Positions 1 through 54,262 of a stretch of 54,262 nt of DNA are shown one piece after another. The position numbers and the translations under genes were made by a program. The notes below the pieces were generated by a model. It was not told where the DNA came from. It ran no database searches and was given only the letters and a program-made list of their open reading frames with translations. Numbering within the stretch: position 1 is the stretch's first letter; each line of letters opens with the position of its first letter. The stretch lies in the IMG/VR virus record IMGVR_UViG_3300025010_001927, positions 1 through 54,262 of that record. One strand, written 5' to 3'. The DNA is from a virus.

Positions 1-50
1 AAGGGAACGGGATTTTAAGTCCCGCGTGGCTACCATTTCACCACCCCGGC
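1..50 (-). tRNA. tRNA-Leu (UAA), 3' part cut by the window edge
   Basis: Read on the minus strand the gene starts at 50 with acceptor GCCGGGG, followed by a D-arm (GGTGAAATGGTAGCCACGC) and an anticodon stem CGGGA/TCCCG enclosing a CTTAAAA loop, so the anticodon is UAA (complement of bases 15-17). The long variable arm and the 3' half lie outside the window. The acceptor, D-loop and anticodon loop match bacterial tRNA-Leu. It lies just downstream of a terminator (71-97) on the same strand and is most likely host DNA flanking the prophage. Confidence 0.85.
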
Positions 51-70
51 GTACACGTATATTTTAACTC

Positions 71-97
71 AAAAATCCCCGGCTGACCCGAGGATTT
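71..97 (-). terminator. Rho-independent terminator reading leftwards
   Basis: Bases 73-82 and 88-97 form a ten-pair stem (one G-T pair) around a five-base loop. On the minus strand it is followed by a run of five T. It lies between whatever is transcribed leftwards from 100-340 and the tRNA-Leu gene. If the element inserted at the tRNA-Gly 3' end, this could be the original tRNA-Gly terminator displaced to the left junction, which is an inference. Confidence 0.75.
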
Positions 98-98
98 A

Positions 99-111
99 AT
101 GGAGCTGGTGA
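99..111. other. candidate left attachment site (attL core)
   Basis: Plus-strand ATGGAGCTGGTGA here matches ATGGAGCGGGTGA at 54162-54174 (12 of 13), where it forms the 3' end of tRNA-Gly. Both copies have the same orientation and they bracket all phage genes. Large serine recombinases need only a short shared core, so this pair is a reasonable attL/attR guess. The match is short, and tRNA 3' ends resemble one another, so it may be coincidence. On the minus strand a 32-codon open frame (from an ATG near 195 to TAA at 97-99) also ends here and could be a truncated host gene. Confidence 0.3.
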
Positions 112-316
112 CCGTAATTGGCTCGAACCACTTTAGCCTGGGCGACTATATCACACCAGATCTTTTCTTTCAGCTCCAATCTCTTAAAGAACATATGGGC
201 ATTGATTCATTTGCCAATTATCAGTAACCCCATCCTCAGTATTTTACTTCTTTTTCCCCTGTCTACACAAGGTTGTTTCTATTACTTTCTGTTGTTGCGC
301 TGGTCTCGAGTTAGAT

Positions 317-330
317 GTATTGTATAATAC
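317..330. promoter_or_regulatory. palindrome overlapping a TATAAT box upstream of the AbrB-like gene
   Basis: GTATT-GTAT-AATAC is a perfect inverted repeat that contains TATAAT (323-328) on the plus strand, about 80 bases before the AbrB-like start. No good -35 box lies 17 bases upstream. A palindrome over a -10 box suggests an autoregulatory operator; this is inferred from position only. Confidence 0.4.
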
Positions 331-337
331 CTGTAAC

Positions 338-365
338 CTACATTAAAGATTATTCTTTATTGTAG
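338..365. promoter_or_regulatory. hairpin in the leader of the AbrB-like gene
   Basis: CTACA-T-TAAAGA (338-349) and TCTTTA-T-TGTAG (354-365) are inverted repeats with a single T-T mismatch and a four-base loop. On the plus strand GAGTATTTTT follows, so it may act as a terminator or attenuator. It sits between the TATAAT at 323-328 and the start codon at 408. Confidence 0.4.
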
Positions 366-407
366 GAGTATTTTTCCTTTTTAAGGAGCCTGCCTTTTCG
401 AATAACT

Positions 408-686
408 ATGAAAGATAAAAGCTCGAAGAAGCCACAATCTAAAATGACAGTCTTTGGGACCGCACCTGTAAGCTCGCGCGGTCAAATTGTCATACCTGCT
501 AAATTGCGTAAAGCACAAAACATTAATTCTGGTGATACCTTAATCTTTACCGGTAATCCTGATTCCGGCTACTTCCATGTGTTGAATGCCAACTCTTTCA
601 AAGGTTTTACTGATGATTTAAACAATCTCGTCTTCAACAATAAGCAGAAATCTGATCCTGCCAAAAAAGAGAAAAAAGACAAATAG
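408..686 (+). CDS. AbrB/SpoVT-type swapped-hairpin DNA-binding protein
   Basis: This 92-residue protein has one AbrB/MazE/SpoVT domain at about residues 14-55: a 'VSSRGQIVIPAKLRKA' strand-turn followed by 'GDTLIF', the family signature. The C-terminal 30 residues are lysine-rich and probably disordered. Such proteins dimerise and bind DNA as transition-state regulators or antitoxins. It is the only rightward gene at the left end and lies end-to-end with the holin-like gene at 689-937. No toxin partner is adjacent, so a regulator is the likelier role. ATG 408 lacks a clear Shine-Dalgarno site and has the AACTATG context that recurs in this window. A palindrome and a hairpin upstream (317-365) may be its control sites. 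Confidence 0.85.
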   Translation: MKDKSSKKPQSKMTVFGTAPVSSRGQIVIPAKLRKAQNINSGDTLIFTGNPDSGYFHVLNANSFKGFTDDLNNLVFNNKQKSDPAKKEKKDK

Positions 687-688
687 TT

Positions 689-937
689 TTATCGAAACAA
701 AAATCGAAAAACTAAGTCCACGATAATCATCGCAATTGAAGCTGTAACGCTAACTTTCACCGCTAAAGTACTCACTTTTATTTTCAAGTCAGTAACATCT
801 GTTTGTAATTGGTGTAAGTGGTTTTCTTTTATCTCCCTTAATTCTTTATTTACAAAACCAAATCCGCCATCTACTCGTTCTTCGAGTTTGGCAACACGTT
901 CGAGCATATTGATAGTATTGACTGGTTTATCACTCAT
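689..937 (-). CDS. small coiled-coil protein with C-terminal membrane segment (holin accessory-like)
   Basis: Eighty-two residues: a predicted coiled coil at about 10-55 with heptad-like Leu/Val spacing (VAKLEERVDGGFG, LQTDVTDLKIKV), then one hydrophobic helix at about 60-78 and a short basic tail. The layout resembles the XhlA-type accessory proteins that sit beside phage holins and lysins, though no specific family motif is visible. It is the last gene of the leftward virion/lysis operon, after the holin-like gene. A role in membrane lesion formation or lysis timing is inferred from topology and position only. Confidence 0.55.
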   Translation of the reverse strand: MSDKPVNTINMLERVAKLEERVDGGFGFVNKELREIKENHLHQLQTDVTDLKIKVSTLAVKVSVTASIAMIIVDLVFRFLFR

Positions 938-943
938 AGGACA

Positions 944-1165
944 TTAGTTCTCAATATATTCACCTGTTGTTAACCATTTTCTAACTGTGTTGACGACGAC
1001 TGACCAGAAGGCAACAACAATCGGAGTCCATTGACCGAAGTCGATATTGGGAATTTGTTCTGTCAAATATGTTAGAGCTGCTCCGAGTAGTGCAATTCCT
1101 AAACCCGTACCAAGTTTCTTCAAGTCGTCAATTGTCAGCTGATATTTTGGGCTGGTAACTATCAT
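944..1165 (-). CDS. holin-like membrane protein
   Basis: Seventy-three residues with two hydrophobic stretches (about 18-36 and 48-62) joined by a short polar turn, and charged ends. Size, topology and position directly after the M23 lysin fit a phage holin, which would permeabilise the cell membrane to release the lysin. The ATG at 1165 has an excellent AAAAGGAGGTG site six to seven bases upstream and overlaps the lysin stop by four bases, so the two are translationally coupled. No holin family can be named from sequence alone. Confidence 0.65.
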   Translation of the reverse strand: MIVTSPKYQLTIDDLKKLGTGLGIALLGAALTYLTEQIPNIDFGQWTPIVVAFWSVVVNTVRKWLTTGEYIEN

Positions 1166-2229
1166 AATTTTTCACCTCCTTTTGGTAATTTATTACTGAA
1201 ATACTGAACCACGAGAGAAAAAATCAATTGAGGAGTCGGAATAAGAGTACCTTTTTGACAAGCCTCAAATTGACCTTTGTATTGCTGTGCATCGTTGAGG
1301 GCTCTGCCCTTGGCTTTATTAGCCTCATCTAGCGCGCCCTCCAATACCCCTATACGAGCCTGAGCCAAGGGGAGTGCATCTGAGCCGTTTTTGAGCTGCT
1401 TATTTAATGCGTCAATCAGGGCTTTGTAGTACTTTTCCTTCTCTAGCAAATCCTTTTCGAGTCTGCCAACTTGTTCTACGCGGTTGCTAATCTCCTGGTT
1501 GGCTTTGTCGAGCTCGGCAGACTTATCGTTTAGCTTGTTAGATAGGTCAGTTTCACGACTTTTATACCCTCCGACAACACTCTTAATTCTGTCGCTGGGG
1601 GTAGTATTGGGGTCGTCTGAGATCTCTAAAATCTTCAGTGTCTCGGCCCATTTTGTGGCAGAAGAAACGACTTGCTCGTATTTAGTGCGCCATTCTGGAG
1701 TGTTTGGGACCAAACAACCTTCTGGGGTAGAAGTCACCCCTTTTTCCTTTTTATATTTTCTTAACTCGTCAAAAAATTCTTGTGGATTAATTGCTCCAAA
1801 GTAGCCATTGCTATAGTTATCACTTGTGAATTTACCGTTTGAAAGTTGCCCTCGCTTCACTGTCAGGTGCAGGTGACTTCCGGTACTATTGCCTGTATTG
1901 TCACTAATAGCCATCGCATCGCCTTCGTTCTTATTCTCAAAACTCTCAATAGACTTACAGTGCGCATAAGTTAATTTGTAAGTGTTATATAGCTGGATGA
2001 TTACTTCAAAGTACAGACCAAAGCCATCATTCCCTTCGTTGCCTTGAGCATAAAATTTGGATGGCCAAGAAGACAAAATGTTTCTAAAACCCTGGGGTGT
2101 GTCTGGAAACTTCGTCTTTAAATCCCAACCGTTATGTCCTTTCAGTCCAAACCTAGCATAATCTGCAGGGTTCTCTCCAAAGCCTTGGTTTAATTCAAAT
2201 GGTTCGATTGGTCTTGTTATGTCTGACAT
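1162..2229 (-). CDS. M23-family peptidoglycan endopeptidase (lysin)
   Basis: The first ~165 of 355 residues form a LytM/M23 zinc peptidase. Zinc and catalytic residues are visible: His32 and Asp36 (GHNGWD), His90 (YAHC), and His119-x-His121 (GSHLHL). M23 enzymes cut peptide cross-links in peptidoglycan. Residues ~190-320 are mostly charged coiled coil, and a hydrophobic patch lies near the C terminus. There is no signal peptide, so export would need the holin-like gene that overlaps it. The coiled coil is unusual for a free endolysin and could tether the enzyme to the virion. It follows the polyvalent-protein gene. Confidence 0.85.
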   Translation of the reverse strand: MSDITRPIEPFELNQGFGENPADYARFGLKGHNGWDLKTKFPDTPQGFRNILSSWPSKFYAQGNEGNDGFGLYFEVIIQLYNTYKLTYAHCKSIESFENKNEGDAMAISDNTGNSTGSHLHLTVKRGQLSNGKFTSDNYSNGYFGAINPQEFFDELRKYKKEKGVTSTPEGCLVPNTPEWRTKYEQVVSSATKWAETLKILEISDDPNTTPSDRIKSVVGGYKSRETDLSNKLNDKSAELDKANQEISNRVEQVGRLEKDLLEKEKYYKALIDALNKQLKNGSDALPLAQARIGVLEGALDEANKAKGRALNDAQQYKGQFEACQKGTLIPTPQLIFSLVVQYFSNKLPKGGEKL

Positions 2230-2235
2230 AGCTGT

Positions 2236-5200
2236 TTATCTATAAATAAGACTCTTGATACTTTGATTGTCTCCGGAACTAGCCCCTGGCTTCAATGGAA
2301 TAAGTGGTGATTTCTGTATATTGCCGTCAGTTTCTTGGGGAATGCCACCAGGCAGAGTTGTTTTTAGTAAGCGTTGCAAATCGCTTGCATTAAAAGTGAT
2401 GCTGCTTTGGAATAAGGCTGCTTCTTTTGGATCGTCTTTCATCAGTAGTGGCACAACCTGAGGTATCAGTTTCTCAGCCTCTGCATTCCAATTTAGAGCC
2501 ATTTGTTGTGCTTCTTGGAGGTTGCCTTCTTCTACCAGTTTTTTCATTTGTAAACGAGTTGTGTTGTACCCAACTTCAGCGTCGTATTTAATGTCCCAGG
2601 CAATGCGTTGCTTCTCACCACCGTGTGTTCTGTAAAAACGATCCATTGTTAGTCCAAGAACATCTGCAGGGCTCAACAGCTCGCGTGCTAGGCTCCCTGT
2701 AAGCCCGTAAACGGCGTGTGTGAGCTTCATAGGGCTTACACCGAGTGCTCGACCGATTGTGATGGCTAGATCGGGCGTTCTACTGTCATATTGCTCAGAT
2801 GGTGCTACTTTCTCTAACCTTCTAGGAACAACGGGAAAACCCGTAAAGAAGTTAGTATTAGTTGCGATTTCAACTGGCGTGCGTACTATCGGAGGCAGAG
2901 CACCCGAGAAGAAGGCTTGGGCGGAGAGTTCACCATCTCTGGTGAACGGAACAGGAGCCAATTGACTCATCCACTCCAGACCAAGTTTAAAGAGGTTTTG
3001 TGGTTCCTGTTTACGGACGTATTCGAAGGCATACATCAGGGGGTTGAAAAAGATCGCTCCGACATCGCCTTTAGGAATCTGAACCACTTTTGGTACTCGA
3101 TTGCCTTCGTCGTCTTTATCTTCGCCAACAATAACAATGAAGTAGGTGTCCTTTGCCCATTGTGGAATGTCATCCCACAATTCCTCATGGTTCATTACGT
3201 TGTAGAAATACGTGGCAATGCCAGGGAGAACAGTTAAGGCTATAGCCCTCGCAGTCGTCCGGATCGGATTATCTTTCATAACACGAGCTACGTTCAGCAG
3301 TCCTTGCCATCGAGCGTTAACAAACGGCACCCACATATTTATCAGCCGTGCTTCAACACCTGCTTTGGCAAAGTCGACTGTGACATTTCGGGCTTCAAAT
3401 GCTGCTTCGAGGGGAGTAGCTCCTTTACTAAGCGCCTTCTTATAAATTCCCAACCTTGGAGCAAGTTCGATAGCTTCGGAAAAGTTTCCTATCAACTCAA
3501 AGGGATTGAGAACTGCCTTTGTCCTTTCCATCCATCTGGGTCTGAATAATTGTTCAGAGGCAACTGCTAATCCTTTGGTTGACTCGATGTAGCTACCATA
3601 GCCACCTTGGTTTCTCATAAATTCGTCGTAGGCTTTTGACTCCCATTTAAACGCCGAGCGGAAACCATCTTTGAATCCTGACAGCCACACTGCAGGGTTA
3701 AAGCCATATTTGGAAACCATCGAGGCGGTTTGGTAATCACGGACTGCATTGGAGAGGGTGAAGGGGAAATAGAGAGTGGTTGTACCAGCTTTGAATGCTT
3801 TTGAAGACATCATGACTAACTTACCCATCAAGCCTGTCTCTGCTGGACTCATGGCGTGCATAGCTTCAGACAATTCTTTTGGCACAGCCCAGCGCGTCAC
3901 CTTACCACCGATAAATACACTAATTGACTCCCAATCCTGTGGGACATTTTCTTTATTGGGAAGAAACCTGATCAATCCTTTGGTCGCATCGGGGTGAGTC
4001 TTGCGTAGCTCCACGAGTTTCAGGGCTACTTTATTTCGCTCAACTAGGCTGACTGCTTTCGTGAGATTATCTATTACCGAGATAAATGGATCCCGAATGA
4101 CTTTATCCGTTCCTTCAAGGGCACTCACAACCCCTTGTTTACTCACTGAGAATGTTTCAGAGCCTACTGCCATCTTGTCTGCTTCTTCGAGCGTGGGTAT
4201 GTATTCCAAGACATGGAATGGTAGCCAATTTTTGTTTTTCTCTACAACAGCGTTGAAGGCTTTATTACTTAAGATACCCGAATCTCTCATAGGCTCCAAA
4301 ATTGCCTTAACCGCCCAATTCTGCATTCCGTTACCAACTTGCTGAAATGTTTGGAATGCTTTGTCACCAACCTTAGCCTTTAGTTCTTGAAGTGCTTTTT
4401 CTGCGGTATCTTGGGTGACTCCTAATGGATTTTCAACACCTCTGGCTGCTCTTTCAGCCGTTCTCTGGGCAAGCACATAACGGGTAAAGTCTGCGCGTAG
4501 TTTTCTAACCGGCTGAAGGGCGGTGTACAAGTCTCGGAAACTGCCTTCTACAATGCCGAAGCGTCCAGCGTACATTCGTGCACCAATATATGGACTGGAG
4601 TTAATGTCGATTAGCTTCCCTTGAAGTTTACTTACCTTGTTTTCAAATTCTCGGATAGGAGCAAAGCGATCAGTAAATAAACGAGGGAAAACTTGAATAG
4701 CTTTTTTAGCTTTATCCAAGAGATTTGCGGCTGGTGAGAGTTTCCCTACCATCGCATCTATCTGACTTAATGCACTTCCATCTGGAGGTGGCGGATCAGA
4801 TTCGATAGAGGACTCCTGCGGAGGTCTAGGAGGACTACCAGGTGGTGGATCTTTCACTTCATCAGCTCGAGGATGCTCTGAGGCAACTATCTGACCCTGA
4901 CGCCGTTTTTGAATCAATGTTGACTGCGATACATCCTTATTAGTGCTTTCAAGCTTTTCAAGCTCGGTTTCACCAGGAGCTCGATATTTGTCTCGTATTT
5001 CGGCAGCTTTGGCCGCTTTTTGATCTAAGACGGAGAATGATGTGCTTAGTGGAGTGGAGGGTTTGCCATCAACTAGGGGTACTACATTTTGTGGATCAAA
5101 AATAACCATCTGGTTTAAGCCTTTGACACCGTCATATCCTTTCTTTTGTAGAACTTCTCTAATTTTTTCGGGATCACCGTACTTAGTCGCTTCAGTGTAA

Positions 5201-6801
5201 AGCTCATCAATTTTGCCTGACCAATTGAAAAGTTTTAATCCTTTTTTAACCTTTGTATCTATTACTGTTCCATATAATTTTGCTCCTTCACCTCTTGGTG
5301 TAAGATCCAAGTAAACGCCCTTACCCATAACTCCTCCATAACCACTCGTTTTTCCAGAATCCGCCAAACTGAATCCTTCCTTTAAGATCTTTTCGGGAAC
5401 AGGAGTGCCATGTTTATATGTTTCTACACTTAGCTCAGTTGCTTCAGGTGCGCCTCCTTTTGAAGGAGTGACTGGTATCTTATTTTCCATAGCCACTGTC
5501 ACTAAATCAGCGTCAGTTAGTTCCGCAACTCGACCGAGTCTAGTTTTCGCTTCTTGTCCTCCAAGGGAGGTCACGATTTCGCTTCGTTGTGCATCGTTTA
5601 AGGTAGCTCGAATTGATAAACCTGCCGGCATATTACGAACAGCTCTGACAATAATGGCGCGTTTATCAGGGACATTTTTCCAGAGATCATAATAAAGGTC
5701 TTGAAATTCTTGCCTGAATGATTTTCCGGTGTAGCCAGTAGGATTGCTCACTTTTGCCAGGAATTCATAAGCTCTGTTGGCGGTGTTCCAAGCCTGGTTA
5801 AACTGTGTCATTTCCTGAGGTGTTTGATTAGCTTGAGCTGGGAATTGCTTAGTTATGCCGACTACTTTATTTTTCCAAGCTTGCTTAACCTGGTCTGCGG
5901 TTGCTTTTTCATTCACTCCTAAATATTCCAAGGCTTGGTTTTTGGTAATCTTCAACTGCTCACTAACCACTTTTTCGATTTGTTTCTCTATGGCTGGTTT
6001 GTTGGGAAGATACTTGGCTACTGCAAAATTGAGAGAGTGTAATCCCATCATAGCCGCCGTGTTTTTAAGAGCATCTTCGGTTGATTCACCCTTAATCAGA
6101 GATGTTACATATGTGGCCGGTCCAATGATCGCGGAGGATTTGAGAAAAGATGGTTTCATTCCGGCAATAGAGAAAGCTCCACCCAAGGCAAAATCACTAA
6201 CGAAGTCCTTTGTTCTTTGTTGTGCGTTTTTATATGATTCTTCTTTTTGAAGTTGTGTCAGTCCTGCAAAAGTAAGCCCATTTGATAACAGGCTAAATGT
6301 CTTTGGAGCTACTGTTGCGACTCTAGCAAGTAGAGGAACACCCTTGAGAGCTCCCTGGACCAGCCCGCCACCAACGACAAAGGTTCCAATAGTACCGAGG
6401 ACATTAAATTCAACCTCAGTCATATCTCCAGCCATTTTCTCAATATCGTTTGCATATTTGATTTCGGGATTCCACCAGCCAAAGGTAAGTGCTTGAGCCA
6501 AACCATCACCAGCACCCTTTAATGCTCCAACTGTTGCACTGGGGAGTCGTTCTAAAACATCTGTATCTCGGTCGCCTAAACCCAAGGTCTGTGCTGCTGC
6601 CTCAACATAGATACTTTTAAAGGGTTTGTACGAGCCACTGGTTGGACCTGGAATTGCAAATTCTGATTGCTCAGGAACCAATGGCTTAATCAAGTCGCCG
6701 AATTTTTGTTGAGCTTTCCCAAAAATACCACCGAGTGTTTGACTCGTATTCTGAATTGACGAGGTTATGTTTTTCTTGATTTGATTAAAAAAGTTATCCA
6801 T
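2236..6801 (-). CDS. giant phage polyvalent protein (J-like, ADP-ribosyltransferase-like and LPD38-like regions)
   Basis: The preferred ATG at 6801 follows the upstream stop by five bases and gives 1,521 residues. Residues ~70-230 contain Gly/Ala-rich hydrophobic helices that could enter membranes. Around 280-350 a J-domain-like segment (ALEYLGV, then FNQAWNTANRAYEFL) lacks the HPD tripeptide. Around 465-590 lies an ADP-ribosyltransferase-like fold: YKHGT, GKGVYL, AKLYG and YDGVKG. A Pro/Ser linker follows near 660-680. The C-terminal half resembles the large polyvalent protein-associated region LPD38 (WVPFVNARWQ near 1190, then a membrane-like helix). Polyvalent proteins are thought to be packaged and injected with phage DNA. 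Here the position after the fibre and inner-protein genes, with no tape measure, suggests an internal virion protein. Domain names are from motif recognition and were not computed. Confidence 0.7.
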   Translation of the reverse strand: MDNFFNQIKKNITSSIQNTSQTLGGIFGKAQQKFGDLIKPLVPEQSEFAIPGPTSGSYKPFKSIYVEAAAQTLGLGDRDTDVLERLPSATVGALKGAGDGLAQALTFGWWNPEIKYANDIEKMAGDMTEVEFNVLGTIGTFVVGGGLVQGALKGVPLLARVATVAPKTFSLLSNGLTFAGLTQLQKEESYKNAQQRTKDFVSDFALGGAFSIAGMKPSFLKSSAIIGPATYVTSLIKGESTEDALKNTAAMMGLHSLNFAVAKYLPNKPAIEKQIEKVVSEQLKITKNQALEYLGVNEKATADQVKQAWKNKVVGITKQFPAQANQTPQEMTQFNQAWNTANRAYEFLAKVSNPTGYTGKSFRQEFQDLYYDLWKNVPDKRAIIVRAVRNMPAGLSIRATLNDAQRSEIVTSLGGQEAKTRLGRVAELTDADLVTVAMENKIPVTPSKGGAPEATELSVETYKHGTPVPEKILKEGFSLADSGKTSGYGGVMGKGVYLDLTPRGEGAKLYGTVIDTKVKKGLKLFNWSGKIDELYTEATKYGDPEKIREVLQKKGYDGVKGLNQMVIFDPQNVVPLVDGKPSTPLSTSFSVLDQKAAKAAEIRDKYRAPGETELEKLESTNKDVSQSTLIQKRRQGQIVASEHPRADEVKDPPPGSPPRPPQESSIESDPPPPDGSALSQIDAMVGKLSPAANLLDKAKKAIQVFPRLFTDRFAPIREFENKVSKLQGKLIDINSSPYIGARMYAGRFGIVEGSFRDLYTALQPVRKLRADFTRYVLAQRTAERAARGVENPLGVTQDTAEKALQELKAKVGDKAFQTFQQVGNGMQNWAVKAILEPMRDSGILSNKAFNAVVEKNKNWLPFHVLEYIPTLEEADKMAVGSETFSVSKQGVVSALEGTDKVIRDPFISVIDNLTKAVSLVERNKVALKLVELRKTHPDATKGLIRFLPNKENVPQDWESISVFIGGKVTRWAVPKELSEAMHAMSPAETGLMGKLVMMSSKAFKAGTTTLYFPFTLSNAVRDYQTASMVSKYGFNPAVWLSGFKDGFRSAFKWESKAYDEFMRNQGGYGSYIESTKGLAVASEQLFRPRWMERTKAVLNPFELIGNFSEAIELAPRLGIYKKALSKGATPLEAAFEARNVTVDFAKAGVEARLINMWVPFVNARWQGLLNVARVMKDNPIRTTARAIALTVLPGIATYFYNVMNHEELWDDIPQWAKDTYFIVIVGEDKDDEGNRVPKVVQIPKGDVGAIFFNPLMYAFEYVRKQEPQNLFKLGLEWMSQLAPVPFTRDGELSAQAFFSGALPPIVRTPVEIATNTNFFTGFPVVPRRLEKVAPSEQYDSRTPDLAITIGRALGVSPMKLTHAVYGLTGSLARELLSPADVLGLTMDRFYRTHGGEKQRIAWDIKYDAEVGYNTTRLQMKKLVEEGNLQEAQQMALNWNAEAEKLIPQVVPLLMKDDPKEAALFQSSITFNASDLQRLLKTTLPGGIPQETDGNIQKSPLIPLKPGASSGDNQSIKSLIYR

Positions 6802-6806
6802 ATGTT

Positions 6807-7874
6807 TTAAACCCCGGGTGTAAATAAGCGTCTTAAGAATCCCATTACTCCTGGCTGGTTTTTTAACTGCCACTCCTCATCAATAATTTGTGTGGCGTTT
6901 TTACCTTTATCTGTTGAGACTTCTGATAGGTTTGTTTTAAGCTGATCGGCCGTAAATCCCTGCTTCCACGCAGATCTGATTTCATTTCGCAGATCGCCTT
7001 CGTTTACGGTGGTTGTTTGTGACTTACTTGAAGGTTCCTCATAAAGGGTAGTTTTACCTGAGGTGGCATCGAAATATCCAACTACATTACCGAATGCATC
7101 TTTAACTTGTTGTTTGGCATAAGTTCCACCGCCATCACCAGTTCTCATTCTGCTGGTCTGGGAGTCATATAGTTTTAGCTCAAACTCTTTTTCCCAACGC
7201 TCATCTTCTTTGGCAGAGGATAATTCTGAAGATCGTATTTGATTGTAGGTATTAAGCAGTCCTCCTAAAAATTGCAGATCATATCGAAGATTATTGAGCT
7301 TGGCTTCTTTACCTTGCGTTTCAGATGTGACTTTTCGAGTGATTTCACCAAGACGAGCGTTGTAATCCTCGGCTTTTGCGTTTCGTTCTTCAATCAGATT
7401 GCCAATTTTAGCGTTAGCAAACCTTTGAACTTCTCCAGATTCTCCAGTTATCGTGGCCGCTGAATATCCTGGGTTTTTGCGAATCTTACTAACCGATTCA
7501 TCTCTGACATTTTTTTCTTGAGAGATGCTTGTATCCAGCGAGCTAATGGTATCTTTAAGCTTGCCAAGTTCCGCTTTACCATATTCTTCGTCATATCGCC
7601 GAGTCAGGTAGCCTTCAAGGTCTGAGGACAAGTCTTGAGTTTGTTTGTAGGTGTCCTGAAATTTAATATTGAGTGTCCCTGCATCAAAACCAAGAATGCT
7701 GTCAGAACCACCTATCTGGGAAAGACCCGCACTCAAGCTGGCAACAGACTGCTGTTTTCCTGGTTCATCGCCCTCAGTCCAGACATCCTTACCACCAGAA
7801 TCAGTACCCCACCAACGCAGGGCTTTGCTTTGATTAGGTTGCCAATACCATCCACCGTATTGTTTATCTGCCAT
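6807..7874 (-). CDS. coiled-coil virion protein of unknown function
   Basis: This 355-residue protein starts with a Trp/Gly-rich segment (YGGWYWQPNQSKALRWWG), followed by a long region (~75-225) of predicted coiled coil rich in Lys, Glu, Asp and Ser, and a C-terminal helical part. I recognise no family. It sits between the fibre/96-residue pair and the polyvalent protein, where short-tailed phages keep internal ejection proteins. The ATG at 7874 has a GGAGGTGG site eight bases upstream and overlaps the preceding stop. Its stop lies five bases before the next start, implying coupling. Confidence 0.55.
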   Translation of the reverse strand: MADKQYGGWYWQPNQSKALRWWGTDSGGKDVWTEGDEPGKQQSVASLSAGLSQIGGSDSILGFDAGTLNIKFQDTYKQTQDLSSDLEGYLTRRYDEEYGKAELGKLKDTISSLDTSISQEKNVRDESVSKIRKNPGYSAATITGESGEVQRFANAKIGNLIEERNAKAEDYNARLGEITRKVTSETQGKEAKLNNLRYDLQFLGGLLNTYNQIRSSELSSAKEDERWEKEFELKLYDSQTSRMRTGDGGGTYAKQQVKDAFGNVVGYFDATSGKTTLYEEPSSKSQTTTVNEGDLRNEIRSAWKQGFTADQLKTNLSEVSTDKGKNATQIIDEEWQLKNQPGVMGFLRRLFTPGV

Positions 7875-8107
7875 TAGGAGCCACCTCCTTTCTCTGGCTG
7901 TTTAACTTCAGTTATTTCTCCAGATATAACATCGAAGTTATATTCTTTTTGACTATCGAGACCGTATTTGAAAAACTTACCAAGAAGCCACACCACTAAC
8001 TGAGAATCAAGTGCTTGAATAGTCAGCTGATGCTGCTTAATCATTTGCTTTCTTAATTGCAGTTCTTTTAAATCGGACTTATCTAATTTAATTTGTTTTT
8101 TCGACAT
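7874..8107 (-). CDS. small conserved-looking virion-operon protein
   Basis: Seventy-seven residues from the ATG at 8107, chosen because GAAAGGAGGTCGCAG lies right upstream; a longer frame to 8164 has no such site. The sequence is lysine-rich and helical at the N terminus (LDKSDLKELQLRKQMIKQHQL), has a hydrophobic stretch (LVVWLLGKFFKYG), and ends in a short acidic/Gly tail. No family recognised. Its start lies 20 bases inside the end of the fibre gene, so it is probably co-translated with it. It may be a fibre chaperone or an ejection-protein partner; that is a guess from position. Confidence 0.5.
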   Translation of the reverse strand: MSKKQIKLDKSDLKELQLRKQMIKQHQLTIQALDSQLVVWLLGKFFKYGLDSQKEYNFDVISGEITEVKQPEKGGGS

Positions 8108-9422
8108 AATCTGCGACCTCCTTTCTGCCAACTGTGGTGATAAATTCACGCCGTAGTTGGTCAACTTGCTCCTGGATTTTGGGACCGCCTTTTTTGGTGA
8201 TCTCGTTTATTCGATGTTCCAGGTAGCGCTCTTTGAAAGTCTCCTCGTCTTCATCATCACGTTTGATGGCAATTTCGCCTTCGGGTTCAAAATCAAAGTC
8301 AAAGAATTTATCGCGGACCGTCACTACCATGAAATCGAACTGAGCGGAAGATGTACCGCCTTGCAGTTCTTGCACGATAAGATGGTCGTTTGTTACTTCG
8401 ACAATGAAAAGTCCGTTGCAGTTTTGCTTGGAAGTCAGATATGCTGTGATGTTTCTGGGATCGCTGACCGCTTTGAAGTGGTCTGGGAAGTCAATTCGTG
8501 TCTGTCCGTTACTTAGGTTAGCTGTGCCTCTATGAATGAGGAGAACTTCTGCTGCCTCAATACCAGTATAGACCAATCTATGGCCCTTTTTCAATGGATG
8601 GGGAATGGAGAAGTTTGATGTGCCACTTTTATTAATATTGCCAGCCACATTAAGCGCTTCTAACCCTGACATCAAAATATTTATTTTTGTGAAGTATCCG
8701 GTCCCTCCATAGATTCGCTCGGCACTCATCTGCCCCGCAGAGATTTTTCCAGCATTCAAATCATTTACTTCTGCATCTGTAACTGCTAAGTCCTGAATTT
8801 TTGCAGTACTAATAGCGGCATTAGCAATGCGTGAGTTTCCGACCTCTAGTGCGCCGATCTTGGCATTGGAAATTGAAGCATCTGCAATTTCAGCGTTAGT
8901 TACGGCTGCATCCTGGATTTTAGCTGTGCTGATAGCTGCATTAGCAATTTTGGAATTGCCGACTTCTAAAGCACCAATCTTGGCGTTTGTGATAGCGGCA
9001 TCTGCAATCTCTGCATTTGTAATGGCGGCTGTTTGAATCTTTGCCGTTGAGATGGAAGCGTTTGCGATCTTGGCATTGGTGATTTGAGCCGTGCCAATGT
9101 GAGCAGTCAGAATAATGGCTTCGGCAATTTGAGCCGAGACGGTAATCACTGAGCCAGCTTTATAGACCTTGGCTGCTGTGATGGCATCGTCTTTAATTTT
9201 TTGAGTGGCCACTGCAGCATCAGCCAACTTTTGTTCGGTAACTGAGAAATCATCCAGCTCGGCATCGCCAACTGCTCCAGGTTTAATGTTGACGCTATCG
9301 ACAGTATTAGCACCTAGAGCCGGTGAATCAATACCATTATGCGTATGAGGCACCACTTCAGGAAACGGTTGATCTTCTATTTCCTTATTTTGTAGTATTT
9401 TTTTGACTTGTTTAGTTAGCAT
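8088..9422 (-). CDS. tail fibre or spike with 10-residue-type repeats
   Basis: The 444-residue protein has three parts. Residues ~1-60 form a head with 'HTHNGIDSPALGANTVDS', typical of the start of phage fibre repeats. Residues ~60-215 are decapeptide-like repeats with the pattern A-x-x-T/S-x-A-K/E-I-x-x, arranged in larger units of about 40 residues (GALEVGNSKIANAAISTAKI recurs with one change), consistent with a beta-solenoid or triple-stranded shaft. Residues ~225-370 look like a globular receptor-binding or trimerisation domain (IYGGTGYFTKI, then beta-rich sequence). The last 70 residues are acidic and helical. Position between the propeller protein and the ejection-type proteins fits a receptor-binding tail fibre. 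Confidence 0.75.
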   Translation of the reverse strand: MLTKQVKKILQNKEIEDQPFPEVVPHTHNGIDSPALGANTVDSVNIKPGAVGDAELDDFSVTEQKLADAAVATQKIKDDAITAAKVYKAGSVITVSAQIAEAIILTAHIGTAQITNAKIANASISTAKIQTAAITNAEIADAAITNAKIGALEVGNSKIANAAISTAKIQDAAVTNAEIADASISNAKIGALEVGNSRIANAAISTAKIQDLAVTDAEVNDLNAGKISAGQMSAERIYGGTGYFTKINILMSGLEALNVAGNINKSGTSNFSIPHPLKKGHRLVYTGIEAAEVLLIHRGTANLSNGQTRIDFPDHFKAVSDPRNITAYLTSKQNCNGLFIVEVTNDHLIVQELQGGTSSAQFDFMVVTVRDKFFDFDFEPEGEIAIKRDDEDEETFKERYLEHRINEITKKGGPKIQEQVDQLRREFITTVGRKEVADYVEKTN

Positions 9423-9426
9423 AAAT

Positions 9427-10872
9427 TTATAAGACTCCTAGTGGCTCAAAATAGGTTGTTGCCGAAATAATTTCAGGTGTATCGTTACCATTTGGATGCA
9501 AATTCATGGCCAATTCATATTCCTCTCCGGAACCAGGATCATCTTCATTACCACCAGTCTCGATTGAGAAAATAGCTTTAGATCTGCCTTCGTGATCAAA
9601 TAATTCGGAGCCATCTTGCATGGTTGCTTTCTGCCAATCAGTTTGTTGGTTAACTTTGAAGAAAACTTCAATACTGCAATCTCTAGGAAGGGGTTTCGTA
9701 ACCACCTTGATTTGACGAAAGCCTTTTTGGGTGAACGATTCACCACCGTCAAATACTAAACCTTCATAACGTGCTTCTGCTTTGTTGTCAGAATCAAGTA
9801 CATCCGTTCCAAATGTCGTACCGTCTTTCCAAGAGCAATAAATTCTGTCTTCGTACATTGTTAGGGCACCGATCAAAACGTTTTCGAATTTACCGTGAGA
9901 AGGGATGTATTCGAGATTGAGAGCATAAGGATCGTTTTTATTTAGTCGGCCGTAGGAATAGATTCCGCATTTATTGCTACCATTTACTCCTAATAAGGGG
10001 AGACCTCCCATGATGGTTACACCACCTGGATTGACCCAGGCAAATTCACCAGGGAGTTTTTTTATTCGTAAGAGGCTGGAAGTGTCCCAGAAGTACAGAC
10101 CGCCTCGTACTCCTGCCTGAATCATTAAGAACTCACCTTGCAGTAATGCGTTAATTCCGCGTTCAGCAACCATTCGCCTCTGGATCCAGGAGGGTTGGAT
10201 CTTATCCCAGGTCCAAAGCCAACCTTCTTCAACTTTGTCACCCTTAGTCGATCCAAAAACAACTAGTTGGTCTAAACCGAGTAAGCATTTATTTCGATGG
10301 CTTCTTGGTAAGTCAACAGCATCAAGGTTAAATCCACCCTCATAGTCCACCATTGCCAAGTCTTTGTTGTCACAAATAAGAAGCACTCCAAGTGCTTCAG
10401 ACATTGTGTGCCAAGACGGATCGCCATCGAGAGTTTGCCAGTTATGTTCAACATCAGTTGCCCAAGTACCGGAAAGTTTTATTCTGCTGACATTAGTTTC
10501 AGTTGCCCAATAAAGATAGGGTATGTAGTTATCACTGCCATCGTTGTTGGTATATTCAGCCGCTCCAGTTATTTTTCCGTTTGCATCGGCATAAACTAAT
10601 TCCCAAGCAGCGGCTCCACCTTGTTTCCGGTAAACATTTCCTGTGTCACCAAAGCCATATAGGTTTCCGTTTGAGGCTGGAATATAAAAAAGGATAAGAT
10701 CAGTTATGAAAGTGCTACTACCAAGATCTTCTTTTAAACGTTGATTGCACTTTAGCGTATTTTCTTCACCTCGAATGTTTAAGCCATAGCCAAAGCGAAA
10801 GGCTTCCCTTACACCTTGGTAGGGATCATCTGCTATTCCTCCTCTGTAACCTTGTATTCTGTATGCGTTCAT
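9427..10872 (-). CDS. predicted beta-propeller tail or portal-vertex protein
   Basis: From the ATG at 10872 (five bases after the upstream stop, in the TAAAACTATG context) the protein has 481 residues. It is beta-rich throughout with repeated aromatic 'YxYxG/W-x-W' blocks (NLYGFGDTGNVYRK, LYFWDTSSLLRIKK, YCSWKDGTTFG), the look of a WD/kelch-like propeller as in phage tail-needle, stabilisation or hub proteins. The C-terminal ~90 residues seem a separate beta-sandwich (QKGFRQIKVVTKPL onwards). It follows the adaptor-like gene and precedes the fibre, so a tail hub or fibre-attachment role is likely. No catalytic motif seen. Confidence 0.55.
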   Translation of the reverse strand: MNAYRIQGYRGGIADDPYQGVREAFRFGYGLNIRGEENTLKCNQRLKEDLGSSTFITDLILFYIPASNGNLYGFGDTGNVYRKQGGAAAWELVYADANGKITGAAEYTNNDGSDNYIPYLYWATETNVSRIKLSGTWATDVEHNWQTLDGDPSWHTMSEALGVLLICDNKDLAMVDYEGGFNLDAVDLPRSHRNKCLLGLDQLVVFGSTKGDKVEEGWLWTWDKIQPSWIQRRMVAERGINALLQGEFLMIQAGVRGGLYFWDTSSLLRIKKLPGEFAWVNPGGVTIMGGLPLLGVNGSNKCGIYSYGRLNKNDPYALNLEYIPSHGKFENVLIGALTMYEDRIYCSWKDGTTFGTDVLDSDNKAEARYEGLVFDGGESFTQKGFRQIKVVTKPLPRDCSIEVFFKVNQQTDWQKATMQDGSELFDHEGRSKAIFSIETGGNEDDPGSGEEYELAMNLHPNGNDTPEIISATTYFEPLGVL

Positions 10873-10876
10873 AGTT

Positions 10877-11581
10877 TTAACCCCATCGAGTACTTTTTGC
10901 TTGACCCACGAAGACACTCGATGGTTCTTCATCCTCGCGGTCTTTGGTTTGTTGTAATAGGGCGTGCGCTTCGATAACTTCCTTTTCTGCTTCGTTTTTC
11001 CTGCCTGGCTCTTTTGCTAGACATGTAGCCAGAGCTAATTTAAGAATGGGTTCGTCCATTTCCTCTGGAGTGATAGGTTCATCTGTTTCCTCAACTAGTC
11101 GGACAGGACGACGTTTATAAAAGAGGTCAATAATTTTGCCTGCAATTTCGACTACCGGATCTATAAAATATTGATCTCCAATAACGGCATACATTTTTTG
11201 CCATCGCCAATCGGTGTGAGCGGATGGGTGAACAATATCGAGAGAAGGTTGAAAGGTGGGAGCGATTTTGTTGTCAGACTTTCGACTCAAATATTGGTTT
11301 TCCATTGCTTTGTGGTACTCCTCACCATCTACAGAGAGAAAAACCATTCCACCAGGCTTAAAATCGAAAGGGAGGAAATAGGATTCTTTTCCCGAACCAT
11401 CAGGGTTTAGCTCAGTGAGTTGTGTGGCGTGCTTACTTAAGAATTTCCAGCGGGCGTAGTTACAAGCCCGCACAATTGCTTTATTAAGCCAGCGATCCTT
11501 ATCGGCATCCTTCCAAAAACCACTCACTTTGGAGGCTGTCATCCTTGCGTTTAAGTCTTGTCTAAATTCTTGTAATTGCAT
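10877..11581 (-). CDS. probable head-tail adaptor protein
   Basis: This 234-residue protein has an N-terminal helical region (LQEFRQDLNARM, WLNKAIVRACNYARW), a central beta-rich segment (SYFLPFDFKPGGMVFLSVDGEEY, FIDPVVEIAGKIIDLFYKRRP) and a C-terminal helical bundle (EEMDEPILKLALATCLAKE). This helix-beta-helix order resembles the gp4/gp7-type adaptors that bind under the portal ring of short-tailed phages. Its place between the capsid block and the propeller protein fits. There is no enzymatic motif. Assignment rests on architecture and order. Confidence 0.5.
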   Translation of the reverse strand: MQLQEFRQDLNARMTASKVSGFWKDADKDRWLNKAIVRACNYARWKFLSKHATQLTELNPDGSGKESYFLPFDFKPGGMVFLSVDGEEYHKAMENQYLSRKSDNKIAPTFQPSLDIVHPSAHTDWRWQKMYAVIGDQYFIDPVVEIAGKIIDLFYKRRPVRLVEETDEPITPEEMDEPILKLALATCLAKEPGRKNEAEKEVIEAHALLQQTKDREDEEPSSVFVGQAKSTRWG

Positions 11582-11583
11582 AA

Positions 11584-13248
11584 TTATTGGAGTTTTCCGG
11601 TTCTCCTGTACCGTTGGACGTAAGGTAATAACGCATTGCCTGGGCAGTCTGTTGCCGACTCAGGAACTTCTCCGTGTCCCAAAACTCGTTCCTTTGGAAT
11701 ACTTCTTTCAAGGCGTAAATCATCCAAAGCTTTTTGCAATGTTGTTAACTGAGCCGAAGTAGGAGTTTCACTGTTATGAAAGTTGCCACAGAGCACTACG
11801 CCCAAAGATCGATAGTTCATCTTGTTGCTGTCACAATGTGCTCCTATGACGTTGTCTTTTCTTCCCAGAATCAAGACCCCATCACCGTCAAGTTCACCAG
11901 CTATCCACTTGTGGTATCCGATATCGTCCCAACCAAAGCCTATGTGAGCTCTCTTAATTGTTTCAAAACGGGTATTATCTCGAGGGGTGGCGGAATGATG
12001 GACAATGATAAATTCGGGGTAGTTAGCCTTGTTATAGACTTCGGTATCCTTGTCTCGTGTGGTTACCCTTCGTTCTCGAGTCCATGCGATAACTAACCGA
12101 GGCGCGTATTTTCCTGAGTCTTGGTTATAGTCCCAAATCTTTTTTACACTTCCATGACCTGATTCATAGTTCTCTATAACAATGCCTATTTTGCTTGAGG
12201 TAAAACCTGGGCGATCCACAATTTCTTGAATGATCTCTTTTATTTCAGGGCTCTCATAGACACTTTCTGCACTCCAGTGGTCACCAATGAGGACACCAGC
12301 CTCTGCATGTCCCAAGTTCCACTGAATCTTGGCGTTGGTTTTGTTTCGTAGAGAGGGACGATTTGAACCATTGGAAGCAAAGACGGTTGCCTCATCTTCG
12401 GCAATACCTTTAATCAGGAGGTTTGGCATACCATTGTTTTGCTGAGAAGAGGTGACAAGTATTTTGGCTGAGATAATTTCTGCGCCAGGTGGAATGTTCA
12501 CCGGACTGAAGATGAGACCTAAATCATTTGCCGATTCATTTGGATCGTTACTGCCATCATCACCAAAGGTTGTGATGTTGTTTTGAAATCCACTAGGGTA
12601 CCAAGTCGCGTCATAATCTTCTTCACCATCACGGTCATTTCCTTGGATTAATCCAATAGTTATTTGTTCATGTAGCCCTTGCGGAAGGTAATAAATTTCG
12701 AGCTCTGCTTCGTAACCCTCACCTTTACTACTGTCGTAACAAGTTTTGGAGTTCTCAGCAGGACTTCCATCATCGGTGATAATAAAAACCATTGCGCTAC
12801 CTGGCTTCCAGCCGTTTTGAGCGAGGAGTTCTTCTACGACTAGATTCAAGTTTGGTGTTTGAACCCACTCATGGACTTCCCATTTTTTAATGATGTCCCA
12901 ATCAACAGCGTTTGTGGTTTTAGCTCGAGTCGATGGTCGATTTGAACCATCGGATTTAAATGGAGAGGGGTCTGGCTCTTTAACTCCTTGGATTTTTAAG
13001 TTTGTGGTGAAATCCGTATCATCAGTAAAAGCAGGTCTCAAGCGAAGTCTCGCTAGTAGGACCTTAGAAAATTTAGGGATATCAATCGCACGAAATCTAA
13101 AGGCTCCAGTTTGAACTCCTGAGAAGTTACCCAAAGTTATAACGCTCGAGACATTACCATCTTTATTCCAAGTAGTAGATCCAGCTTCTTTGCCGTCATC
13201 AGAGTTCTCTTGGATTGTTGCTTTGACTTTCAATACTTGGTTTGTCAT
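11584..13248 (-). CDS. virion-associated N-acetylmuramoyl-L-alanine amidase with two N-terminal beta modules
   Basis: From ATG 13248 the protein has 554 residues. Two copies of a ~180-residue beta-sandwich-like module (each with a 'GSNRPS-R-KT' signature and a distal 'GIVIED/FIITDDGSP'-type strand) occupy ~1-385. Residues ~405-550 form an Amidase_2/PGRP domain: zinc ligands His417 (IVHHSAT), His525 (VLGHGE) and Cys535 (DCPG), with GYHKWIAGELDG and NYRSLGVVLCGNF between. The enzyme cuts the MurNAc-L-Ala bond. Lying mid-operon among structural genes and fused to adhesion-like modules, it looks like a particle-borne lysin for entry, separate from the M23 lysin at the lysis end. The start overlaps the KH-protein gene by 50 bases. 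Confidence 0.85.
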   Translation of the reverse strand: MTNQVLKVKATIQENSDDGKEAGSTTWNKDGNVSSVITLGNFSGVQTGAFRFRAIDIPKFSKVLLARLRLRPAFTDDTDFTTNLKIQGVKEPDPSPFKSDGSNRPSTRAKTTNAVDWDIIKKWEVHEWVQTPNLNLVVEELLAQNGWKPGSAMVFIITDDGSPAENSKTCYDSSKGEGYEAELEIYYLPQGLHEQITIGLIQGNDRDGEEDYDATWYPSGFQNNITTFGDDGSNDPNESANDLGLIFSPVNIPPGAEIISAKILVTSSQQNNGMPNLLIKGIAEDEATVFASNGSNRPSLRNKTNAKIQWNLGHAEAGVLIGDHWSAESVYESPEIKEIIQEIVDRPGFTSSKIGIVIENYESGHGSVKKIWDYNQDSGKYAPRLVIAWTRERRVTTRDKDTEVYNKANYPEFIIVHHSATPRDNTRFETIKRAHIGFGWDDIGYHKWIAGELDGDGVLILGRKDNVIGAHCDSNKMNYRSLGVVLCGNFHNSETPTSAQLTTLQKALDDLRLERSIPKERVLGHGEVPESATDCPGNALLPYVQRYRRTGKLQ

Positions 13249-13510
13249 AGGCGTTTTTGCTCCTGTGGGGAACATCTAGTTTGATGTTGATTCTGGCGTT
13301 CGCTCTTATTCCGACAAGTTTCATAATTCTTCGGACTGCAGCAATTGTTTCGCCACCTCTCCCTATTAGGGCTCCGGCATCTTTATCGTCCAATCGAACA
13401 GTTAACAAAACTCCCATTTCGTCAACCTTACGACTGATTACAACCTTTTCTGGTTTTTCAACTATGGCTTTAATAATTTGTTCTAGTAGTGCGACATCGC
13501 TTTCTTGCAT
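13199..13510 (-). CDS. KhpA-like KH-domain RNA-binding protein
   Basis: 103 residues from ATG 13510, which has AAAAGGAGGTG eight bases upstream (a GTG three codons earlier is possible). Residues ~10-70 match the compact KH domain of KhpA/YlqC: 'IVEKPEKVVISRKVDEMG', then the RNA-gripping loop GRGG inside 'DAGALIGRGGETIAAVRRIMK'. The C-terminal tail 'INIKLDVPHRSKN' is an extra basic strand. Host KhpA proteins bind many mRNAs and sRNAs. The location inside the virion operon, between two structural proteins, is unexpected. It could regulate late mRNA or bind nucleic acid in the particle. Confidence 0.8.
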   Translation of the reverse strand: MQESDVALLEQIIKAIVEKPEKVVISRKVDEMGVLLTVRLDDKDAGALIGRGGETIAAVRRIMKLVGIRANARINIKLDVPHRSKNAYDKPSIESQSNNPREL

Positions 13511-13534
13511 GGTTTTCACCTCCTTTTTCTTTAA

Positions 13535-14545
13535 TTAGGGAACATTTGGTTCTATGGTTAAGATCAGTTCGGCAGCGTTAGCTGCTCCACTGTTGAAATC
13601 CCAAATGTTTTCGTATTGATTTGCAGGACTACCATCGTCCTCAATGGTGAGAGCGAGTGCTTTACCTGTGAATTCCGCTTGTTGGATAAGCTCATTAATG
13701 ACTGAGGCTATATTTGGAGTCTGATACCAAGTGTTAAGCACCCAATCTTCTGCAATATCCCAATCAACTGCAGCTGTGGTTTTTGTCCTAGTTGATGGAC
13801 GGTCACTGCCGTCTCCCGCGAAGGTATTGGGACCGGCCTGTAAAATCCCTTTTACTTTTAGGGTTGGTCTTTTTGTTGAGTTAACAGCTGCTCTTACTCT
13901 GAGAACAGCATTAGTGATCTTTGCGTTATTGGGAATAAATGCTCGTAAGAAACGAAGCCCTACATCGCAACTTCCAGTGTTATCATTCCCAGCTGAAATT
14001 TGATTAGAGCCGAAGCCATTCGGATACCAACTGGTGTCGTAATCTTCTTCACCATCATCACTACCTCTTAAAACTTTAAGTTTTGTCATTATTGTTCGTT
14101 CAAGTTTTTGGTCCGAATAACCCTTCGTGGCGTAGGGATTCGCACCTGATGGGGCATCGGTGCCGGCAAGTGCATCTTTTTCATCGTTAGCAGGTAAGTT
14201 GGTATGGTCGTATGAACTTTCGTGAGATGCGATCGCTGCTGAAGCCGCGCCTGTAGGGTCGATGGCTATCCAGGCTGAACCATTAAAAGCGTAAATTTTG
14301 TTTTCATCTTCAATCCAACAAGCAAAGCCTTCGTTGGGTGTGGTGAATTTCCAAGTGGAACCGTTATATTCAGCAATCTTGCCTTCCTGACTTGCCCATG
14401 CATCACTTGCTGAAGCAGCGACAATATACCGATCACCTTCAGCAGGACTTCCTAGCGGTGTATTCAAATCCTTATCAAAGACAGAATCCTGCCAGTCGAG
14501 CATTTTTAGTTTTGTTGATGATGTTGCACCTCTGTATTTAGCCAT
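13535..14545 (-). CDS. DUF2793-domain phage tail protein with C-terminal beta module
   Basis: Residues ~10-105 of 336 match DUF2793, a domain seen in phage and GTA tail proteins: 'DSVFDKDLNTPLGSPAEGDRYIV', 'WASQEGKIAEYNGSTWKFTTP', 'AWIAIDPTG'. A helical linker (~110-155) follows, and residues ~160-335 carry the same beta module found twice in the downstream amidase ('GDGSDRPSTRTKTT', 'ALTIEDDGSPANQ'). The family is structural and host-recognition related with no known enzyme activity. Shared modules suggest that this protein and the amidase assemble together or bind the same surface ligand. Confidence 0.7.
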   Translation of the reverse strand: MAKYRGATSSTKLKMLDWQDSVFDKDLNTPLGSPAEGDRYIVAASASDAWASQEGKIAEYNGSTWKFTTPNEGFACWIEDENKIYAFNGSAWIAIDPTGAASAAIASHESSYDHTNLPANDEKDALAGTDAPSGANPYATKGYSDQKLERTIMTKLKVLRGSDDGEEDYDTSWYPNGFGSNQISAGNDNTGSCDVGLRFLRAFIPNNAKITNAVLRVRAAVNSTKRPTLKVKGILQAGPNTFAGDGSDRPSTRTKTTAAVDWDIAEDWVLNTWYQTPNIASVINELIQQAEFTGKALALTIEDDGSPANQYENIWDFNSGAANAAELILTIEPNVP

Positions 14546-14549
14546 AGAT

Positions 14550-14846
14550 TTACTTTTCAGTTATAAGTTCGACAACTTGTCCAGCTACGCCTGAGCTAAC
14601 CACAATTTGTTCAGTTCCTTTAATGCGCAGTGAGATACTGTCTCCTGCGTTATCCAAAATAAAAGGAGTAGCCTTGCTGTCATCGTCGTTATGAGCCACG
14701 TTTACAGGCGCAGTGTTGTCTGAGCTGCTTTTAATAACGACTTCACAGCCCTCACCAACTTTGATATTTGGTAACGGATACCAGGTATCAGCATCGGTCA
14801 GAGTTACCTGAGCCGTAGTAAATGTCGGTCGACTATCTGTTGACAT
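14550..14846 (-). CDS. small beta-rich virion protein
   Basis: 98 residues, almost wholly beta-strand in appearance (TFTTAQVTLTDADTWYPLP, GCEVVIKSSSDN, SISLRIKGTEQIVVSSGVAGQVVELITEK), with no Cys and no charged tail. Such proteins in phages are often head decoration or tail-adhesin units. It sits two genes after the capsid gene and immediately before the DUF2793 gene, with four bases between. I do not recognise a family; the virion role is from context. Confidence 0.5.
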   Translation of the reverse strand: MSTDSRPTFTTAQVTLTDADTWYPLPNIKVGEGCEVVIKSSSDNTAPVNVAHNDDDSKATPFILDNAGDSISLRIKGTEQIVVSSGVAGQVVELITEK

Positions 14847-14856
14847 ATTTTTCTGT

Positions 14857-15465
14857 TTAAAACTTCGGCTGCTCAGCCGTACTTCTAACTCCAGTTACTG
14901 CTTTTGGTTGACTAGCTCCTTCTTCTGAGCCATTCAGCTCCACTTCTTTTTTTCGAAGTGCAGCTTCTCTAGTTGCTAGTTCTTTCTCGCGTTCCTCAAG
15001 AGTTTTAAACTTATCTTGATATATCTGATCCACGCTTTTTCCACCTCTCACATCGGCTGTTTCAACTTTTCTAAACACACTACCGAAGTTGGGATGAGCA
15101 TCGAGATACTCGATCTCATCAGGTTTACTGGTTTTATAAATACCCTCGTGGAATTGGATGTAGGTTCCTCGAATAATCAGGACCTTGCCTCCGATCTCTT
15201 TTAAGTAAGAGGGTGACATTACCAACCTGAGTTCGTAATAGCGGGAGATATACACCACTTCTTTAGTTGCCGTTGATTTGGTTGTTTTGGGCTGTTGTGC
15301 TTGTGTTAGAGTTGATCCATCACTACCTTCTTGATCCTGAGCTTGCTTGATACGAGCAACTAACTCATCTCTTTTGCCGTCTTTTGAGACACCCAATAAC
15401 TTGGCAACGCTCCAAAGCTCTGCCATCGACATTTCATCTAATGATTTTGCTGTTCTTTCAGTCAT
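14857..15465 (-). CDS. SAP-like-domain virion protein
   Basis: The ATG at 15465 is preceded by GCGAGGTG, so it is preferred over an upstream GTG at 15474. The 202 residues begin with a SAP-like helix-turn-helix (~10-45: 'LDEMSMAELWSVAKLLGVSKDGKRDELVARIKQ'), a small fold that binds DNA in many phage proteins. A linker and a beta-rich middle (~65-140, 'YISRYYELRLVMSPSYLKEIGGKVLIIRGTYIQF') follow, then a charged helix (~155-185) and a disordered tail. It directly follows the capsid gene, so it may be a head-completion or DNA-contact protein. The SAP assignment is by pattern. Confidence 0.55.
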   Translation of the reverse strand: MTERTAKSLDEMSMAELWSVAKLLGVSKDGKRDELVARIKQAQDQEGSDGSTLTQAQQPKTTKSTATKEVVYISRYYELRLVMSPSYLKEIGGKVLIIRGTYIQFHEGIYKTSKPDEIEYLDAHPNFGSVFRKVETADVRGGKSVDQIYQDKFKTLEEREKELATREAALRKKEVELNGSEEGASQPKAVTGVRSTAEQPKF

Positions 15466-15523
15466 ATTTTTCACCTCGCTTTCTTTTGTTTCTGATTTAA
15501 TTAATAACCTCAGATTGGGTTGA

Positions 15524-15581
15524 AGGGGTGATAACGCTCACCCCTTCTTAGGCGACTACACTGAGTAAGAAAGTGTGTAGT
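15524..15581 (-). other. two adjacent hairpins between the capsid gene and the next gene
   Basis: One inverted repeat (AAGGGGTGA / TCACCCCTT around a six-base loop) lies at about 15524-15548 and another (CTACAC / GTGTAG) at about 15557-15581, both downstream of the capsid stop on the minus strand. Neither is followed by a clear T run, so they are more likely mRNA processing or stabilising structures, as is common after highly expressed capsid genes, than complete terminators. A 20-codon open frame spans this stretch but has no support. Confidence 0.45.
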
Positions 15582-15633
15582 GACTTTCGTTGTTCGTCGT
15601 TTGTATTCATAGATTTCAGTAATGTGCTTAGGG

Positions 15634-16803
15634 TTAGAGAGCGCCGATGCTCATAATGGCGTGGCGTTTTTCTTGTTCCATTTGCAATCCACATTCGGTC
15701 AAATACTCGTCGACCTGACTGTCTTCACCTGGGTTTTGACGATTAGTCAAAAGTTTAGTGTCACGATTTGTGAGATGGCGGTACGTTAGGGCTTCCATAT
15801 CAAGTCCTACGGCATAGTTTCCGTAAGTGGACCCGATCAAGAGTGGATGCTTAATGATGTGCAGTGTGCCGTGTGGTGAATCGTACGTTACGATTCTCAA
15901 GCCATATGCTTTAGTCGGATTGACTACTTGCAGCTTCCCTTTAGCCCAACCGTTGATCATCGAAACGACTGCGGCTGAAGCAAAGAGATACTTTTCGGTA
16001 TTACCGTGTGCAAAGAGACTTTCAAGCCATGCGTCGAATTCTGATTCTGTGTCAACGTTAGCTGTAGCGTATGTAGCAATTCTTCCTAGAATTCCATTCG
16101 TAAACCGCTTTGGGTGAGTACCCGACGTGATAAGACCTTTTTTACCAAAGATAAACGTGCGTTCGATATCAAGATAATGTTCAATACCTTTTTTGCGCCT
16201 TTGATAATCAAAGTCATTTTCCTTGACCCATCCTTGAGTGTTCTTAGCAGTTTCAGTGATACCTACCGGAGTTCTGAAGATTTGACAGTAGTTTGATACT
16301 TCGGCAATGGTTGTAGATTTGATGTCTCGTAAACCTGCGCCTTCCTCATTGGCATTACCAATGAGCCAGACGTCTCCGACTGCTGATGCAGCCGAGCCTG
16401 TTGCTCCACCAAGTTCTGGACCAACTGTCACCGTATCTCCGTCGACAATAGCTGTTACTTGGAATATCCACTTTTGAGCGGACACCAAAATAATATCGCC
16501 TACCTGAAGATACTGAGCTTGTCCTGTGATGGTTAAGTTACCACCGTCCGGATCAACCGTGTTAGAACCTGTAAGCTGTCTTTTCCCAAACTCGTCTTCA
16601 AACCACTTAAACTCTGGGTCTGTGCTTTCTTTCTTCTTTAAAGCTTCACCCTCGCCGGTCGCTGGATCCTTACCAGCGTTAGTTAATATCGCCATTAATG
16701 GATATCGGTTGACATCCAATAGCGATACAACGTCCGACACGTCATACTTACGGGTTGCCCCTAAGTTACCTGAACCTCTGATTCCTGTTGCTGATGCTGG
16801 CAT
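15634..16803 (-). CDS. major capsid protein, SU10/DUF5309 type
   Basis: The 389-residue protein resembles the SU10 major capsid (DUF5309) family: an N-terminal 'YDVSDVVSLLDVNRYPLMAILTNAGKD' segment, 'WFEDEFGKRQ', a beta-rich 'VGDIILVSAQKWIFQVTAIVDGDTVTV' P-domain-like part, 'QIFRTPVGITETAKN', 'KGIEHYLDIERTFIFGKKG' and a C-terminal 'EQEKRHAIMSIGAL'. These HK97-fold proteins build the heads of short-tailed phages. RBS AAGGGAGGTGA precedes the ATG at 16803. The charged scaffold-like gene lies just upstream, the usual scaffold-capsid order. Confidence 0.85.
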   Translation of the reverse strand: MPASATGIRGSGNLGATRKYDVSDVVSLLDVNRYPLMAILTNAGKDPATGEGEALKKKESTDPEFKWFEDEFGKRQLTGSNTVDPDGGNLTITGQAQYLQVGDIILVSAQKWIFQVTAIVDGDTVTVGPELGGATGSAASAVGDVWLIGNANEEGAGLRDIKSTTIAEVSNYCQIFRTPVGITETAKNTQGWVKENDFDYQRRKKGIEHYLDIERTFIFGKKGLITSGTHPKRFTNGILGRIATYATANVDTESEFDAWLESLFAHGNTEKYLFASAAVVSMINGWAKGKLQVVNPTKAYGLRIVTYDSPHGTLHIIKHPLLIGSTYGNYAVGLDMEALTYRHLTNRDTKLLTNRQNPGEDSQVDEYLTECGLQMEQEKRHAIMSIGAL

Positions 16804-16843
16804 AATATTTTTTCACCTCCCTTCTTTTTAATAACGCAGGAGG

Positions 16844-17722
16844 TTAGATTCCTAACCCTCCTAAGGGGCTTTTTGACCCGCTTCCGGCGAGGGCTTTCTG
16901 GATGCGTTTTGTCTCGGCATCCGAGCCATCGGGCTGAGTCGGAGCGCCCGCTCCACTCTCAACTTGAGCCTTTGCTTTTTTAAGTCGGCTCTTTTCTTCA
17001 TCTGATAATTCTTCAGACTCATCTTTAGTGTCGGCATCATCTTTTGCTTTATGCTTGCCGAGAAAAGCATCTACCTGTACACATGCTTCTTTTAAGGAGA
17101 CTGTCGTGCCTTTGGCACTGGCAGCATCCATAATGGTTTGCACCATCTTGCGGTAGTCAGGATCCTGAAGCGGATGTTCTTTCTTGGCTTCAGCGATTTC
17201 TTTTCTGACCGACTCACGAATTTTCTCTTGAACATCAATCGTCTTTTTGACACCTTCATCGATACGGGATATAACCCATTTAGCAAAATCAGAGGGGGTC
17301 ATCTTCTGAAGTTCTTCTGCTGTTGGAAGATCGAGTTTTTCTCCATCGTCTTTTGGCTTTCCACTTTCAGCATCGTCCTTTTTGTCAGGATCTTTGTTCT
17401 CTAGAGCGGCAACACGACTTTCTAAAGTTTCGTATTCTTTAATTACTTCTTCTCGGCTTTTTCCGTTCCAGCGATCTTTGTTCTCTTTATCTTTGCCCTT
17501 ATCTTTCGAATCTTTATTGGCGTTGTCTTCCGAGCCTTCTTCATTTGGCTTTTCTTCTTTATCGGCTTCCGGTTTTGTTTCCTTACCATCAGGCTTATCA
17601 GCAGGTGCGGCACCATTTTTATTCTTTTGATCTTCACCAGAGGAATCCTCCCCGTCATCTAGTGCATCGAGTAGGGCTCGTAGTTCTTCTTGTTCTTTTT
17701 GTTTTAGCTGTTCTTCGTCCAT
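16844..17722 (-). CDS. probable capsid scaffolding protein
   Basis: 292 residues of extreme charge and low complexity: residues ~1-110 are mostly Glu, Asp, Lys, Gly and Asn in tandem (GKETKPEADKEEKPNEEGSE), then coiled-coil helices (~85-110 and ~145-175), and a helical C-terminal half with 'YRKMVQTIMDAASAKGTTVSLKEACVQVDAFLGKHK'. Acidic, helical composition and the position directly before the major capsid gene are typical of scaffolds, which guide head assembly and then leave or are digested. No protease gene is visible in the window, so the scaffold would have to exit intact. Assignment rests on composition and order. Confidence 0.65.
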   Translation of the reverse strand: MDEEQLKQKEQEELRALLDALDDGEDSSGEDQKNKNGAAPADKPDGKETKPEADKEEKPNEEGSEDNANKDSKDKGKDKENKDRWNGKSREEVIKEYETLESRVAALENKDPDKKDDAESGKPKDDGEKLDLPTAEELQKMTPSDFAKWVISRIDEGVKKTIDVQEKIRESVRKEIAEAKKEHPLQDPDYRKMVQTIMDAASAKGTTVSLKEACVQVDAFLGKHKAKDDADTKDESEELSDEEKSRLKKAKAQVESGAGAPTQPDGSDAETKRIQKALAGSGSKSPLGGLGI

Positions 17723-17726
17723 ATGT

Positions 17727-17981
17727 TTATTCCTTCCTCAGGTTTTGAGCTGTCTCATCTCGTTCTTTAATAACGCTGTCGACCATGCTCAAAACTTTCC
17801 TGTATGCCTTGATCATTTGTTTATGCTCAAGGTCTTCTTCTATCGGACAGTCTAATAAATCCTTACTTTCAATCTCTAGCTCCTGATCGATCAGGCTTTT
17901 GATAATGTTCCAGCCTTCGGTTTGGGTCATTTCCCAAACTGCTCGGCCTCGATCAAGTTTTTCGTCAATATTGTCTGTCAT
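17727..17981 (-). CDS. small acidic helical protein, unknown
   Basis: 84 residues, predicted all-helical and acidic, with no recognised motif ('GRAVWEMTQTEGWNIIKSLIDQELEIESKDLL' then 'HKQMIKAYRKVLSMVDSVIKERDETAQNLRKE'). The start ATG at 17981 has no Shine-Dalgarno site but the TATAAAACTATG context seen at several starts in the window. It lies between the 109-residue Pro/Gln-rich gene and the scaffold, with four-base gaps. Small proteins here in other phages are often head-assembly helpers. Confidence 0.5.
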   Translation of the reverse strand: MTDNIDEKLDRGRAVWEMTQTEGWNIIKSLIDQELEIESKDLLDCPIEEDLEHKQMIKAYRKVLSMVDSVIKERDETAQNLRKE

Positions 17982-17985
17982 AGTT

Positions 17986-18312
17986 TTATAAATTCGGATT
18001 GGTCGGAGTTTCTTCTTCCGGTTTGTCCTGGTCCTCTAACTTCATGTTTTTCTTTTGTGCACCCAATCCACCAAGAGGACGAACTTCGTTTTCCTTCATG
18101 TCCTGCAATGTAGCGATTAAGCTATCGAGTACTTCCACAAACGTGGAGTTGCCTTGAAAAAATGTGTTGCGTGCGACAGTAAATAACGAATCAACCTTGT
18201 CCCACATTTGAGCCTCATTTGGTTGAGCTGATGTGCCAGCTTCCGGTGCTTTGCCTACAGGTTTTTGATCCTGTGTTTGCGCGTTTGGTTGTTTGTTTTG
18301 ATTTGGTTCCAT
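17986..18312 (-). CDS. small Pro/Gln-rich head-region protein, unknown
   Basis: Starting at the ATG at 18312 (AAGGAAAGC site upstream, just after the previous stop) gives 108 residues. The first ~40 are Asn/Gln/Pro-rich and disordered, then an amphipathic helix (~45-85: 'DKVDSLFTVARNTFFQGNSTFVEVLDSLIATLQDM') and a Lys/Glu tail. No family recognised. It belongs to the capsid operon by spacing and strand. Confidence 0.5.
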   Translation of the reverse strand: MEPNQNKQPNAQTQDQKPVGKAPEAGTSAQPNEAQMWDKVDSLFTVARNTFFQGNSTFVEVLDSLIATLQDMKENEVRPLGGLGAQKKNMKLEDQDKPEEETPTNPNL

Positions 18313-18320
18313 AGCTTTCC

Positions 18321-18719
18321 TTAGGTAATTGGGAACGGCCTTTGTGCGTCCCACAATAATGTTCCGACATATGCCTCTGCTGAAGGTGCTGATCCAGCAG
18401 TAATGGTTACCACTGCTCGTAGATATCGTTTCTTGCGTTCAATTTGCACCTTGTAGCCTGTATCTTCAGCAACAGTGATTTCCTCTCCACCTTTGGCTAC
18501 AGTCACTCCAGAGGCAAAGGTTGAAGAGTCTGATTCTTCGATCTTCACTTTGGTGGAGGTTTGGTCGCCAAGATCTCCGATGGCAATGTCAATAAGACCG
18601 GAGTCGTAGGCTGGTCGGCCGGAGAGAAATGTATCGACTGCCGCACCTGCTGTAGTTTCAGTGATCACTCCGATAGGGAGAAGAGTAGCTGGATGTATGT
18701 TCTGATTAAGTGTTTTCAT
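18321..18719 (-). CDS. beta-rich head protein, possible decoration protein; first gene of the capsid operon
   Basis: 132 residues of mainly beta character with Thr/Val/Gly-rich strands ('TKVKIEESDSSTFASGVTVAKGGEEITV', 'YKVQIERKKRYLRAVVTITAGSAPSAEAYVGTLLWD'). The last segment resembles 'ylR.vvt..g.s.p.a.....vl' seen in small phage head proteins. It is the first gene after the leader hairpin at 18755-18831 and its ATG at 18719 lies about 35 bases beyond the T run of that hairpin. Head decoration is the likeliest role, but not proven. Confidence 0.5.
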   Translation of the reverse strand: MKTLNQNIHPATLLPIGVITETTAGAAVDTFLSGRPAYDSGLIDIAIGDLGDQTSTKVKIEESDSSTFASGVTVAKGGEEITVAEDTGYKVQIERKKRYLRAVVTITAGSAPSAEAYVGTLLWDAQRPFPIT

Positions 18720-18754
18720 TTTTATTTCAGGTTTGGTTATTTAAGAAACCAACT

Positions 18755-18831
18755 AAAAAGGGCTGCAACTTCTAAACACACGCATAGTTGGCGTATATTC
18801 AAAAGTCACAGCCCCGATTGTTTCGTTAGGC
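18755..18831 (-). promoter_or_regulatory. conserved leader hairpin of the capsid operon
   Basis: On the minus strand the element begins GCCTAACGAA, then ATCGGGGCTG, a ~43-base loop that holds a second small hairpin (ACGC/GCGT, 18780-18794), then CAGCCC followed by five T. A sister element at 26978-27047 shares the GCCTAAC motif, the nine-base spacer (seven identical) and the GGGGCT stem. It lies in the divergent region between PadR and the capsid operon, so it cannot merely end an adjacent minus-strand gene. Attenuator, terminator of read-through from the portal, or recombination-site role are all possible. Confidence 0.6.
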
Positions 18832-18918
18832 TTTACTTCCTAATAGCTACAGTCTAGTAAAGGGAAGAATGGTTCGCAATAAACTTTGTGGTTATTTGTG
18901 TTTACTTATGTTACTGGT

Positions 18919-18950
18919 ATTGACTTCAGATAACGAATTCCGATATCATG
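18919..18950 (+). promoter_or_regulatory. promoter of the PadR-arsenate reductase operon
   Basis: TTGACT, an 18-base spacer and TATCAT on the plus strand end only about six bases before the ATG at 18956. Transcription would then start at or next to the start codon, giving a leaderless mRNA. A GATATC palindrome overlaps the -10 box and could be the PadR operator. Confidence 0.5.
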
Positions 18951-18955
18951 AATGT

Positions 18956-19255
18956 ATGCTTACTCAGGACTTCTTTCGCGGATTTATCAAACTGCATATT
19001 CTTCACCATGCTTCTAAGGAAGCTATATATGGTATTTGGATTATTGAAGAACTGGGCAGACATGGCTACAAGCTAAGTCCTGGGACTCTCTATCCGATCC
19101 TGCACTCCTTAGAAAAAGATCGCTTACTTAAATCTGAAGATAAAACTGTAGAAGGGAAGGTTCGCAAGTATTACAAACTTACTTCAGAGGGAAAAAGAAG
19201 GCTTGAAGAATCGAAATTGAAAGTAAGAGAGTTAGTCGATGAGCTGTATGAATAA
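18956..19255 (+). CDS. PadR-family transcriptional regulator
   Basis: ATG 18956 gives 99 residues and a complete PadR winged helix: 'FIKLHILHHASKEAIYGIWIIEELGRHGYKLSPGTLYPILHSLEKDRLL' (recognition helix 'SPGTLYPILHSLE') and the wing 'KVRKYYKLTSEGKRRLEE'. A longer frame starting at 18869 adds a hydrophobic stretch that does not fit the family and overlaps the promoter. PadR proteins repress small stress operons until a ligand binds. It heads a rightward cluster (ArsC, P-type ATPase, DsrE, PAP2), overlaps none by chance and probably senses the ion or toxicant that the cluster handles. Confidence 0.85.
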   Translation: MLTQDFFRGFIKLHILHHASKEAIYGIWIIEELGRHGYKLSPGTLYPILHSLEKDRLLKSEDKTVEGKVRKYYKLTSEGKRRLEESKLKVRELVDELYE

Positions 19256-19274
19256 TCTTTTAACCAGAAGCAAT

Positions 19275-19709
19275 ATGAAAAAAATCTTATTCCTTTGTAC
19301 CCACAACTCAGCTCGCTCTCAAATGGCTGAAGGTTTATTGCGTGAATTGGGAAAAGATAAATATCAAGTCTTCTCAGCTGGAACAGAGGCGGCCATTGTT
19401 CGTCCGCAAGCTATTGCGGTGATGAAAGAATTAGGGATTGATATCTCTCACCAAAGGTCCAAAACTTTTCATCGATTTTTTCATGAGAATTTTGATGAGG
19501 TGATCACAGTCTGCGACCAAGCAAATGAGAGTTGCCCCGTCTTCCCAAATGCCCAGAAGAGAACTCATTGGAGCTTTCCTGATCCATCGAAGGCAGAGGG
19601 AACAGATGAAGAAATTATGTCTGTTTATCGAAAAGTAAGAGACTCAATAAAACAGAAAATTAAGTCGGAACTACTTACCAAAAAACTAGTAGAAAGTAAA
19701 ATACTATGA
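19275..19709 (+). CDS. arsC: arsenate reductase, thioredoxin-coupled ArsC type (LMW phosphatase fold)
   Basis: From ATG 19275 the protein has 144 residues. It shows the P-loop CxxxxxR near the N terminus ('LCTHNSARSQMAEG'), the distal redox Cys pair 'VCDQANESCPVF' and the Asp loop 'WSFPDPSKAEGTDEE'. Three cysteines in this layout mark the thioredoxin-linked arsenate reductases related to low-molecular-weight protein phosphatases, which reduce arsenate to arsenite. A phosphatase without reductase activity is less likely given the Cys pair. No arsenite efflux pump (ArsB/Acr3) is adjacent; the next gene, overlapping by four bases, is a P-type ATPase. The longer frame from 19239 overlaps padR. 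Confidence 0.85.
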   Translation: MKKILFLCTHNSARSQMAEGLLRELGKDKYQVFSAGTEAAIVRPQAIAVMKELGIDISHQRSKTFHRFFHENFDEVITVCDQANESCPVFPNAQKRTHWSFPDPSKAEGTDEEIMSVYRKVRDSIKQKIKSELLTKKLVESKIL

Positions 19710-22231
19710 AAATCTTAATTAACTGGTGGTCTCAACCACTCAACAAATTAATAAAGACGCTGGATATTAACAAAGATGGAGGGCTTACTAGTAGCCAGGT
19801 AAAGGAAAATAAAGTTTCCTACGGTGCTAATACCCTGACTGAAATTAAACCTGCTGGCGTAGCAGAGTTGATTCTTGAGGGTGTAAAAGAACCGATGATG
19901 ATTGTGCTTCTTTCTATCGGAGGCATATCACTTTTATTCGGCAAGCCGGTTGAAGCACTGGTTATGGCGTTTGTAGTTGCAGCATATATCGGGGTTGAAT
20001 TTATCAATAAGTTTAGAACCGATAGAACCATGGCGAGTTTGCGAGAACTGACCGAGCCGACCACGAAAGTTCTACGCGATGGCAAGCATCAGGAAATTCC
20101 AACAGGCGAAGTAGTCGTGGGAGATGTTGTTATTCTCACAGAAGGTGTTAGGGTACCGGCCGACATAAGGCTCATTGAGTCGTTTGGTTTGATCGTAAAT
20201 GAAGCCTCGTTAACCGGTGAGTCGCTTCCTGTCAAGAAAGACACAAGAGCTGCAGTAAAAGAAGTTACTCCGTTGGCCGAACGGTTGAACTCTGTATTTT
20301 CAGGAACAACCATACTTTCTGGTGAAGGTACGGGGATTGTGATGGCTGTAGGAGAAAAAAGCCAGTTAGGAACTATCGCCACGGAAGTTCAAGCGCAACG
20401 AAAAGAAAAAACCTATATCCAAAATGCCATGACCAAACTGGCTAAAACCCTGGCAGTGTTGGCCATTGTCGTCAGTATTATCATTCCCACGGTTGGTTTT
20501 CTTCGGGGACAGAGCTTTGAGGAAATGGTACTAACTTGGCTGGCTCTAACTTTTCTAATGATCCCTGGTCAGCCTCCGGTCATTATTACGATGTCACTAG
20601 CCTTGGCTTCCTTCGCCTTGGCGAAGAGTAAGTTAGTTGTCAAACGTTTGCGTGGGGTTGAAATCCTTGGGCAAGTCACTGTCATCGTGACTGATAAAAC
20701 GGGGACCATTACCGAAAATAAAATGCAGGCAGATACCTTTATTTTAGAAGATGGAAAACAAGTTAAACCACAGCAGTTGTCAAAAGAAGTGTCCGGTAAG
20801 ATTGCACTCTGCCTCCCTCAATATTCTAACGACCCCACCGATAAAGCGGTTTTGGAAATAGTAACGGGAATCGAAAGAGAGGCTGAATATGTCTCTTTAG
20901 AAGGTTTTGCAGAAAACAAACCCTGGCGAACGATGATATATAAACAGAAAGGGTTAAAAATCTTTGCTTTTGCTGGTGAGCCGGAAGCGATTATCCGCTC
21001 GACCAATCTGTCTGAAACCAGAAAAACCCAGCTACTGGATACTCTCAAATCAGAAACCAATAAGGGCAACAGGGTTGTTGCGTACGCGTACAAAGAAAAT
21101 GGCGATCAATCTTTACAAAAAACCCAGTTTTTAGTATTGGCAGTTTTATCTGATCCAATTCGTCCAGGAGTAAAAGAAGCACTGGCTAAACTTGGGAGAG
21201 CAGGAATTGATACCTATATCGTCACCGGAGACCATCCCACAACCGCACGCACTATCGCGCAAACAATTGGTTTACAAAGTGATGTATTGCAGGGATCGGA
21301 GATTGAGACATTGAGCGACAATGATTTGACAGAAAAGCTGTTAACAACACGAGTATTCGCCCGTATCTCTCCCTCTCAAAAAAAACGTTTGGTTACTCTT
21401 CTGAAAAAACATGGTGAAACCGTTGCCGTCATAGGTGACGGAGTCAACGATGCCCCAGCACTTAAAGCAGGAAGTGTGGGGATTGCCATGGGTGAAATTG
21501 GCACAGATTTGGCCAAGGAAACGGCAGACTTAGTCTTAACAGACGATAACTATGTGCATTTACCAGAAGCAATTAGGCTGGGTCGCAAGGCGTTGGATAA
21601 CTTCAGAAAAGGATTAACCTATTATCTTTCTGCCAAGGCTATTCTGTTATCAATTTTTATTGTTCCTCTTGCTCTCGGGATTCCCTTTCCCTTTGCTCCA
21701 ATTATGATTATCCTCACCGAGCTATTAATGGATCTGGCCTCATCGACTATTTTTGTCACTGAGTCTGTTGAACCCGATGTTTTGCATAGAGAGCCACAAA
21801 AGATTACCAACTTCCTAAGCAAAACTGTAGCTCTACGAATTCTCAGAAATGGTGCTTTATTGGCCGTAGGAATATTGATTATCTATCTCTGGCTGTATTA
21901 TCAAACCAATGATGTTGTGCTGGCACAAACAGCAGCATTCGTCACTTGGTTATTGGGACATATTATGTTAGCGCTCAATCTTAAACAGGAGAAACTCTCT
22001 TTACTCAAGCAAGGCATTTTCTCAAATCGCTTCGGTTCTTTCTGGCTTGTTGGAATGATTCTACTGTCACTTTCCATCACATTTCTCAAACCGCTTTATC
22101 CCTTTGTGCACACGACATCCATTCCTGTACATGTCTGGGTTGGAATTCTTGCTGTTGTTATAGCTTCAACCTGGTGGATCGAAGTAGTTAAATTAGTACA
22201 AAGCAAAAATTTGATATCTGAAAGGAGATAA
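19706..22231 (+). CDS. P-type cation-transporting ATPase (P2/P3-like)
   Basis: 841 residues with all P-type landmarks: N-terminal cation-ATPase helix region, actuator TGES at 170-173, phosphorylation motif D330-KTGT, and hinge GDGVNDAP at 577-582. About ten membrane helices are expected: two near 58-95, two near 240-300, and six C-terminal. There is no N-terminal CxxC metal-binding domain and no CPC motif; the membrane motif before D330 is 'IPGQPPVI', unlike the CPx of heavy-metal pumps, so Cu/Cd/Zn export is unlikely. It more resembles Ca2+/Mg2+ or H+ type pumps. It overlaps arsC by four bases. Confidence 0.85.
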   Translation: MKILINWWSQPLNKLIKTLDINKDGGLTSSQVKENKVSYGANTLTEIKPAGVAELILEGVKEPMMIVLLSIGGISLLFGKPVEALVMAFVVAAYIGVEFINKFRTDRTMASLRELTEPTTKVLRDGKHQEIPTGEVVVGDVVILTEGVRVPADIRLIESFGLIVNEASLTGESLPVKKDTRAAVKEVTPLAERLNSVFSGTTILSGEGTGIVMAVGEKSQLGTIATEVQAQRKEKTYIQNAMTKLAKTLAVLAIVVSIIIPTVGFLRGQSFEEMVLTWLALTFLMIPGQPPVIITMSLALASFALAKSKLVVKRLRGVEILGQVTVIVTDKTGTITENKMQADTFILEDGKQVKPQQLSKEVSGKIALCLPQYSNDPTDKAVLEIVTGIEREAEYVSLEGFAENKPWRTMIYKQKGLKIFAFAGEPEAIIRSTNLSETRKTQLLDTLKSETNKGNRVVAYAYKENGDQSLQKTQFLVLAVLSDPIRPGVKEALAKLGRAGIDTYIVTGDHPTTARTIAQTIGLQSDVLQGSEIETLSDNDLTEKLLTTRVFARISPSQKKRLVTLLKKHGETVAVIGDGVNDAPALKAGSVGIAMGEIGTDLAKETADLVLTDDNYVHLPEAIRLGRKALDNFRKGLTYYLSAKAILLSIFIVPLALGIPFPFAPIMIILTELLMDLASSTIFVTESVEPDVLHREPQKITNFLSKTVALRILRNGALLAVGILIIYLWLYYQTNDVVLAQTAAFVTWLLGHIMLALNLKQEKLSLLKQGIFSNRFGSFWLVGMILLSLSITFLKPLYPFVHTTSIPVHVWVGILAVVIASTWWIEVVKLVQSKNLISERR

Positions 22232-22238
22232 AATTAAA

Positions 22239-22562
22239 ATGAAATTGTCGATTATTCTCACTACCAACAAAGCAGAAACAAACTGGAATGCACTAAGATT
22301 AGCAAATCTAGCCATAAAAAAGGGTGATGACGTAAGTATATTTTTATTGGGAGAAGGAGTGGAATACGAAAAGACCGGGACCGATAAATTCAATATTAAA
22401 GAACAAATCGAGGCATTTCTTAAAACAGACAAATCTAAAATTATTGCCTGTGGAACTTGTATGAAATTAAGAGAGCAAGGCAGCACAGAGACTTGTCCGA
22501 TCGGAGGGCTTGAGGACTTGTATTCTTTAGTGGCAGAGGGTGACAAGGTTTTAGTTTTTTAG
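22239..22562 (+). CDS. DsrE/DsrF-like small sulfur-relay family protein
   Basis: 107 residues with a DsrE-type Rossmann-like fold: 'LSIILTTNKAETNWNALRLANLAIKKGDDVSIFLLGEGVEY', a central region, and 'IIACGTCMKLREQG'. The Cys in CGTC is where DsrE/TusD proteins carry persulfide. An AAAGGAG site precedes ATG 22239, seven bases after the ATPase stop. In an operon with ArsC and a pump it may handle thiol- or persulfide-linked detoxification, which is inferred. Confidence 0.75.
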   Translation: MKLSIILTTNKAETNWNALRLANLAIKKGDDVSIFLLGEGVEYEKTGTDKFNIKEQIEAFLKTDKSKIIACGTCMKLREQGSTETCPIGGLEDLYSLVAEGDKVLVF

Positions 22563-22576
22563 ATTGGAAATAAATT

Positions 22577-23128
22577 GTGTTTGATACAACCATTTTTAAC
22601 CAGATTATTATTTTCTTTGCACAGCATTTATTTTGGGTTAGCCTTATTGCCTATTTTGGTTTTACCCTCTATCTAGGGAAGAAGAAAAGTGTGTTAATTC
22701 CGTTTCTACTTCTGAGTAGTTTGGTGTTCTCAGGAACTTTTTTACTATCTAGGCTATTAAGCTTCTTTATTAAGATCCCTCGTCCGTTTGTGGCTGATAG
22801 CATTAATCCGCTTTTCCCCCATGTCATAGACAATGGGTTTCCTTCAGATCACACCCTCCTAACAGCCACAATTGCTGCTAGCGTGTTCGTTTTCAACAAG
22901 AAACTGGGAAGTCTATTGTTCGTTTTAACAGCCTTTGTGGGTTTGGCCAGAGTGATTGCCGGTGTCCATCATATATCTGACATAGTTGGCGCAATTATAA
23001 TTTCAATATTGATTGCGAACTTAGTTTACTCTGCTATAAAAAATATAAACCAAACCAAATTTAAAACTCTTAATCAATTAATTTTGTCATCTCGCAAGAT
23101 TATCAATAGACCCACTAGCTCTCCATAA
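22577..23128 (+). CDS. PAP2-family membrane phosphatase (BcrC-like)
   Basis: 183 residues with about five membrane helices and the three PAP2 motifs: 'KIPRP' (motif 1), 'PSDH' (motif 2) and 'ARVIAGVHHISDIVG' (motif 3). BcrC-like enzymes dephosphorylate undecaprenyl pyrophosphate outside the cell and can give bacitracin resistance; phosphatidate phosphatase is the alternative. The start codon is GTG at 22577, 14 bases after the DsrE-like stop. It is the last gene of the PadR-led cluster; its basic tail (KSAIKNINQTKFK...) faces the cytoplasm. Confidence 0.85.
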   Translation: MFDTTIFNQIIIFFAQHLFWVSLIAYFGFTLYLGKKKSVLIPFLLLSSLVFSGTFLLSRLLSFFIKIPRPFVADSINPLFPHVIDNGFPSDHTLLTATIAASVFVFNKKLGSLLFVLTAFVGLARVIAGVHHISDIVGAIIISILIANLVYSAIKNINQTKFKTLNQLILSSRKIINRPTSSP

Positions 23129-23190
23129 TATGAGCAGCTTTTGTTTCACAGGATGTACTTAGATTTCATAAAGAAGATTTCGAAAAAGTC

Positions 23191-24774
23191 TTACAGAAAC
23201 TGAGAAGTATCTACAGGCATATCCAATATTAACTTTCCATTCGCTTTCTTTTTCTTTTCTTCCTCAGTATTTACAAAATTAATCAGGTAAATAATTGCTG
23301 CCTTGGTTAGTCGCGTCAGACCTACTGTTTCCTGAAGAAGAGTATCGGAGTCAATGTTGAGCTTATCTGTATTATCGTTAACACTCGTAATTAGCGAGTC
23401 AAAAACGATTAACCTCCTGTGTGTGAGGGCATTCCTGATATCTTGAATTCTTCTATATCGATTTTGTTTAAAATCACGATAAACGTCATAAAGAGCATAC
23501 AGGCTTTGGTTTTCTGAGTTGAGAATTTCTTTTCTAATAACACCTTTCTCTTCCCAGATTGAAGCTGTTCCTCCAGTCCGCCTTAATGAATCGAAATATA
23601 TATCATTTTCATTGAACCCAAGTTTGTAGTAGTCATTAATAAACACTGCGATTTTATCTAATATGTTGAATGCGTCTTTAAATGCTGATTTCAACAAACC
23701 GGTGTAGAGATTAAATTGTGAGTAGTCCAAAGCATATACATAGCTGGTTCTTTTGCTAATGTTATCGAAGGCTTTTTGTTTGTATTGTGATTGAACCAGA
23801 TTTAACCTGGCTACGGCATAGTCTTCTTTAATCTGATTGAGCTGCTTTGCAAAGTAATAAAACGTATCGTTATCATCCAACTTTGTAATTAATCTGATAA
23901 AGACAGGATCCTCTATAGCAGCTTCGCAGTGATCATCATGAATATGGAAGTTTAGAAACAACCCTTCCTGACTGCAAAAGTCTAAATAGTATTTTTCAAA
24001 CTTGGTAAGCCCTTTGGTTTCATAACGGGGGTGTTTAATATTTCTTTTGAGTAATGATTTGTCCTGAAAACGAGATTCAATATAGGTGAGTTCACGTTCG
24101 AAAGCTTTCTTTGCTTCAAGCCCACCAACCTGTACTAGTTTTGGATCATCCAGAACCGATTTAATATCCTGGTAAGCCGTAACATATATCGAAGCTCGAT
24201 ACTTGTCGGAAATATCGGCAAATGTCCGAAGAGCTTTGGCTCTATTTGCCACTGCCATAGGGAAATTTTTACTCAAACGAAGAGCCTCGTTATAAGCGTG
24301 AATTGCCTCAATTCCTCTACCAAACGTGTCTAGACTGTTACCCAAGTTAACTAGTAATTGTACTTTCAGGCTTGGGTCATCAATTTCAATATCAGTAGCC
24401 AGAAGTAAGTGATATTTTGTTTGTAAAAGGTTTTCGCTTTGAGGTATGGTCCGGTCTACAACACCACCCATTCTCTCTGTAAGTTGATACAAACATGTGT
24501 GTCCATTTGCCAGGCAGTAGCGGAGGTAGGCCTGCGTCTTGTTGTTCTTTGTTTTTGATAGTGTCATTTCACCAAGATCAATACCTTCTCTGATGATTTT
24601 TTCGTCTCTGAGATCATTACCTATATCAACCAGAAAACCAGGTTTATAAAATATTAGGTTTTTGTCGTCAGAGTTTTCCCTTTCGAATTCTATTAGTCTC
24701 TCAAGTGCTTTTTTTGATTCGCCAGAATTGATAAGTAGGGAGATTGTTTGGAGTGAAAGTGTTACTTTATCCAT
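23191..24774 (-). CDS. TPR protein with LA2681-like HEPN domain (predicted ribonuclease effector)
   Basis: ATG 24774, one base after the upstream stop, gives 527 residues. Residues ~1-230 are tetratricopeptide-like helical repeats ('VQLLVNLGNSLDTFGRGIEAIHAYNEAL', 'AVANRAKALRTFADISDKY'). The second half ('YYLDFCSQEGLFLNFHIHDD' onwards) resembles the LA2681-like HEPN family, and the HEPN ribonuclease signature R-x4-H is present as R447-NALT-H452. HEPN proteins are RNases in abortive infection and toxin systems. The TPR part may sense phage or peptide signals. It is coupled to the small membrane protein just upstream. Function is by family and not shown. Confidence 0.7.
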   Translation of the reverse strand: MDKVTLSLQTISLLINSGESKKALERLIEFERENSDDKNLIFYKPGFLVDIGNDLRDEKIIREGIDLGEMTLSKTKNNKTQAYLRYCLANGHTCLYQLTERMGGVVDRTIPQSENLLQTKYHLLLATDIEIDDPSLKVQLLVNLGNSLDTFGRGIEAIHAYNEALRLSKNFPMAVANRAKALRTFADISDKYRASIYVTAYQDIKSVLDDPKLVQVGGLEAKKAFERELTYIESRFQDKSLLKRNIKHPRYETKGLTKFEKYYLDFCSQEGLFLNFHIHDDHCEAAIEDPVFIRLITKLDDNDTFYYFAKQLNQIKEDYAVARLNLVQSQYKQKAFDNISKRTSYVYALDYSQFNLYTGLLKSAFKDAFNILDKIAVFINDYYKLGFNENDIYFDSLRRTGGTASIWEEKGVIRKEILNSENQSLYALYDVYRDFKQNRYRRIQDIRNALTHRRLIVFDSLITSVNDNTDKLNIDSDTLLQETVGLTRLTKAAIIYLINFVNTEEEKKKKANGKLILDMPVDTSQFL

Positions 24775-24775
24775 G

Positions 24776-25027
24776 TTATTTATTAATGCTTTTGTAACAG
24801 TCATTTGTAAACTTTGTTTCGTCATCAATTAGCCTTTTCCATTCGTCTGATCCGAAGTCAGTTATTCCCAGGTCTTTTTTTTCTATCTCTAGATAAGTTG
24901 CTCCAAGTTCTGCACAATTCTTAGGACCCGGATTACTGGCAAGTAGATACCCAACGAACGCTCCAACTAAAATCATTATGGCGGAGATCAAGAAAACCAT
25001 TGGAAATCCTACATTTCTTACTTTCAT
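24776..25027 (-). CDS. small single-pass membrane protein paired with the HEPN gene
   Basis: 83 residues: a short N terminus, one long membrane helix at ~7-29 ('GFPMVFLISAIMILVGAFVGYLLAS'), then an outside or cytoplasmic tail of ~50 with two Cys (Cys38 in 'PKNCAELG', Cys78 in 'TNDCYKSINK') that could form a disulfide. No signal cleavage site is obvious, so it is an anchor. The stop is immediately followed by the HEPN start (TAA-C-ATG). It may restrain or localise the HEPN protein. No family recognised. Confidence 0.6.
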   Translation of the reverse strand: MKVRNVGFPMVFLISAIMILVGAFVGYLLASNPGPKNCAELGATYLEIEKKDLGITDFGSDEWKRLIDDETKFTNDCYKSINK

Positions 25028-25072
25028 GAGTTTAATTATATTGGGTTAGAGCTGAAAATCAAAACGAAGTGC

Positions 25073-26962
25073 TTATGCTTGGAGCATTTTTCCTAAACCT
25101 GGAATTTTGCCAATAAGCTCACGTATTTTGTTTTTATTGGCAACTGGTGATGAACTACCCGCTTCGGGCGGTAAACTGTCGTCAGAAGGCGCTACAGGGG
25201 CTACGGGCTCCCCATTTGATGGGGTTATGATTGTTTCTTCTTGCTTTTGCATTAATTCAGGACCAAGTAGGATATCGACATACTGATCAAGGTCTAGCTC
25301 CTCTAAAATCATTTTCTGGAGGGCTCGCTTGCGAATCAACCAGTGTTTTACATCTGCTGGGTTGTTTTGATCAGGCTTGTCTTGGGCGATGAGTTTATCA
25401 TACAAGAGTAGTATTTGATTAAGTCTGGCTTGTTTATCCGGTGGGATTACGGGTTCTACTTCGACAATAGCATCAACCTGAATCTTCTTGTCTTCAGACT
25501 TAAATTCTTTGAAGTCGACAATGTTGCCAACAATGCGGTACAGCTTGTCTTCACCGATAAACTCTCTGTTTAACTGAATTAGGATATTAGCAACCGTAGT
25601 AAGGGCATTGGATATGTTCTGGGCGTTCATGCTTAATCTAAGGTTGCTCTGACCCAAAAGCATTGCCACTTTCCCAAGAGGTTCGCTTGAGGATTGTGGT
25701 AACCCTTGCAAATACTCACCGAGGGCAAGCGTTCTGGAAATTTCATCACGCAGAAGTCTGTCCTCATTAACACCCATAAGGCTAATATCCGGCGGTCGCT
25801 CAATCACCACATCATCCATTTTTCTGAGTTCCCAAACTGCTCCAGGGGAGAAAATGATATCGTTTTTGGTAATGCCAGTATCCTTACGAATCTTAACCAC
25901 GGGATCGAGCATTAAGATCACGTCGTCCATACGTTGGTTGCGAAGATCAGCAATTTCCATGATGGTACTCTCAACTGGTTCAACATGACCGGTAGCCCAA
26001 AACTCCCACAGCAATGACATGTCAGGAAGGTCTACAAAAATATGGCCGTTATTAACATCAAGATAAGGATTCTCGTCATCCCTGATGACCACCTCACCAT
26101 TGGCAATAACTATCAGTTGATCTTCTTCATAGTCCCAACATTCCCAAAGTTCAAGCTGCTTTTCCTGGTCGTTTTTGACTGGGAGTACTTTTTGTTCGCC
26201 AGTCTCGGCTTTTCTGATATCACCATCAATTTGAGACATCTTTTTGGTATTGATTTCGTAGCGTTCTTTCTTCCAGTCTTCAACTATCTTCGGCTCGCAA
26301 AACTCAAGATTTTTATAAATTTTGTTGTCGCCTCGATTTTCTTCCTCTTTGGAGATTTTTTCTTTTGCCTTGACGATTCTATGAATAAGCCAAGGGCAGC
26401 CATCCTGCAAGTCCTCTGTCTCAGGAGCTGGGAGAAAGTCCCACAAATCACAAAGGATCATGGTGGGGTCGTCATAAATAGTCTTAACTGTTCCATCAGA
26501 TCTTTTTCGGTTTATTACCTTCCAGGCTAGTTTTGCAATTCCATTGCCATACAAAACTGAAGATTCAATCCAATTGGGCAGTTTTCTGGCTAGTTCTATG
26601 ATGTCAAAGTCATAATTAACCAGGTCGCTCCAGGATCCCAGAGCAGTTGACTCAATATCTGTTTTATCCCTCGGGATGACACGAGTCTTTCGTTTAGCTG
26701 TGGCAAGGCGGGAAACTACAGTCTTAACGATCTCGAATGCAATAGGAGGCATTAAGCGAGTGTTGTACGCATAGTTTTGTTTGTGTTGGTACGCTCGGTA
26801 GAGACGATACATCCGTAGCCACTTAGCTTGATAAGGCTCACGAAACTCTTTTGCACGCTTAAAACGAGCTTTCCACTTGGTTAGGAGCTCCGTATCACGC
26901 TCTGAAGGTTGATACCTAACTGTTGATGTGATTTTTACTTCTTTTACTTCTGGTTTTGGCAT
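25073..26962 (-). CDS. phage portal protein
   Basis: Starting at the first ATG (26962; an upstream frame begins with TTG) gives 629 residues. Recognisable portal traits: an N-terminal helical region 'WKARFKRAKEFREPYQAKWLRMYRLYRAYQHK', the 'RLMPPIAFEIVKTVVSRLATAKRKTRVIPRD' wing segment, 'VLYGNGIAKLAWKVI', the long helix 'ADLRNQRMDDVILMLDPVVKIRKD', and an acidic, Pro-rich C terminus. Length and layout fit P22-like or T7-like portals; the dodecamer forms the DNA gate. It has no Shine-Dalgarno site; the ATG lies just beyond the T run of the leader hairpin at 26978-27047. It is separated from TerL and capsid genes by cargo. Confidence 0.8.
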   Translation of the reverse strand: MPKPEVKEVKITSTVRYQPSERDTELLTKWKARFKRAKEFREPYQAKWLRMYRLYRAYQHKQNYAYNTRLMPPIAFEIVKTVVSRLATAKRKTRVIPRDKTDIESTALGSWSDLVNYDFDIIELARKLPNWIESSVLYGNGIAKLAWKVINRKRSDGTVKTIYDDPTMILCDLWDFLPAPETEDLQDGCPWLIHRIVKAKEKISKEEENRGDNKIYKNLEFCEPKIVEDWKKERYEINTKKMSQIDGDIRKAETGEQKVLPVKNDQEKQLELWECWDYEEDQLIVIANGEVVIRDDENPYLDVNNGHIFVDLPDMSLLWEFWATGHVEPVESTIMEIADLRNQRMDDVILMLDPVVKIRKDTGITKNDIIFSPGAVWELRKMDDVVIERPPDISLMGVNEDRLLRDEISRTLALGEYLQGLPQSSSEPLGKVAMLLGQSNLRLSMNAQNISNALTTVANILIQLNREFIGEDKLYRIVGNIVDFKEFKSEDKKIQVDAIVEVEPVIPPDKQARLNQILLLYDKLIAQDKPDQNNPADVKHWLIRKRALQKMILEELDLDQYVDILLGPELMQKQEETIITPSNGEPVAPVAPSDDSLPPEAGSSSPVANKNKIRELIGKIPGLGKMLQA

Positions 26963-26977
26963 ACTGGTTTTAGGCAA

Positions 26978-27047
26978 CAAAAATGGGGCTTAGGTTCGTC
27001 TACTTCTGGAAAATAGAGAAACCTAAGCCCCGATAGATTCGTTAGGC
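26978..27047 (-). promoter_or_regulatory. conserved leader hairpin of the portal gene
   Basis: On the minus strand the element begins GCCTAACGAA, then a perfect 12-pair stem (26985-26996 with 27020-27031) around a 23-base loop, then five T. The segment from the inner stem through GTTAGGC (plus strand) matches 20 of 22 bases of the capsid-leader element at 18755-18831. The portal ATG is about 18 bases past the T run, so if this terminates transcription, the portal must be reached by read-through or antitermination. It could also simply end the restriction operon that lies upstream. Confidence 0.65.
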
Positions 27048-27134
27048 GGTTAATTTATACTTTTAGGCTATAAAATTAAGGGGAGAAATGCTAGTTCGTT
27101 ACTATCAGAAGCTGTAAGTTTGATGGGTAATTCA

Positions 27135-29546
27135 TTAAAACATTCGTCTGCTTTGGGTTTCGATTTTTACATGCCAGACTTCCATAATAAATTTGTTTGC
27201 GTCTTCTTCACTGATAAGAGGTAGTAAGTCATCATCAGCTCGGTCCATGATAGGCACATGCCCATAGCGGCTTCGCTTCTTTTCTACAAGCCCATGTACT
27301 TCCATAAGTAGCTGATCGTAACTTGGTGAAATCAATTTTCCTTTTTCAGGCGGACCCTCGGGATACCATTTTTTCCGATATGCTTCCTCAAAGGTTTTTA
27401 TATATTCCTTAAGACCATCGACAACTTCTTTCTTACCCAGCTTCAGAGCTAGTACACCAACATAGCAGGCTCTCTCCATTATTCTTGGTTCTGTAAAACC
27501 ATAACTGTCACCTTCACCTAAGGTCAGCATTTTAATCGCAAAGTTGTAAAGAATTTTAATTGCATCCTTGGCAGTTTGATCTAACTCTTGTTGGATGGCT
27601 CTTATGCCTATTTTTGATGCTGCTTCAATTAAAGAGTCAAACGAATTGTTATCTTTGATCTTTTTAAGGTCATGGGTAAACCATTCTGTCTGGAAGATAT
27701 ACCAACCAATTTGTTTTGTTAGTTCCTCTTTGTCACCTGCCCATTTTTCGTTTTTGGTTAGGTCGACTAATAAACAACCTACATCAGAAATGATCTCACC
27801 AAAGGTGCTGACTAAAATGTGGTTAGCTGTTTTCATCTTTTCTGAAAGGTATCGGAGAGTGGATCTTAACTCCTCTGTAGTAGTAAAGAATGCTTCTTTC
27901 CAGTCATTCCTTTCTTCTTCAGTTTTAGCGTTTGTAGCTGCTCTAGCTGTTTGGAAAATCATTGAGGACATCGCCGTGAATGGACTGGCTAAGTTTGTTT
28001 GGATTGAGAAACTGTTATCTAGAGAGCCGGTCACCATAGAAACATAGGCATAAAAAATAATGTTTCTAAGATGCTCCCATAGAGAACCTAGCTCCATTTC
28101 CAAGTTAAAATATTTTGTTGCTATCAGTTGAGACAAAATCGAAGTGTAAGTATTGATTACCTGACCCAAAACTACGTTATATTTGTTTGTTAGGGCACTC
28201 ATTGCGATCTTGTCGAGCATGTCATAAATCGATATGAACTCGTGGTGGAGGTTTTGCTTTATTACGATTGGAATTATTTCTTCGTATGCTAATATGCCTT
28301 GGAACAAAGCCTCTTGGTTGTTGAATTTAATAGCGCTTTCAAGCAACTGGTTTAAGTAGCCTCTGCATTGCTCCATTATTGGGCTTTCTACTTTATGCTT
28401 GGTCAAATAGTTTATTTCACTGGCAGACTTACATAACTGCACAAAAATAGAAATTACTCTAGTAATCCCTTCGTTATCATTCTCCCTCATGTAATTTTCA
28501 CCAACCGCTACTAATCTTTCGAGTGGAGGAGTTAGGAAAGCACGAGAATCGCTAGTGGTGGCTAAAATGAATCCGGCAGGTAGTACGAATGAGGAATCTT
28601 TTCTGGTCTGAAAATACTTTTGAAGAATATTGGTTACCACCTGCAGAACACCAAGAGCAGAGCTTCTCTCATTGGCGGCTACCAATTTTCCATGATAATC
28701 AAAAAGATAGTTCAGTCTGCTATTGATATAAGCAAACTCTGGTTTCAAATATTGGAATGAGGTTGCCAAAGCCTCCTCTTTGGTAACCTTTTTATCGAGT
28801 TTTGGCTGTCGAATCAAAACATCGGCAATTTCTTGAGCTCGTTTATGAGTAAAGTCTAACTTGGCAAACGCTTGCTTAGAAGCAATTTTTAAGACATTAT
28901 TCGGATCAAGTCTGTCTCGAACCCTTTGGTAAAAGACAAAGGTTAGGTAAAAAACAAAGCCAATTAAGAATAACGCCAGTTGGAAAGAAAATACTGTCAG
29001 CCCCAAGTTGAGCTTCCCAAATAGAAGTGCCAAAGAGAAAACCACCAAGGAACAAATGCTAATGAGAAAAAATATTACATCGTGCAGCCAGTCTCTTGCG
29101 GCTGTCTCATAAAAACCCACCGGAATACGCTCTGCTGCGTTACCCATTAGAAGAATGCTAAGTGAAAAGATAATCGCCAAGATTCCACCAATCATGGCCG
29201 CCACTGCTGTGAAGAAGGTAATGGCATCACTCCTAGCAAATACCGGATCAATAAATTGTCCAAATAAAAAAATCGAGCCAAGGAGAAGTGAGAAATAGAC
29301 CACTGAACCAATAAGCATTCTCTTCGCGTTGAGAAAGTGGAGGATTCTGAATCTAAAGTACGTTTTTACTGTTAGTCTACTTATATAAAAATAGAAGATA
29401 ACAGTTTTTTTAAGTAAAGAAGCCTTTTCAGTTACTTTTTTAAGCCATGAGAGCAAGGTTTTTTTTACGGTCTGAAGAGACTCTAGGCTGAGGTATTCTT
29501 TCAGCTCCCTTTTTCGTTTTTTAGTCTTTTTATTATTTGCACCCAT
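27135..29546 (-). CDS. large membrane protein, DUF2254-like topology, after the type III restriction gene
   Basis: 803 residues. A basic N terminus (~1-45) precedes four membrane helices (about 78-97, 108-135, 155-172 and 182-205), with 'AVAAMIGGILAIIFSLSILLMGN' between the second pair resembling the DUF2254 layout. Residues ~215-800 are helical and cytoplasmic with no catalytic motif that I can see. It follows the Res gene with an 18-base gap and the same strand, so it is probably co-transcribed with the restriction-modification genes. Its role is unknown; membrane partners of defence operons can sense or execute damage. Confidence 0.6.
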   Translation of the reverse strand: MGANNKKTKKRKRELKEYLSLESLQTVKKTLLSWLKKVTEKASLLKKTVIFYFYISRLTVKTYFRFRILHFLNAKRMLIGSVVYFSLLLGSIFLFGQFIDPVFARSDAITFFTAVAAMIGGILAIIFSLSILLMGNAAERIPVGFYETAARDWLHDVIFFLISICSLVVFSLALLFGKLNLGLTVFSFQLALFLIGFVFYLTFVFYQRVRDRLDPNNVLKIASKQAFAKLDFTHKRAQEIADVLIRQPKLDKKVTKEEALATSFQYLKPEFAYINSRLNYLFDYHGKLVAANERSSALGVLQVVTNILQKYFQTRKDSSFVLPAGFILATTSDSRAFLTPPLERLVAVGENYMRENDNEGITRVISIFVQLCKSASEINYLTKHKVESPIMEQCRGYLNQLLESAIKFNNQEALFQGILAYEEIIPIVIKQNLHHEFISIYDMLDKIAMSALTNKYNVVLGQVINTYTSILSQLIATKYFNLEMELGSLWEHLRNIIFYAYVSMVTGSLDNSFSIQTNLASPFTAMSSMIFQTARAATNAKTEEERNDWKEAFFTTTEELRSTLRYLSEKMKTANHILVSTFGEIISDVGCLLVDLTKNEKWAGDKEELTKQIGWYIFQTEWFTHDLKKIKDNNSFDSLIEAASKIGIRAIQQELDQTAKDAIKILYNFAIKMLTLGEGDSYGFTEPRIMERACYVGVLALKLGKKEVVDGLKEYIKTFEEAYRKKWYPEGPPEKGKLISPSYDQLLMEVHGLVEKKRSRYGHVPIMDRADDDLLPLISEEDANKFIMEVWHVKIETQSRRMF

Positions 29547-29563
29547 ATCTGCCTATTTAGCAG

Positions 29564-31891
29564 TTAATCGATCTTTGATGCGCTGCTAATGATCGCATCA
29601 AAACTGTTAATCTTATTAACAGCCGTATGGGGCAGGAGTTTATAAATCCATTTTCCTCCGGTGGCTTCTGAGGCGATTTTACACCATTCCTCAGCTTGTT
29701 TAGCCTTGGCAAAAACCTCAGGATCTTTTTTGTCAATCTTGGTTTTGTCTTTTACCTCTACAAGGTAGCTCCCATCTTTGCGCTCCACAATGAAATCAGG
29801 ATTGTAGTTACTACCATAGACATACTTGATTGGAAGCTGTCCATTACGTAATCTCACCCAAGTTATAACAGTTGAGTCTTTCTCGAGTGAATCTGCCAGT
29901 AGCTTCTCTTGAGCAGAATCAAAGACGTAAGCTGAATAAACACTCTTGTTATAGCCTTCGATAATATTTCCACGCGACTCTTTTTCAGTAACAGCATTCT
30001 TATCTAAGAGGGTGTCTGTAACTTTTATTGATTTTATATACGGCTCAAATCCAAGTTCTTGATCCAGTGCTTTGAATTTAATCTGTGTTTTTTCTTCAAG
30101 ACGCGCTCGAATTTGTGGCAAGAGATCATCTAAAATCGTTTGTTCATGTAACCGCACTAGTTTTGACAGCACATCTTTTTCTGCCTTTACCTGAGATAAA
30201 TAGTGTTTGACTATCTTCTGTAAAACCTCTTTAAAGGCAATGTCTAGCTCTGTCATTTCTCGAATAATTAAGCGCACAATCCTGTTAACCGGATCGATTT
30301 CATTCTTGCTTTCAGTTAAATCAACTTCGACTTCTTCTGTTTCTCTTGAAACAATATCTACCTTAATAAGTTTAGGCGCAATCTTTTTAAGTTCCTCCAG
30401 ACGCATCTCTGGGTCAAAATATTCTAGTTTGTTACTTGAGAAGACTTTGGTTTCAACAATAGGTATTTTTACCCAGAGTTTTTTGTTCTCTGTTGGTTTA
30501 ATCTCAATAGATTTCAATTCTTCTCGATCTCTAGTTTCTTTAACTCCAATCAATCCCTCTGCTACTTCGTGAGCCACAGCAATCACTCTGGCAAAGTTAT
30601 CGTGAGAAATAATATCTAGGGAATCAATTGCTTCGACACCAGTCAGCTGACCAAAGGGTAAACGAAGACCACGGCCAATGGTTTGCTCAATAAGAGTCTT
30701 ACTGATAGCTGCTCTGAAGGGAATGATTGTATAAACATTGCGAACGTCCCAACCTTCCTTTAGTTTGTCAACATGGATGACAATTTCATTTTTATTAAGA
30801 GGGAATGGTTCCTCAAGTCGAAGGAGTTGGTTGATAGAGTCAATTTCACTTTCACTGGTAACTACTAAGGTTTTGTCCTTGTAGTATCCATCAAAGAACT
30901 CCTTACTGGTAATCAAAGCCTTTACATCATCAGAATGTTGGATAGATTTCGTGGTGATGAGCGTTATTGGCAATATAAAGGGTAGCTTGTTGTTTTTACT
31001 ATATTCCTCTACAAGGGCTTTCTTTTCTCGGTGGAGTCTAATACCGTCTTCTAATTTAACAAGCTCCTGGTCGCCTTTATATGTGTAGTTATCACTTCGA
31101 GCAATAACGTAAGGAATTTTAATGTAGCCACCTTTAGCACTTTCGCCAGCTTCAAGTTGTTCTAGGGCTTTCCTGGAGTCTTTAATTGCATCAGCAAGAG
31201 AGTAGGTGTAAACGACATTTGGACTGCTTGGAGTAGCTGTAAACTCTAAGCCTAGCTCTGGTTTTAGATTATTAACTGCTCTAATTGACTTCTCGCCTCG
31301 ATACCGGTGACTTTCATCCATCAAAATGACGAGGTCTTTTCTCTGAAGTAACTCGGCAAAGCTAGAACCCAATGTCTCTTGGTATTTGTGGAACTTAAAC
31401 TCTACGTCTTTTCTCTCATTGAAAATTTTTTGGATATTGAAGACGTAAATGTTTACTGCATCAAATAATTGGTTTCCAAAGTCTGCATATTCATAATTCT
31501 CGCCTGTTACAAGATTAAAGAAGGGGAAGCCTACTAATCCATCAAAGACGTATTTTTTGCTTCCAGGAGTGAAGTTGTCGATAGTCTTGGTATAAATAGT
31601 TTCACTAGGGGTAAGAATAAAGAAGTCTTTAAGTCCTTTAGTGTAGTAGAGCTGGGCAATCATTGCTGCCATCAATCTGGTCTTACCAACTCCAGTAGCT
31701 AGAGCAAAAGTGAACGATGGAAACTCTGTATCAAATTTAATATTGCCAACTAATTTTGCTTCGATTTCTTCAGGAGTATCTTTTCCAATACGCACATCAG
31801 CAAGAATTGCATTCAATTTTTGCAATGATAATTCTTGAGGTTTTCTCAAGCTTAGTTCTTTGGTTATTTTTTCTACAACAGTTTTACTCAT
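29564..31891 (-). CDS. res: type III restriction enzyme, Res subunit
   Basis: 775 residues with SF2 helicase motifs: Walker A 'ATGVGKTRLMAAMIAQ' (~67-78), 'LTPSETIYTK', Walker B 'MDESHRYRG' near 190 and 'LEFTATP' near 216, then 'IGRGLRLPFG' (motif VI). The C-terminal ~100 residues carry a PD-(D/E)xK nuclease: 'NYNPDFIVERKDGSYLVEVKDKTK' (Asp, Glu and Lys visible). Res translocates and cuts DNA with Mod when two head-to-head unmodified sites are present. The ATG overlaps the Mod stop by four bases. All key motifs look intact. Confidence 0.9.
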   Translation of the reverse strand: MSKTVVEKITKELSLRKPQELSLQKLNAILADVRIGKDTPEEIEAKLVGNIKFDTEFPSFTFALATGVGKTRLMAAMIAQLYYTKGLKDFFILTPSETIYTKTIDNFTPGSKKYVFDGLVGFPFFNLVTGENYEYADFGNQLFDAVNIYVFNIQKIFNERKDVEFKFHKYQETLGSSFAELLQRKDLVILMDESHRYRGEKSIRAVNNLKPELGLEFTATPSSPNVVYTYSLADAIKDSRKALEQLEAGESAKGGYIKIPYVIARSDNYTYKGDQELVKLEDGIRLHREKKALVEEYSKNNKLPFILPITLITTKSIQHSDDVKALITSKEFFDGYYKDKTLVVTSESEIDSINQLLRLEEPFPLNKNEIVIHVDKLKEGWDVRNVYTIIPFRAAISKTLIEQTIGRGLRLPFGQLTGVEAIDSLDIISHDNFARVIAVAHEVAEGLIGVKETRDREELKSIEIKPTENKKLWVKIPIVETKVFSSNKLEYFDPEMRLEELKKIAPKLIKVDIVSRETEEVEVDLTESKNEIDPVNRIVRLIIREMTELDIAFKEVLQKIVKHYLSQVKAEKDVLSKLVRLHEQTILDDLLPQIRARLEEKTQIKFKALDQELGFEPYIKSIKVTDTLLDKNAVTEKESRGNIIEGYNKSVYSAYVFDSAQEKLLADSLEKDSTVITWVRLRNGQLPIKYVYGSNYNPDFIVERKDGSYLVEVKDKTKIDKKDPEVFAKAKQAEEWCKIASEATGGKWIYKLLPHTAVNKINSFDAIISSASKID

Positions 31892-33540
31892 ACGTTAAAT
31901 TTCTTAAGTAATACATCAGGCATTCTTTTTACTTCTACATTATCCGGCAATTTCAAACTACTTGAGATAGTTTTTGCATAGATTACTAAATAATCGGCTT
32001 TATCGCCAATTTCGTTTAGTAAAACATTAATGTAATCTTGGGTTAGGTATTGTTCTGTTACGTGAGCTGCTGTACTTCCAGAGAGTCCATGCAAGCCATT
32101 GTCTGGATTATATGGTTTAAATCCTTCAACTTTAAGGACTGCCCTAATTAGTTTACCGTTATACATTTTAGGATTAATGATTGTGTAGCGTAAATCATCA
32201 TCTTGAATAAATAAACTCTCTCCAAGTTCAAAATATTTAAATCCGCTTCCACCTTTCCAAGCAATCTCTTTACTTATTCCTGTTTGATCTTCTCCAGATA
32301 CAACTCGTTGAAGTCTTGGAGCAATGTGAGTATTGGCTTGTTCGCCGAACTCAACCATGATCCAATTTCTACCCATCTTATGCGCTACAGCTCCAGATGT
32401 TCCTGATCCAGCAAAAGAATCTAAGACAAAATCTCCTGGTTTAGAAAAATGCCTTATTATAATCTCGAGCAATTTCTCTGGCTTTTTACCGCTTCTAAAT
32501 TCTACTCCTCCCTCAAGCCGACAATTTCCAAAACTCGCAGCTAAATCATAAAAGTTTTCTATCGGGGAGCGTTTCATCTTGTCTTTGTCTGAAAGACTAC
32601 TCATTGGTACACCTTGATAATACTTACCTTTTGTAGCTCCTTCCCGTTGTGGTCCAGTAAAGTAGCGGTAATCAAATTTGTCATCACCAATTCCGAAGAC
32701 TTTATATAAAACACCATACCCATCAGATTCATATCTTCCGGTAAGAAAATCTCTAAAAAATCTTCCAGATGAATTACCGTCTAGGATCGTACCGGATGCC
32801 CAGATTTCCTTTAACCCATTATCCCCAGCTTCACCTTTTCTTATTTTGTATTGTCCTTTTTCAAACATAATGGCTTTTTTATTGCCTAAGGTAATCTCTT
32901 TACCCTCTGTCAGTTCATCAACATAATATTGGAACTTTTCAAAAGACGTTACTGTTTCTGTGAGGTTTGGTTTTGCGCTATAAGACTTGCGATAGATATA
33001 AATTCTCTCAATTTCTTTGTGATAATCCATATCACTTTTGAGAGTTTTCTCTGGATATCGAACTCTCACATAAAATGTAGCTTGGTGATTATCACGTCCG
33101 AAGGTTTCATCAAGCAAAACTTTTAGGTAGTCACCCTCAGTATCATCTATATGACAGCAAATAAATCCGTCACGGCGAAGCAGCTGTTTGAGCAACTCTA
33201 ATCTATCTCTCATCATTGTTAGCCAAATAGATTGCTCTAGTCCGTCTTCGTAGTGTTCAAAAGCGTTTCCAGTATTGTAAGGAGGATCAATGTAAATTAA
33301 ATTAATTTTATTTCTGTAATCTTGAAGTAATGATTTCAACCCAAGCAGGTTGTCACCCTTTATAAGAATATTGTCGGAATCTTTTTCCCCATAATCTTCT
33401 TTTTCAATTAAAATGCGCGGCTCAGATACTCTTGGGTCTTTTTTGTGAACCCATACATATTGTTTAGTCTCAGCATCGTAATAAAGACTTTTCTCTTTAT
33501 TTGTCCAAGTGAGTTCTAGTTTTTTATCGTTTTTAATCAT
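31888..33540 (-). CDS. mod: type III DNA methyltransferase, Mod subunit (N6-adenine)
   Basis: 550 residues of the beta-class amino-methyltransferase family. The catalytic motif IV is 'LIYIDPPYNTGNAFEHYEDG' (DPPY, ~81-84) and the S-adenosyl-methionine motif I is 'VLDSFAGSGTSGAVAHKMGRNW' near 373. The central variable part (~120-330) is the target-recognition region, with 'VRVRYPEKTLKSDMDYHKEIERIYIYRK' at its start. Mod methylates an asymmetric site and guides Res. The ATG at 33540 overlaps nothing; the Res gene overlaps its stop. Phase-variable repeats are not seen. Confidence 0.9.
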   Translation of the reverse strand: MIKNDKKLELTWTNKEKSLYYDAETKQYVWVHKKDPRVSEPRILIEKEDYGEKDSDNILIKGDNLLGLKSLLQDYRNKINLIYIDPPYNTGNAFEHYEDGLEQSIWLTMMRDRLELLKQLLRRDGFICCHIDDTEGDYLKVLLDETFGRDNHQATFYVRVRYPEKTLKSDMDYHKEIERIYIYRKSYSAKPNLTETVTSFEKFQYYVDELTEGKEITLGNKKAIMFEKGQYKIRKGEAGDNGLKEIWASGTILDGNSSGRFFRDFLTGRYESDGYGVLYKVFGIGDDKFDYRYFTGPQREGATKGKYYQGVPMSSLSDKDKMKRSPIENFYDLAASFGNCRLEGGVEFRSGKKPEKLLEIIIRHFSKPGDFVLDSFAGSGTSGAVAHKMGRNWIMVEFGEQANTHIAPRLQRVVSGEDQTGISKEIAWKGGSGFKYFELGESLFIQDDDLRYTIINPKMYNGKLIRAVLKVEGFKPYNPDNGLHGLSGSTAAHVTEQYLTQDYINVLLNEIGDKADYLVIYAKTISSSLKLPDNVEVKRMPDVLLKKFNV

Positions 33541-33545
33541 ATTTA

Positions 33546-34826
33546 TTATCTTTTATTATAAATGCTGAACTCATGAGTACCTAACACAAGTATCTTATTG
33601 ACTCTCATCTTCTTTGCGGTCTTGTCTGATAGGTTAAAGGCATGACCATTACCAATGGTATTAGTAGCAAGAGAGAAGGGGCTTTTGCCTAGATTAATCT
33701 GGTATGCAATTGTATCCATAAAAGCTACTTTTCCTATTAAAAATCCGTTCACAACTTCAAATGCCACAAAGTAGTGATTATTTCCTTGTTTAATTCTTTC
33801 AGAAACGAAGTTGTTATTTATTACGCTAACAAAGTTTTTAGCATCCCCGGTTCCTTCTTTTATGAAGTCACATACAGGCTTTAATTCTTCTGAATAAATG
33901 GTTGAAAGAAAGCCACTTGCATTGGCACAATATACGAAATACTCGAAAACTACTTTTGCGACAAAGCGAGCAGTTTTAATATCTACGTTTTGCTGTGCAA
34001 TAAAGCTTGATTTAATTTGTTTTGATTCTTCGTTGACTGTTTCGTCACTAAAATTCGCCTTTAAAGCTAATGCTGTCATTGCTGCTTCAACAATCTTTAC
34101 AGAATCATCTCTGTCACCAACCCATTCTGCAGTTTCAGCTCCTTCTCTAAAAGGCTTGATTTTGTATTTCAACTTATTAATTTCATTTTTGGATGTTATA
34201 GAAGCTACTTCTTCAGCGAAGACAAAGGCATAAAGATCGCCCTTCTTTAATAATAGGAGTGGGTCTTTAGTTGACCCAATTTTTTCAAGTACGCTTTTTA
34301 CTAGCAAAAATAATGGATCGAACGTAATTGTTTCATCGGAAGAAAAATGGAATTTTAAGAGACTAGAGTCGTATAAAATAACAGAGCTTTGCTTATCTTT
34401 CTTTCTTCTTAGATGGAGTCTTGCAATTAAGCCCTCAAAGCTTTTCTCTGCAAAGTGTTTTTCAATTGATTTGCCCAGGATCTCATTGCAGTTATCACAC
34501 ACTACATCACCCAGAAAGTAGATGTCTGGCTGAAAATTGCCCATGAATTGACTCAGCACATGAGCTTTTCTCTTAAAAGAGTCAGGCTCCTGATTATTAC
34601 AGTAAATACATCTCGGACTTTGCTTTGTCATAATCGTTTTTTTGCTGTCCAAAATAGCTCTAATGGCCTCAGGGTCGTAACGCCTATCACCACGATCACT
34701 TACCCTAATTGCTTTTAATTTTCCACTTGTATCCCAACGCCTTAATGTCTCGACATGGACATTTAATATTTCCGCCGCTTGGCGAATAGTTAAAAGTTTT
34801 GGTAGGCTATCTTTCTTGTTTGGCAT
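33546..34826 (-). CDS. HTH (MerR/excisionase-like) plus HNH-endonuclease-like protein
   Basis: 426 residues. Residues ~10-60 form a MerR/excisionase-like helix-turn-helix: 'LTIRQAAEILNVHVETLRRWDTSGKLKAIRVSDRGDRRYDPEAI'. Residues ~70-135 resemble HNH_5: 'SPRCIYCNNQEPDSFKRKAHVLSQFMGN' and 'VVCDNCNEILGKSI', giving two CxxC zinc pairs and His near 90. The remaining ~290 residues are unrecognised. HNH proteins nick or cut DNA. The gene sits immediately upstream of Mod (five-base gap), so it could be a controller, a nuclease add-on or an inactive scaffold. A TATAAT at 34838-34843 on the minus strand is about 12 bases from the start codon, so the mRNA would be nearly leaderless. Confidence 0.65.
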   Translation of the reverse strand: MPNKKDSLPKLLTIRQAAEILNVHVETLRRWDTSGKLKAIRVSDRGDRRYDPEAIRAILDSKKTIMTKQSPRCIYCNNQEPDSFKRKAHVLSQFMGNFQPDIYFLGDVVCDNCNEILGKSIEKHFAEKSFEGLIARLHLRRKKDKQSSVILYDSSLLKFHFSSDETITFDPLFLLVKSVLEKIGSTKDPLLLLKKGDLYAFVFAEEVASITSKNEINKLKYKIKPFREGAETAEWVGDRDDSVKIVEAAMTALALKANFSDETVNEESKQIKSSFIAQQNVDIKTARFVAKVVFEYFVYCANASGFLSTIYSEELKPVCDFIKEGTGDAKNFVSVINNNFVSERIKQGNNHYFVAFEVVNGFLIGKVAFMDTIAYQINLGKSPFSLATNTIGNGHAFNLSDKTAKKMRVNKILVLGTHEFSIYNKR

Positions 34827-34837
34827 ACCTCAACTTA

Positions 34838-34870
34838 ATTATACAAAAATAAAGCCTAAATTGGTATACT
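34838..34870. promoter_or_regulatory. divergent promoters of the HNH/RM operon and the DUF4365 gene
   Basis: Minus strand: TATAAT (complement of 34838-34843) ends about 12 bases before the ATG at 34826. Plus strand: an extended -10, TGGTATACT (34862-34870), ends 13 bases before the ATG at 34884. Both transcripts would have very short leaders. No operator palindrome was identified in the 57-base gap. Confidence 0.5.
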
Positions 34871-34883
34871 AGCAATGTAGTTT

Positions 34884-36551
34884 ATGAAACAAATCCCATC
34901 ACATAGCCAAAATGACTTTACTGACAAAGAATCAGTTAGTTTGATAGAAAACACCTTAGCTCACCACAAAAGGGTGATGTCAAAACTATATTCAAGTGAT
35001 AAGTGGCCTAATATTGATGGGCATATTGAAGTTCAAGATGTTAATAACATCCTAGTGGGGCGTTCATATGTACAGGTGAAGACACTTCCTGTTAATCACA
35101 ACTTAAAGTTTGCATGTCCGGTATCTTTTTTTTCAAGCTGCGAGTTAGAACCATGTTTTTTGTTTGGTGTCGATAATCAAAATGGGAGAGTCTATTGGCT
35201 TTATTTCGATGCTCACGTTATAAAAGAAATTGACTTTGAAGATAATACATCTACAAAAACGATTGAGTTTAACGAATCACAATACTTTGACAAGAATAAA
35301 ACAGATTATGTTGAGGCTTGGGAAAAAATCATCAAGGACAATCAACAAAAATTCAAACACTACAACGAGCTCAAGACTTCATATGAGCTGATTCTCAGCA
35401 GTTCTAATAGAGCTATAGGGAAAACTGATAAGAACTTTTCTAAGATTCATCTATTTCTTGATGAACTCAATAACAAATTAGACCACCAATTTCAAATAGT
35501 AAAAGACATCTTTTATCCAAGAACCTGGAAAATAGGACTTGCTTACTACGATTATGAAGGCACCACGGTTAGTTATACTCCATTTCCCATTCCCATCGAT
35601 CAAAATGACGTTCAAATAAAAGAAGTTGACAACACTTTGCGAGATAAATTGAAGCAACAAGGCCTTGGGTTTACTGGACACTTTGCTGAAAACCCTATTG
35701 AGGTTAGGCCAAGAGAATATGCGAAAGAAATTATAGGTTCAAAAATGACATCTATCTTGGAGAGGCAACTTCTAAACCACAAAGGGCACGAGTTGTTGGC
35801 TCAAGAAACTGTGTTTAACTTCATTAATAGTTACCACGACTACTTAGATTTACCTAAAAAAGACTCTTACTCTGTCGAAGAAGTAAAAAGTAGCAATGAA
35901 TTAATGCGGATGAAAAACACTTCCTTGTTATCTATAAATGCAAGGCACATCAATCTAAGTATTTTTTGGGAACTCTTAAATTTCTTGGAATCAAAACAAC
36001 TGCCAATCAGTAGAGTGTATAGGGCAAAAGATTTTTCAAGGATTCCCAATGGTGGCTGGGTTTGGGATGTTTTCTCAAAACCAGATACGGAACATAACTT
36101 AAATATTGTTTTTGATAATCTTCCTTCGGCTTATGAACAGCTCATCTTTAATAACTTCCCTTTGCTTAAAGAAGAGTTTTCACTCTTTCAAGAAGCAGAC
36201 AAAATCCTCGTTCGCTACAAGCTTAAAGAAAGGTACACGGATTACGGCTCAGGACCTACTTATGAAATGTTTTACCTCAAGGCAGATAGTGGTGCTTCAC
36301 AAAAATCAATTGAAGTAATAGGAGATAGTGAGGCAGATGTACTTAACAAGTTATTTTATAGTGGTGGACCTTACAAATTTGAATATAAGGGTATCCAATA
36401 CACCTTACTTTCAGTACATCACAGCGTCCTAGATTTTATTTACGACGATACGCCATTATTCAAGTTAGTGTACGAAATACTCCTTCAAAGAGTTAAACAG
36501 TATTTTGAAAAAAGTAAGCAAGAACAGTCTATGGAGATTGCTAAACCTTAG
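34884..36551 (+). CDS. DUF4365 PD-(D/E)XK nuclease-like protein, long form
   Basis: The first ~120 of 555 residues match DUF4365: 'ESVSLIENTLAHHKRVMSKLYSSDKWPNIDGHIEV' (conserved Asp) and 'SYVQVKTLPV' (Q-V-K catalytic strand), a restriction-endonuclease-like fold. The rest is helical plus beta with no known motif; it includes a repeat-like 'FYPRTWKIGLAYYDYEGTTVSYTPFP' and a large C-terminal part. Stand-alone DUF4365 proteins are common in defence islands. It diverges from the RM operon. It may be a separate restriction-like factor; activity is inferred. Confidence 0.7.
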   Translation: MKQIPSHSQNDFTDKESVSLIENTLAHHKRVMSKLYSSDKWPNIDGHIEVQDVNNILVGRSYVQVKTLPVNHNLKFACPVSFFSSCELEPCFLFGVDNQNGRVYWLYFDAHVIKEIDFEDNTSTKTIEFNESQYFDKNKTDYVEAWEKIIKDNQQKFKHYNELKTSYELILSSSNRAIGKTDKNFSKIHLFLDELNNKLDHQFQIVKDIFYPRTWKIGLAYYDYEGTTVSYTPFPIPIDQNDVQIKEVDNTLRDKLKQQGLGFTGHFAENPIEVRPREYAKEIIGSKMTSILERQLLNHKGHELLAQETVFNFINSYHDYLDLPKKDSYSVEEVKSSNELMRMKNTSLLSINARHINLSIFWELLNFLESKQLPISRVYRAKDFSRIPNGGWVWDVFSKPDTEHNLNIVFDNLPSAYEQLIFNNFPLLKEEFSLFQEADKILVRYKLKERYTDYGSGPTYEMFYLKADSGASQKSIEVIGDSEADVLNKLFYSGGPYKFEYKGIQYTLLSVHHSVLDFIYDDTPLFKLVYEILLQRVKQYFEKSKQEQSMEIAKP

Positions 36552-36558
36552 GTTGTTT

Positions 36559-37119
36559 TTACTCAAAGCTTATTGTGGACAGTATCTGCTCAGTAATCAC
36601 TTTGTTTTCTTCAGTAGGTGGCCATGTCGAGAAAGAGAGGGGTTTACCGTCTTTAATGACAAGAACTTGGTATCTAGTCTTAGGACCAATAACAAGCCCT
36701 TCAAAGCCCACGTAATCGCCTACGGTGGCTTCTTTGATGGTGCCTGGGTCTGTATCTTTCTTTACTTGTTCTAATCCTTGTTCTGTCATTTCGTTGTCGG
36801 CTTGATAAAGGCTATAAAGTTGGTAAGTCGGTTCATCCTCAGGCCCTGATTCTATATAAAAATTGATAAACCGATCATTTGCTATGTCTTGCCTAAATCT
36901 CATTCCTTCAGGCACAGTCACATAAAGTCCGACAGGTGCTATAAACTTCTCGTTTTGTTTAAGTGATCTGCCTGGAGTTGCCTCTGGTGTTGGAGTAGTC
37001 TGAACTTGTTCTGGTATAGGCGCCGCCGATTTAATGGCCGCTTGCCTTTGGGAATATATCCATATACCTGATATGACGATCACGGCGAGAGCAATAAGTG
37101 TTATTGGTTTTAGTTTCAT
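36559..37119 (-). CDS. membrane-anchored extracytoplasmic protein, unknown
   Basis: The ATG at 37119 gives 186 residues: an N-terminal hydrophobic helix at ~4-20 ('ITLIALAVIVISGIWIYSQ') that anchors or leads export, a Pro/Thr-rich spacer (TTPTPEATPG), then a ~130-residue beta-rich domain ('VGLYVTVPEGMRFRQD', 'DYVGFEGLVIGPKTRYQVLVIKDGKPL'). No Cys. A longer frame to 37242 overlaps the upstream gene and would remove the clean membrane start. It is last in the leftward envelope cargo and converges on DUF4365. No family recognised. Confidence 0.55.
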   Translation of the reverse strand: MKLKPITLIALAVIVISGIWIYSQRQAAIKSAAPIPEQVQTTPTPEATPGRSLKQNEKFIAPVGLYVTVPEGMRFRQDIANDRFINFYIESGPEDEPTYQLYSLYQADNEMTEQGLEQVKKDTDPGTIKEATVGDYVGFEGLVIGPKTRYQVLVIKDGKPLSFSTWPPTEENKVITEQILSTISFE

Positions 37120-37123
37120 ATTC

Positions 37124-37639
37124 TTATTTTTCAGGTCTTTGACTTGGTCCACCGCGTCCACTTGGCATAAATAGGTAGTTATAAGCGGTGAAATCGTTGG
37201 CGAATTTAGCTTTGTTGAGCAAGGTATCCGCAATTTCTTCATCAGTCATTTGGTAGTTCAAGTAGTAATGACTGTTTATGTCGATAGTATTGTTACCAAC
37301 TTTGATTGAATCTTCTTGGCCAGATGTAGTGTCTTTAGTTGTCTCCAAGAGTTTGTTGAGCTTTGCTTCGCTATCTATAAATCCATAGTAGTAAAGGTTA
37401 CCCACTATGCCTTGGACTGTTGTTGTCTTGCTTACTCGTAAGTCAACGCCGTTTACAGCCATTTCCTCGGCTTCAGCGGGGCTTACACGCATATGTTCTA
37501 TAAAGTAAGCCTCTACGGTCTTACGTTGTTCTGGTGGAAGATAATTTTCAGGGTAGGGGTTGCGATTCTTTAGGTAAAAATAACTTCCGGCGAGCAGTAG
37601 GAGGATGGTTATTGTGATTACTATCATTGTTCTTCTCAT
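37124..37639 (-). CDS. membrane-anchored extracytoplasmic protein, possibly MltG-like N domain
   Basis: From ATG 37639 there are 171 residues: one N-terminal helix ('MIVITITILLLLAGSYFYL'), then a helical/mixed domain of ~140 with a segment 'VQGIVGNLYYYGFIDSEAKLNKLLETT' that recalls the substrate-binding region upstream of MltG catalytic domains, though no catalytic Glu motif follows. It ends four bases before the 186-residue gene start. On the minus strand TAGACT, a 17-base spacer and TATATT precede it and serve as the likely promoter. Confidence 0.5.
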   Translation of the reverse strand: MRRTMIVITITILLLLAGSYFYLKNRNPYPENYLPPEQRKTVEAYFIEHMRVSPAEAEEMAVNGVDLRVSKTTTVQGIVGNLYYYGFIDSEAKLNKLLETTKDTTSGQEDSIKVGNNTIDINSHYYLNYQMTDEEIADTLLNKAKFANDFTAYNYLFMPSGRGGPSQRPEK

Positions 37640-37731
37640 GGCTGTATGAGCTAAATATATCAAATTTGAGTGCTATAGTCTAGTTTTTTCCTACTTATCT
37701 TATTTGTCTTACAAAACCTTTCAAGAACGAA

Positions 37732-37758
37732 CCTAGCCCCTTGATCAGGGGGGCTAGG
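37732..37758 (-). terminator. terminator-like hairpin after the secreted-protein genes
   Basis: CCTAGCCCC and GGGGCTAGG form a nine-pair stem with a short loop. On the minus strand it lies 29 bases past the stop of the 172-residue secreted protein and is followed by TTCGTTCTT. It separates the two halves of the envelope cargo. Confidence 0.6.
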
Positions 37759-37786
37759 CAGGAACAGATATAAAACGAAGACTTAC

Positions 37787-38305
37787 CTAGTCGGCTATCT
37801 TCATTTCATCAAAGCCAATCTTGGATGTGCCATTGCATGGATTGTCATCCAACCAGACATTTCCAATGTTGTACCACCACGGATCGCTTGGATCTGTTCT
37901 TACCCAGGCATCATAGTATGAATTCTGGTTTATAGAAAAGTGATACTGGCTTGCTGTATTGTAGCTGAGCAAGTACGGAGCTGCCGTGTTAACCGCATTA
38001 GTCCCTGGAATATAGGTATCATGCGTAGCCCAACCATTTGGACCAGCACCGTTATTCCATTTGGCATAATTACTTAGCGAACATCCAGAGTAGGTATACT
38101 TCATGTGTGTTGGACTACAACTTCCACTGTCATAACAGTAACCTTCATTGTTCACCTGGTACCAGTACTGACCTGGACCATATGCCGTATAGTAGCCTCC
38201 ATCGTTTGCGTAGATAGTGACTGCAGCGTGGGCAGCTTGTGCTCCTGTTGTCATCATGAAGACTCCAACAAGTAACCCGAATAGCATTTTTGATAGTTTT
38301 TTCAT
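37787..38305 (-). CDS. secreted Tyr/Asn/Gly-rich protein
   Basis: From the ATG at 38305 (AGAAAGGAGGTGA just upstream) the product has 172 residues: a classic signal peptide ending 'AQAAHA', then a mature region of ~140 rich in Tyr, Asn, Trp and Gly, with four Cys ('YCYDSGSC', 'SGCSL', 'DNPCNG') that could pair. Composition suggests an extracellular beta-rich fold. It has no membrane helix after the signal peptide. It follows the PepSY-like secreted protein with a 37-base gap and shares its ribosome site pattern. No family recognised. A surface or exclusion function is a guess. Confidence 0.6.
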   Translation of the reverse strand: MKKLSKMLFGLLVGVFMMTTGAQAAHAAVTIYANDGGYYTAYGPGQYWYQVNNEGYCYDSGSCSPTHMKYTYSGCSLSNYAKWNNGAGPNGWATHDTYIPGTNAVNTAAPYLLSYNTASQYHFSINQNSYYDAWVRTDPSDPWWYNIGNVWLDDNPCNGTSKIGFDEMKIAD

Positions 38306-38342
38306 TTTTTTCACCTCCTTTCTTTTTTATTTTTGCCCTCGC

Positions 38343-39083
38343 TTACAATCCCAGCGTATTTGTATAGCTGAGAAGATCGCCTCCGACAGTAAATCCTACC
38401 TGTACGAATGGCTTGGTACTATCTACTTCTCTTGATCCATCTACGAATCTGAAGAAATAGTTTGTTCCGCCTTTTTCACCAGTACTTGCAGTTAATTTGC
38501 TGAGATCAGCATTTGGTGCATTCTTGGCGATGAACTCTCTGGCTTTTGCTTCCAATTGCTCAGGAGTAAACTTTGCTTCGGTGTTATACACCTTGGCAGC
38601 TTCTCCGATTGCCAATGGAGCTGGTCCGAATTGAACGATTTCATTCGTTCGCATATCAACCTCGAAGTAGTCTTTGCCTACCATGTAGAATTCAGCATTA
38701 ACTTGGTTGTTATAGCTTGATCTAGAAGTAGAGACGTACTCAGGATTGAGACCGTCATTACCAGTAAAAGCTCGGATTTTTGCGACTGCAGCTGATCTCT
38801 CTGATGCTGGACGAGCCAGAGATTCTTCCTTCGCGTTGGAAGCCTGTCTGTGTAAGTCCACTAATTGCTTAGCGGAATCACCAGTAAAGACTTTTTCACC
38901 GTCGTGAACTCCGTCACTGACGTTGCCAGCGTTAATGGCAGCTTCTGTCTTGGTCTTCAAGCTCTCGGTAAGGGCATCGAGACTTGGGCCAGACTGTGCA
39001 GAAACAGCAGTTACTAATCCTGCTAATGCTACGACTGCAGCGAATGCAGGTAGCACGATTTTGGCTTGATTTTTGATTTTCAT
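38343..39083 (-). CDS. secreted paralogue of the anti-sigma ectodomain (PepSY-like)
   Basis: From ATG 39083 (AAAGGAGGTGA site) the product has 246 residues with a signal peptide ending 'VSA'. Mature residues ~85-240 show the same pattern as the extracytoplasmic part of the anti-sigma protein (40337-41266): 'AVAKIRAFTG' versus 'AVAAIRDFMD', 'TNEIVQFG' versus 'TNQIVEMA', 'AREFIAKNAP' versus 'AREFIANHQI', then 'NYFFRFVDG' versus 'NYFLTWRGN'. This looks like the PepSY/YcdB-type domain. No Cys; no membrane anchor after the signal peptide. The promoter at 39240-39268 and a repressor-type operator at 39201-39228 lie upstream. Confidence 0.65.
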   Translation of the reverse strand: MKIKNQAKIVLPAFAAVVALAGLVTAVSAQSGPSLDALTESLKTKTEAAINAGNVSDGVHDGEKVFTGDSAKQLVDLHRQASNAKEESLARPASERSAAVAKIRAFTGNDGLNPEYVSTSRSSYNNQVNAEFYMVGKDYFEVDMRTNEIVQFGPAPLAIGEAAKVYNTEAKFTPEQLEAKAREFIAKNAPNADLSKLTASTGEKGGTNYFFRFVDGSREVDSTKPFVQVGFTVGGDLLSYTNTLGL

Positions 39084-39122
39084 TTTTTTCACCTCCTTTC
39101 TATTGTGTTTTAATTAATAAAT

Positions 39123-39153
39123 AACCCAGCGATAATTATTAATAAGCTGGGTT
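39123..39153. terminator. hairpin between MltG and the secreted-protein genes
   Basis: AACCCAGC (39123-39130) and GCTGGGTT (39146-39153) are perfect inverted repeats. It is followed by TTTTC on the plus strand and by ATTTATT on the minus strand, so it is a weak terminator either way or a leader structure of the secreted-protein transcript, which must cross it. Confidence 0.5.
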
Positions 39154-39200
39154 TTCAGGGAAAATAAATGAGATAGATTGAAGCGAGTTGGTGGGTATTG

Positions 39201-39228
39201 AGTAAGAGTTATCTTATTATTCTTACTT
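39201..39228. promoter_or_regulatory. GTAAGA-N4-TCTTAY operator downstream of the secreted-protein promoter
   Basis: GTAAGA-GTTA-TCTTAT (39202-39217) plus an added half-site TCTTACTT (39221-39228). The same GTAAGA-N4-TCTTAC palindrome occurs at the repressor gene (50360-50375) and at the integrase (52582-52601). The site lies just past the promoter at 39240-39268, in the minus direction, where a bound repressor would block elongation or initiation. Confidence 0.6.
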
Positions 39229-39239
39229 CTCATACATCA

Positions 39240-39268
39240 ATGATTGCAGAACATTTTGAGAATGTCAA
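39240..39268 (-). promoter_or_regulatory. promoter of the secreted-protein genes
   Basis: Minus strand: TTGACA (39263-39268), a 17-base spacer and AATCAT (39240-39245). The start of transcription would be near 39233, about 150 bases upstream of the PepSY-like start. The -35 box is perfect. The operator sits immediately downstream. Confidence 0.6.
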
Positions 39269-39313
39269 GTCCTGTTTATTAGTGGTGATTACTGGGCTTA
39301 TTACTCGAGGAGA

Positions 39314-40282
39314 TTAGCGAAGATACTGGTCAATATTTAGTTCGTGTTCTGCAAAGGATTCACTACAGTGGATGATTCCTTCTGAGTCGTGGAGATAGTA
39401 GATACAATCTGTCGCTTCTGGGTTCAAGACCGCCTCAATAGCGTCCATACCTGGGTTAGAGATTGGGTGAGGAGGCAATCCTTTGTTGAGATATGTATTA
39501 AAGGGTGACTCTATGCTCCTAGTGTCGCTTCCTTTAATAGGTGACCACCAGTCGTTTTCAGTTTTTCCTCTTGCGTATTGCACCGTGGCATCAATTTCCA
39601 GTTGTTTGTTTTGATCAAGTCTATTCCATAGTATTCCAGCAATTAGTGGCATATCATGGGGTCCTGCTGCCTCACGTTGGATAATTGAGGCAAGAGTGAG
39701 TGCGGTGGTCCATTTAATGTTCTTTGCGGTGAATTCCTCTGGGTAGCCGGCGAACCGTTCGTTGAAACGATTTATCATTCGCTTAGCCGTATCTAGTCCG
39801 TTTTCGTCAGTTGGTATTAGGTATGTGTCTGGAAAATATACTCCTTCTCTGTAGTCGTATTGCATCGCTGTGTAGGTGGTGTTCCACTTTTCGAGTTCCT
39901 CATTACTCCAGTGAAGTTCTTTTGCCAAACGCTCGCCAATTTCTTCTTTTCTGAGTCCTTCTGGGATAGTGATCCATTTGAGCTGTGGCTCAGAGGTTAG
40001 GACGATTACGAGTTCCCGGGCATTCATGCTCTGGGAGATTCTATATCCGCCTGGTTCAATTGAGCCGAAGCGGAGGGTCATTATGCGTGCTAAGGGTAAG
40101 GCCCAGGGGAATCGAAGATACTTGCTGTCGCTAAGCCGTTTGGTTGTTTGCTCCTGGTTTGTTCGACTAATGGTAAAAATTGCTGGACCTGCTTCATTTT
40201 TCGGTGCACTTGTGATGAAAAGTGCCGAAGCAAGAAGTATCGTTGCTACGGCTATTGTTGCAAAAATCTTTATGTTTTTCAT
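39314..40282 (-). CDS. mltG: MltG/YceG-like endolytic transglycosylase
   Basis: 322 residues: a signal-anchor at ~5-25, then the MltG fold with the 'EGLRKEEIGERLAKEL' LysM-like segment, 'EGVYFPDTYLIP', the catalytic region 'LASIIQREAAGPHDMPLIAGILWNRL' (Glu in QREAA), 'IDATVQYA', 'ESPFNTYLNKGLPPHPISNPGMDAIEAVLNP' and 'HCSESFAEHELN'. MltG cuts nascent glycan strands to end them. It is full length and has the expected catalytic Glu. It lies after the anti-sigma gene with a 54-base gap. Housekeeping MltG in cells is usually beside other genes; here it is prophage cargo or a captured copy. Confidence 0.9.
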   Translation of the reverse strand: MKNIKIFATIAVATILLASALFITSAPKNEAGPAIFTISRTNQEQTTKRLSDSKYLRFPWALPLARIMTLRFGSIEPGGYRISQSMNARELVIVLTSEPQLKWITIPEGLRKEEIGERLAKELHWSNEELEKWNTTYTAMQYDYREGVYFPDTYLIPTDENGLDTAKRMINRFNERFAGYPEEFTAKNIKWTTALTLASIIQREAAGPHDMPLIAGILWNRLDQNKQLEIDATVQYARGKTENDWWSPIKGSDTRSIESPFNTYLNKGLPPHPISNPGMDAIEAVLNPEATDCIYYLHDSEGIIHCSESFAEHELNIDQYLR

Positions 40283-40336
40283 AATTCACCCCAAGTATAC
40301 CGGGACTTTTAAGAATATCCAGTTTTCGCTTTTCAC

Positions 40337-41266
40337 CTATCGTTTAAGATGGTTTGAAAAGTGAACTATTTGGCCTCCTTGTGTCATTGTGAGAGTTAGC
40401 TGAGGAGTAAATGTTTCGCCATTTTCTTTTCTTGGGTTACCTCTCCAGGTAAGGAAATAATTTACATGACCTGATTCATCGTCCTTCGCTTCACTAACTA
40501 GGGTGAGTTTTTCTACCTCTATTTTTCCTAGGGCTATTTGGTGATTTGCTATAAATTCACGCGCCCGCTTTTCAGCCTCTGGTTGTGAGTAGCGTGGAGT
40601 ATAGTCATATTCTTTCTTAGGACTGGACCACCTAGAACCATCTTTATTTTCTCCCCAAGCGCCCTCTATAGCCGCCATCTCAACGATCTGATTTGTTTTT
40701 ATCTCGATTATGAATCGATCAAAATCTAAGGTGTAGGTTTCTATAAGTGGTTCCTCGTCTTGATTGTTTGGATTTCTAACAACGCATTCGTACTCAACAT
40801 TTGCATCTGGCCTATCCATAAAATCTCTTATGGCTGCTACTGCTTTTTCCTGTTCCTCTGGAGGTCTTGCGCTGACAGAACACCATTCTTGCTGAGTTTG
40901 CTTATACTTCTGAGTATTCTTGTCTCTGTAGGTTGGATCGTTGCTGAGCAGTTGTGTAAGCTCCTGTTGTAGTTGGTTTTTTAAGTTGATAAGTGCATCA
41001 ATAATGGATCCCTTAGCAAAAACAGGTGAGTTGTTGGTAAGGACTCCGACAAAGAAAACAAGTAAAACTACTGTCGCAAAAGCAAGAGGGAATCTAAAGG
41101 TCCAGAACGGTCTTGGGGCAGGAGTGAACGTTTTATCCAATTCAACCTCTAGTTCTTTTTCTTCTCTCACTCTCGCCAAGATTTGTTTTTCCAACATACT
41201 TATATGTTTGAATTCTTTTTTACTTTCCTGAAGGAAAAATGATCGAATAATGTTTCGTAATTTCAT
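40337..41266 (-). CDS. membrane anti-sigma factor with PepSY-like ectodomain
   Basis: 309 residues. Residues ~1-50 are a charged cytoplasmic domain ('KKEFKHISMLEKQILARVREEKELE') suited to bind sigma. One membrane helix at ~55-73 ('FRFPLAFATVVLLVFFVGVLT') follows. The outside part (~85-309) has 'VAAIRDFMD', 'IEIKTNQIVEM', 'YSQPEAEKRAREFIA' and 'VNYFLTWRGN', a PepSY-like layout shared with the secreted protein at 38343-39083. It overlaps the sigma gene by four bases (ATGA), the usual sigma/anti-sigma arrangement. The inhibitory role is inferred from that arrangement. No zinc-finger anti-sigma motif is seen. Confidence 0.7.
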   Translation of the reverse strand: MKLRNIIRSFFLQESKKEFKHISMLEKQILARVREEKELEVELDKTFTPAPRPFWTFRFPLAFATVVLLVFFVGVLTNNSPVFAKGSIIDALINLKNQLQQELTQLLSNDPTYRDKNTQKYKQTQQEWCSVSARPPEEQEKAVAAIRDFMDRPDANVEYECVVRNPNNQDEEPLIETYTLDFDRFIIEIKTNQIVEMAAIEGAWGENKDGSRWSSPKKEYDYTPRYSQPEAEKRAREFIANHQIALGKIEVEKLTLVSEAKDDESGHVNYFLTWRGNPRKENGETFTPQLTLTMTQGGQIVHFSNHLKR

Positions 41267-41766
41267 AGCAGTGATTCTTTAAGCTTAACTATCGCTCTGT
41301 AAAAGCGCATTTTAACGGCGGGCTCTTTTGAATCAAGAGCGGTTGCGATATCGTCAAAGGACATTTCTTCATTGACTCGCAGTCTGATAATTTCCTGCTC
41401 AGCCGGCTTAAGCTTTTTGAGTGCTGACGTTACTTTCTCAACATCTTCCTCATGGGTAATTTTTGCCTCCAACAATACTTCTACGTCGCTATCGTCAAAC
41501 AACTCAATATTATTTTGTTCGATCGAGAGAGTATTCTTATTGGATCTAAACATGTCTGTTATAACGTGTCTGCAGATAGTCAGGAGCCAACTTTTCAACT
41601 CGCCCTCACTGTTAAATTTGAAATTGTTGTATGCTTTCATAGCTTTTAAAAAGGTTTCTTGGACGGCATCATCGATGTCGTCTTGTTGGGACAAGGACTT
41701 TTTCGCAAAAAAATAAACTAGTCGGATGTAATCTCTGACTACATCTTCAAAAGGTGGTTTCATCAT
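41263..41766 (-). CDS. ECF-type sigma-70 family factor
   Basis: 167 residues. Region 2 appears as 'LVYFFAKKSLSQQDDIDDAVQETFLKAMKAYNNFKFNSEGELKSWLLTICRHVITDMFRS' (~17-75) and region 4 as 'VTSALKKLKPAEQEIIRLRVNEEMSFDDIATALDSKEPAVKMRFYRAIVKLKESL' (~112-165). No region 3 is present, so it is an extracytoplasmic-function sigma. It directs polymerase to a small promoter set and is held by the overlapping anti-sigma. It is the first gene of the leftward envelope cargo. Confidence 0.9.
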   Translation of the reverse strand: MMKPPFEDVVRDYIRLVYFFAKKSLSQQDDIDDAVQETFLKAMKAYNNFKFNSEGELKSWLLTICRHVITDMFRSNKNTLSIEQNNIELFDDSDVEVLLEAKITHEEDVEKVTSALKKLKPAEQEIIRLRVNEEMSFDDIATALDSKEPAVKMRFYRAIVKLKESLL

Positions 41767-41917
41767 TTTTTATTTGTCCTGTCCCACCCCTCTATAAAAG
41801 AGAACGGATGAGTTTTGGAAAAGTAACATTTTCGCTTTCTTACACAATTATAGCGAACTTCTTAGGGAAGAGGTTGAATATACTATAGTTCTATCAATGA
41901 ATTACGATAATAATATA

Positions 41918-41946
41918 TTGACAAACGATAAGCCATAAACTATAAT
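41918..41946 (+). promoter_or_regulatory. consensus promoter of the DUF2975/YozG pair
   Basis: TTGACA (41918-41923), 17 bases and TATAAT (41941-41946), a perfect consensus. AACGA and TCGTT flank the spacer and -10 box as an inverted repeat, a possible operator for the YozG-like regulator. Confidence 0.75.
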
Positions 41947-41975
41947 TTTGTCGTTAAAGCAAACAAGGACTCATT

Positions 41976-42461
41976 ATGAAACGAAGTTCAACATTAATCT
42001 TAAAGGTCGTACTTTGCCTGATCGCGATCGGCACACTTGCCGGTATGCTTTGGTTTCCTCAGACGGAAGGAAGAGCTACTAACCTGGATCTGATCAGTAT
42101 CTATGCCGATCCGCTAATTATTTACACTTATATCGCTTCAATTCCATTTTTCATTGGCTTATACCAAGCATTCAAATTATTAAATCTCATTGATGCTAAT
42201 AAGGCCTTTTCCCAAGGTGCGGTGAACACGCTCAAGAATATGAAGTTTGCTTCCCTTAGCCTTATTGGTTTTATTGCATTAGCTTTGTTTTACATCCGTT
42301 TCTTTGCGCCGCTTGGTGTAGATGATGATCCGGCCGGTCCCACAATGCTTGGTCTTGTCGTGTCAATCGCATTCGGTGTGATTGCCACAGCCGCCGGTGT
42401 CTTTCAAAAGCTTCTCCAGAATGCTGTCGACATAAAATCAGAAAATGATCTAACGGTATGA
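41976..42461 (+). CDS. DUF2975 membrane protein (YoaS-like)
   Basis: 161 residues with four membrane helices: about 8-25, 44-67 ('PLIIYTYIASIPFFIGLYQAFKLL'), 90-110 and 125-150. Conserved features of DUF2975 include the 'FF.glyq..kLL..I...kaFs...v..Lk.mk' segment, here 'FFIGLYQAFKLLNLIDANKAFSQGAVNTLKNMK'. The gene is followed nine bases later by a YozG-like regulator, as in Firmicutes where the pair (YoaS-YozG) is common; function is unknown. A consensus promoter precedes it. Confidence 0.8.
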   Translation: MKRSSTLILKVVLCLIAIGTLAGMLWFPQTEGRATNLDLISIYADPLIIYTYIASIPFFIGLYQAFKLLNLIDANKAFSQGAVNTLKNMKFASLSLIGFIALALFYIRFFAPLGVDDDPAGPTMLGLVVSIAFGVIATAAGVFQKLLQNAVDIKSENDLTV

Positions 42462-42470
42462 GGTATTTTT

Positions 42471-42677
42471 ATGGCAATAATAATAAACATCGATGTCATG
42501 CTGGCAAAGCGGAAAATGAGTGTAACTGAACTTTCACAGAGGGTTGGTATTACTATGGCTAATCTTTCTATTTTAAAAAATGGCAGAGCAAAAGCGATTC
42601 GTTTTTCAACATTGGAGGCAATCTGTAAAGCCTTAGACTGTCAGCCTGGAGATATTCTGGAATATAAGGCTCACTAA
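42471..42677 (+). CDS. YozG-like Xre-family small HTH regulator
   Basis: 68 residues, one HTH_26-type domain over nearly all of it: 'VMLAKRKMSVTELSQRVGITMANLSILKNGRAKAIRFSTLEAICKALDCQPGDILEY'. It is the usual partner of DUF2975 proteins and probably controls the pair from the promoter at 41918-41946. It converges with, and overlaps by four bases, the small minus-strand gene at 42674-42835. Confidence 0.85.
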   Translation: MAIIINIDVMLAKRKMSVTELSQRVGITMANLSILKNGRAKAIRFSTLEAICKALDCQPGDILEYKAH

Positions 42678-42835
42678 ATATTATTTTGAGGTTGTTTCTC
42701 CTCAGTAGAAGGAATTAGATTAATTTTTTTCATCAGCTCTTTGATCTCGCTGACCAATGTTTGGGCTTTGTCGAGTTTCCTGTAGATCTGATATTTAATT
42801 TTTTGATCCTCATCACTGTCTGGTTTTTGCTTCAT
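42674..42835 (-). CDS. small helical protein, end of the packaging operon
   Basis: 53 residues, highly charged and helical ('SDEDQKIKYQIYRKLDKAQTLVSEIKELMKKINLI'), a likely short coiled coil. ATG 42835 has GGGAGGTGAAAAAAAC upstream, an excellent ribosome site, and overlaps the previous stop by four bases. It is too short for many ORF callers, but the site and coupling support it. No family recognised. It is the last gene of the early/packaging operon. Confidence 0.6.
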   Translation of the reverse strand: MKQKPDSDEDQKIKYQIYRKLDKAQTLVSEIKELMKKINLIPSTEEKQPQNNI

Positions 42836-43014
42836 GTTTTTTTCACCTCCCATCGTTTTTTGTACTTACGGTAGTTAGACATTATTTCCAAGATTTTTTC
42901 TCTGGAGAGACCGGATAGTACCACCACATTCCTCAAGTCAAACATGTTGGTCTTGCCTGAGTTTTGTACTTTTAGATATGCCTGAAAGTCCTCTTTTGTT
43001 ATCTTAGTAGCCAT
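42832..43014 (-). CDS. small HTH-like protein in the packaging operon
   Basis: 60 residues, basic. 'MATKITKEDFQAYLKVQNSGKTNMFDLRNVVVLSGLSREKILEIMSNYRKYKKRW' resembles a small regulator or host-takeover protein seen between packaging and structural genes, with 'TKEDFQAYLKVQNSGKTNMFD' typical of a phage/plasmid helper family. AAAGGAGTCCTATG precedes the start. Chained by overlaps to its neighbours on both sides. Function unknown. Confidence 0.6.
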   Translation of the reverse strand: MATKITKEDFQAYLKVQNSGKTNMFDLRNVVVLSGLSREKILEIMSNYRKYKKRWEVKKT

Positions 43015-43139
43015 AGGACTCCTTTAACTGCTAATAGGGCGATAACGATGACGTACATGACACCGAAGAAGTAAGCCAGCCGTTTTTCCAGTTTTGGGTC
43101 GGCATAGTTTTCAATCTTTTTTAGAGGTTTGTGGTTCAT
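42999..43139 (-). CDS. small single-pass membrane protein in the packaging operon
   Basis: 46 residues: a basic, polar N-terminal half ('NHKPLKKIENYADPKLEKRLAYF') and one membrane helix ('FGVMYVIVIALLAVKGVLWLL'). The frame overlaps the next gene (42832-43014) by 16 bases; GAGGTG lies about 18 bases upstream, rather far. Small membrane proteins in early phage operons often act in superinfection exclusion or lysis control. Supported by coding look and tight packing only. Confidence 0.5.
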   Translation of the reverse strand: MNHKPLKKIENYADPKLEKRLAYFFGVMYVIVIALLAVKGVLWLLR

Positions 43140-43187
43140 GCAACAAGCAATTATCATCAAACACCTCAAGAAGTCAAACTTTGTTTA

Positions 43188-43409
43188 TCAAAGCTCGACA
43201 TCACTTTGTTTCTTGGGTGTTTCTCCGGCACTACCGCCTTCTTTAGGATCGATTCTTTGCTGTTCGGTGATTTCTTTGCGATAAGGTTTACCGTTTTGTA
43301 TAAACACCTCAACCTTGCCAAATTTAACCACTCGGATATCTTCAATGATCTTGGCTTCTGCTGGTGTAACAGCTATTGTTGTGTCGGCTAGTTTATTTAT
43401 TTGGTTCAT
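43188..43409 (-). CDS. small protein following TerL, unknown
   Basis: 73 residues with a compact alpha/beta first half ('AEAKIIEDIRVVKFGKVEVFIQNGKPYRKEIT') and a disordered Gly/Lys/Glu tail. The 'KVEVFIQNGKPYRKE' strand pair recalls small phage proteins near terminases. It overlaps the TerL stop by 17 bases. No family assigned. Confidence 0.5.
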   Translation of the reverse strand: MNQINKLADTTIAVTPAEAKIIEDIRVVKFGKVEVFIQNGKPYRKEITEQQRIDPKEGGSAGETPKKQSDVEL

Positions 43410-44949
43410 ATTTCAGTCTTTTTCTCATGGCTATCTGCCAATAAATAAGTGATAGCCAGAAATCATTTGGTCCGGTGTTGGCCCACTCGCGCTTTGCCTG
43501 ACCGAACTTGTCGGTAACTGTTCTCGCATACATAGTCTGGGCATGGGTAATAAGGAGCTTAAAAGCTGGGTTGCTAGCTGGGACAGCAAACTTAATATCG
43601 CCCCTTCTTAGGGCTGATATTGTGTCATCCATGATTCGAGTGCGTGAGGAAAAAACCTTTACTTCGTCTTCGAAGGCCGTGTCTTTATTTTCTTTTTCAT
43701 CGAAGAAGCGGATAACCTCAAGCATTTTGGGGTCGTCTTTAAACCAGCTCAGATAAACTCTGTAAGGGAACTCTTTGGCTAAGTTAAATGCCTCCTCGGT
43801 ATAAGGTTGTCCGTCTATCACAATCGCCCTGACATCAAAAAACTTAATCAGGTCAGATGCTTGTTGCCATCGATCTTGTCCTTCGTGATCCTGGAGAATG
43901 CCAATCCAGAAGATCCCTTTCTTATTACCGATCATCACATGATTGCCTTTACCGGTTCCCATTCCGGTATCGATGCCCATTACGTTATATTCACCAGTGG
44001 TGTCGGCTTTTGTCTCGGTCACATTTCGAATAAAGAGGCTCGCTGGAATCTTCTGATCTGCAGCAAGGTATGGCAACCCCAGTACAAAGTTGAAAAAGTA
44101 GGTATCGTCATCTGCATCTTTTCGCTCCTGGATTAAATTGGCGGCAGTCTTCCATGGACAGTGCATTTGACTAATCCAGTATCCGGAGACGGGTCTGCCT
44201 GGGAAGCGAGCTTCCCAACTGCCATAGTCGTTTATGTGGTGGGGAGAGATTTCCTTTTTACATTGCTGGCAGACGTAAATACCTCGTTCTTCATCAACGC
44301 TTTTTCCCCATTCCATGTGTTGCCGAAAGCTGCAATGAAGACAGTTAAACCTCCAATGCTTCTGGTCGGATTGTTCAAATATTTTGTCTACACCGAAGTC
44401 AGGGGTAGTAGGGGTGGAGAAGAAATGCTGGCTTCTAATCTTGGAGTAACCCATACGCGAGGTGAAGTCTCTTACCACTTCTGGCTTTGATTTATCCAAC
44501 TCGTCATGAATGTTTCGATCAGAGGTCAACATGATGGCTTCTTTTTCAGTGTAGGTTCCCTTGAAAAAAAGAAAGGATTTACCGATTTGCTTTTGTTCTA
44601 TCGAATCAACATCTTTACCACTAACTCCTTCCAGGATACAGGGGTTTACCTTGATAAGACGGTTCACTTTGCTTTTAACAAATTCTGAAACGTCGTCTAC
44701 AGTCGGCAGAGTATAAATCTGATTAATGCCCCAAAACCTTGCTGCGTGTAAAGCTCGCAAGATTTCCATTGTGCTGGCTCCAATCTGCGATCCTTTGCGG
44801 ATTACCTGCACTAGAGACCAGTCGGAATAAATATCCAACATAAAGCGGTGATCTTTAAATTCGATTGGATCACCGTTTTCATTTTTAATCTTATTCTCTG
44901 TAATCCAGAACAAGATGCTATTTTTTTGTTGTATTTCGTTGTCTATCAT
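43393..44949 (-). CDS. terminase large subunit, GpA/lambda type
   Basis: From ATG 44949 the product has 518 residues. ATPase motifs: Walker A-like 'RKGSQIGAST' at ~51-60 and Walker B 'HDELDK' at ~148-153. A zinc-knuckle C203-x2-C206...C227-x2-C230 ('CLHCSF', 'CQQCKK') is diagnostic of the GpA family. The nuclease half has conserved Asp327 ('MGIDTGMG') and Asp379 ('IVIDGQPY'). It pumps and cuts DNA at the portal. The GpA type with an SU10-type capsid is an uncommon mix, suggesting module exchange. It overlaps the TerS-like gene by 32 bases. Confidence 0.85.
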   Translation of the reverse strand: MIDNEIQQKNSILFWITENKIKNENGDPIEFKDHRFMLDIYSDWSLVQVIRKGSQIGASTMEILRALHAARFWGINQIYTLPTVDDVSEFVKSKVNRLIKVNPCILEGVSGKDVDSIEQKQIGKSFLFFKGTYTEKEAIMLTSDRNIHDELDKSKPEVVRDFTSRMGYSKIRSQHFFSTPTTPDFGVDKIFEQSDQKHWRFNCLHCSFRQHMEWGKSVDEERGIYVCQQCKKEISPHHINDYGSWEARFPGRPVSGYWISQMHCPWKTAANLIQERKDADDDTYFFNFVLGLPYLAADQKIPASLFIRNVTETKADTTGEYNVMGIDTGMGTGKGNHVMIGNKKGIFWIGILQDHEGQDRWQQASDLIKFFDVRAIVIDGQPYTEEAFNLAKEFPYRVYLSWFKDDPKMLEVIRFFDEKENKDTAFEDEVKVFSSRTRIMDDTISALRRGDIKFAVPASNPAFKLLITHAQTMYARTVTDKFGQAKREWANTGPNDFWLSLIYWQIAMRKRLKYEPNK

Positions 44950-45502
44950 AGAAGTTCTTAATTGCCTGATCAATTTCTTTGCCTAAAGCTTGCTCCTCTA
45001 GAGTTGGTGGTTTTTGGTCTTCTTCGTTAATGGTGTGAGCTACCTCTGTTTTTCCGGTGGAAAGTCCTGATTCAGTCCGAAACATTTCCCAAGCTTTTTT
45101 GAAGTCATCTACTGTAATTGGACGTGACCTATTAACCTGAAATAATAAGTAGGTTCCAATCTTTTCGTATAAGCGTGAAACTTTGATTGCCCTTTGCTTT
45201 TCAGATCTTTGAAACTCCAGTGTCATTAACTCTTTTTTTTCCTCATCCCAAAGCTTGGATCTTTGAACCCAATGAAAGTTACTTGACCACTGAAATAATG
45301 TTTTTAGTGCTGGCCTTTTTCCTAATCTGAATCTTGAGTTCTGTTCCTCCAATTCCCGCCCCATTTCTGCCCACCTTTTGCTCACCTCCCGAATACTTCT
45401 TTTCAGCATGGAACAATATGCCAAAAATGCCGAGAACTGAGCCTCTGTTTCTCCCGGCATTTGCTCTATTAGAATTTGTGGTTTAGCCTGTTTTTTCTTC
45501 AT
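44918..45502 (-). CDS. probable terminase small subunit
   Basis: 194 residues, mostly helical and basic, with 'LIEQMPGETEAQFSAFLAYCSM...SIREVSKRWAEM' and 'LFQWSSNFHWVQRSKLWDEEKKE', similar to phage small terminases and 'phage DNA packaging' helpers in which the W-S-x-x-F-x-W segment follows a helix-turn-helix. Position immediately before TerL (overlapping) is the strongest evidence. TerS recognises the packaging start site. Confidence 0.65.
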   Translation of the reverse strand: MKKKQAKPQILIEQMPGETEAQFSAFLAYCSMLKRSIREVSKRWAEMGRELEEQNSRFRLGKRPALKTLFQWSSNFHWVQRSKLWDEEKKELMTLEFQRSEKQRAIKVSRLYEKIGTYLLFQVNRSRPITVDDFKKAWEMFRTESGLSTGKTEVAHTINEEDQKPPTLEEQALGKEIDQAIKNFYDRQRNTTKK

Positions 45503-45508
45503 AAAACA

Positions 45509-46765
45509 TTACATTTTTAACCTTTTTGCTCGTTTACGAATTAGGTCACAGAACTTTTCATCTCGTTCCATGAGATACGCAATTCTGCCTGTCTTATGTA
45601 CTGCCATGAGGGTACTTCCGGATCCGCCAAAAAGGTCAAGAACAATATTGCCAAACCTGCTACCTCCTTTGAGTGCTTTCATGATCAACCACTCCGGTTT
45701 TTCAGTTGGGTGGACCATCTCGGTAACTGCTTTTCTGGGCATGTTCCAGACATCACTTTCGTTTGCTTCGCCAGTGAAGACATGCCTTTCACCTTGTTTC
45801 CAGCCATAAATGATTCCTTCTGCTTTGGTTTTCCCTTTGGACAATTTGCCCTTCATGATCTGCTCGTATTGTTTTTTATAATCACTCCAACCAATGGAGA
45901 AGGAAGGTTTAACCCAGACAATAGTGCTACTAAATACAAAACCAGAATTCAGCATCTGGTAATAAAACAGAGGGTAGGAGGTGTAGCCGGTGCAGACGTA
46001 AATAACACCTCCAGCTTTGAGTGCATCACGCATGGTGTTGAAAAAACCTTCAGTAAACTTTTTGAAGTCTTCCTGACTCTGGTCGTCACCTAGAATTATT
46101 CCTTTTTCCGTATGAAACTTCCCTTGCTTTTCCCTACTAGTGTGAGCAACATTGTATGGAGGATCTGTAAATATCATGTCTGCCAGTTTTTCTCCCATGA
46201 GTTTTTTAACGTCGTTTGCGTTAGTGGAGTCACCGCACATCAGCCGATGCGGACCGATCTGATAAACCTCGCCATATTTTGATATTGGTTCTGTGATGTT
46301 TTTAATTTCTTCTTCAGTGTCCCAGGGTTTTTCTTCTTCCTGCTCCAGAAGCATTGTTGTATCCAAAAGATTACTTACTTCCACTTCGTTAAAACCTGTA
46401 AGAGATATATCAAAGTCTGACTGAGTGAGGTCAGTTATTATTTGAGCGAGTTTTTCTTCATCCCATTGATCCTCAATCTTGTTGAGGGCGAGGTTTAGGG
46501 CTTTTTCCTTTTGTAGTGGAATATCTACGGAATTGTAGGGGATATCTGTCCAGCCCAGCTCCGTTGCCGCCCGTACTCTTTTTTCGCCACCTATGATGAC
46601 GTTTTCTCTACCTTTGTGAGTATTGACGACGATGGGAACAGGACAACCAAACTCTTGAAGTGAGCGCTTTAATTGGTCAATAACGCTCCTAGTTACTTTG
46701 CGGGGGTTGTATTCCGCAAATTTCAGCAGGCTTATTGCTATTGTTGGGTAGGTTTTGTTTTCCAT
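45509..46765 (-). CDS. ParB-like nuclease domain fused to N4/N6 DNA methyltransferase
   Basis: 418 residues. Residues ~8-135 are a ParB/Srx-like domain ('LLKFAEYNPRKVTRSVIDQLKRSLQEFGCPVPIVVN' and 'VIIGGEKRVRAATELGWTDIP'). Residues ~165-415 form an amino-methyltransferase: 'DMIFTDPPYNVAHTS' (DPPY 201-204) and 'VLDLFGGSGSTLMAVHKTGR' near the C terminus. Such fusions are common in phages near the terminase and protect phage DNA or mark packaging. The upstream 48-residue gene overlaps its start by 28 bases. Confidence 0.85.
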   Translation of the reverse strand: MENKTYPTIAISLLKFAEYNPRKVTRSVIDQLKRSLQEFGCPVPIVVNTHKGRENVIIGGEKRVRAATELGWTDIPYNSVDIPLQKEKALNLALNKIEDQWDEEKLAQIITDLTQSDFDISLTGFNEVEVSNLLDTTMLLEQEEEKPWDTEEEIKNITEPISKYGEVYQIGPHRLMCGDSTNANDVKKLMGEKLADMIFTDPPYNVAHTSREKQGKFHTEKGIILGDDQSQEDFKKFTEGFFNTMRDALKAGGVIYVCTGYTSYPLFYYQMLNSGFVFSSTIVWVKPSFSIGWSDYKKQYEQIMKGKLSKGKTKAEGIIYGWKQGERHVFTGEANESDVWNMPRKAVTEMVHPTEKPEWLIMKALKGGSRFGNIVLDLFGGSGSTLMAVHKTGRIAYLMERDEKFCDLIRKRAKRLKM

Positions 46766-46884
46766 AGATTTAATAATTTTTTAATATTTACCTTCGCCTT
46801 CAGAATAAGAATTTCGTGCCATCGCAATTTATTCCCATCTTGAGGTAGAAGAGGAATAAACTTGTATTTTTCTTTCTCATTCAT
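46738..46884 (-). CDS. small protein overlapping the start of the ParB-methyltransferase
   Basis: 48 residues, basic and partly hydrophobic ('YKFIPLLPQDGNKLRWHEILILKAKVNIKKLLNLWK'). ATG 46884 overlaps the stop of the 86-residue gene as ATGA-type coupling and the frame runs 28 bases into the methyltransferase gene. Function unknown; it is included because it fills the gap without a break in translation. Confidence 0.45.
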   Translation of the reverse strand: MNEKEKYKFIPLLPQDGNKLRWHEILILKAKVNIKKLLNLWKTKPTQQ

Positions 46885-47137
46885 TTTTGTTTAACAATTT
46901 TTTAATAACTTTCAGCACTTTTTCTCGCTTCTCGATGTCTTTGGCGTACTTGGCAATAACATCTTTCTTTGTCAGATTTTCTTCTCTGGCTCCTAAAGGC
47001 GAACGCTTGACTACGGTTTCAATCACTGTGTCATCATCAATGTCTGCCAACGTTTCGATGGCGATTTCCATTCTGAGGATTTCCTCATGAACGCTGTTGT
47101 AAATCTCGTCTAGTAGTTCGGTTCTGGTTTTGATCAT
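46877..47137 (-). CDS. small acidic coiled-coil-like protein, unknown
   Basis: 86 residues from ATG 47137 (TAAAACTATG context, no Shine-Dalgarno); a TTG five codons upstream is the longer option. All-helical look: 'RTELLDEIYNSVHEEILRMEIAIETLADIDDD', then 'VIAKYAKDIEKREKVLKVIKKLLNK'. It lies four bases after the 57-residue gene and overlaps the next start. No family recognised. Confidence 0.55.
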   Translation of the reverse strand: MIKTRTELLDEIYNSVHEEILRMEIAIETLADIDDDTVIETVVKRSPLGAREENLTKKDVIAKYAKDIEKREKVLKVIKKLLNKNE

Positions 47138-47141
47138 AGTT

Positions 47142-47315
47142 TTAATACTCAACTTGTACTTTGTTTTTATTGAATACTGCCTCAGTCCATTCGAGGAACT
47201 TGCCAGTCTTCAACTCCAAGACCATATAAATTGTCTTGCCAGCATCGTCCTGCTTCGTTCCTTCAAAGTGATACTTTGGATTTTTAGTGCTTATGTCTTT
47301 TAGTCCAGGTTTCAT
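47142..47315 (-). CDS. small protein with strong ribosome site after the C5 methylase
   Basis: 57 residues: 'DISTKNPKYHFEGTKQDDAGKTIYMVLELKTGKFLEWTEAVFNKNK' looks like a small beta-beta-alpha unit. ATG 47315 has AAAGGAGGTGAATCAAAT upstream and overlaps the methylase stop (ATGA). The good site and coupling support it even though it is short. Unknown function. Confidence 0.6.
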   Translation of the reverse strand: MKPGLKDISTKNPKYHFEGTKQDDAGKTIYMVLELKTGKFLEWTEAVFNKNKVQVEY

Positions 47316-48469
47316 ATTTGATTCACCTCCTTTGTTTGCATAAGTTTTTTACCTATTTCCGTGATGACCAATGTGGTTACTGCGTTTCCAAGACACTTAT
47401 ATCGCTGGGTGTCACTGATTCCTTCTGTCCAATTATCCGGAAAACCTTGTAATCGCTCGCACTCAACAGGAGTTAAGCGACGAATGTTTAAACCGTCATA
47501 TACCCCATGTTTGTCTTGGCTGGTTAAGGTGAAAGCGGGATCACCATCGTTTTTAAATCTTCGGCCGTTTTGGCGTTTTTCCATTCGATCGGGAGTTAAG
47601 ACTGGAATCGCGTACAAACCCGTCTTGCCACCTAGGCCACCAGCGTTTCCGGCTATGGTTGAAGCAATGCCATCAGATGAATAGACCCTCTGGCCTTGAC
47701 TAAAGTTTCGACTGTTTTGTTTGTTGTCTTTTAGCCACATATCTCTTTTTCCTCTGATACCTCCGATGTAGTGAAGGTAGGTTTCTCCGGCATTTCGGAG
47801 GGATCCATAACGGGCATCAATCGTGCTCGAAATCCTCGACCTTCCTGCTTGTTCTGTATACTTCGTCCGATGAGAAATTGAGTAGCTTTCGCCGATAGGA
47901 AATACTTCTGGTCGACTTGTTTCTCTAAGATGTCCGACAATGAACACTCTTTCCCTGTTCTGAGGGACTCCGAAATTCTTGCTATTAAGAACTTGCCATT
48001 GATACTCATACCCCAGATCGGAGAGAACCCCAAGTATTGTCTGGAAAGTTTTTCCTTCGTCATGACTAAGTAGCCCCTTAACATTTTCAAGGAGAAAATA
48101 TCTGGGTCTTTTGTCTCTGATAATCCGAGCGATTTCAAAAAACATCGTCCCTCTGGTGTCTTCAAATCCCAATCTTTTTCCTGCGATACTAAATGATTGA
48201 CAAGGAAAGCCAGCACAGAGGAGATCGTGGTCTGGGATGTCTTTTGTGTCGACAGTTCTGATGTCTCTGGAGTCGCATTCTCCGAAGTGCTTGGTGTAGA
48301 TTTGGTTGGCATATTTGTCCCATTCGTTGGACCAGACGCAATGAAATGCACGCTGGCCGTGTTGTGATGCTCCGCTCTCATGGTCGGAGCTACTTTCGGA
48401 TTCAATTTCCACTTTTTGTAGCCCATATCTAAAACCTCCAATGCCGGCAAATAAATCTATAAATTTCAT
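47312..48469 (-). CDS. C5-cytosine DNA methyltransferase
   Basis: 385 residues with ordered C5 methylase motifs: I 'FIDLFAGIGGFRYGLQ' at the N terminus, IV 'LCAGFPCQSFSIAG' (PCQ near 90) with the catalytic Cys, VI 'FLLENVKGLLSHDEG' (ENV), VIII 'QNRERVFIVG', and IX-X 'RRLTPVECERLQGFPDNWT' and 'LGNAVTTLVI'. The target-recognition region lies at ~195-320. No partner restriction gene is adjacent, so it is probably an orphan phage methylase that shields phage DNA. It overlaps the muramidase-like gene upstream by four bases. Confidence 0.9.
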   Translation of the reverse strand: MKFIDLFAGIGGFRYGLQKVEIESESSSDHESGASQHGQRAFHCVWSNEWDKYANQIYTKHFGECDSRDIRTVDTKDIPDHDLLCAGFPCQSFSIAGKRLGFEDTRGTMFFEIARIIRDKRPRYFLLENVKGLLSHDEGKTFQTILGVLSDLGYEYQWQVLNSKNFGVPQNRERVFIVGHLRETSRPEVFPIGESYSISHRTKYTEQAGRSRISSTIDARYGSLRNAGETYLHYIGGIRGKRDMWLKDNKQNSRNFSQGQRVYSSDGIASTIAGNAGGLGGKTGLYAIPVLTPDRMEKRQNGRRFKNDGDPAFTLTSQDKHGVYDGLNIRRLTPVECERLQGFPDNWTEGISDTQRYKCLGNAVTTLVITEIGKKLMQTKEVNQI

Positions 48470-49203
48470 GATTCATGTTGTGTTTTATACAGAGCCCTCT
48501 CGTTAGCTCTGATTAAAATTTCGATTATTTCGAGAGCTGTTCCAGTTGCTCTGGTCGAGTGGGATTTTAGTACCTGTTTGTTTACTTCCAGTTCCTTGAT
48601 AGATTTGTTTGTCGGCGTTAGCGTTGCAAGCTCTTCAAGAGACAGAACCAGCTCTTTTTCTTCAAGCTCTGTCACGACAGTGCTAACTGTGTTAGCCCAA
48701 TTGTCAGTATCACAACCTGATGAAGAGGGGCAGTATGTTTTCCCTAAATCTTGAATACGACCAGTGCTTCGGTACTGCTCGTAGTAAGATAGGGTTGCTA
48801 TTCCCTTGGCAACTGCCTGACAGGAAGAATCAAAAGTTTGAAAAGGCGTTTTACAACTGCTCCAACCAAAGGGGTTTCCTTCACAGGCATTTTTCCCGAA
48901 AGTACTTTCGACTTTGCTGATACCGACTAATAAATAAGGGTTAACATTATGTTCATCAGCACAACTAACGAAAACAGAGCTCTTGTCCTTTAAGGGGCTA
49001 CTAAATTCGCTAAGCAAATCTTTGATTGCTTGAACTCTGTAACTGGCAGCGGAATCTTCTTCCATACTAGGAGTTGGTGATGTTGTCTGTTCAGGAACAG
49101 GTGATATCAATTCAACATCCCGATTTTGGTTCCTGGCAAATAACACCAATGCAGTGAGAGAGAAACAAAGAAAAGCTAGTAGTATGAATATAAGTTTTCT
49201 CAT
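48466..49203 (-). CDS. secreted lysozyme-like/transglycosylase-like protein
   Basis: From ATG 49203 there are 245 residues. A membrane anchor or signal helix spans ~3-22 ('LIFILLAFLCFSLTALVLFA'), then a Thr/Pro linker, then a ~110-residue domain 'DEHNVNPYLLVGISKVESTFGKNACEGNPFGWSSCKTPFQTFDSSCQAVAKGIATLSYYEQY' with Glu in 'SKVESTFG' typical of SLT/glucosaminidase folds and six Cys in this region. A helical C-terminal part follows. It sits in the early/packaging operon, not with the lysis genes, and its role may be cell-wall remodelling for establishment. Confidence 0.65.
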   Translation of the reverse strand: MRKLIFILLAFLCFSLTALVLFARNQNRDVELISPVPEQTTSPTPSMEEDSAASYRVQAIKDLLSEFSSPLKDKSSVFVSCADEHNVNPYLLVGISKVESTFGKNACEGNPFGWSSCKTPFQTFDSSCQAVAKGIATLSYYEQYRSTGRIQDLGKTYCPSSSGCDTDNWANTVSTVVTELEEKELVLSLEELATLTPTNKSIKELEVNKQVLKSHSTRATGTALEIIEILIRANERALYKTQHES

Positions 49204-49205
49204 AT

Positions 49206-49931
49206 TTAATCGTTTGCACACCTCCAGTAGAACAGTTGTTCTTTGCTTCGAACTCCGACAGCATCCTTGCAGTACGACAGCGCTATCGCTAACCTGCTTT
49301 CTTCGTTATTAAGGAAAGCCTTCTTAATGTGACTGAAGAATTGTCGGCTCGGCTTTCCCATCAATCCAAGTTCGTCCCAAAGTCGTATGGCATCGACTTG
49401 CCATTCATACTTGATTCCATCGTTCTTGCTTTTGAGAGGTTCACGCTGCTCAACTATTTCTCCAATCGAAGCGAGTCCGTTTCTTAAATTTTTATGACTT
49501 CCAGTACTATTGTCATTTTCTTTGTCTATATCTTTGTTTGCTCTCAATTTGAGACGCGGAAAAGTCTCATTTTGATACGAATCGTATCTCGGTTTGATAC
49601 TGGCAGTCTCATTTTGAGACTCTGTTTTAATCATCACTTCATCGAACCAACTACTGGTTGCTTTTATGAGTGCTGGTTGATCAGGATGTTTTTCTAGGAG
49701 TCTGAGTGAAAGGCCTTTGTTTATAGCTCTAAAAACAGTTGCTCTACCTAAATCTAGATAGCCGGCCAGCGTTTCTTTTCTTGCATAACACCAACCCATC
49801 TGGGTATTCTTGGGGTTAGTGGCTAAGTTGTGAATTAAGTCAAACACACAATACTCGTTAATAGTTAAGCCAAGTCTCACCCTGGCATCGTGATTTATAG
49901 TTGTATAGTTGAGTCTTGTTACTTTGCTCAT
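49206..49931 (-). CDS. probable replication initiator (helix-turn-helix, DnaD/O-like)
   Basis: 241 residues. The N-terminal winged helix 'LTINEYCVFDLIHNLATNP...GWCYARKETLAGYLDLGRATVFRAINKGLSLRLL' (~22-85) is like phage O/replisome-organiser proteins. A Thr/Asn/Lys-rich middle (~115-165) may be the origin region in coding DNA, and a helical C-terminal part ('WQVDAIRLWDELGLMGKPSRQFFSHIKKAF') could bind helicase loader. It is the second gene of the leftward early operon after the Cro-like gene. No helicase is nearby, so host DnaB would be recruited. Confidence 0.6.
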   Translation of the reverse strand: MSKVTRLNYTTINHDARVRLGLTINEYCVFDLIHNLATNPKNTQMGWCYARKETLAGYLDLGRATVFRAINKGLSLRLLEKHPDQPALIKATSSWFDEVMIKTESQNETASIKPRYDSYQNETFPRLKLRANKDIDKENDNSTGSHKNLRNGLASIGEIVEQREPLKSKNDGIKYEWQVDAIRLWDELGLMGKPSRQFFSHIKKAFLNNEESRLAIALSYCKDAVGVRSKEQLFYWRCAND

Positions 49932-49974
49932 GTTTGGTTTTCGTGCAACTTTTCATAGGCATTACTGTTTTTTG

Positions 49975-50262
49975 CTAGACAGCATTCTTTTCAGGAATAT
50001 CAGTTGTATCCAGTGGCTCTCTCACGATGTACCACTTTTCAGCTGGAATACCTAAGTAATCGCCGACTTTTTTGACAGTCGAAGGTCGCGGGTCACCACC
50101 AATAACTAACACCCGCCTAACTGTTTGGGGGGAGAGCTCAACGTCTATGGCCAACTTAAATCTTGAAAGTCCTTTAGTAAGTCTAATTTCGTCAAAGAGC
50201 TCACTATGAACTCTCTTGTCTTTATTGATGTAGATTGTCTTTTTATGAGCAGTAGTTGTCAT
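49975..50262 (-). CDS. Cro-like small HTH regulator
   Basis: 95 residues with one Xre-type domain at ~20-75 ('SELFDEIRLTKGLSRFKLAIDVELSPQTVRRVLVIGGDPRPSTVKKVGDYLGIP'). It is first in the leftward early operon and faces the CI-like gene across 152 bases. The promoter-leader (TTGAGG, 17 bases, TACTTT; 50273-50301) is almost the same as that before 52342-52587, so both genes likely answer to one regulator. The mRNA would have a very short leader. Confidence 0.75.
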   Translation of the reverse strand: MTTTAHKKTIYINKDKRVHSELFDEIRLTKGLSRFKLAIDVELSPQTVRRVLVIGGDPRPSTVKKVGDYLGIPAEKWYIVREPLDTTDIPEKNAV

Positions 50263-50272
50263 CTTTAATAAT

Positions 50273-50301
50273 AAAGTACAGATTATTGTAATTTACCTCA
50301 A
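50273..50301 (-). promoter_or_regulatory. early leftward promoter of the Cro-like gene (duplicated leader)
   Basis: Minus strand: TTGAGG (complement of 50296-50301), 17 bases, TACTTT (complement of 50273-50278). About 55 bases including AAAGTTTATTGAGGTAAAT, CTGTAC and TAAAGATGACA match the leader at 52294-52347. TTTA-N6-TAAA around TTGAGG could be an operator. Confidence 0.6.
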
Positions 50302-50358
50302 TAAACTTTATGATGATTTATGTTCATTTGTGTAAACAATTCTCATTATAGTATGATT

Positions 50359-50376
50359 AGTAAGAGTTTTCTTACA
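50359..50376. promoter_or_regulatory. GTAAGA-N4-TCTTAC operator in the CI/Cro divergent region
   Basis: GTAAGA-GTTT-TCTTAC is a perfect palindrome (50360-50375), just downstream of TATGAT (50352-50357), which with TTGTGT 18 bases upstream is the candidate CI promoter. Matching sites lie at 39202-39217 and 52584-52599. This is probably the CI-like protein's autoregulatory site. Confidence 0.7.
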
Positions 50377-50414
50377 TTATTTGCTACAATAAATTAGCCG
50401 GTACTTTTTAAACT

Positions 50415-50873
50415 ATGAAAAATACATCTGTAACTAAAACAACACTCCAGGGGCCAGACGACTTTACTACCGTTTGGGAGTATCTCAGCTCTGTTAGAGA
50501 AGCTAAGGGGTATACCATTCGTGTTGTTATCGACTTAATAAACCAAGCTATCTCTGAGGAAAAGCTGGAGCCTCAAGCTGCTATCTCACGCGGTTATCTC
50601 TCTAACTTAGAGTCAGGTAAATATCTTCATCCTTCTCCTTTTAAGCTCAAAGGATTGGCTGAGGCGTACAACATTCCTTACGAATTGTTGCTAAACAAGG
50701 CTGGGTATTTGGATAAAACAAGCAAAAAAATAAAAGAGGACGCTGCATTCACCTTAATGTTAAAAGAAGTCCAGGATATGACTGTTCGTGAAAGACAAAC
50801 TGTTCTGGATTACATCGAGTATGTGAAGTCCAGAAGAAATAAAAAATATGATAAAAGCCCAAAAAAGGGCTAG
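50415..50873 (+). CDS. CI-like phage repressor (Xre HTH)
   Basis: 152 residues. An Xre-like HTH covers ~18-98 with an insert: 'EYLSSVREAKGYTIRVVIDLINQAI...EPQAAISRGYLSNLESGKYLHPSPFKLKGLAEAYNIPYELLLNKAGY'. The C-terminal ~45 residues are helical ('LMLKEVQDMTVRERQTVLDYIEYVKSRRNKK') and lack the LexA-type Ser/Lys protease, so induction would be through the adjacent ImmA-like gene, which it overlaps by 26 bases. A palindromic operator lies in its promoter. Confidence 0.8.
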   Translation: MKNTSVTKTTLQGPDDFTTVWEYLSSVREAKGYTIRVVIDLINQAISEEKLEPQAAISRGYLSNLESGKYLHPSPFKLKGLAEAYNIPYELLLNKAGYLDKTSKKIKEDAAFTLMLKEVQDMTVRERQTVLDYIEYVKSRRNKKYDKSPKKG

Positions 50874-51300
50874 GCAGGTTTTACGAAAGTATAACCTGAC
50901 TACTGCCCCAATTAATTTACAGACAATTATTGATGGTGAGGGGTTGATCCTTGACGAGTGGTCATTTCATGGAAGAGTAAAGGAAGTCTATTTAGGAGAC
51001 AGTATCGGAATAAATAAAAATGAGGATCCCCAAAAACGGCGCGAGTTAATTGCACATGCTTTAGGACACCATTTTTTACATCAGGGGAATCATCTTTACT
51101 TTGAACGTCGGGACCAATTTACAGCCTTTAAGCAAGAGCACGAAGCTCAATGTTTTGCAGCAGAACTTCTCATGCTAAACAAGGAACTCAAAAAAGTTAA
51201 GCATCTTACGATTGCAGAGATCGCCGACTTCTTTTCTGTTCCAGAGGATTTTACTCAGTATGGAATGAGTGTTGTTTTAAAGGGGGGCTTATGCCACTAG
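50848..51300 (+). CDS. ImmA/IrrE-like protein with altered metallopeptidase motif
   Basis: 150 residues of the COG2856 type: 'RQVLRKYNLTTAPINLQTIIDGEGLIL', 'GINKNEDPQKRRELIAHALGHHFLH', 'EAQCFAAELLM'. In ImmA the zinc motif is HExxH; here it reads H70-A71-L-G-H74, so the general-base Glu is Ala while both His and Glu99 remain. ImmA proteases cleave CI-type repressors to induce prophages. This copy may bind zinc without cutting, or use another residue. It overlaps the CI-like gene, as in ICEBs1-like elements. Confidence 0.8.
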   Translation: MIKAQKRARQVLRKYNLTTAPINLQTIIDGEGLILDEWSFHGRVKEVYLGDSIGINKNEDPQKRRELIAHALGHHFLHQGNHLYFERRDQFTAFKQEHEAQCFAAELLMLNKELKKVKHLTIAEIADFFSVPEDFTQYGMSVVLKGGLCH

Positions 51301-51926
51301 CAATGCTCATCTTTATGGACGAGTCCGGTGATACTGGATTTAAGCTGAAAACTGCCTCCAGTAGGTACTTTGTATTAACGATTGTTATTTTTGATAATCT
51401 TGAAAGCGCAGCGAAAGCCAATGATGCTATCAATGAACTGCACAAGGAACTTAAATTTCCCGAGAGCAAAGAGTTTAAATTTAGCACAGGCACATCGAAT
51501 AAGTATAAAACGGTGTTTCTTAATAAGCTGTCTAAGTTTGACTTTCGGTATCGAACGATAGTCATTGACAAAGAAAGATTGGTACAGCGTGAACCAAGTA
51601 ATCCGGAAGAGAGTTTATATATGTTGGTAACTGACCAGTTATTCCTCAGAGCTCAGAGCCGAGTTAAGAACGCTTCGCTTTTCGTTGATAGAACGGCTCA
51701 GTCAAAAGCATTCATTCAGAAGTTCAATCGGTACTTAAAGAAAAAACTAAACACGGATATGAATAAACTCATTGGTGAAATTCGACACAAGGACTCCAAA
51801 AGCAACAACCTTTTGCAGCTGGCCGATATGGTATGTGGTGCAATTTACAGAAAATACAACAAAAAGGATGACTCGTTTTATAAGATGATCAGAAAGAGAG
51901 AGGAAGATTTGTGGAAGCCCTATTAA
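51291..51926 (+). CDS. DUF3800 protein (RNase H-like fold)
   Basis: 211 residues. The N-terminal 'MLIFMDESGDTGF' and the C-terminal 'HKDSKSNNLLQLADMVCGAIYRKY' are the DUF3800 signature with Asp residues of an RNase H-like site. The family is widespread in phages and mobile elements near repressors and is suspected to be a nuclease. It overlaps the ImmA-like stop by ten bases, so CI, ImmA and DUF3800 form a single lysogeny operon. Confidence 0.85.
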   Translation: MPLAMLIFMDESGDTGFKLKTASSRYFVLTIVIFDNLESAAKANDAINELHKELKFPESKEFKFSTGTSNKYKTVFLNKLSKFDFRYRTIVIDKERLVQREPSNPEESLYMLVTDQLFLRAQSRVKNASLFVDRTAQSKAFIQKFNRYLKKKLNTDMNKLIGEIRHKDSKSNNLLQLADMVCGAIYRKYNKKDDSFYKMIRKREEDLWKPY

Positions 51927-51933
51927 ACAAAGC

Positions 51934-52011
51934 GACCTCTGTGGCTAAGTTGAATCACTATTGCTAGTGTCAACAGTTCCCTAAAAGTAAGGTACCTTCA
52001 CCACAAAGGTC
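51934..52011. other. structured intergenic element
   Basis: The outer arms GACCTCTGTGG (51934-51944) and CCACAAAGGTC (52001-52011) pair over ten of eleven bases. Inside are a hairpin (51949-51960 with 65-74) and the perfect palindrome AAGGTACCTT (51988-51997), a three-way-junction layout. It follows the DUF3800 stop without a T run. It might be a small RNA, a terminator-like block or the phage attachment region next to int. The 400-base gap 51927-52341 also holds the small gene at 52059-52208. Confidence 0.45.
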
Positions 52012-52058
52012 ATTCGGTACTGTAAATATACCAAACATGCCCTCCAGAGTCAATGCCA

Positions 52059-52208
52059 CTAGGTAAAAATTAGGTATACCCCGAGTAATAAACTTACAAG
52101 TAAAACGCCTCCGATAATCCACCCAGAGTAGCTCGGCTTACTTCTATGAGCCACAATCGTTGAGTACATAAATGGTTGTTCTTTCTTTTGACGAAAAAAG
52201 TTTGACAT
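52059..52208 (-). CDS. small single-pass membrane protein between the lysogeny genes and int
   Basis: 49 residues: a basic, polar first half ('SNFFRQKKEQPFMYSTIVAHRSKPSYSG') and one C-terminal membrane helix ('WIIGGVLLVSLLLGVYLIF'). On the minus strand TATGAT ends about eight bases before the ATG at 52208, which implies a leaderless mRNA. A superinfection-exclusion role would suit a lysogeny region, but only the topology supports that. Confidence 0.45.
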   Translation of the reverse strand: MSNFFRQKKEQPFMYSTIVAHRSKPSYSGWIIGGVLLVSLLLGVYLIFT

Positions 52209-52301
52209 ATTTCTATCATAGCAAATCCAGCGTAATTGATCGCAATGTACACAAGCTTCCTACATATTTACATAAGTGGACAAAATTACTCACAAAGTTT
52301 A

Positions 52302-52330
52302 TTGAGGTAAATCAACAGTTTCTGTACCTT
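52302..52330 (+). promoter_or_regulatory. promoter-leader of the pre-integrase gene, copy of the Cro-like leader
   Basis: TTGAGG (52302-52307), 17 bases, TACCTT (52325-52330) on the plus strand. The flanking bases match the leader of the Cro-like gene closely from AAAGTTT to ATGACA. Only about ten bases separate the -10 box from the ATG at 52342. Confidence 0.6.
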
Positions 52331-52341
52331 TAGTTATAAAG

Positions 52342-52587
52342 ATGACAGAAATTGCTGCTCAAAAACCAACAAATGACGATAACAACCTGATACTTGCAAA
52401 CTCTTTAATTACAAGGGAAGAATTGGACGAGTTTAAGGCAATTGCTTTAAAAGAGCATGGTGTTGAGCTAACTGACGAAGAAGCATTTGAACAAGCAACC
52501 GCTCTTCTGCGGCTTTTCGATGTCTTACTAGAAAAAAGACTTGCAACCAGGCGAAACAGAGTTAACATCAACACAACCCAGAAGTAA
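52342..52587 (+). CDS. small acidic protein before the integrase, possible directionality factor
   Basis: 81 residues, helical and acidic: 'SLITREELDEFKAIALKEHGVELTDEEAFEQATALLRLFDVLLEKR', then a basic tail. The 'eF+.i...e.G..lt.eEA.e.A..Ll.l+..l' pattern is also common in short proteins beside conjugative elements and integrases. No recognisable winged helix. It shares its promoter-leader with the Cro-like gene and its stop overlaps the operator at 52582-52601. An excisionase-like (RDF) role is possible. Confidence 0.55.
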   Translation: MTEIAAQKPTNDDNNLILANSLITREELDEFKAIALKEHGVELTDEEAFEQATALLRLFDVLLEKRLATRRNRVNINTTQK

Positions 52588-52601
52588 GAATAATCTTACT
52601 T
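52582..52601. promoter_or_regulatory. 20-base perfect palindromic operator upstream of the integrase
   Basis: AAGTAAGA-ATAA-TCTTACTT lies 16 bases before the integrase ATG and over the stop of the preceding gene. It has the same GTAAGA-N4-TCTTAC core as the sites at 50360 and 39202. Repressor bound here would shut off the integrase in the lysogen. Confidence 0.75.
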
Positions 52602-52616
52602 GGTAGTTAAAATAAC

Positions 52617-54248
52617 ATGAATACATGCTTTATATACTGTAGAAAATCTTCCGAGGATAAGGAACGGCAAATTCTCTCCCTTGATGATCAGGAACGTACC
52701 TGTAAGGAATTGGCGAAGGATAAGGGGTTTGCAGTGCTAGGTGTCTACAAAGAGAGCAAATCAGCTAAGCGCCCGGATCATCGTCCTGAATTTTCAGCCA
52801 TGGTTGAAAGAGTCTCCAAGGGTGAGGTAAAGCACATTCTCTGCTGGAAAGCGGATCGACTCTGTCGGAATGCTAAAGAAGGTGGCACCCTGATAGATCA
52901 CGTCGACTATAACGGCATGTTGATCGTCACCCCCACCATGGATTACGATCGCAATAACTCCACCTTCCTTTTTATCGAATTTGGCATGGCAACTAAATTT
53001 AGCAAAGACCTTTCCGATAATGTAAAAAGAGGAATGAATACAAAGGTTCAAAATGGTTGGCGACCAGGATCCGCTCCGTTGGGGTATATGAACGATTTCT
53101 TCAAACCCAAAGGTCAAAAGGAAGTCCTACCTGATCCTGAGCGTTTTGATCTATGTCGTAAGTGGTGGGAGATAATGATGACTGGCGAAGAAACCGTAGT
53201 CAGCTCACTAAAGAAGATTACTGCGATGGGCCTGCGCGGTAAGAGAAAAAGCGGTAAGCCTGTTAGTACCACTGAAGCATTTCGCTTTTTTCGCAATATT
53301 TTTTATACCGGCATGTTTGATTACAATGGCGAGCGACATATTGGTAAGCACAAATCGATGATCACTCTTGATGAATACCAGCGTGTACAGGATATTATTG
53401 ATGGTCGCAAACGAGTATTCAAACAACGCAATAACTTTTACTTCATGAAGCTTCTCAAATGTGGTGAGTGTGGTGCAGCTATTACTGCAGACAGAAAAAC
53501 CAAACACTACAAACGTTCTGGTACCTCTCAAATTTTTATATATGCTCGATGTACTAAGAAGTTGGGACCCTGTCACCAACAGTATCTAAATGCTGATGAG
53601 GTAGAAAAGCAGGTCAGGGAATTTATTGCTAGTTTGGAAATTAAACCAGCATTTGTGGAATGGATTAAGAAGAGCTTAAAACGAAGGAATGAAAGAGAGT
53701 TTGATTTCGAACGAGCTCAAAAAGGCAAACTCAGTAAGCGCCTAGATACAATCTTGGTTGAAAAGAAAACCCTCTATGGAATGAAAATCGATGGCATGAT
53801 TGGCGAAGAAGAGTATCAAAAGGAGAAGGCTCGGTTGCTAACTGAGGAGAAACAAACCAAAGAAGGAATCGAGGTGGATGGTGTAGCCTCATGGACAAAG
53901 ACAATGGAAGAAACATTACACTTCGCTGCCAATGTAACTAGAATCTTTAATATTGACGACATTGAAGTCAAAAGAGCTGTCCTGCGGATTCTCGGCTCGA
54001 ACCTGTTTCTAAAAGACAGATTAGTGCGAATTAACGGGAAAAAAGCGTTTGTCTTTCTAAAAACGGCTGAAAAAGCGTTCAATGAGAAAAAAGGTCGGCT
54101 CGAACCTGAAAATAGCTTGATAACTCGGGATAATACCACTCTTTCGAAAAACGATTCCGATATGGAGCGGGTGAGGGGAGTCGGACCCCTTTTATCAGGT
54201 TGGAAACCTGGAGTAATAACCGTTATACGACACCCGCATAACCACTAA
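52617..54248 (+). CDS. large serine recombinase (phage integrase)
   Basis: 543 residues. The resolvase domain has catalytic Ser11 in 'IYCRKSSED', 'ILSLDDQERTC', 'ILCWKADRLCRN' and 'EFGMATKFSKDLSDNVKRGM'. The recombinase domain follows with 'GWRPGSAPLGYMND'. A zinc ribbon is visible ('LLKCGECGAAI' and 'ARCTKKLGPC'), then a coiled coil (~350-420). Large serine integrases insert phage DNA at short cores. The last ~25 residues ('ERVRGVGPLLSGWKPG...') are the reverse of tRNA-Gly, so the natural phage ORF end is probably different. The start lacks a good Shine-Dalgarno site; ATG 52617 is 30 bases beyond the previous stop. Confidence 0.9.
   Translation: MNTCFIYCRKSSEDKERQILSLDDQERTCKELAKDKGFAVLGVYKESKSAKRPDHRPEFSAMVERVSKGEVKHILCWKADRLCRNAKEGGTLIDHVDYNGMLIVTPTMDYDRNNSTFLFIEFGMATKFSKDLSDNVKRGMNTKVQNGWRPGSAPLGYMNDFFKPKGQKEVLPDPERFDLCRKWWEIMMTGEETVVSSLKKITAMGLRGKRKSGKPVSTTEAFRFFRNIFYTGMFDYNGERHIGKHKSMITLDEYQRVQDIIDGRKRVFKQRNNFYFMKLLKCGECGAAITADRKTKHYKRSGTSQIFIYARCTKKLGPCHQQYLNADEVEKQVREFIASLEIKPAFVEWIKKSLKRRNEREFDFERAQKGKLSKRLDTILVEKKTLYGMKIDGMIGEEEYQKEKARLLTEEKQTKEGIEVDGVASWTKTMEETLHFAANVTRIFNIDDIEVKRAVLRILGSNLFLKDRLVRINGKKAFVFLKTAEKAFNEKKGRLEPENSLITRDNTTLSKNDSDMERVRGVGPLLSGWKPGVITVIRHPHNH
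54162..54174. other. candidate right attachment core (attR) at the tRNA-Gly 3' end
   Basis: ATGGAGCGGGTGA, the complement of the tRNA-Gly 3' end, repeats at 99-111 with one mismatch. The tRNA stays complete here, so phage DNA supplies or restores the 3' end. Short match, so tentative. Confidence 0.35.
54163..54237 (-). tRNA. tRNA-Gly (UCC), CCA encoded
   Basis: Minus strand: acceptor GCGGGTG (54231-54237) pairs with CACCCGC (54167-54173), T discriminator and encoded CCA (54163-54165). The anticodon loop is TTTCCAA on a CAGG/CCTG stem, anticodon UCC, and the T-arm is GGGGTCCGACTCCCC. All arms fold. It overlaps the 3' end of the integrase frame in antisense and is the likely integration target. 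The 5' end faces outwards. Confidence 0.9.
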
Positions 54249-54262
54249 ATTATATCAAACTT

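Follow-up and report, generated by a model that had tools for sequence, protein, structure and literature searches.

The window analyzed here is an IMG/VR record of 54,262 bases that carries a module of envelope-related genes next to an ECF sigma/anti-sigma pair. These genes run in the order sigma, anti-sigma, (MltG), secreted PepSY-like protein, golvesin-like protein and two small putative membrane or exported proteins, and the site of the module is constant, with the large terminase subunit (TerL) on one side and the portal on the other (Table 1). The carriers are temperate phages of the ultra-small Microgenomatia (Patescibacteria/CPR). A search for the gene set in other prophages and cells recovered it from each of the ten distinct phages with sigma that were compared, four of them integrated or binned in MAGs, so that the module proposed in the preliminary description is indeed phage-borne, conserved between TerL and portal, and is not confined to an ordinary chromosomal locus unlinked to phages. 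The same lineage also includes sigma-less phages (G031, G042 and L111). The portal position is conserved in L005, L007, L018 and L019, and in the window extra cargo at 27135-36551 lies between the portal and the module.

Table 1. Features of the module, its borders and the immunity region in the window
Feature	Position	Strand	Basis
Portal protein, other slot border	25073..26980	-	SU10_portal 3.5e-6, slightly under curated cut-off
Cassette protein tm227, small, putative membrane or exported	36559..37119	-	Syntenic in all sigma loci
Cassette protein tm179, small, putative membrane or exported	37124..37663	-	Syntenic in all sigma loci
Secreted golvesin-like protein, accompanies the secreted PepSY-like protein throughout	37787..38305	-	Golvesin_C in homologs
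Secreted PepSY-like protein, signal peptide and two PepSY-like repeats	38343..39083	-	Homology, predicted model
Terminator-like hairpin between secreted-gene promoter and start codon	39123..39153	-	Stem conserved
Immunity-type operator at secreted gene, one mismatch	39202..39217	.	GTAAG-N6-CTTAC; conserved in relatives
Sigma-70-like promoter of secreted gene, TTGACA-N17-AATCAT	39240..39268	-	Conserved TTGACA
MltG-type endolytic transglycosylase paralog, optional	39314..40282	-	TIGR00247, PF02618
Membrane anti-sigma factor, 309 aa, one TM near residues 60-78	40337..41266	-	Hydrophobic segment and model helix
PepSY-like ectodomain of anti-sigma, ~residues 133-307	40346..40870	-	Homologous to secreted protein
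ECF sigma factor, 167 aa	41263..41766	-	Pfam regions 2 and 4
Candidate autoregulated ECF promoter AAATGTTACTTTT-N10/11-CCGTTNACTT	41798..41831	-	Motif 5' of sigma
Terminase large subunit, slot border	43393..44973	-	phrog_675 7.8e-88
Immunity operator between divergent XRE genes	50360..50375	.	Exact GTAAG-N6-CTTAC
ImmR-like XRE repressor (50415-50873) and ImmA-like M78 peptidase (50848-51300)	50415..51300	+	HTH_19, Peptidase_M78
Same operator at serine recombinase promoter	52584..52599	.	Exact GTAAG-N6-CTTAC

The sigma factor comprises sigma-70 regions 2 and 4 only (Sigma70_r2, 3.1e-16; r4_2, 1.9e-9) and scores 93 bits against TIGR02937, with a cut-off of 42.9. The phage sigma factors form a clade of their own, and across 374 Microgenomatia genomes the phage copies score 303-309 bits and the next best protein 86 bits. 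As first described, the sigma gene overlaps the anti-sigma gene, by 4 bp in the window and in every other phage compared. The anti-sigma factor consists of a cytoplasmic N-terminus, one transmembrane segment and an ectodomain. It has no match in Pfam, and so neither a recognized anti-sigma domain nor a known anti-sigma sensor family; the NCBIfam antisigma model gives 0.027 on the window protein, far under its cut-off, and the predicted model has no match in the PDB. Its cytoplasmic part covaries with the sigma factor (r=0.90), which suggests that this part holds sigma at the membrane.

Between the anti-sigma and the secreted gene of the window lies the expected MltG gene (136 bits against TIGR00247/YceG, cut-off 103.4; PF02618, 1.8e-63). 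Absence from five distinct phages (L005, L007, L012, L018 and L019) rules it out as an obligate part of the module; since roughly half of the sigma phages lack MltG, it cannot be the sole ligand. In sigma-less phages and islands, PepSY-like genes directly adjoin MltG.

The start of the secreted gene remains at the ATG at 39083 given originally, as set by the Shine-Dalgarno sequence AAAGGAGGTG, within which the alternative GTG at 39092 falls. The ectodomain-like pattern that had been seen in this protein was recovered by BLASTP (30% over 176 aa, E=3e-16) and by profile-profile comparison with HHalign (99.6%, E=6.5e-24, 158 columns), and the predicted models of the ectodomain and the secreted protein have the same two-repeat PepSY-like topology. 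Judged by sequence, the two are true homologs, well past chance. The AlphaFold model of the secreted protein (pLDDT 79) has its best PDB fold match in 5BOI, the YpeB C-terminal domain (E 3.8e-3, probability 1.00, a moderate TM of ~0.4), and a viral structure library gave no convincing match; a PepSY fold is a repeated unit of one helix and a four-stranded sheet. PepSY-clan profiles gave nothing above cut-off on this protein, only DUF4901 (the YcdB/YcdC repeat) at E 0.0065 and 17 bits against a cut-off of 27. No match to it was found by tblastn among 50,697 phage records, PHROGs has no family for the secreted protein, the anti-sigma factor or MltG, and PADLOC has no defense model for the secreted protein, the anti-sigma factor or the golvesin-like protein. 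Golvesin_C (PF25275) matches three of eight homologs of the golvesin-like protein (best E 2.1e-4), the window member being without a match.

Upstream of the sigma gene, the motif TGTTACTTTT-N10/11-CCGTT provides a candidate promoter site that is ECF-like and near-invariant in all 11 aligned loci. It is the sole strong match per phage locus, and in four host genomes the exact motif occurs once per genome, each time 5' of the phage sigma gene. Strict and matrix searches for a regulon elsewhere yielded only the sigma gene's own promoter; the other, weaker match, at 33720, is intragenic and was rejected. This distribution makes the sigma factor a candidate for transcribing itself from the motif, that is, for autoregulation.

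The secreted gene has a different promoter, whose TTGACA is kept in 12 of 12 upstream regions, and it appears to be tied to the lysogeny switch. The overlapping XRE and M78 genes of the immunity region (HTH_19, 1.1e-8; Peptidase_M78, 6e-13) have an operator in front, and the window contains two exact copies of GTAAG-N6-CTTAC against 0.07 expected, a count reached by none of 100 shuffles. The copy at the secreted gene sits downstream of the -10 of its promoter. All three operators are exact in the relative L003/G724, with no others in 60 kb, and in L019 and L020 one half-site reads CTTAT at the immunity region and at the secreted gene alike. The phage-type operator suspected at the secreted gene is thus confirmed as a site that the secreted-gene promoter has in common with the recombinase promoter and the immunity switch. 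The XRE repressor would presumably act on the secreted gene through it, the direction of this regulation being inferred. In the sigma-less phage G042 the dyad at the secreted-gene promoter is changed to GTAGG..CCCAC, and no immunity region matching it was found in 20 kb upstream. The stem of the leader hairpin has changed little and is retained in 12 of 12 leaders, and the hairpin is possibly an attenuator. A small leader ORF (MRSK..., 39-46 aa) is open in all sigma loci checked; it was rejected as a leaderless leader peptide because substitutions are even over codon positions (474/422/472), and the leader is therefore read as operator plus hairpin, non-coding.

Phylogenetic analysis places the ten anti-sigma ectodomains in one group (support 97/98), on the same side as tethered relatives from sigma-less phages and islands, and strongly separates this side from the secreted proteins (100/99), which group with chromosomal pairs of secreted and golvesin-like proteins. 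The closest relatives of the anti-sigma ectodomain are membrane-tethered proteins in sigma-less phages and in TerS/recombinase islands, often behind MltG. On this tree the secreted protein is a distant relative on an anciently separate branch and no recent copy of the sensor. The view of it as a released copy of the sensor had to be given up, given the separate branches, the occurrence of the secreted and golvesin-like pair without sigma and the joint movement of the pair.

The explanation that we favor, with about an even chance of being correct as a whole, is that the phage brings its own autoregulated envelope sensor and, next to it, a secreted cassette that is controlled by immunity and acts on the wall. 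The anti-sigma factor would keep the ECF sigma at the membrane, and its PepSY-like outer domain would respond to some factor of the envelope, most likely an enzyme that cuts the wall or the products of such an enzyme, with an MltG-like transglycosylase as the best guess. A signal would lead to loss of the anti-sigma factor, presumably through intramembrane proteolysis, and the freed sigma would transcribe its own operon of sigma, anti-sigma and, where present, MltG, possibly with read-through into the secreted cassette. Separately, the immunity repressor would control the secreted PepSY-like and golvesin-like pair through its sigma-70-type promoter, along with the immunity and recombinase genes. 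Once immunity is lifted, in infection or induction, the probable target of this pair is the wall or one of its enzymes, with buffering of the sensor as a possible second role. Also in favor of this explanation are the YpeB fold match, the PepSY-like genes that adjoin MltG where sigma is absent, and the precedent of RsiV, an anti-sigma factor with a lysozyme-binding ectodomain (PMC5014341).

The slot could instead hold two unrelated cargo units, an immunity-controlled cassette for wall change or rival-phage exclusion and an independent sigma/anti-sigma pair. The secreted and golvesin-like genes recombine as one unit (r=0.98), and the cassette moves alone, its breakpoint in L016 lying at the cassette promoter; one-piece transfer of ectodomain and cassette in L016 is not clear because the intervening MltG is of the other type. 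Sigma and cassette also have separate promoters, and the secreted and golvesin-like pairs of G115 are chromosomal. However, the secreted paralog is present in every sigma locus whose slot is visible and the golvesin-like gene in all of them, no sigma locus without the cassette was found among those compared, and the ectodomain varies together with the secreted protein even when the phage backbone is accounted for (partial Mantel r=0.69, n=10), which leaves full independence somewhat unlikely.

The same covariation and constant presence, together with the homology, the common topology and the immunity operator, would also suit a soluble decoy that competes with the ectodomain for ligand or binds the sensor, the immunity state thereby tuning sigma in this cell or its neighbors. 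We judge this unlikely, as the two proteins lie on ancient separate branches, the pair occurs without sigma in G042 and G115, and the ectodomain of the window shows much the same distance (0.34-0.38) to phages whether their secreted type is near or far. The more elaborate circuit, in which an extracellular PepSY-like protein, released by the immunity repressor, has a ligand in common with the phage anti-sigma ectodomain or binds to it, so that lysogeny sets the envelope-stress threshold of the same cell or of neighbors, appears quite improbable. That sigma drives the phage late (structural) genes with the anti-sigma factor as a lysogeny brake would fit a module on the late strand between terminase and portal, and phages are known to encode sigma factors that serve phage genes (PMC9429907), but it is very improbable given a promoter motif at sigma alone, opposite-strand cargo that parts portal from capsid in the window, and the sigma-less phages of the lineage.

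If the favored explanation of an envelope sensor beside an immunity-controlled cassette is true, viruses of little-known, uncultured ultra-small bacteria carry a conserved transmembrane sensor of ECF sigma and anti-sigma, tied physically and through a common operator to the lysogeny switch, and the reading of host envelope state by a prophage becomes testable. PepSY-like/MltG wall modules are recurrent cargo of Microgenomatia phages and satellite-like islands. We found no description of this design in the open-licence papers searched.

Several known systems share parts of this arrangement. In ImmR/ImmA modules, as in ICEBs1, the XRE repressor gene overlaps the M78 metalloprotease gene and a recombinase lies nearby. 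The same overlap and nearby recombinase are seen here, whereas the operator is also placed on the distant promoter of the secreted cassette. Phage-encoded sigma factors, sporulation-like and other, are known (PMC9429907); the one described here belongs to the ECF type, comes with a membrane anti-sigma sensor of its own and is conserved within a phage lineage. In the spore cortex lytic system, YpeB and the lytic transglycosylase SleB are partners (PMC6660665, PMC13393411); it offers the PepSY-type fold that is the best PDB match here (5BOI), and likewise a PepSY protein tied to a lytic transglycosylase. In contrast, no spores are involved here, the domain occurs both as the outer part of an anti-sigma factor and as a secreted protein of its own, and the transglycosylase is MltG and optional. 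SigV-RsiV of Bacillus subtilis likewise joins an ECF sigma to a one-pass membrane anti-sigma with a sensing outer domain, which in RsiV binds lysozyme, a wall hydrolase (PMC5014341). Here, by contrast, the outer domain is PepSY-like and matches none of the known anti-sigma sensor families in Pfam, and the pair is phage-borne in CPR bacteria, beside an immunity-controlled secreted homolog.

Scans of viral sequences and of genomes for relatives of this element gave ten distinct phages (the window, L003/4, L005, L007, L012, L013/L017, L015/L020, L016, L018 and L019; L numbers denote loci of relatives and G numbers genome records) and a further, partial locus, L037/G154. The window, an IMG/VR record, encodes TerL, a portal and capsid of SU10 type, an immunity pair resembling ImmR/ImmA and a serine recombinase, and contains the open reading frames of the preliminary description as described. 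In all ten phages the gene order past TerL is an ECF sigma factor, its anti-sigma factor, an optional MltG, and a cassette comprising a secreted PepSY-like protein, a golvesin-like protein, tm179 and tm227, followed by the portal wherever further cargo does not intervene. MltG is absent from five distinct phages and is thus not a core part. L018 and L019 are chromosomally integrated, in Daviesbacteria and Gottesmanbacteria, L020 is on a Shapirobacteria contig, and the 9 kb contig that carries L017 was binned as Nomurabacteria; most hosts thus belong to Microgenomatia. Across 374 Microgenomatia genomes the phage sigma is set apart (303-309 bits for phage copies versus 86 for the next best match), and the gene set is not confined to ordinary chromosomal loci unlinked to phages.

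The secreted protein and the anti-sigma outer domain are homologous, as had been proposed (BLASTP, 30% identity over 176 residues, E=3e-16; profile-profile alignment, 99.6% probability, E=6.5e-24, 158 columns), and AlphaFold models from the phage sequences share one element order, twice a helix followed by four strands. The best PDB match of the secreted-protein model is 5BOI, the PepSY-containing C-terminal domain of YpeB (E 3.8e-3, probability 1.00, TM about 0.4), and this agrees with a Pfam hit to DUF4901 (YcdB/YcdC repeat) that stays below threshold; the full-length anti-sigma model had no PDB match. Structural confidence is moderate, and we therefore name the domain PepSY-like rather than PepSY. 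The proposal that the secreted protein is a released copy of this sensor did not hold for any recent copying: in a tree of 42 PepSY-like domains, in which some long branches leave details unsure, the ten anti-sigma ectodomains cluster together (97/98) and fall with the tethered proteins on one side of a split of 100/99, all secreted proteins lying on the other. The secreted homologue could possibly bind the same target as the sensor and so damp the latter, as was also suggested.

Upstream of sigma, all aligned loci have in common AAATGTTACTTTT-N10/11-CCGTTNACTT, an ECF-like layout that is the only strong match in each phage locus and, when five host genomes were searched for the exact pattern, occurred solely before the phage sigma. 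The natural reading is that sigma would be autoregulated via this candidate promoter. The secreted gene has a different layout, TTGACA-N17-(AATCAT/GATACT-like), kept in 12 loci; so are the dyad GTAAG-N6-CTTAC, some 20 bases further downstream, and, immediately before the Shine-Dalgarno, a hairpin resembling a terminator. In the window these elements lie in series, and an attenuated leader is possible; the open frame through this leader, present in all sigma loci checked, has no coding signal.

The phage-type operator noted earlier at the secreted gene was borne out. Exact dyads in the window occur only in the immunity region and recombinase promoter (0.07 expected), and those of record G724 (L003) number exactly three, at the secreted gene, immunity region and recombinase. 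L019 and L020 carry the same altered half-site in both immunity and secreted-gene operators, which in L005 are identical. From this shared operator and its matching variants, it is very probable that the immunity repressor controls the cassette as part of its regulon, and the operator position suggests repression during lysogeny.

Distances were compared over the ten related phages. The cytoplasmic part of the anti-sigma tracks sigma (r=0.90), and its ectodomain tracks the secreted protein (r=0.72; partial Mantel 0.69 once TerL and sigma are removed) and also that protein's neighbours; secreted and golvesin-like proteins move jointly (r=0.98). In L016 the parentage of the cassette changes at its promoter, with the MltG just upstream keeping the other parentage, and the N-terminal part of its ectodomain (ecto-N) is nevertheless closer to the cassette-donor phages (84% versus 70-77%). 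These patterns fit a functional matching of sensor and cassette, but with ten genomes that are all related, and with linked recombination possible, the claim is not a firm one.

In sigma-less relatives the same slot is occupied either by MltG with a thermonuclease-like protein and a PepSY-like protein, tethered or secreted (G031, L111), or by the secreted/golvesin pair plus a PepSY-like protein of either kind (G042). A secreted thermonuclease-like protein (~330 aa, by eye) stands behind the PepSY-like protein in this slot in sigma-less L071, L072 and L111 of this lineage. Tethered PepSY-like proteins also occur on serine-recombinase islands. The islands of G344 (L073) and G342 (L079) carry a homologue of these phages' TerS (about 32-34%), a serine recombinase and MltG immediately next to the PepSY-like gene; the stretch read has no capsid or portal, and both islands resemble phage satellites that carry TerS and reside in Microgenomatia. 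The PepSY-like gene is also on the recombinase islands L074 (G061) and L077 (G048), and G115 has two secreted PepSY-like/golvesin-like pairs with phage genes absent nearby.

Further features of the window are tabulated. TerS shares 31-68%, mostly 31-57%, with relatives, versus 72-98% for adjacent TerL, and the ParB-methyltransferase is also more conserved; packaging-hijacking satellites have perhaps driven this diversification. At the place of the window's cargo between portal and capsid, G001 carries different genes, of metal and transport functions. The DUF2975/XRE insert is not at this place in relatives; a DUF2975 homologue (59%) lies near a secreted/golvesin pair in L076 (G115). The recombinase/tRNA-Gly overlap at the record end may mark the attachment site.

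Positions of additional features in the window
Feature	Position	Strand	Content or remark
Cargo between portal and capsid regions	18869-23128	+	PadR-like regulator, ArsC-like phosphatase, P-type ATPase, DsrE-like, PAP2-like
Defence-type cargo	29564-33540 and 23191-24828		type III restriction-modification pair; LA2681-like HEPN protein
Secreted-gene leader	39093-39260		promoter, operator, terminator-like hairpin
DUF2975 protein and small XRE regulator	41976-42677	+	between p60 and sigma, opposite strand
TerS	44918-45502		adjacent to TerL
Serine recombinase gene	52617-54248	opposite to tRNA-Gly	3' end overlaps tRNA-Gly (54163-54237)

The best-supported picture is of an apparently autoregulated, phage-borne envelope sensor beside a putatively immunity-controlled secreted cassette. 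The ectodomain might sense a wall-cutting enzyme or its products, a guess prompted by two known systems. PepSY-like domains beside MltG recall YpeB, which partners the lytic transglycosylase SleB (PMC6660665, PMC13393411), and RsiV provides the precedent of an anti-sigma that directly senses a wall hydrolase (PMC5014341).
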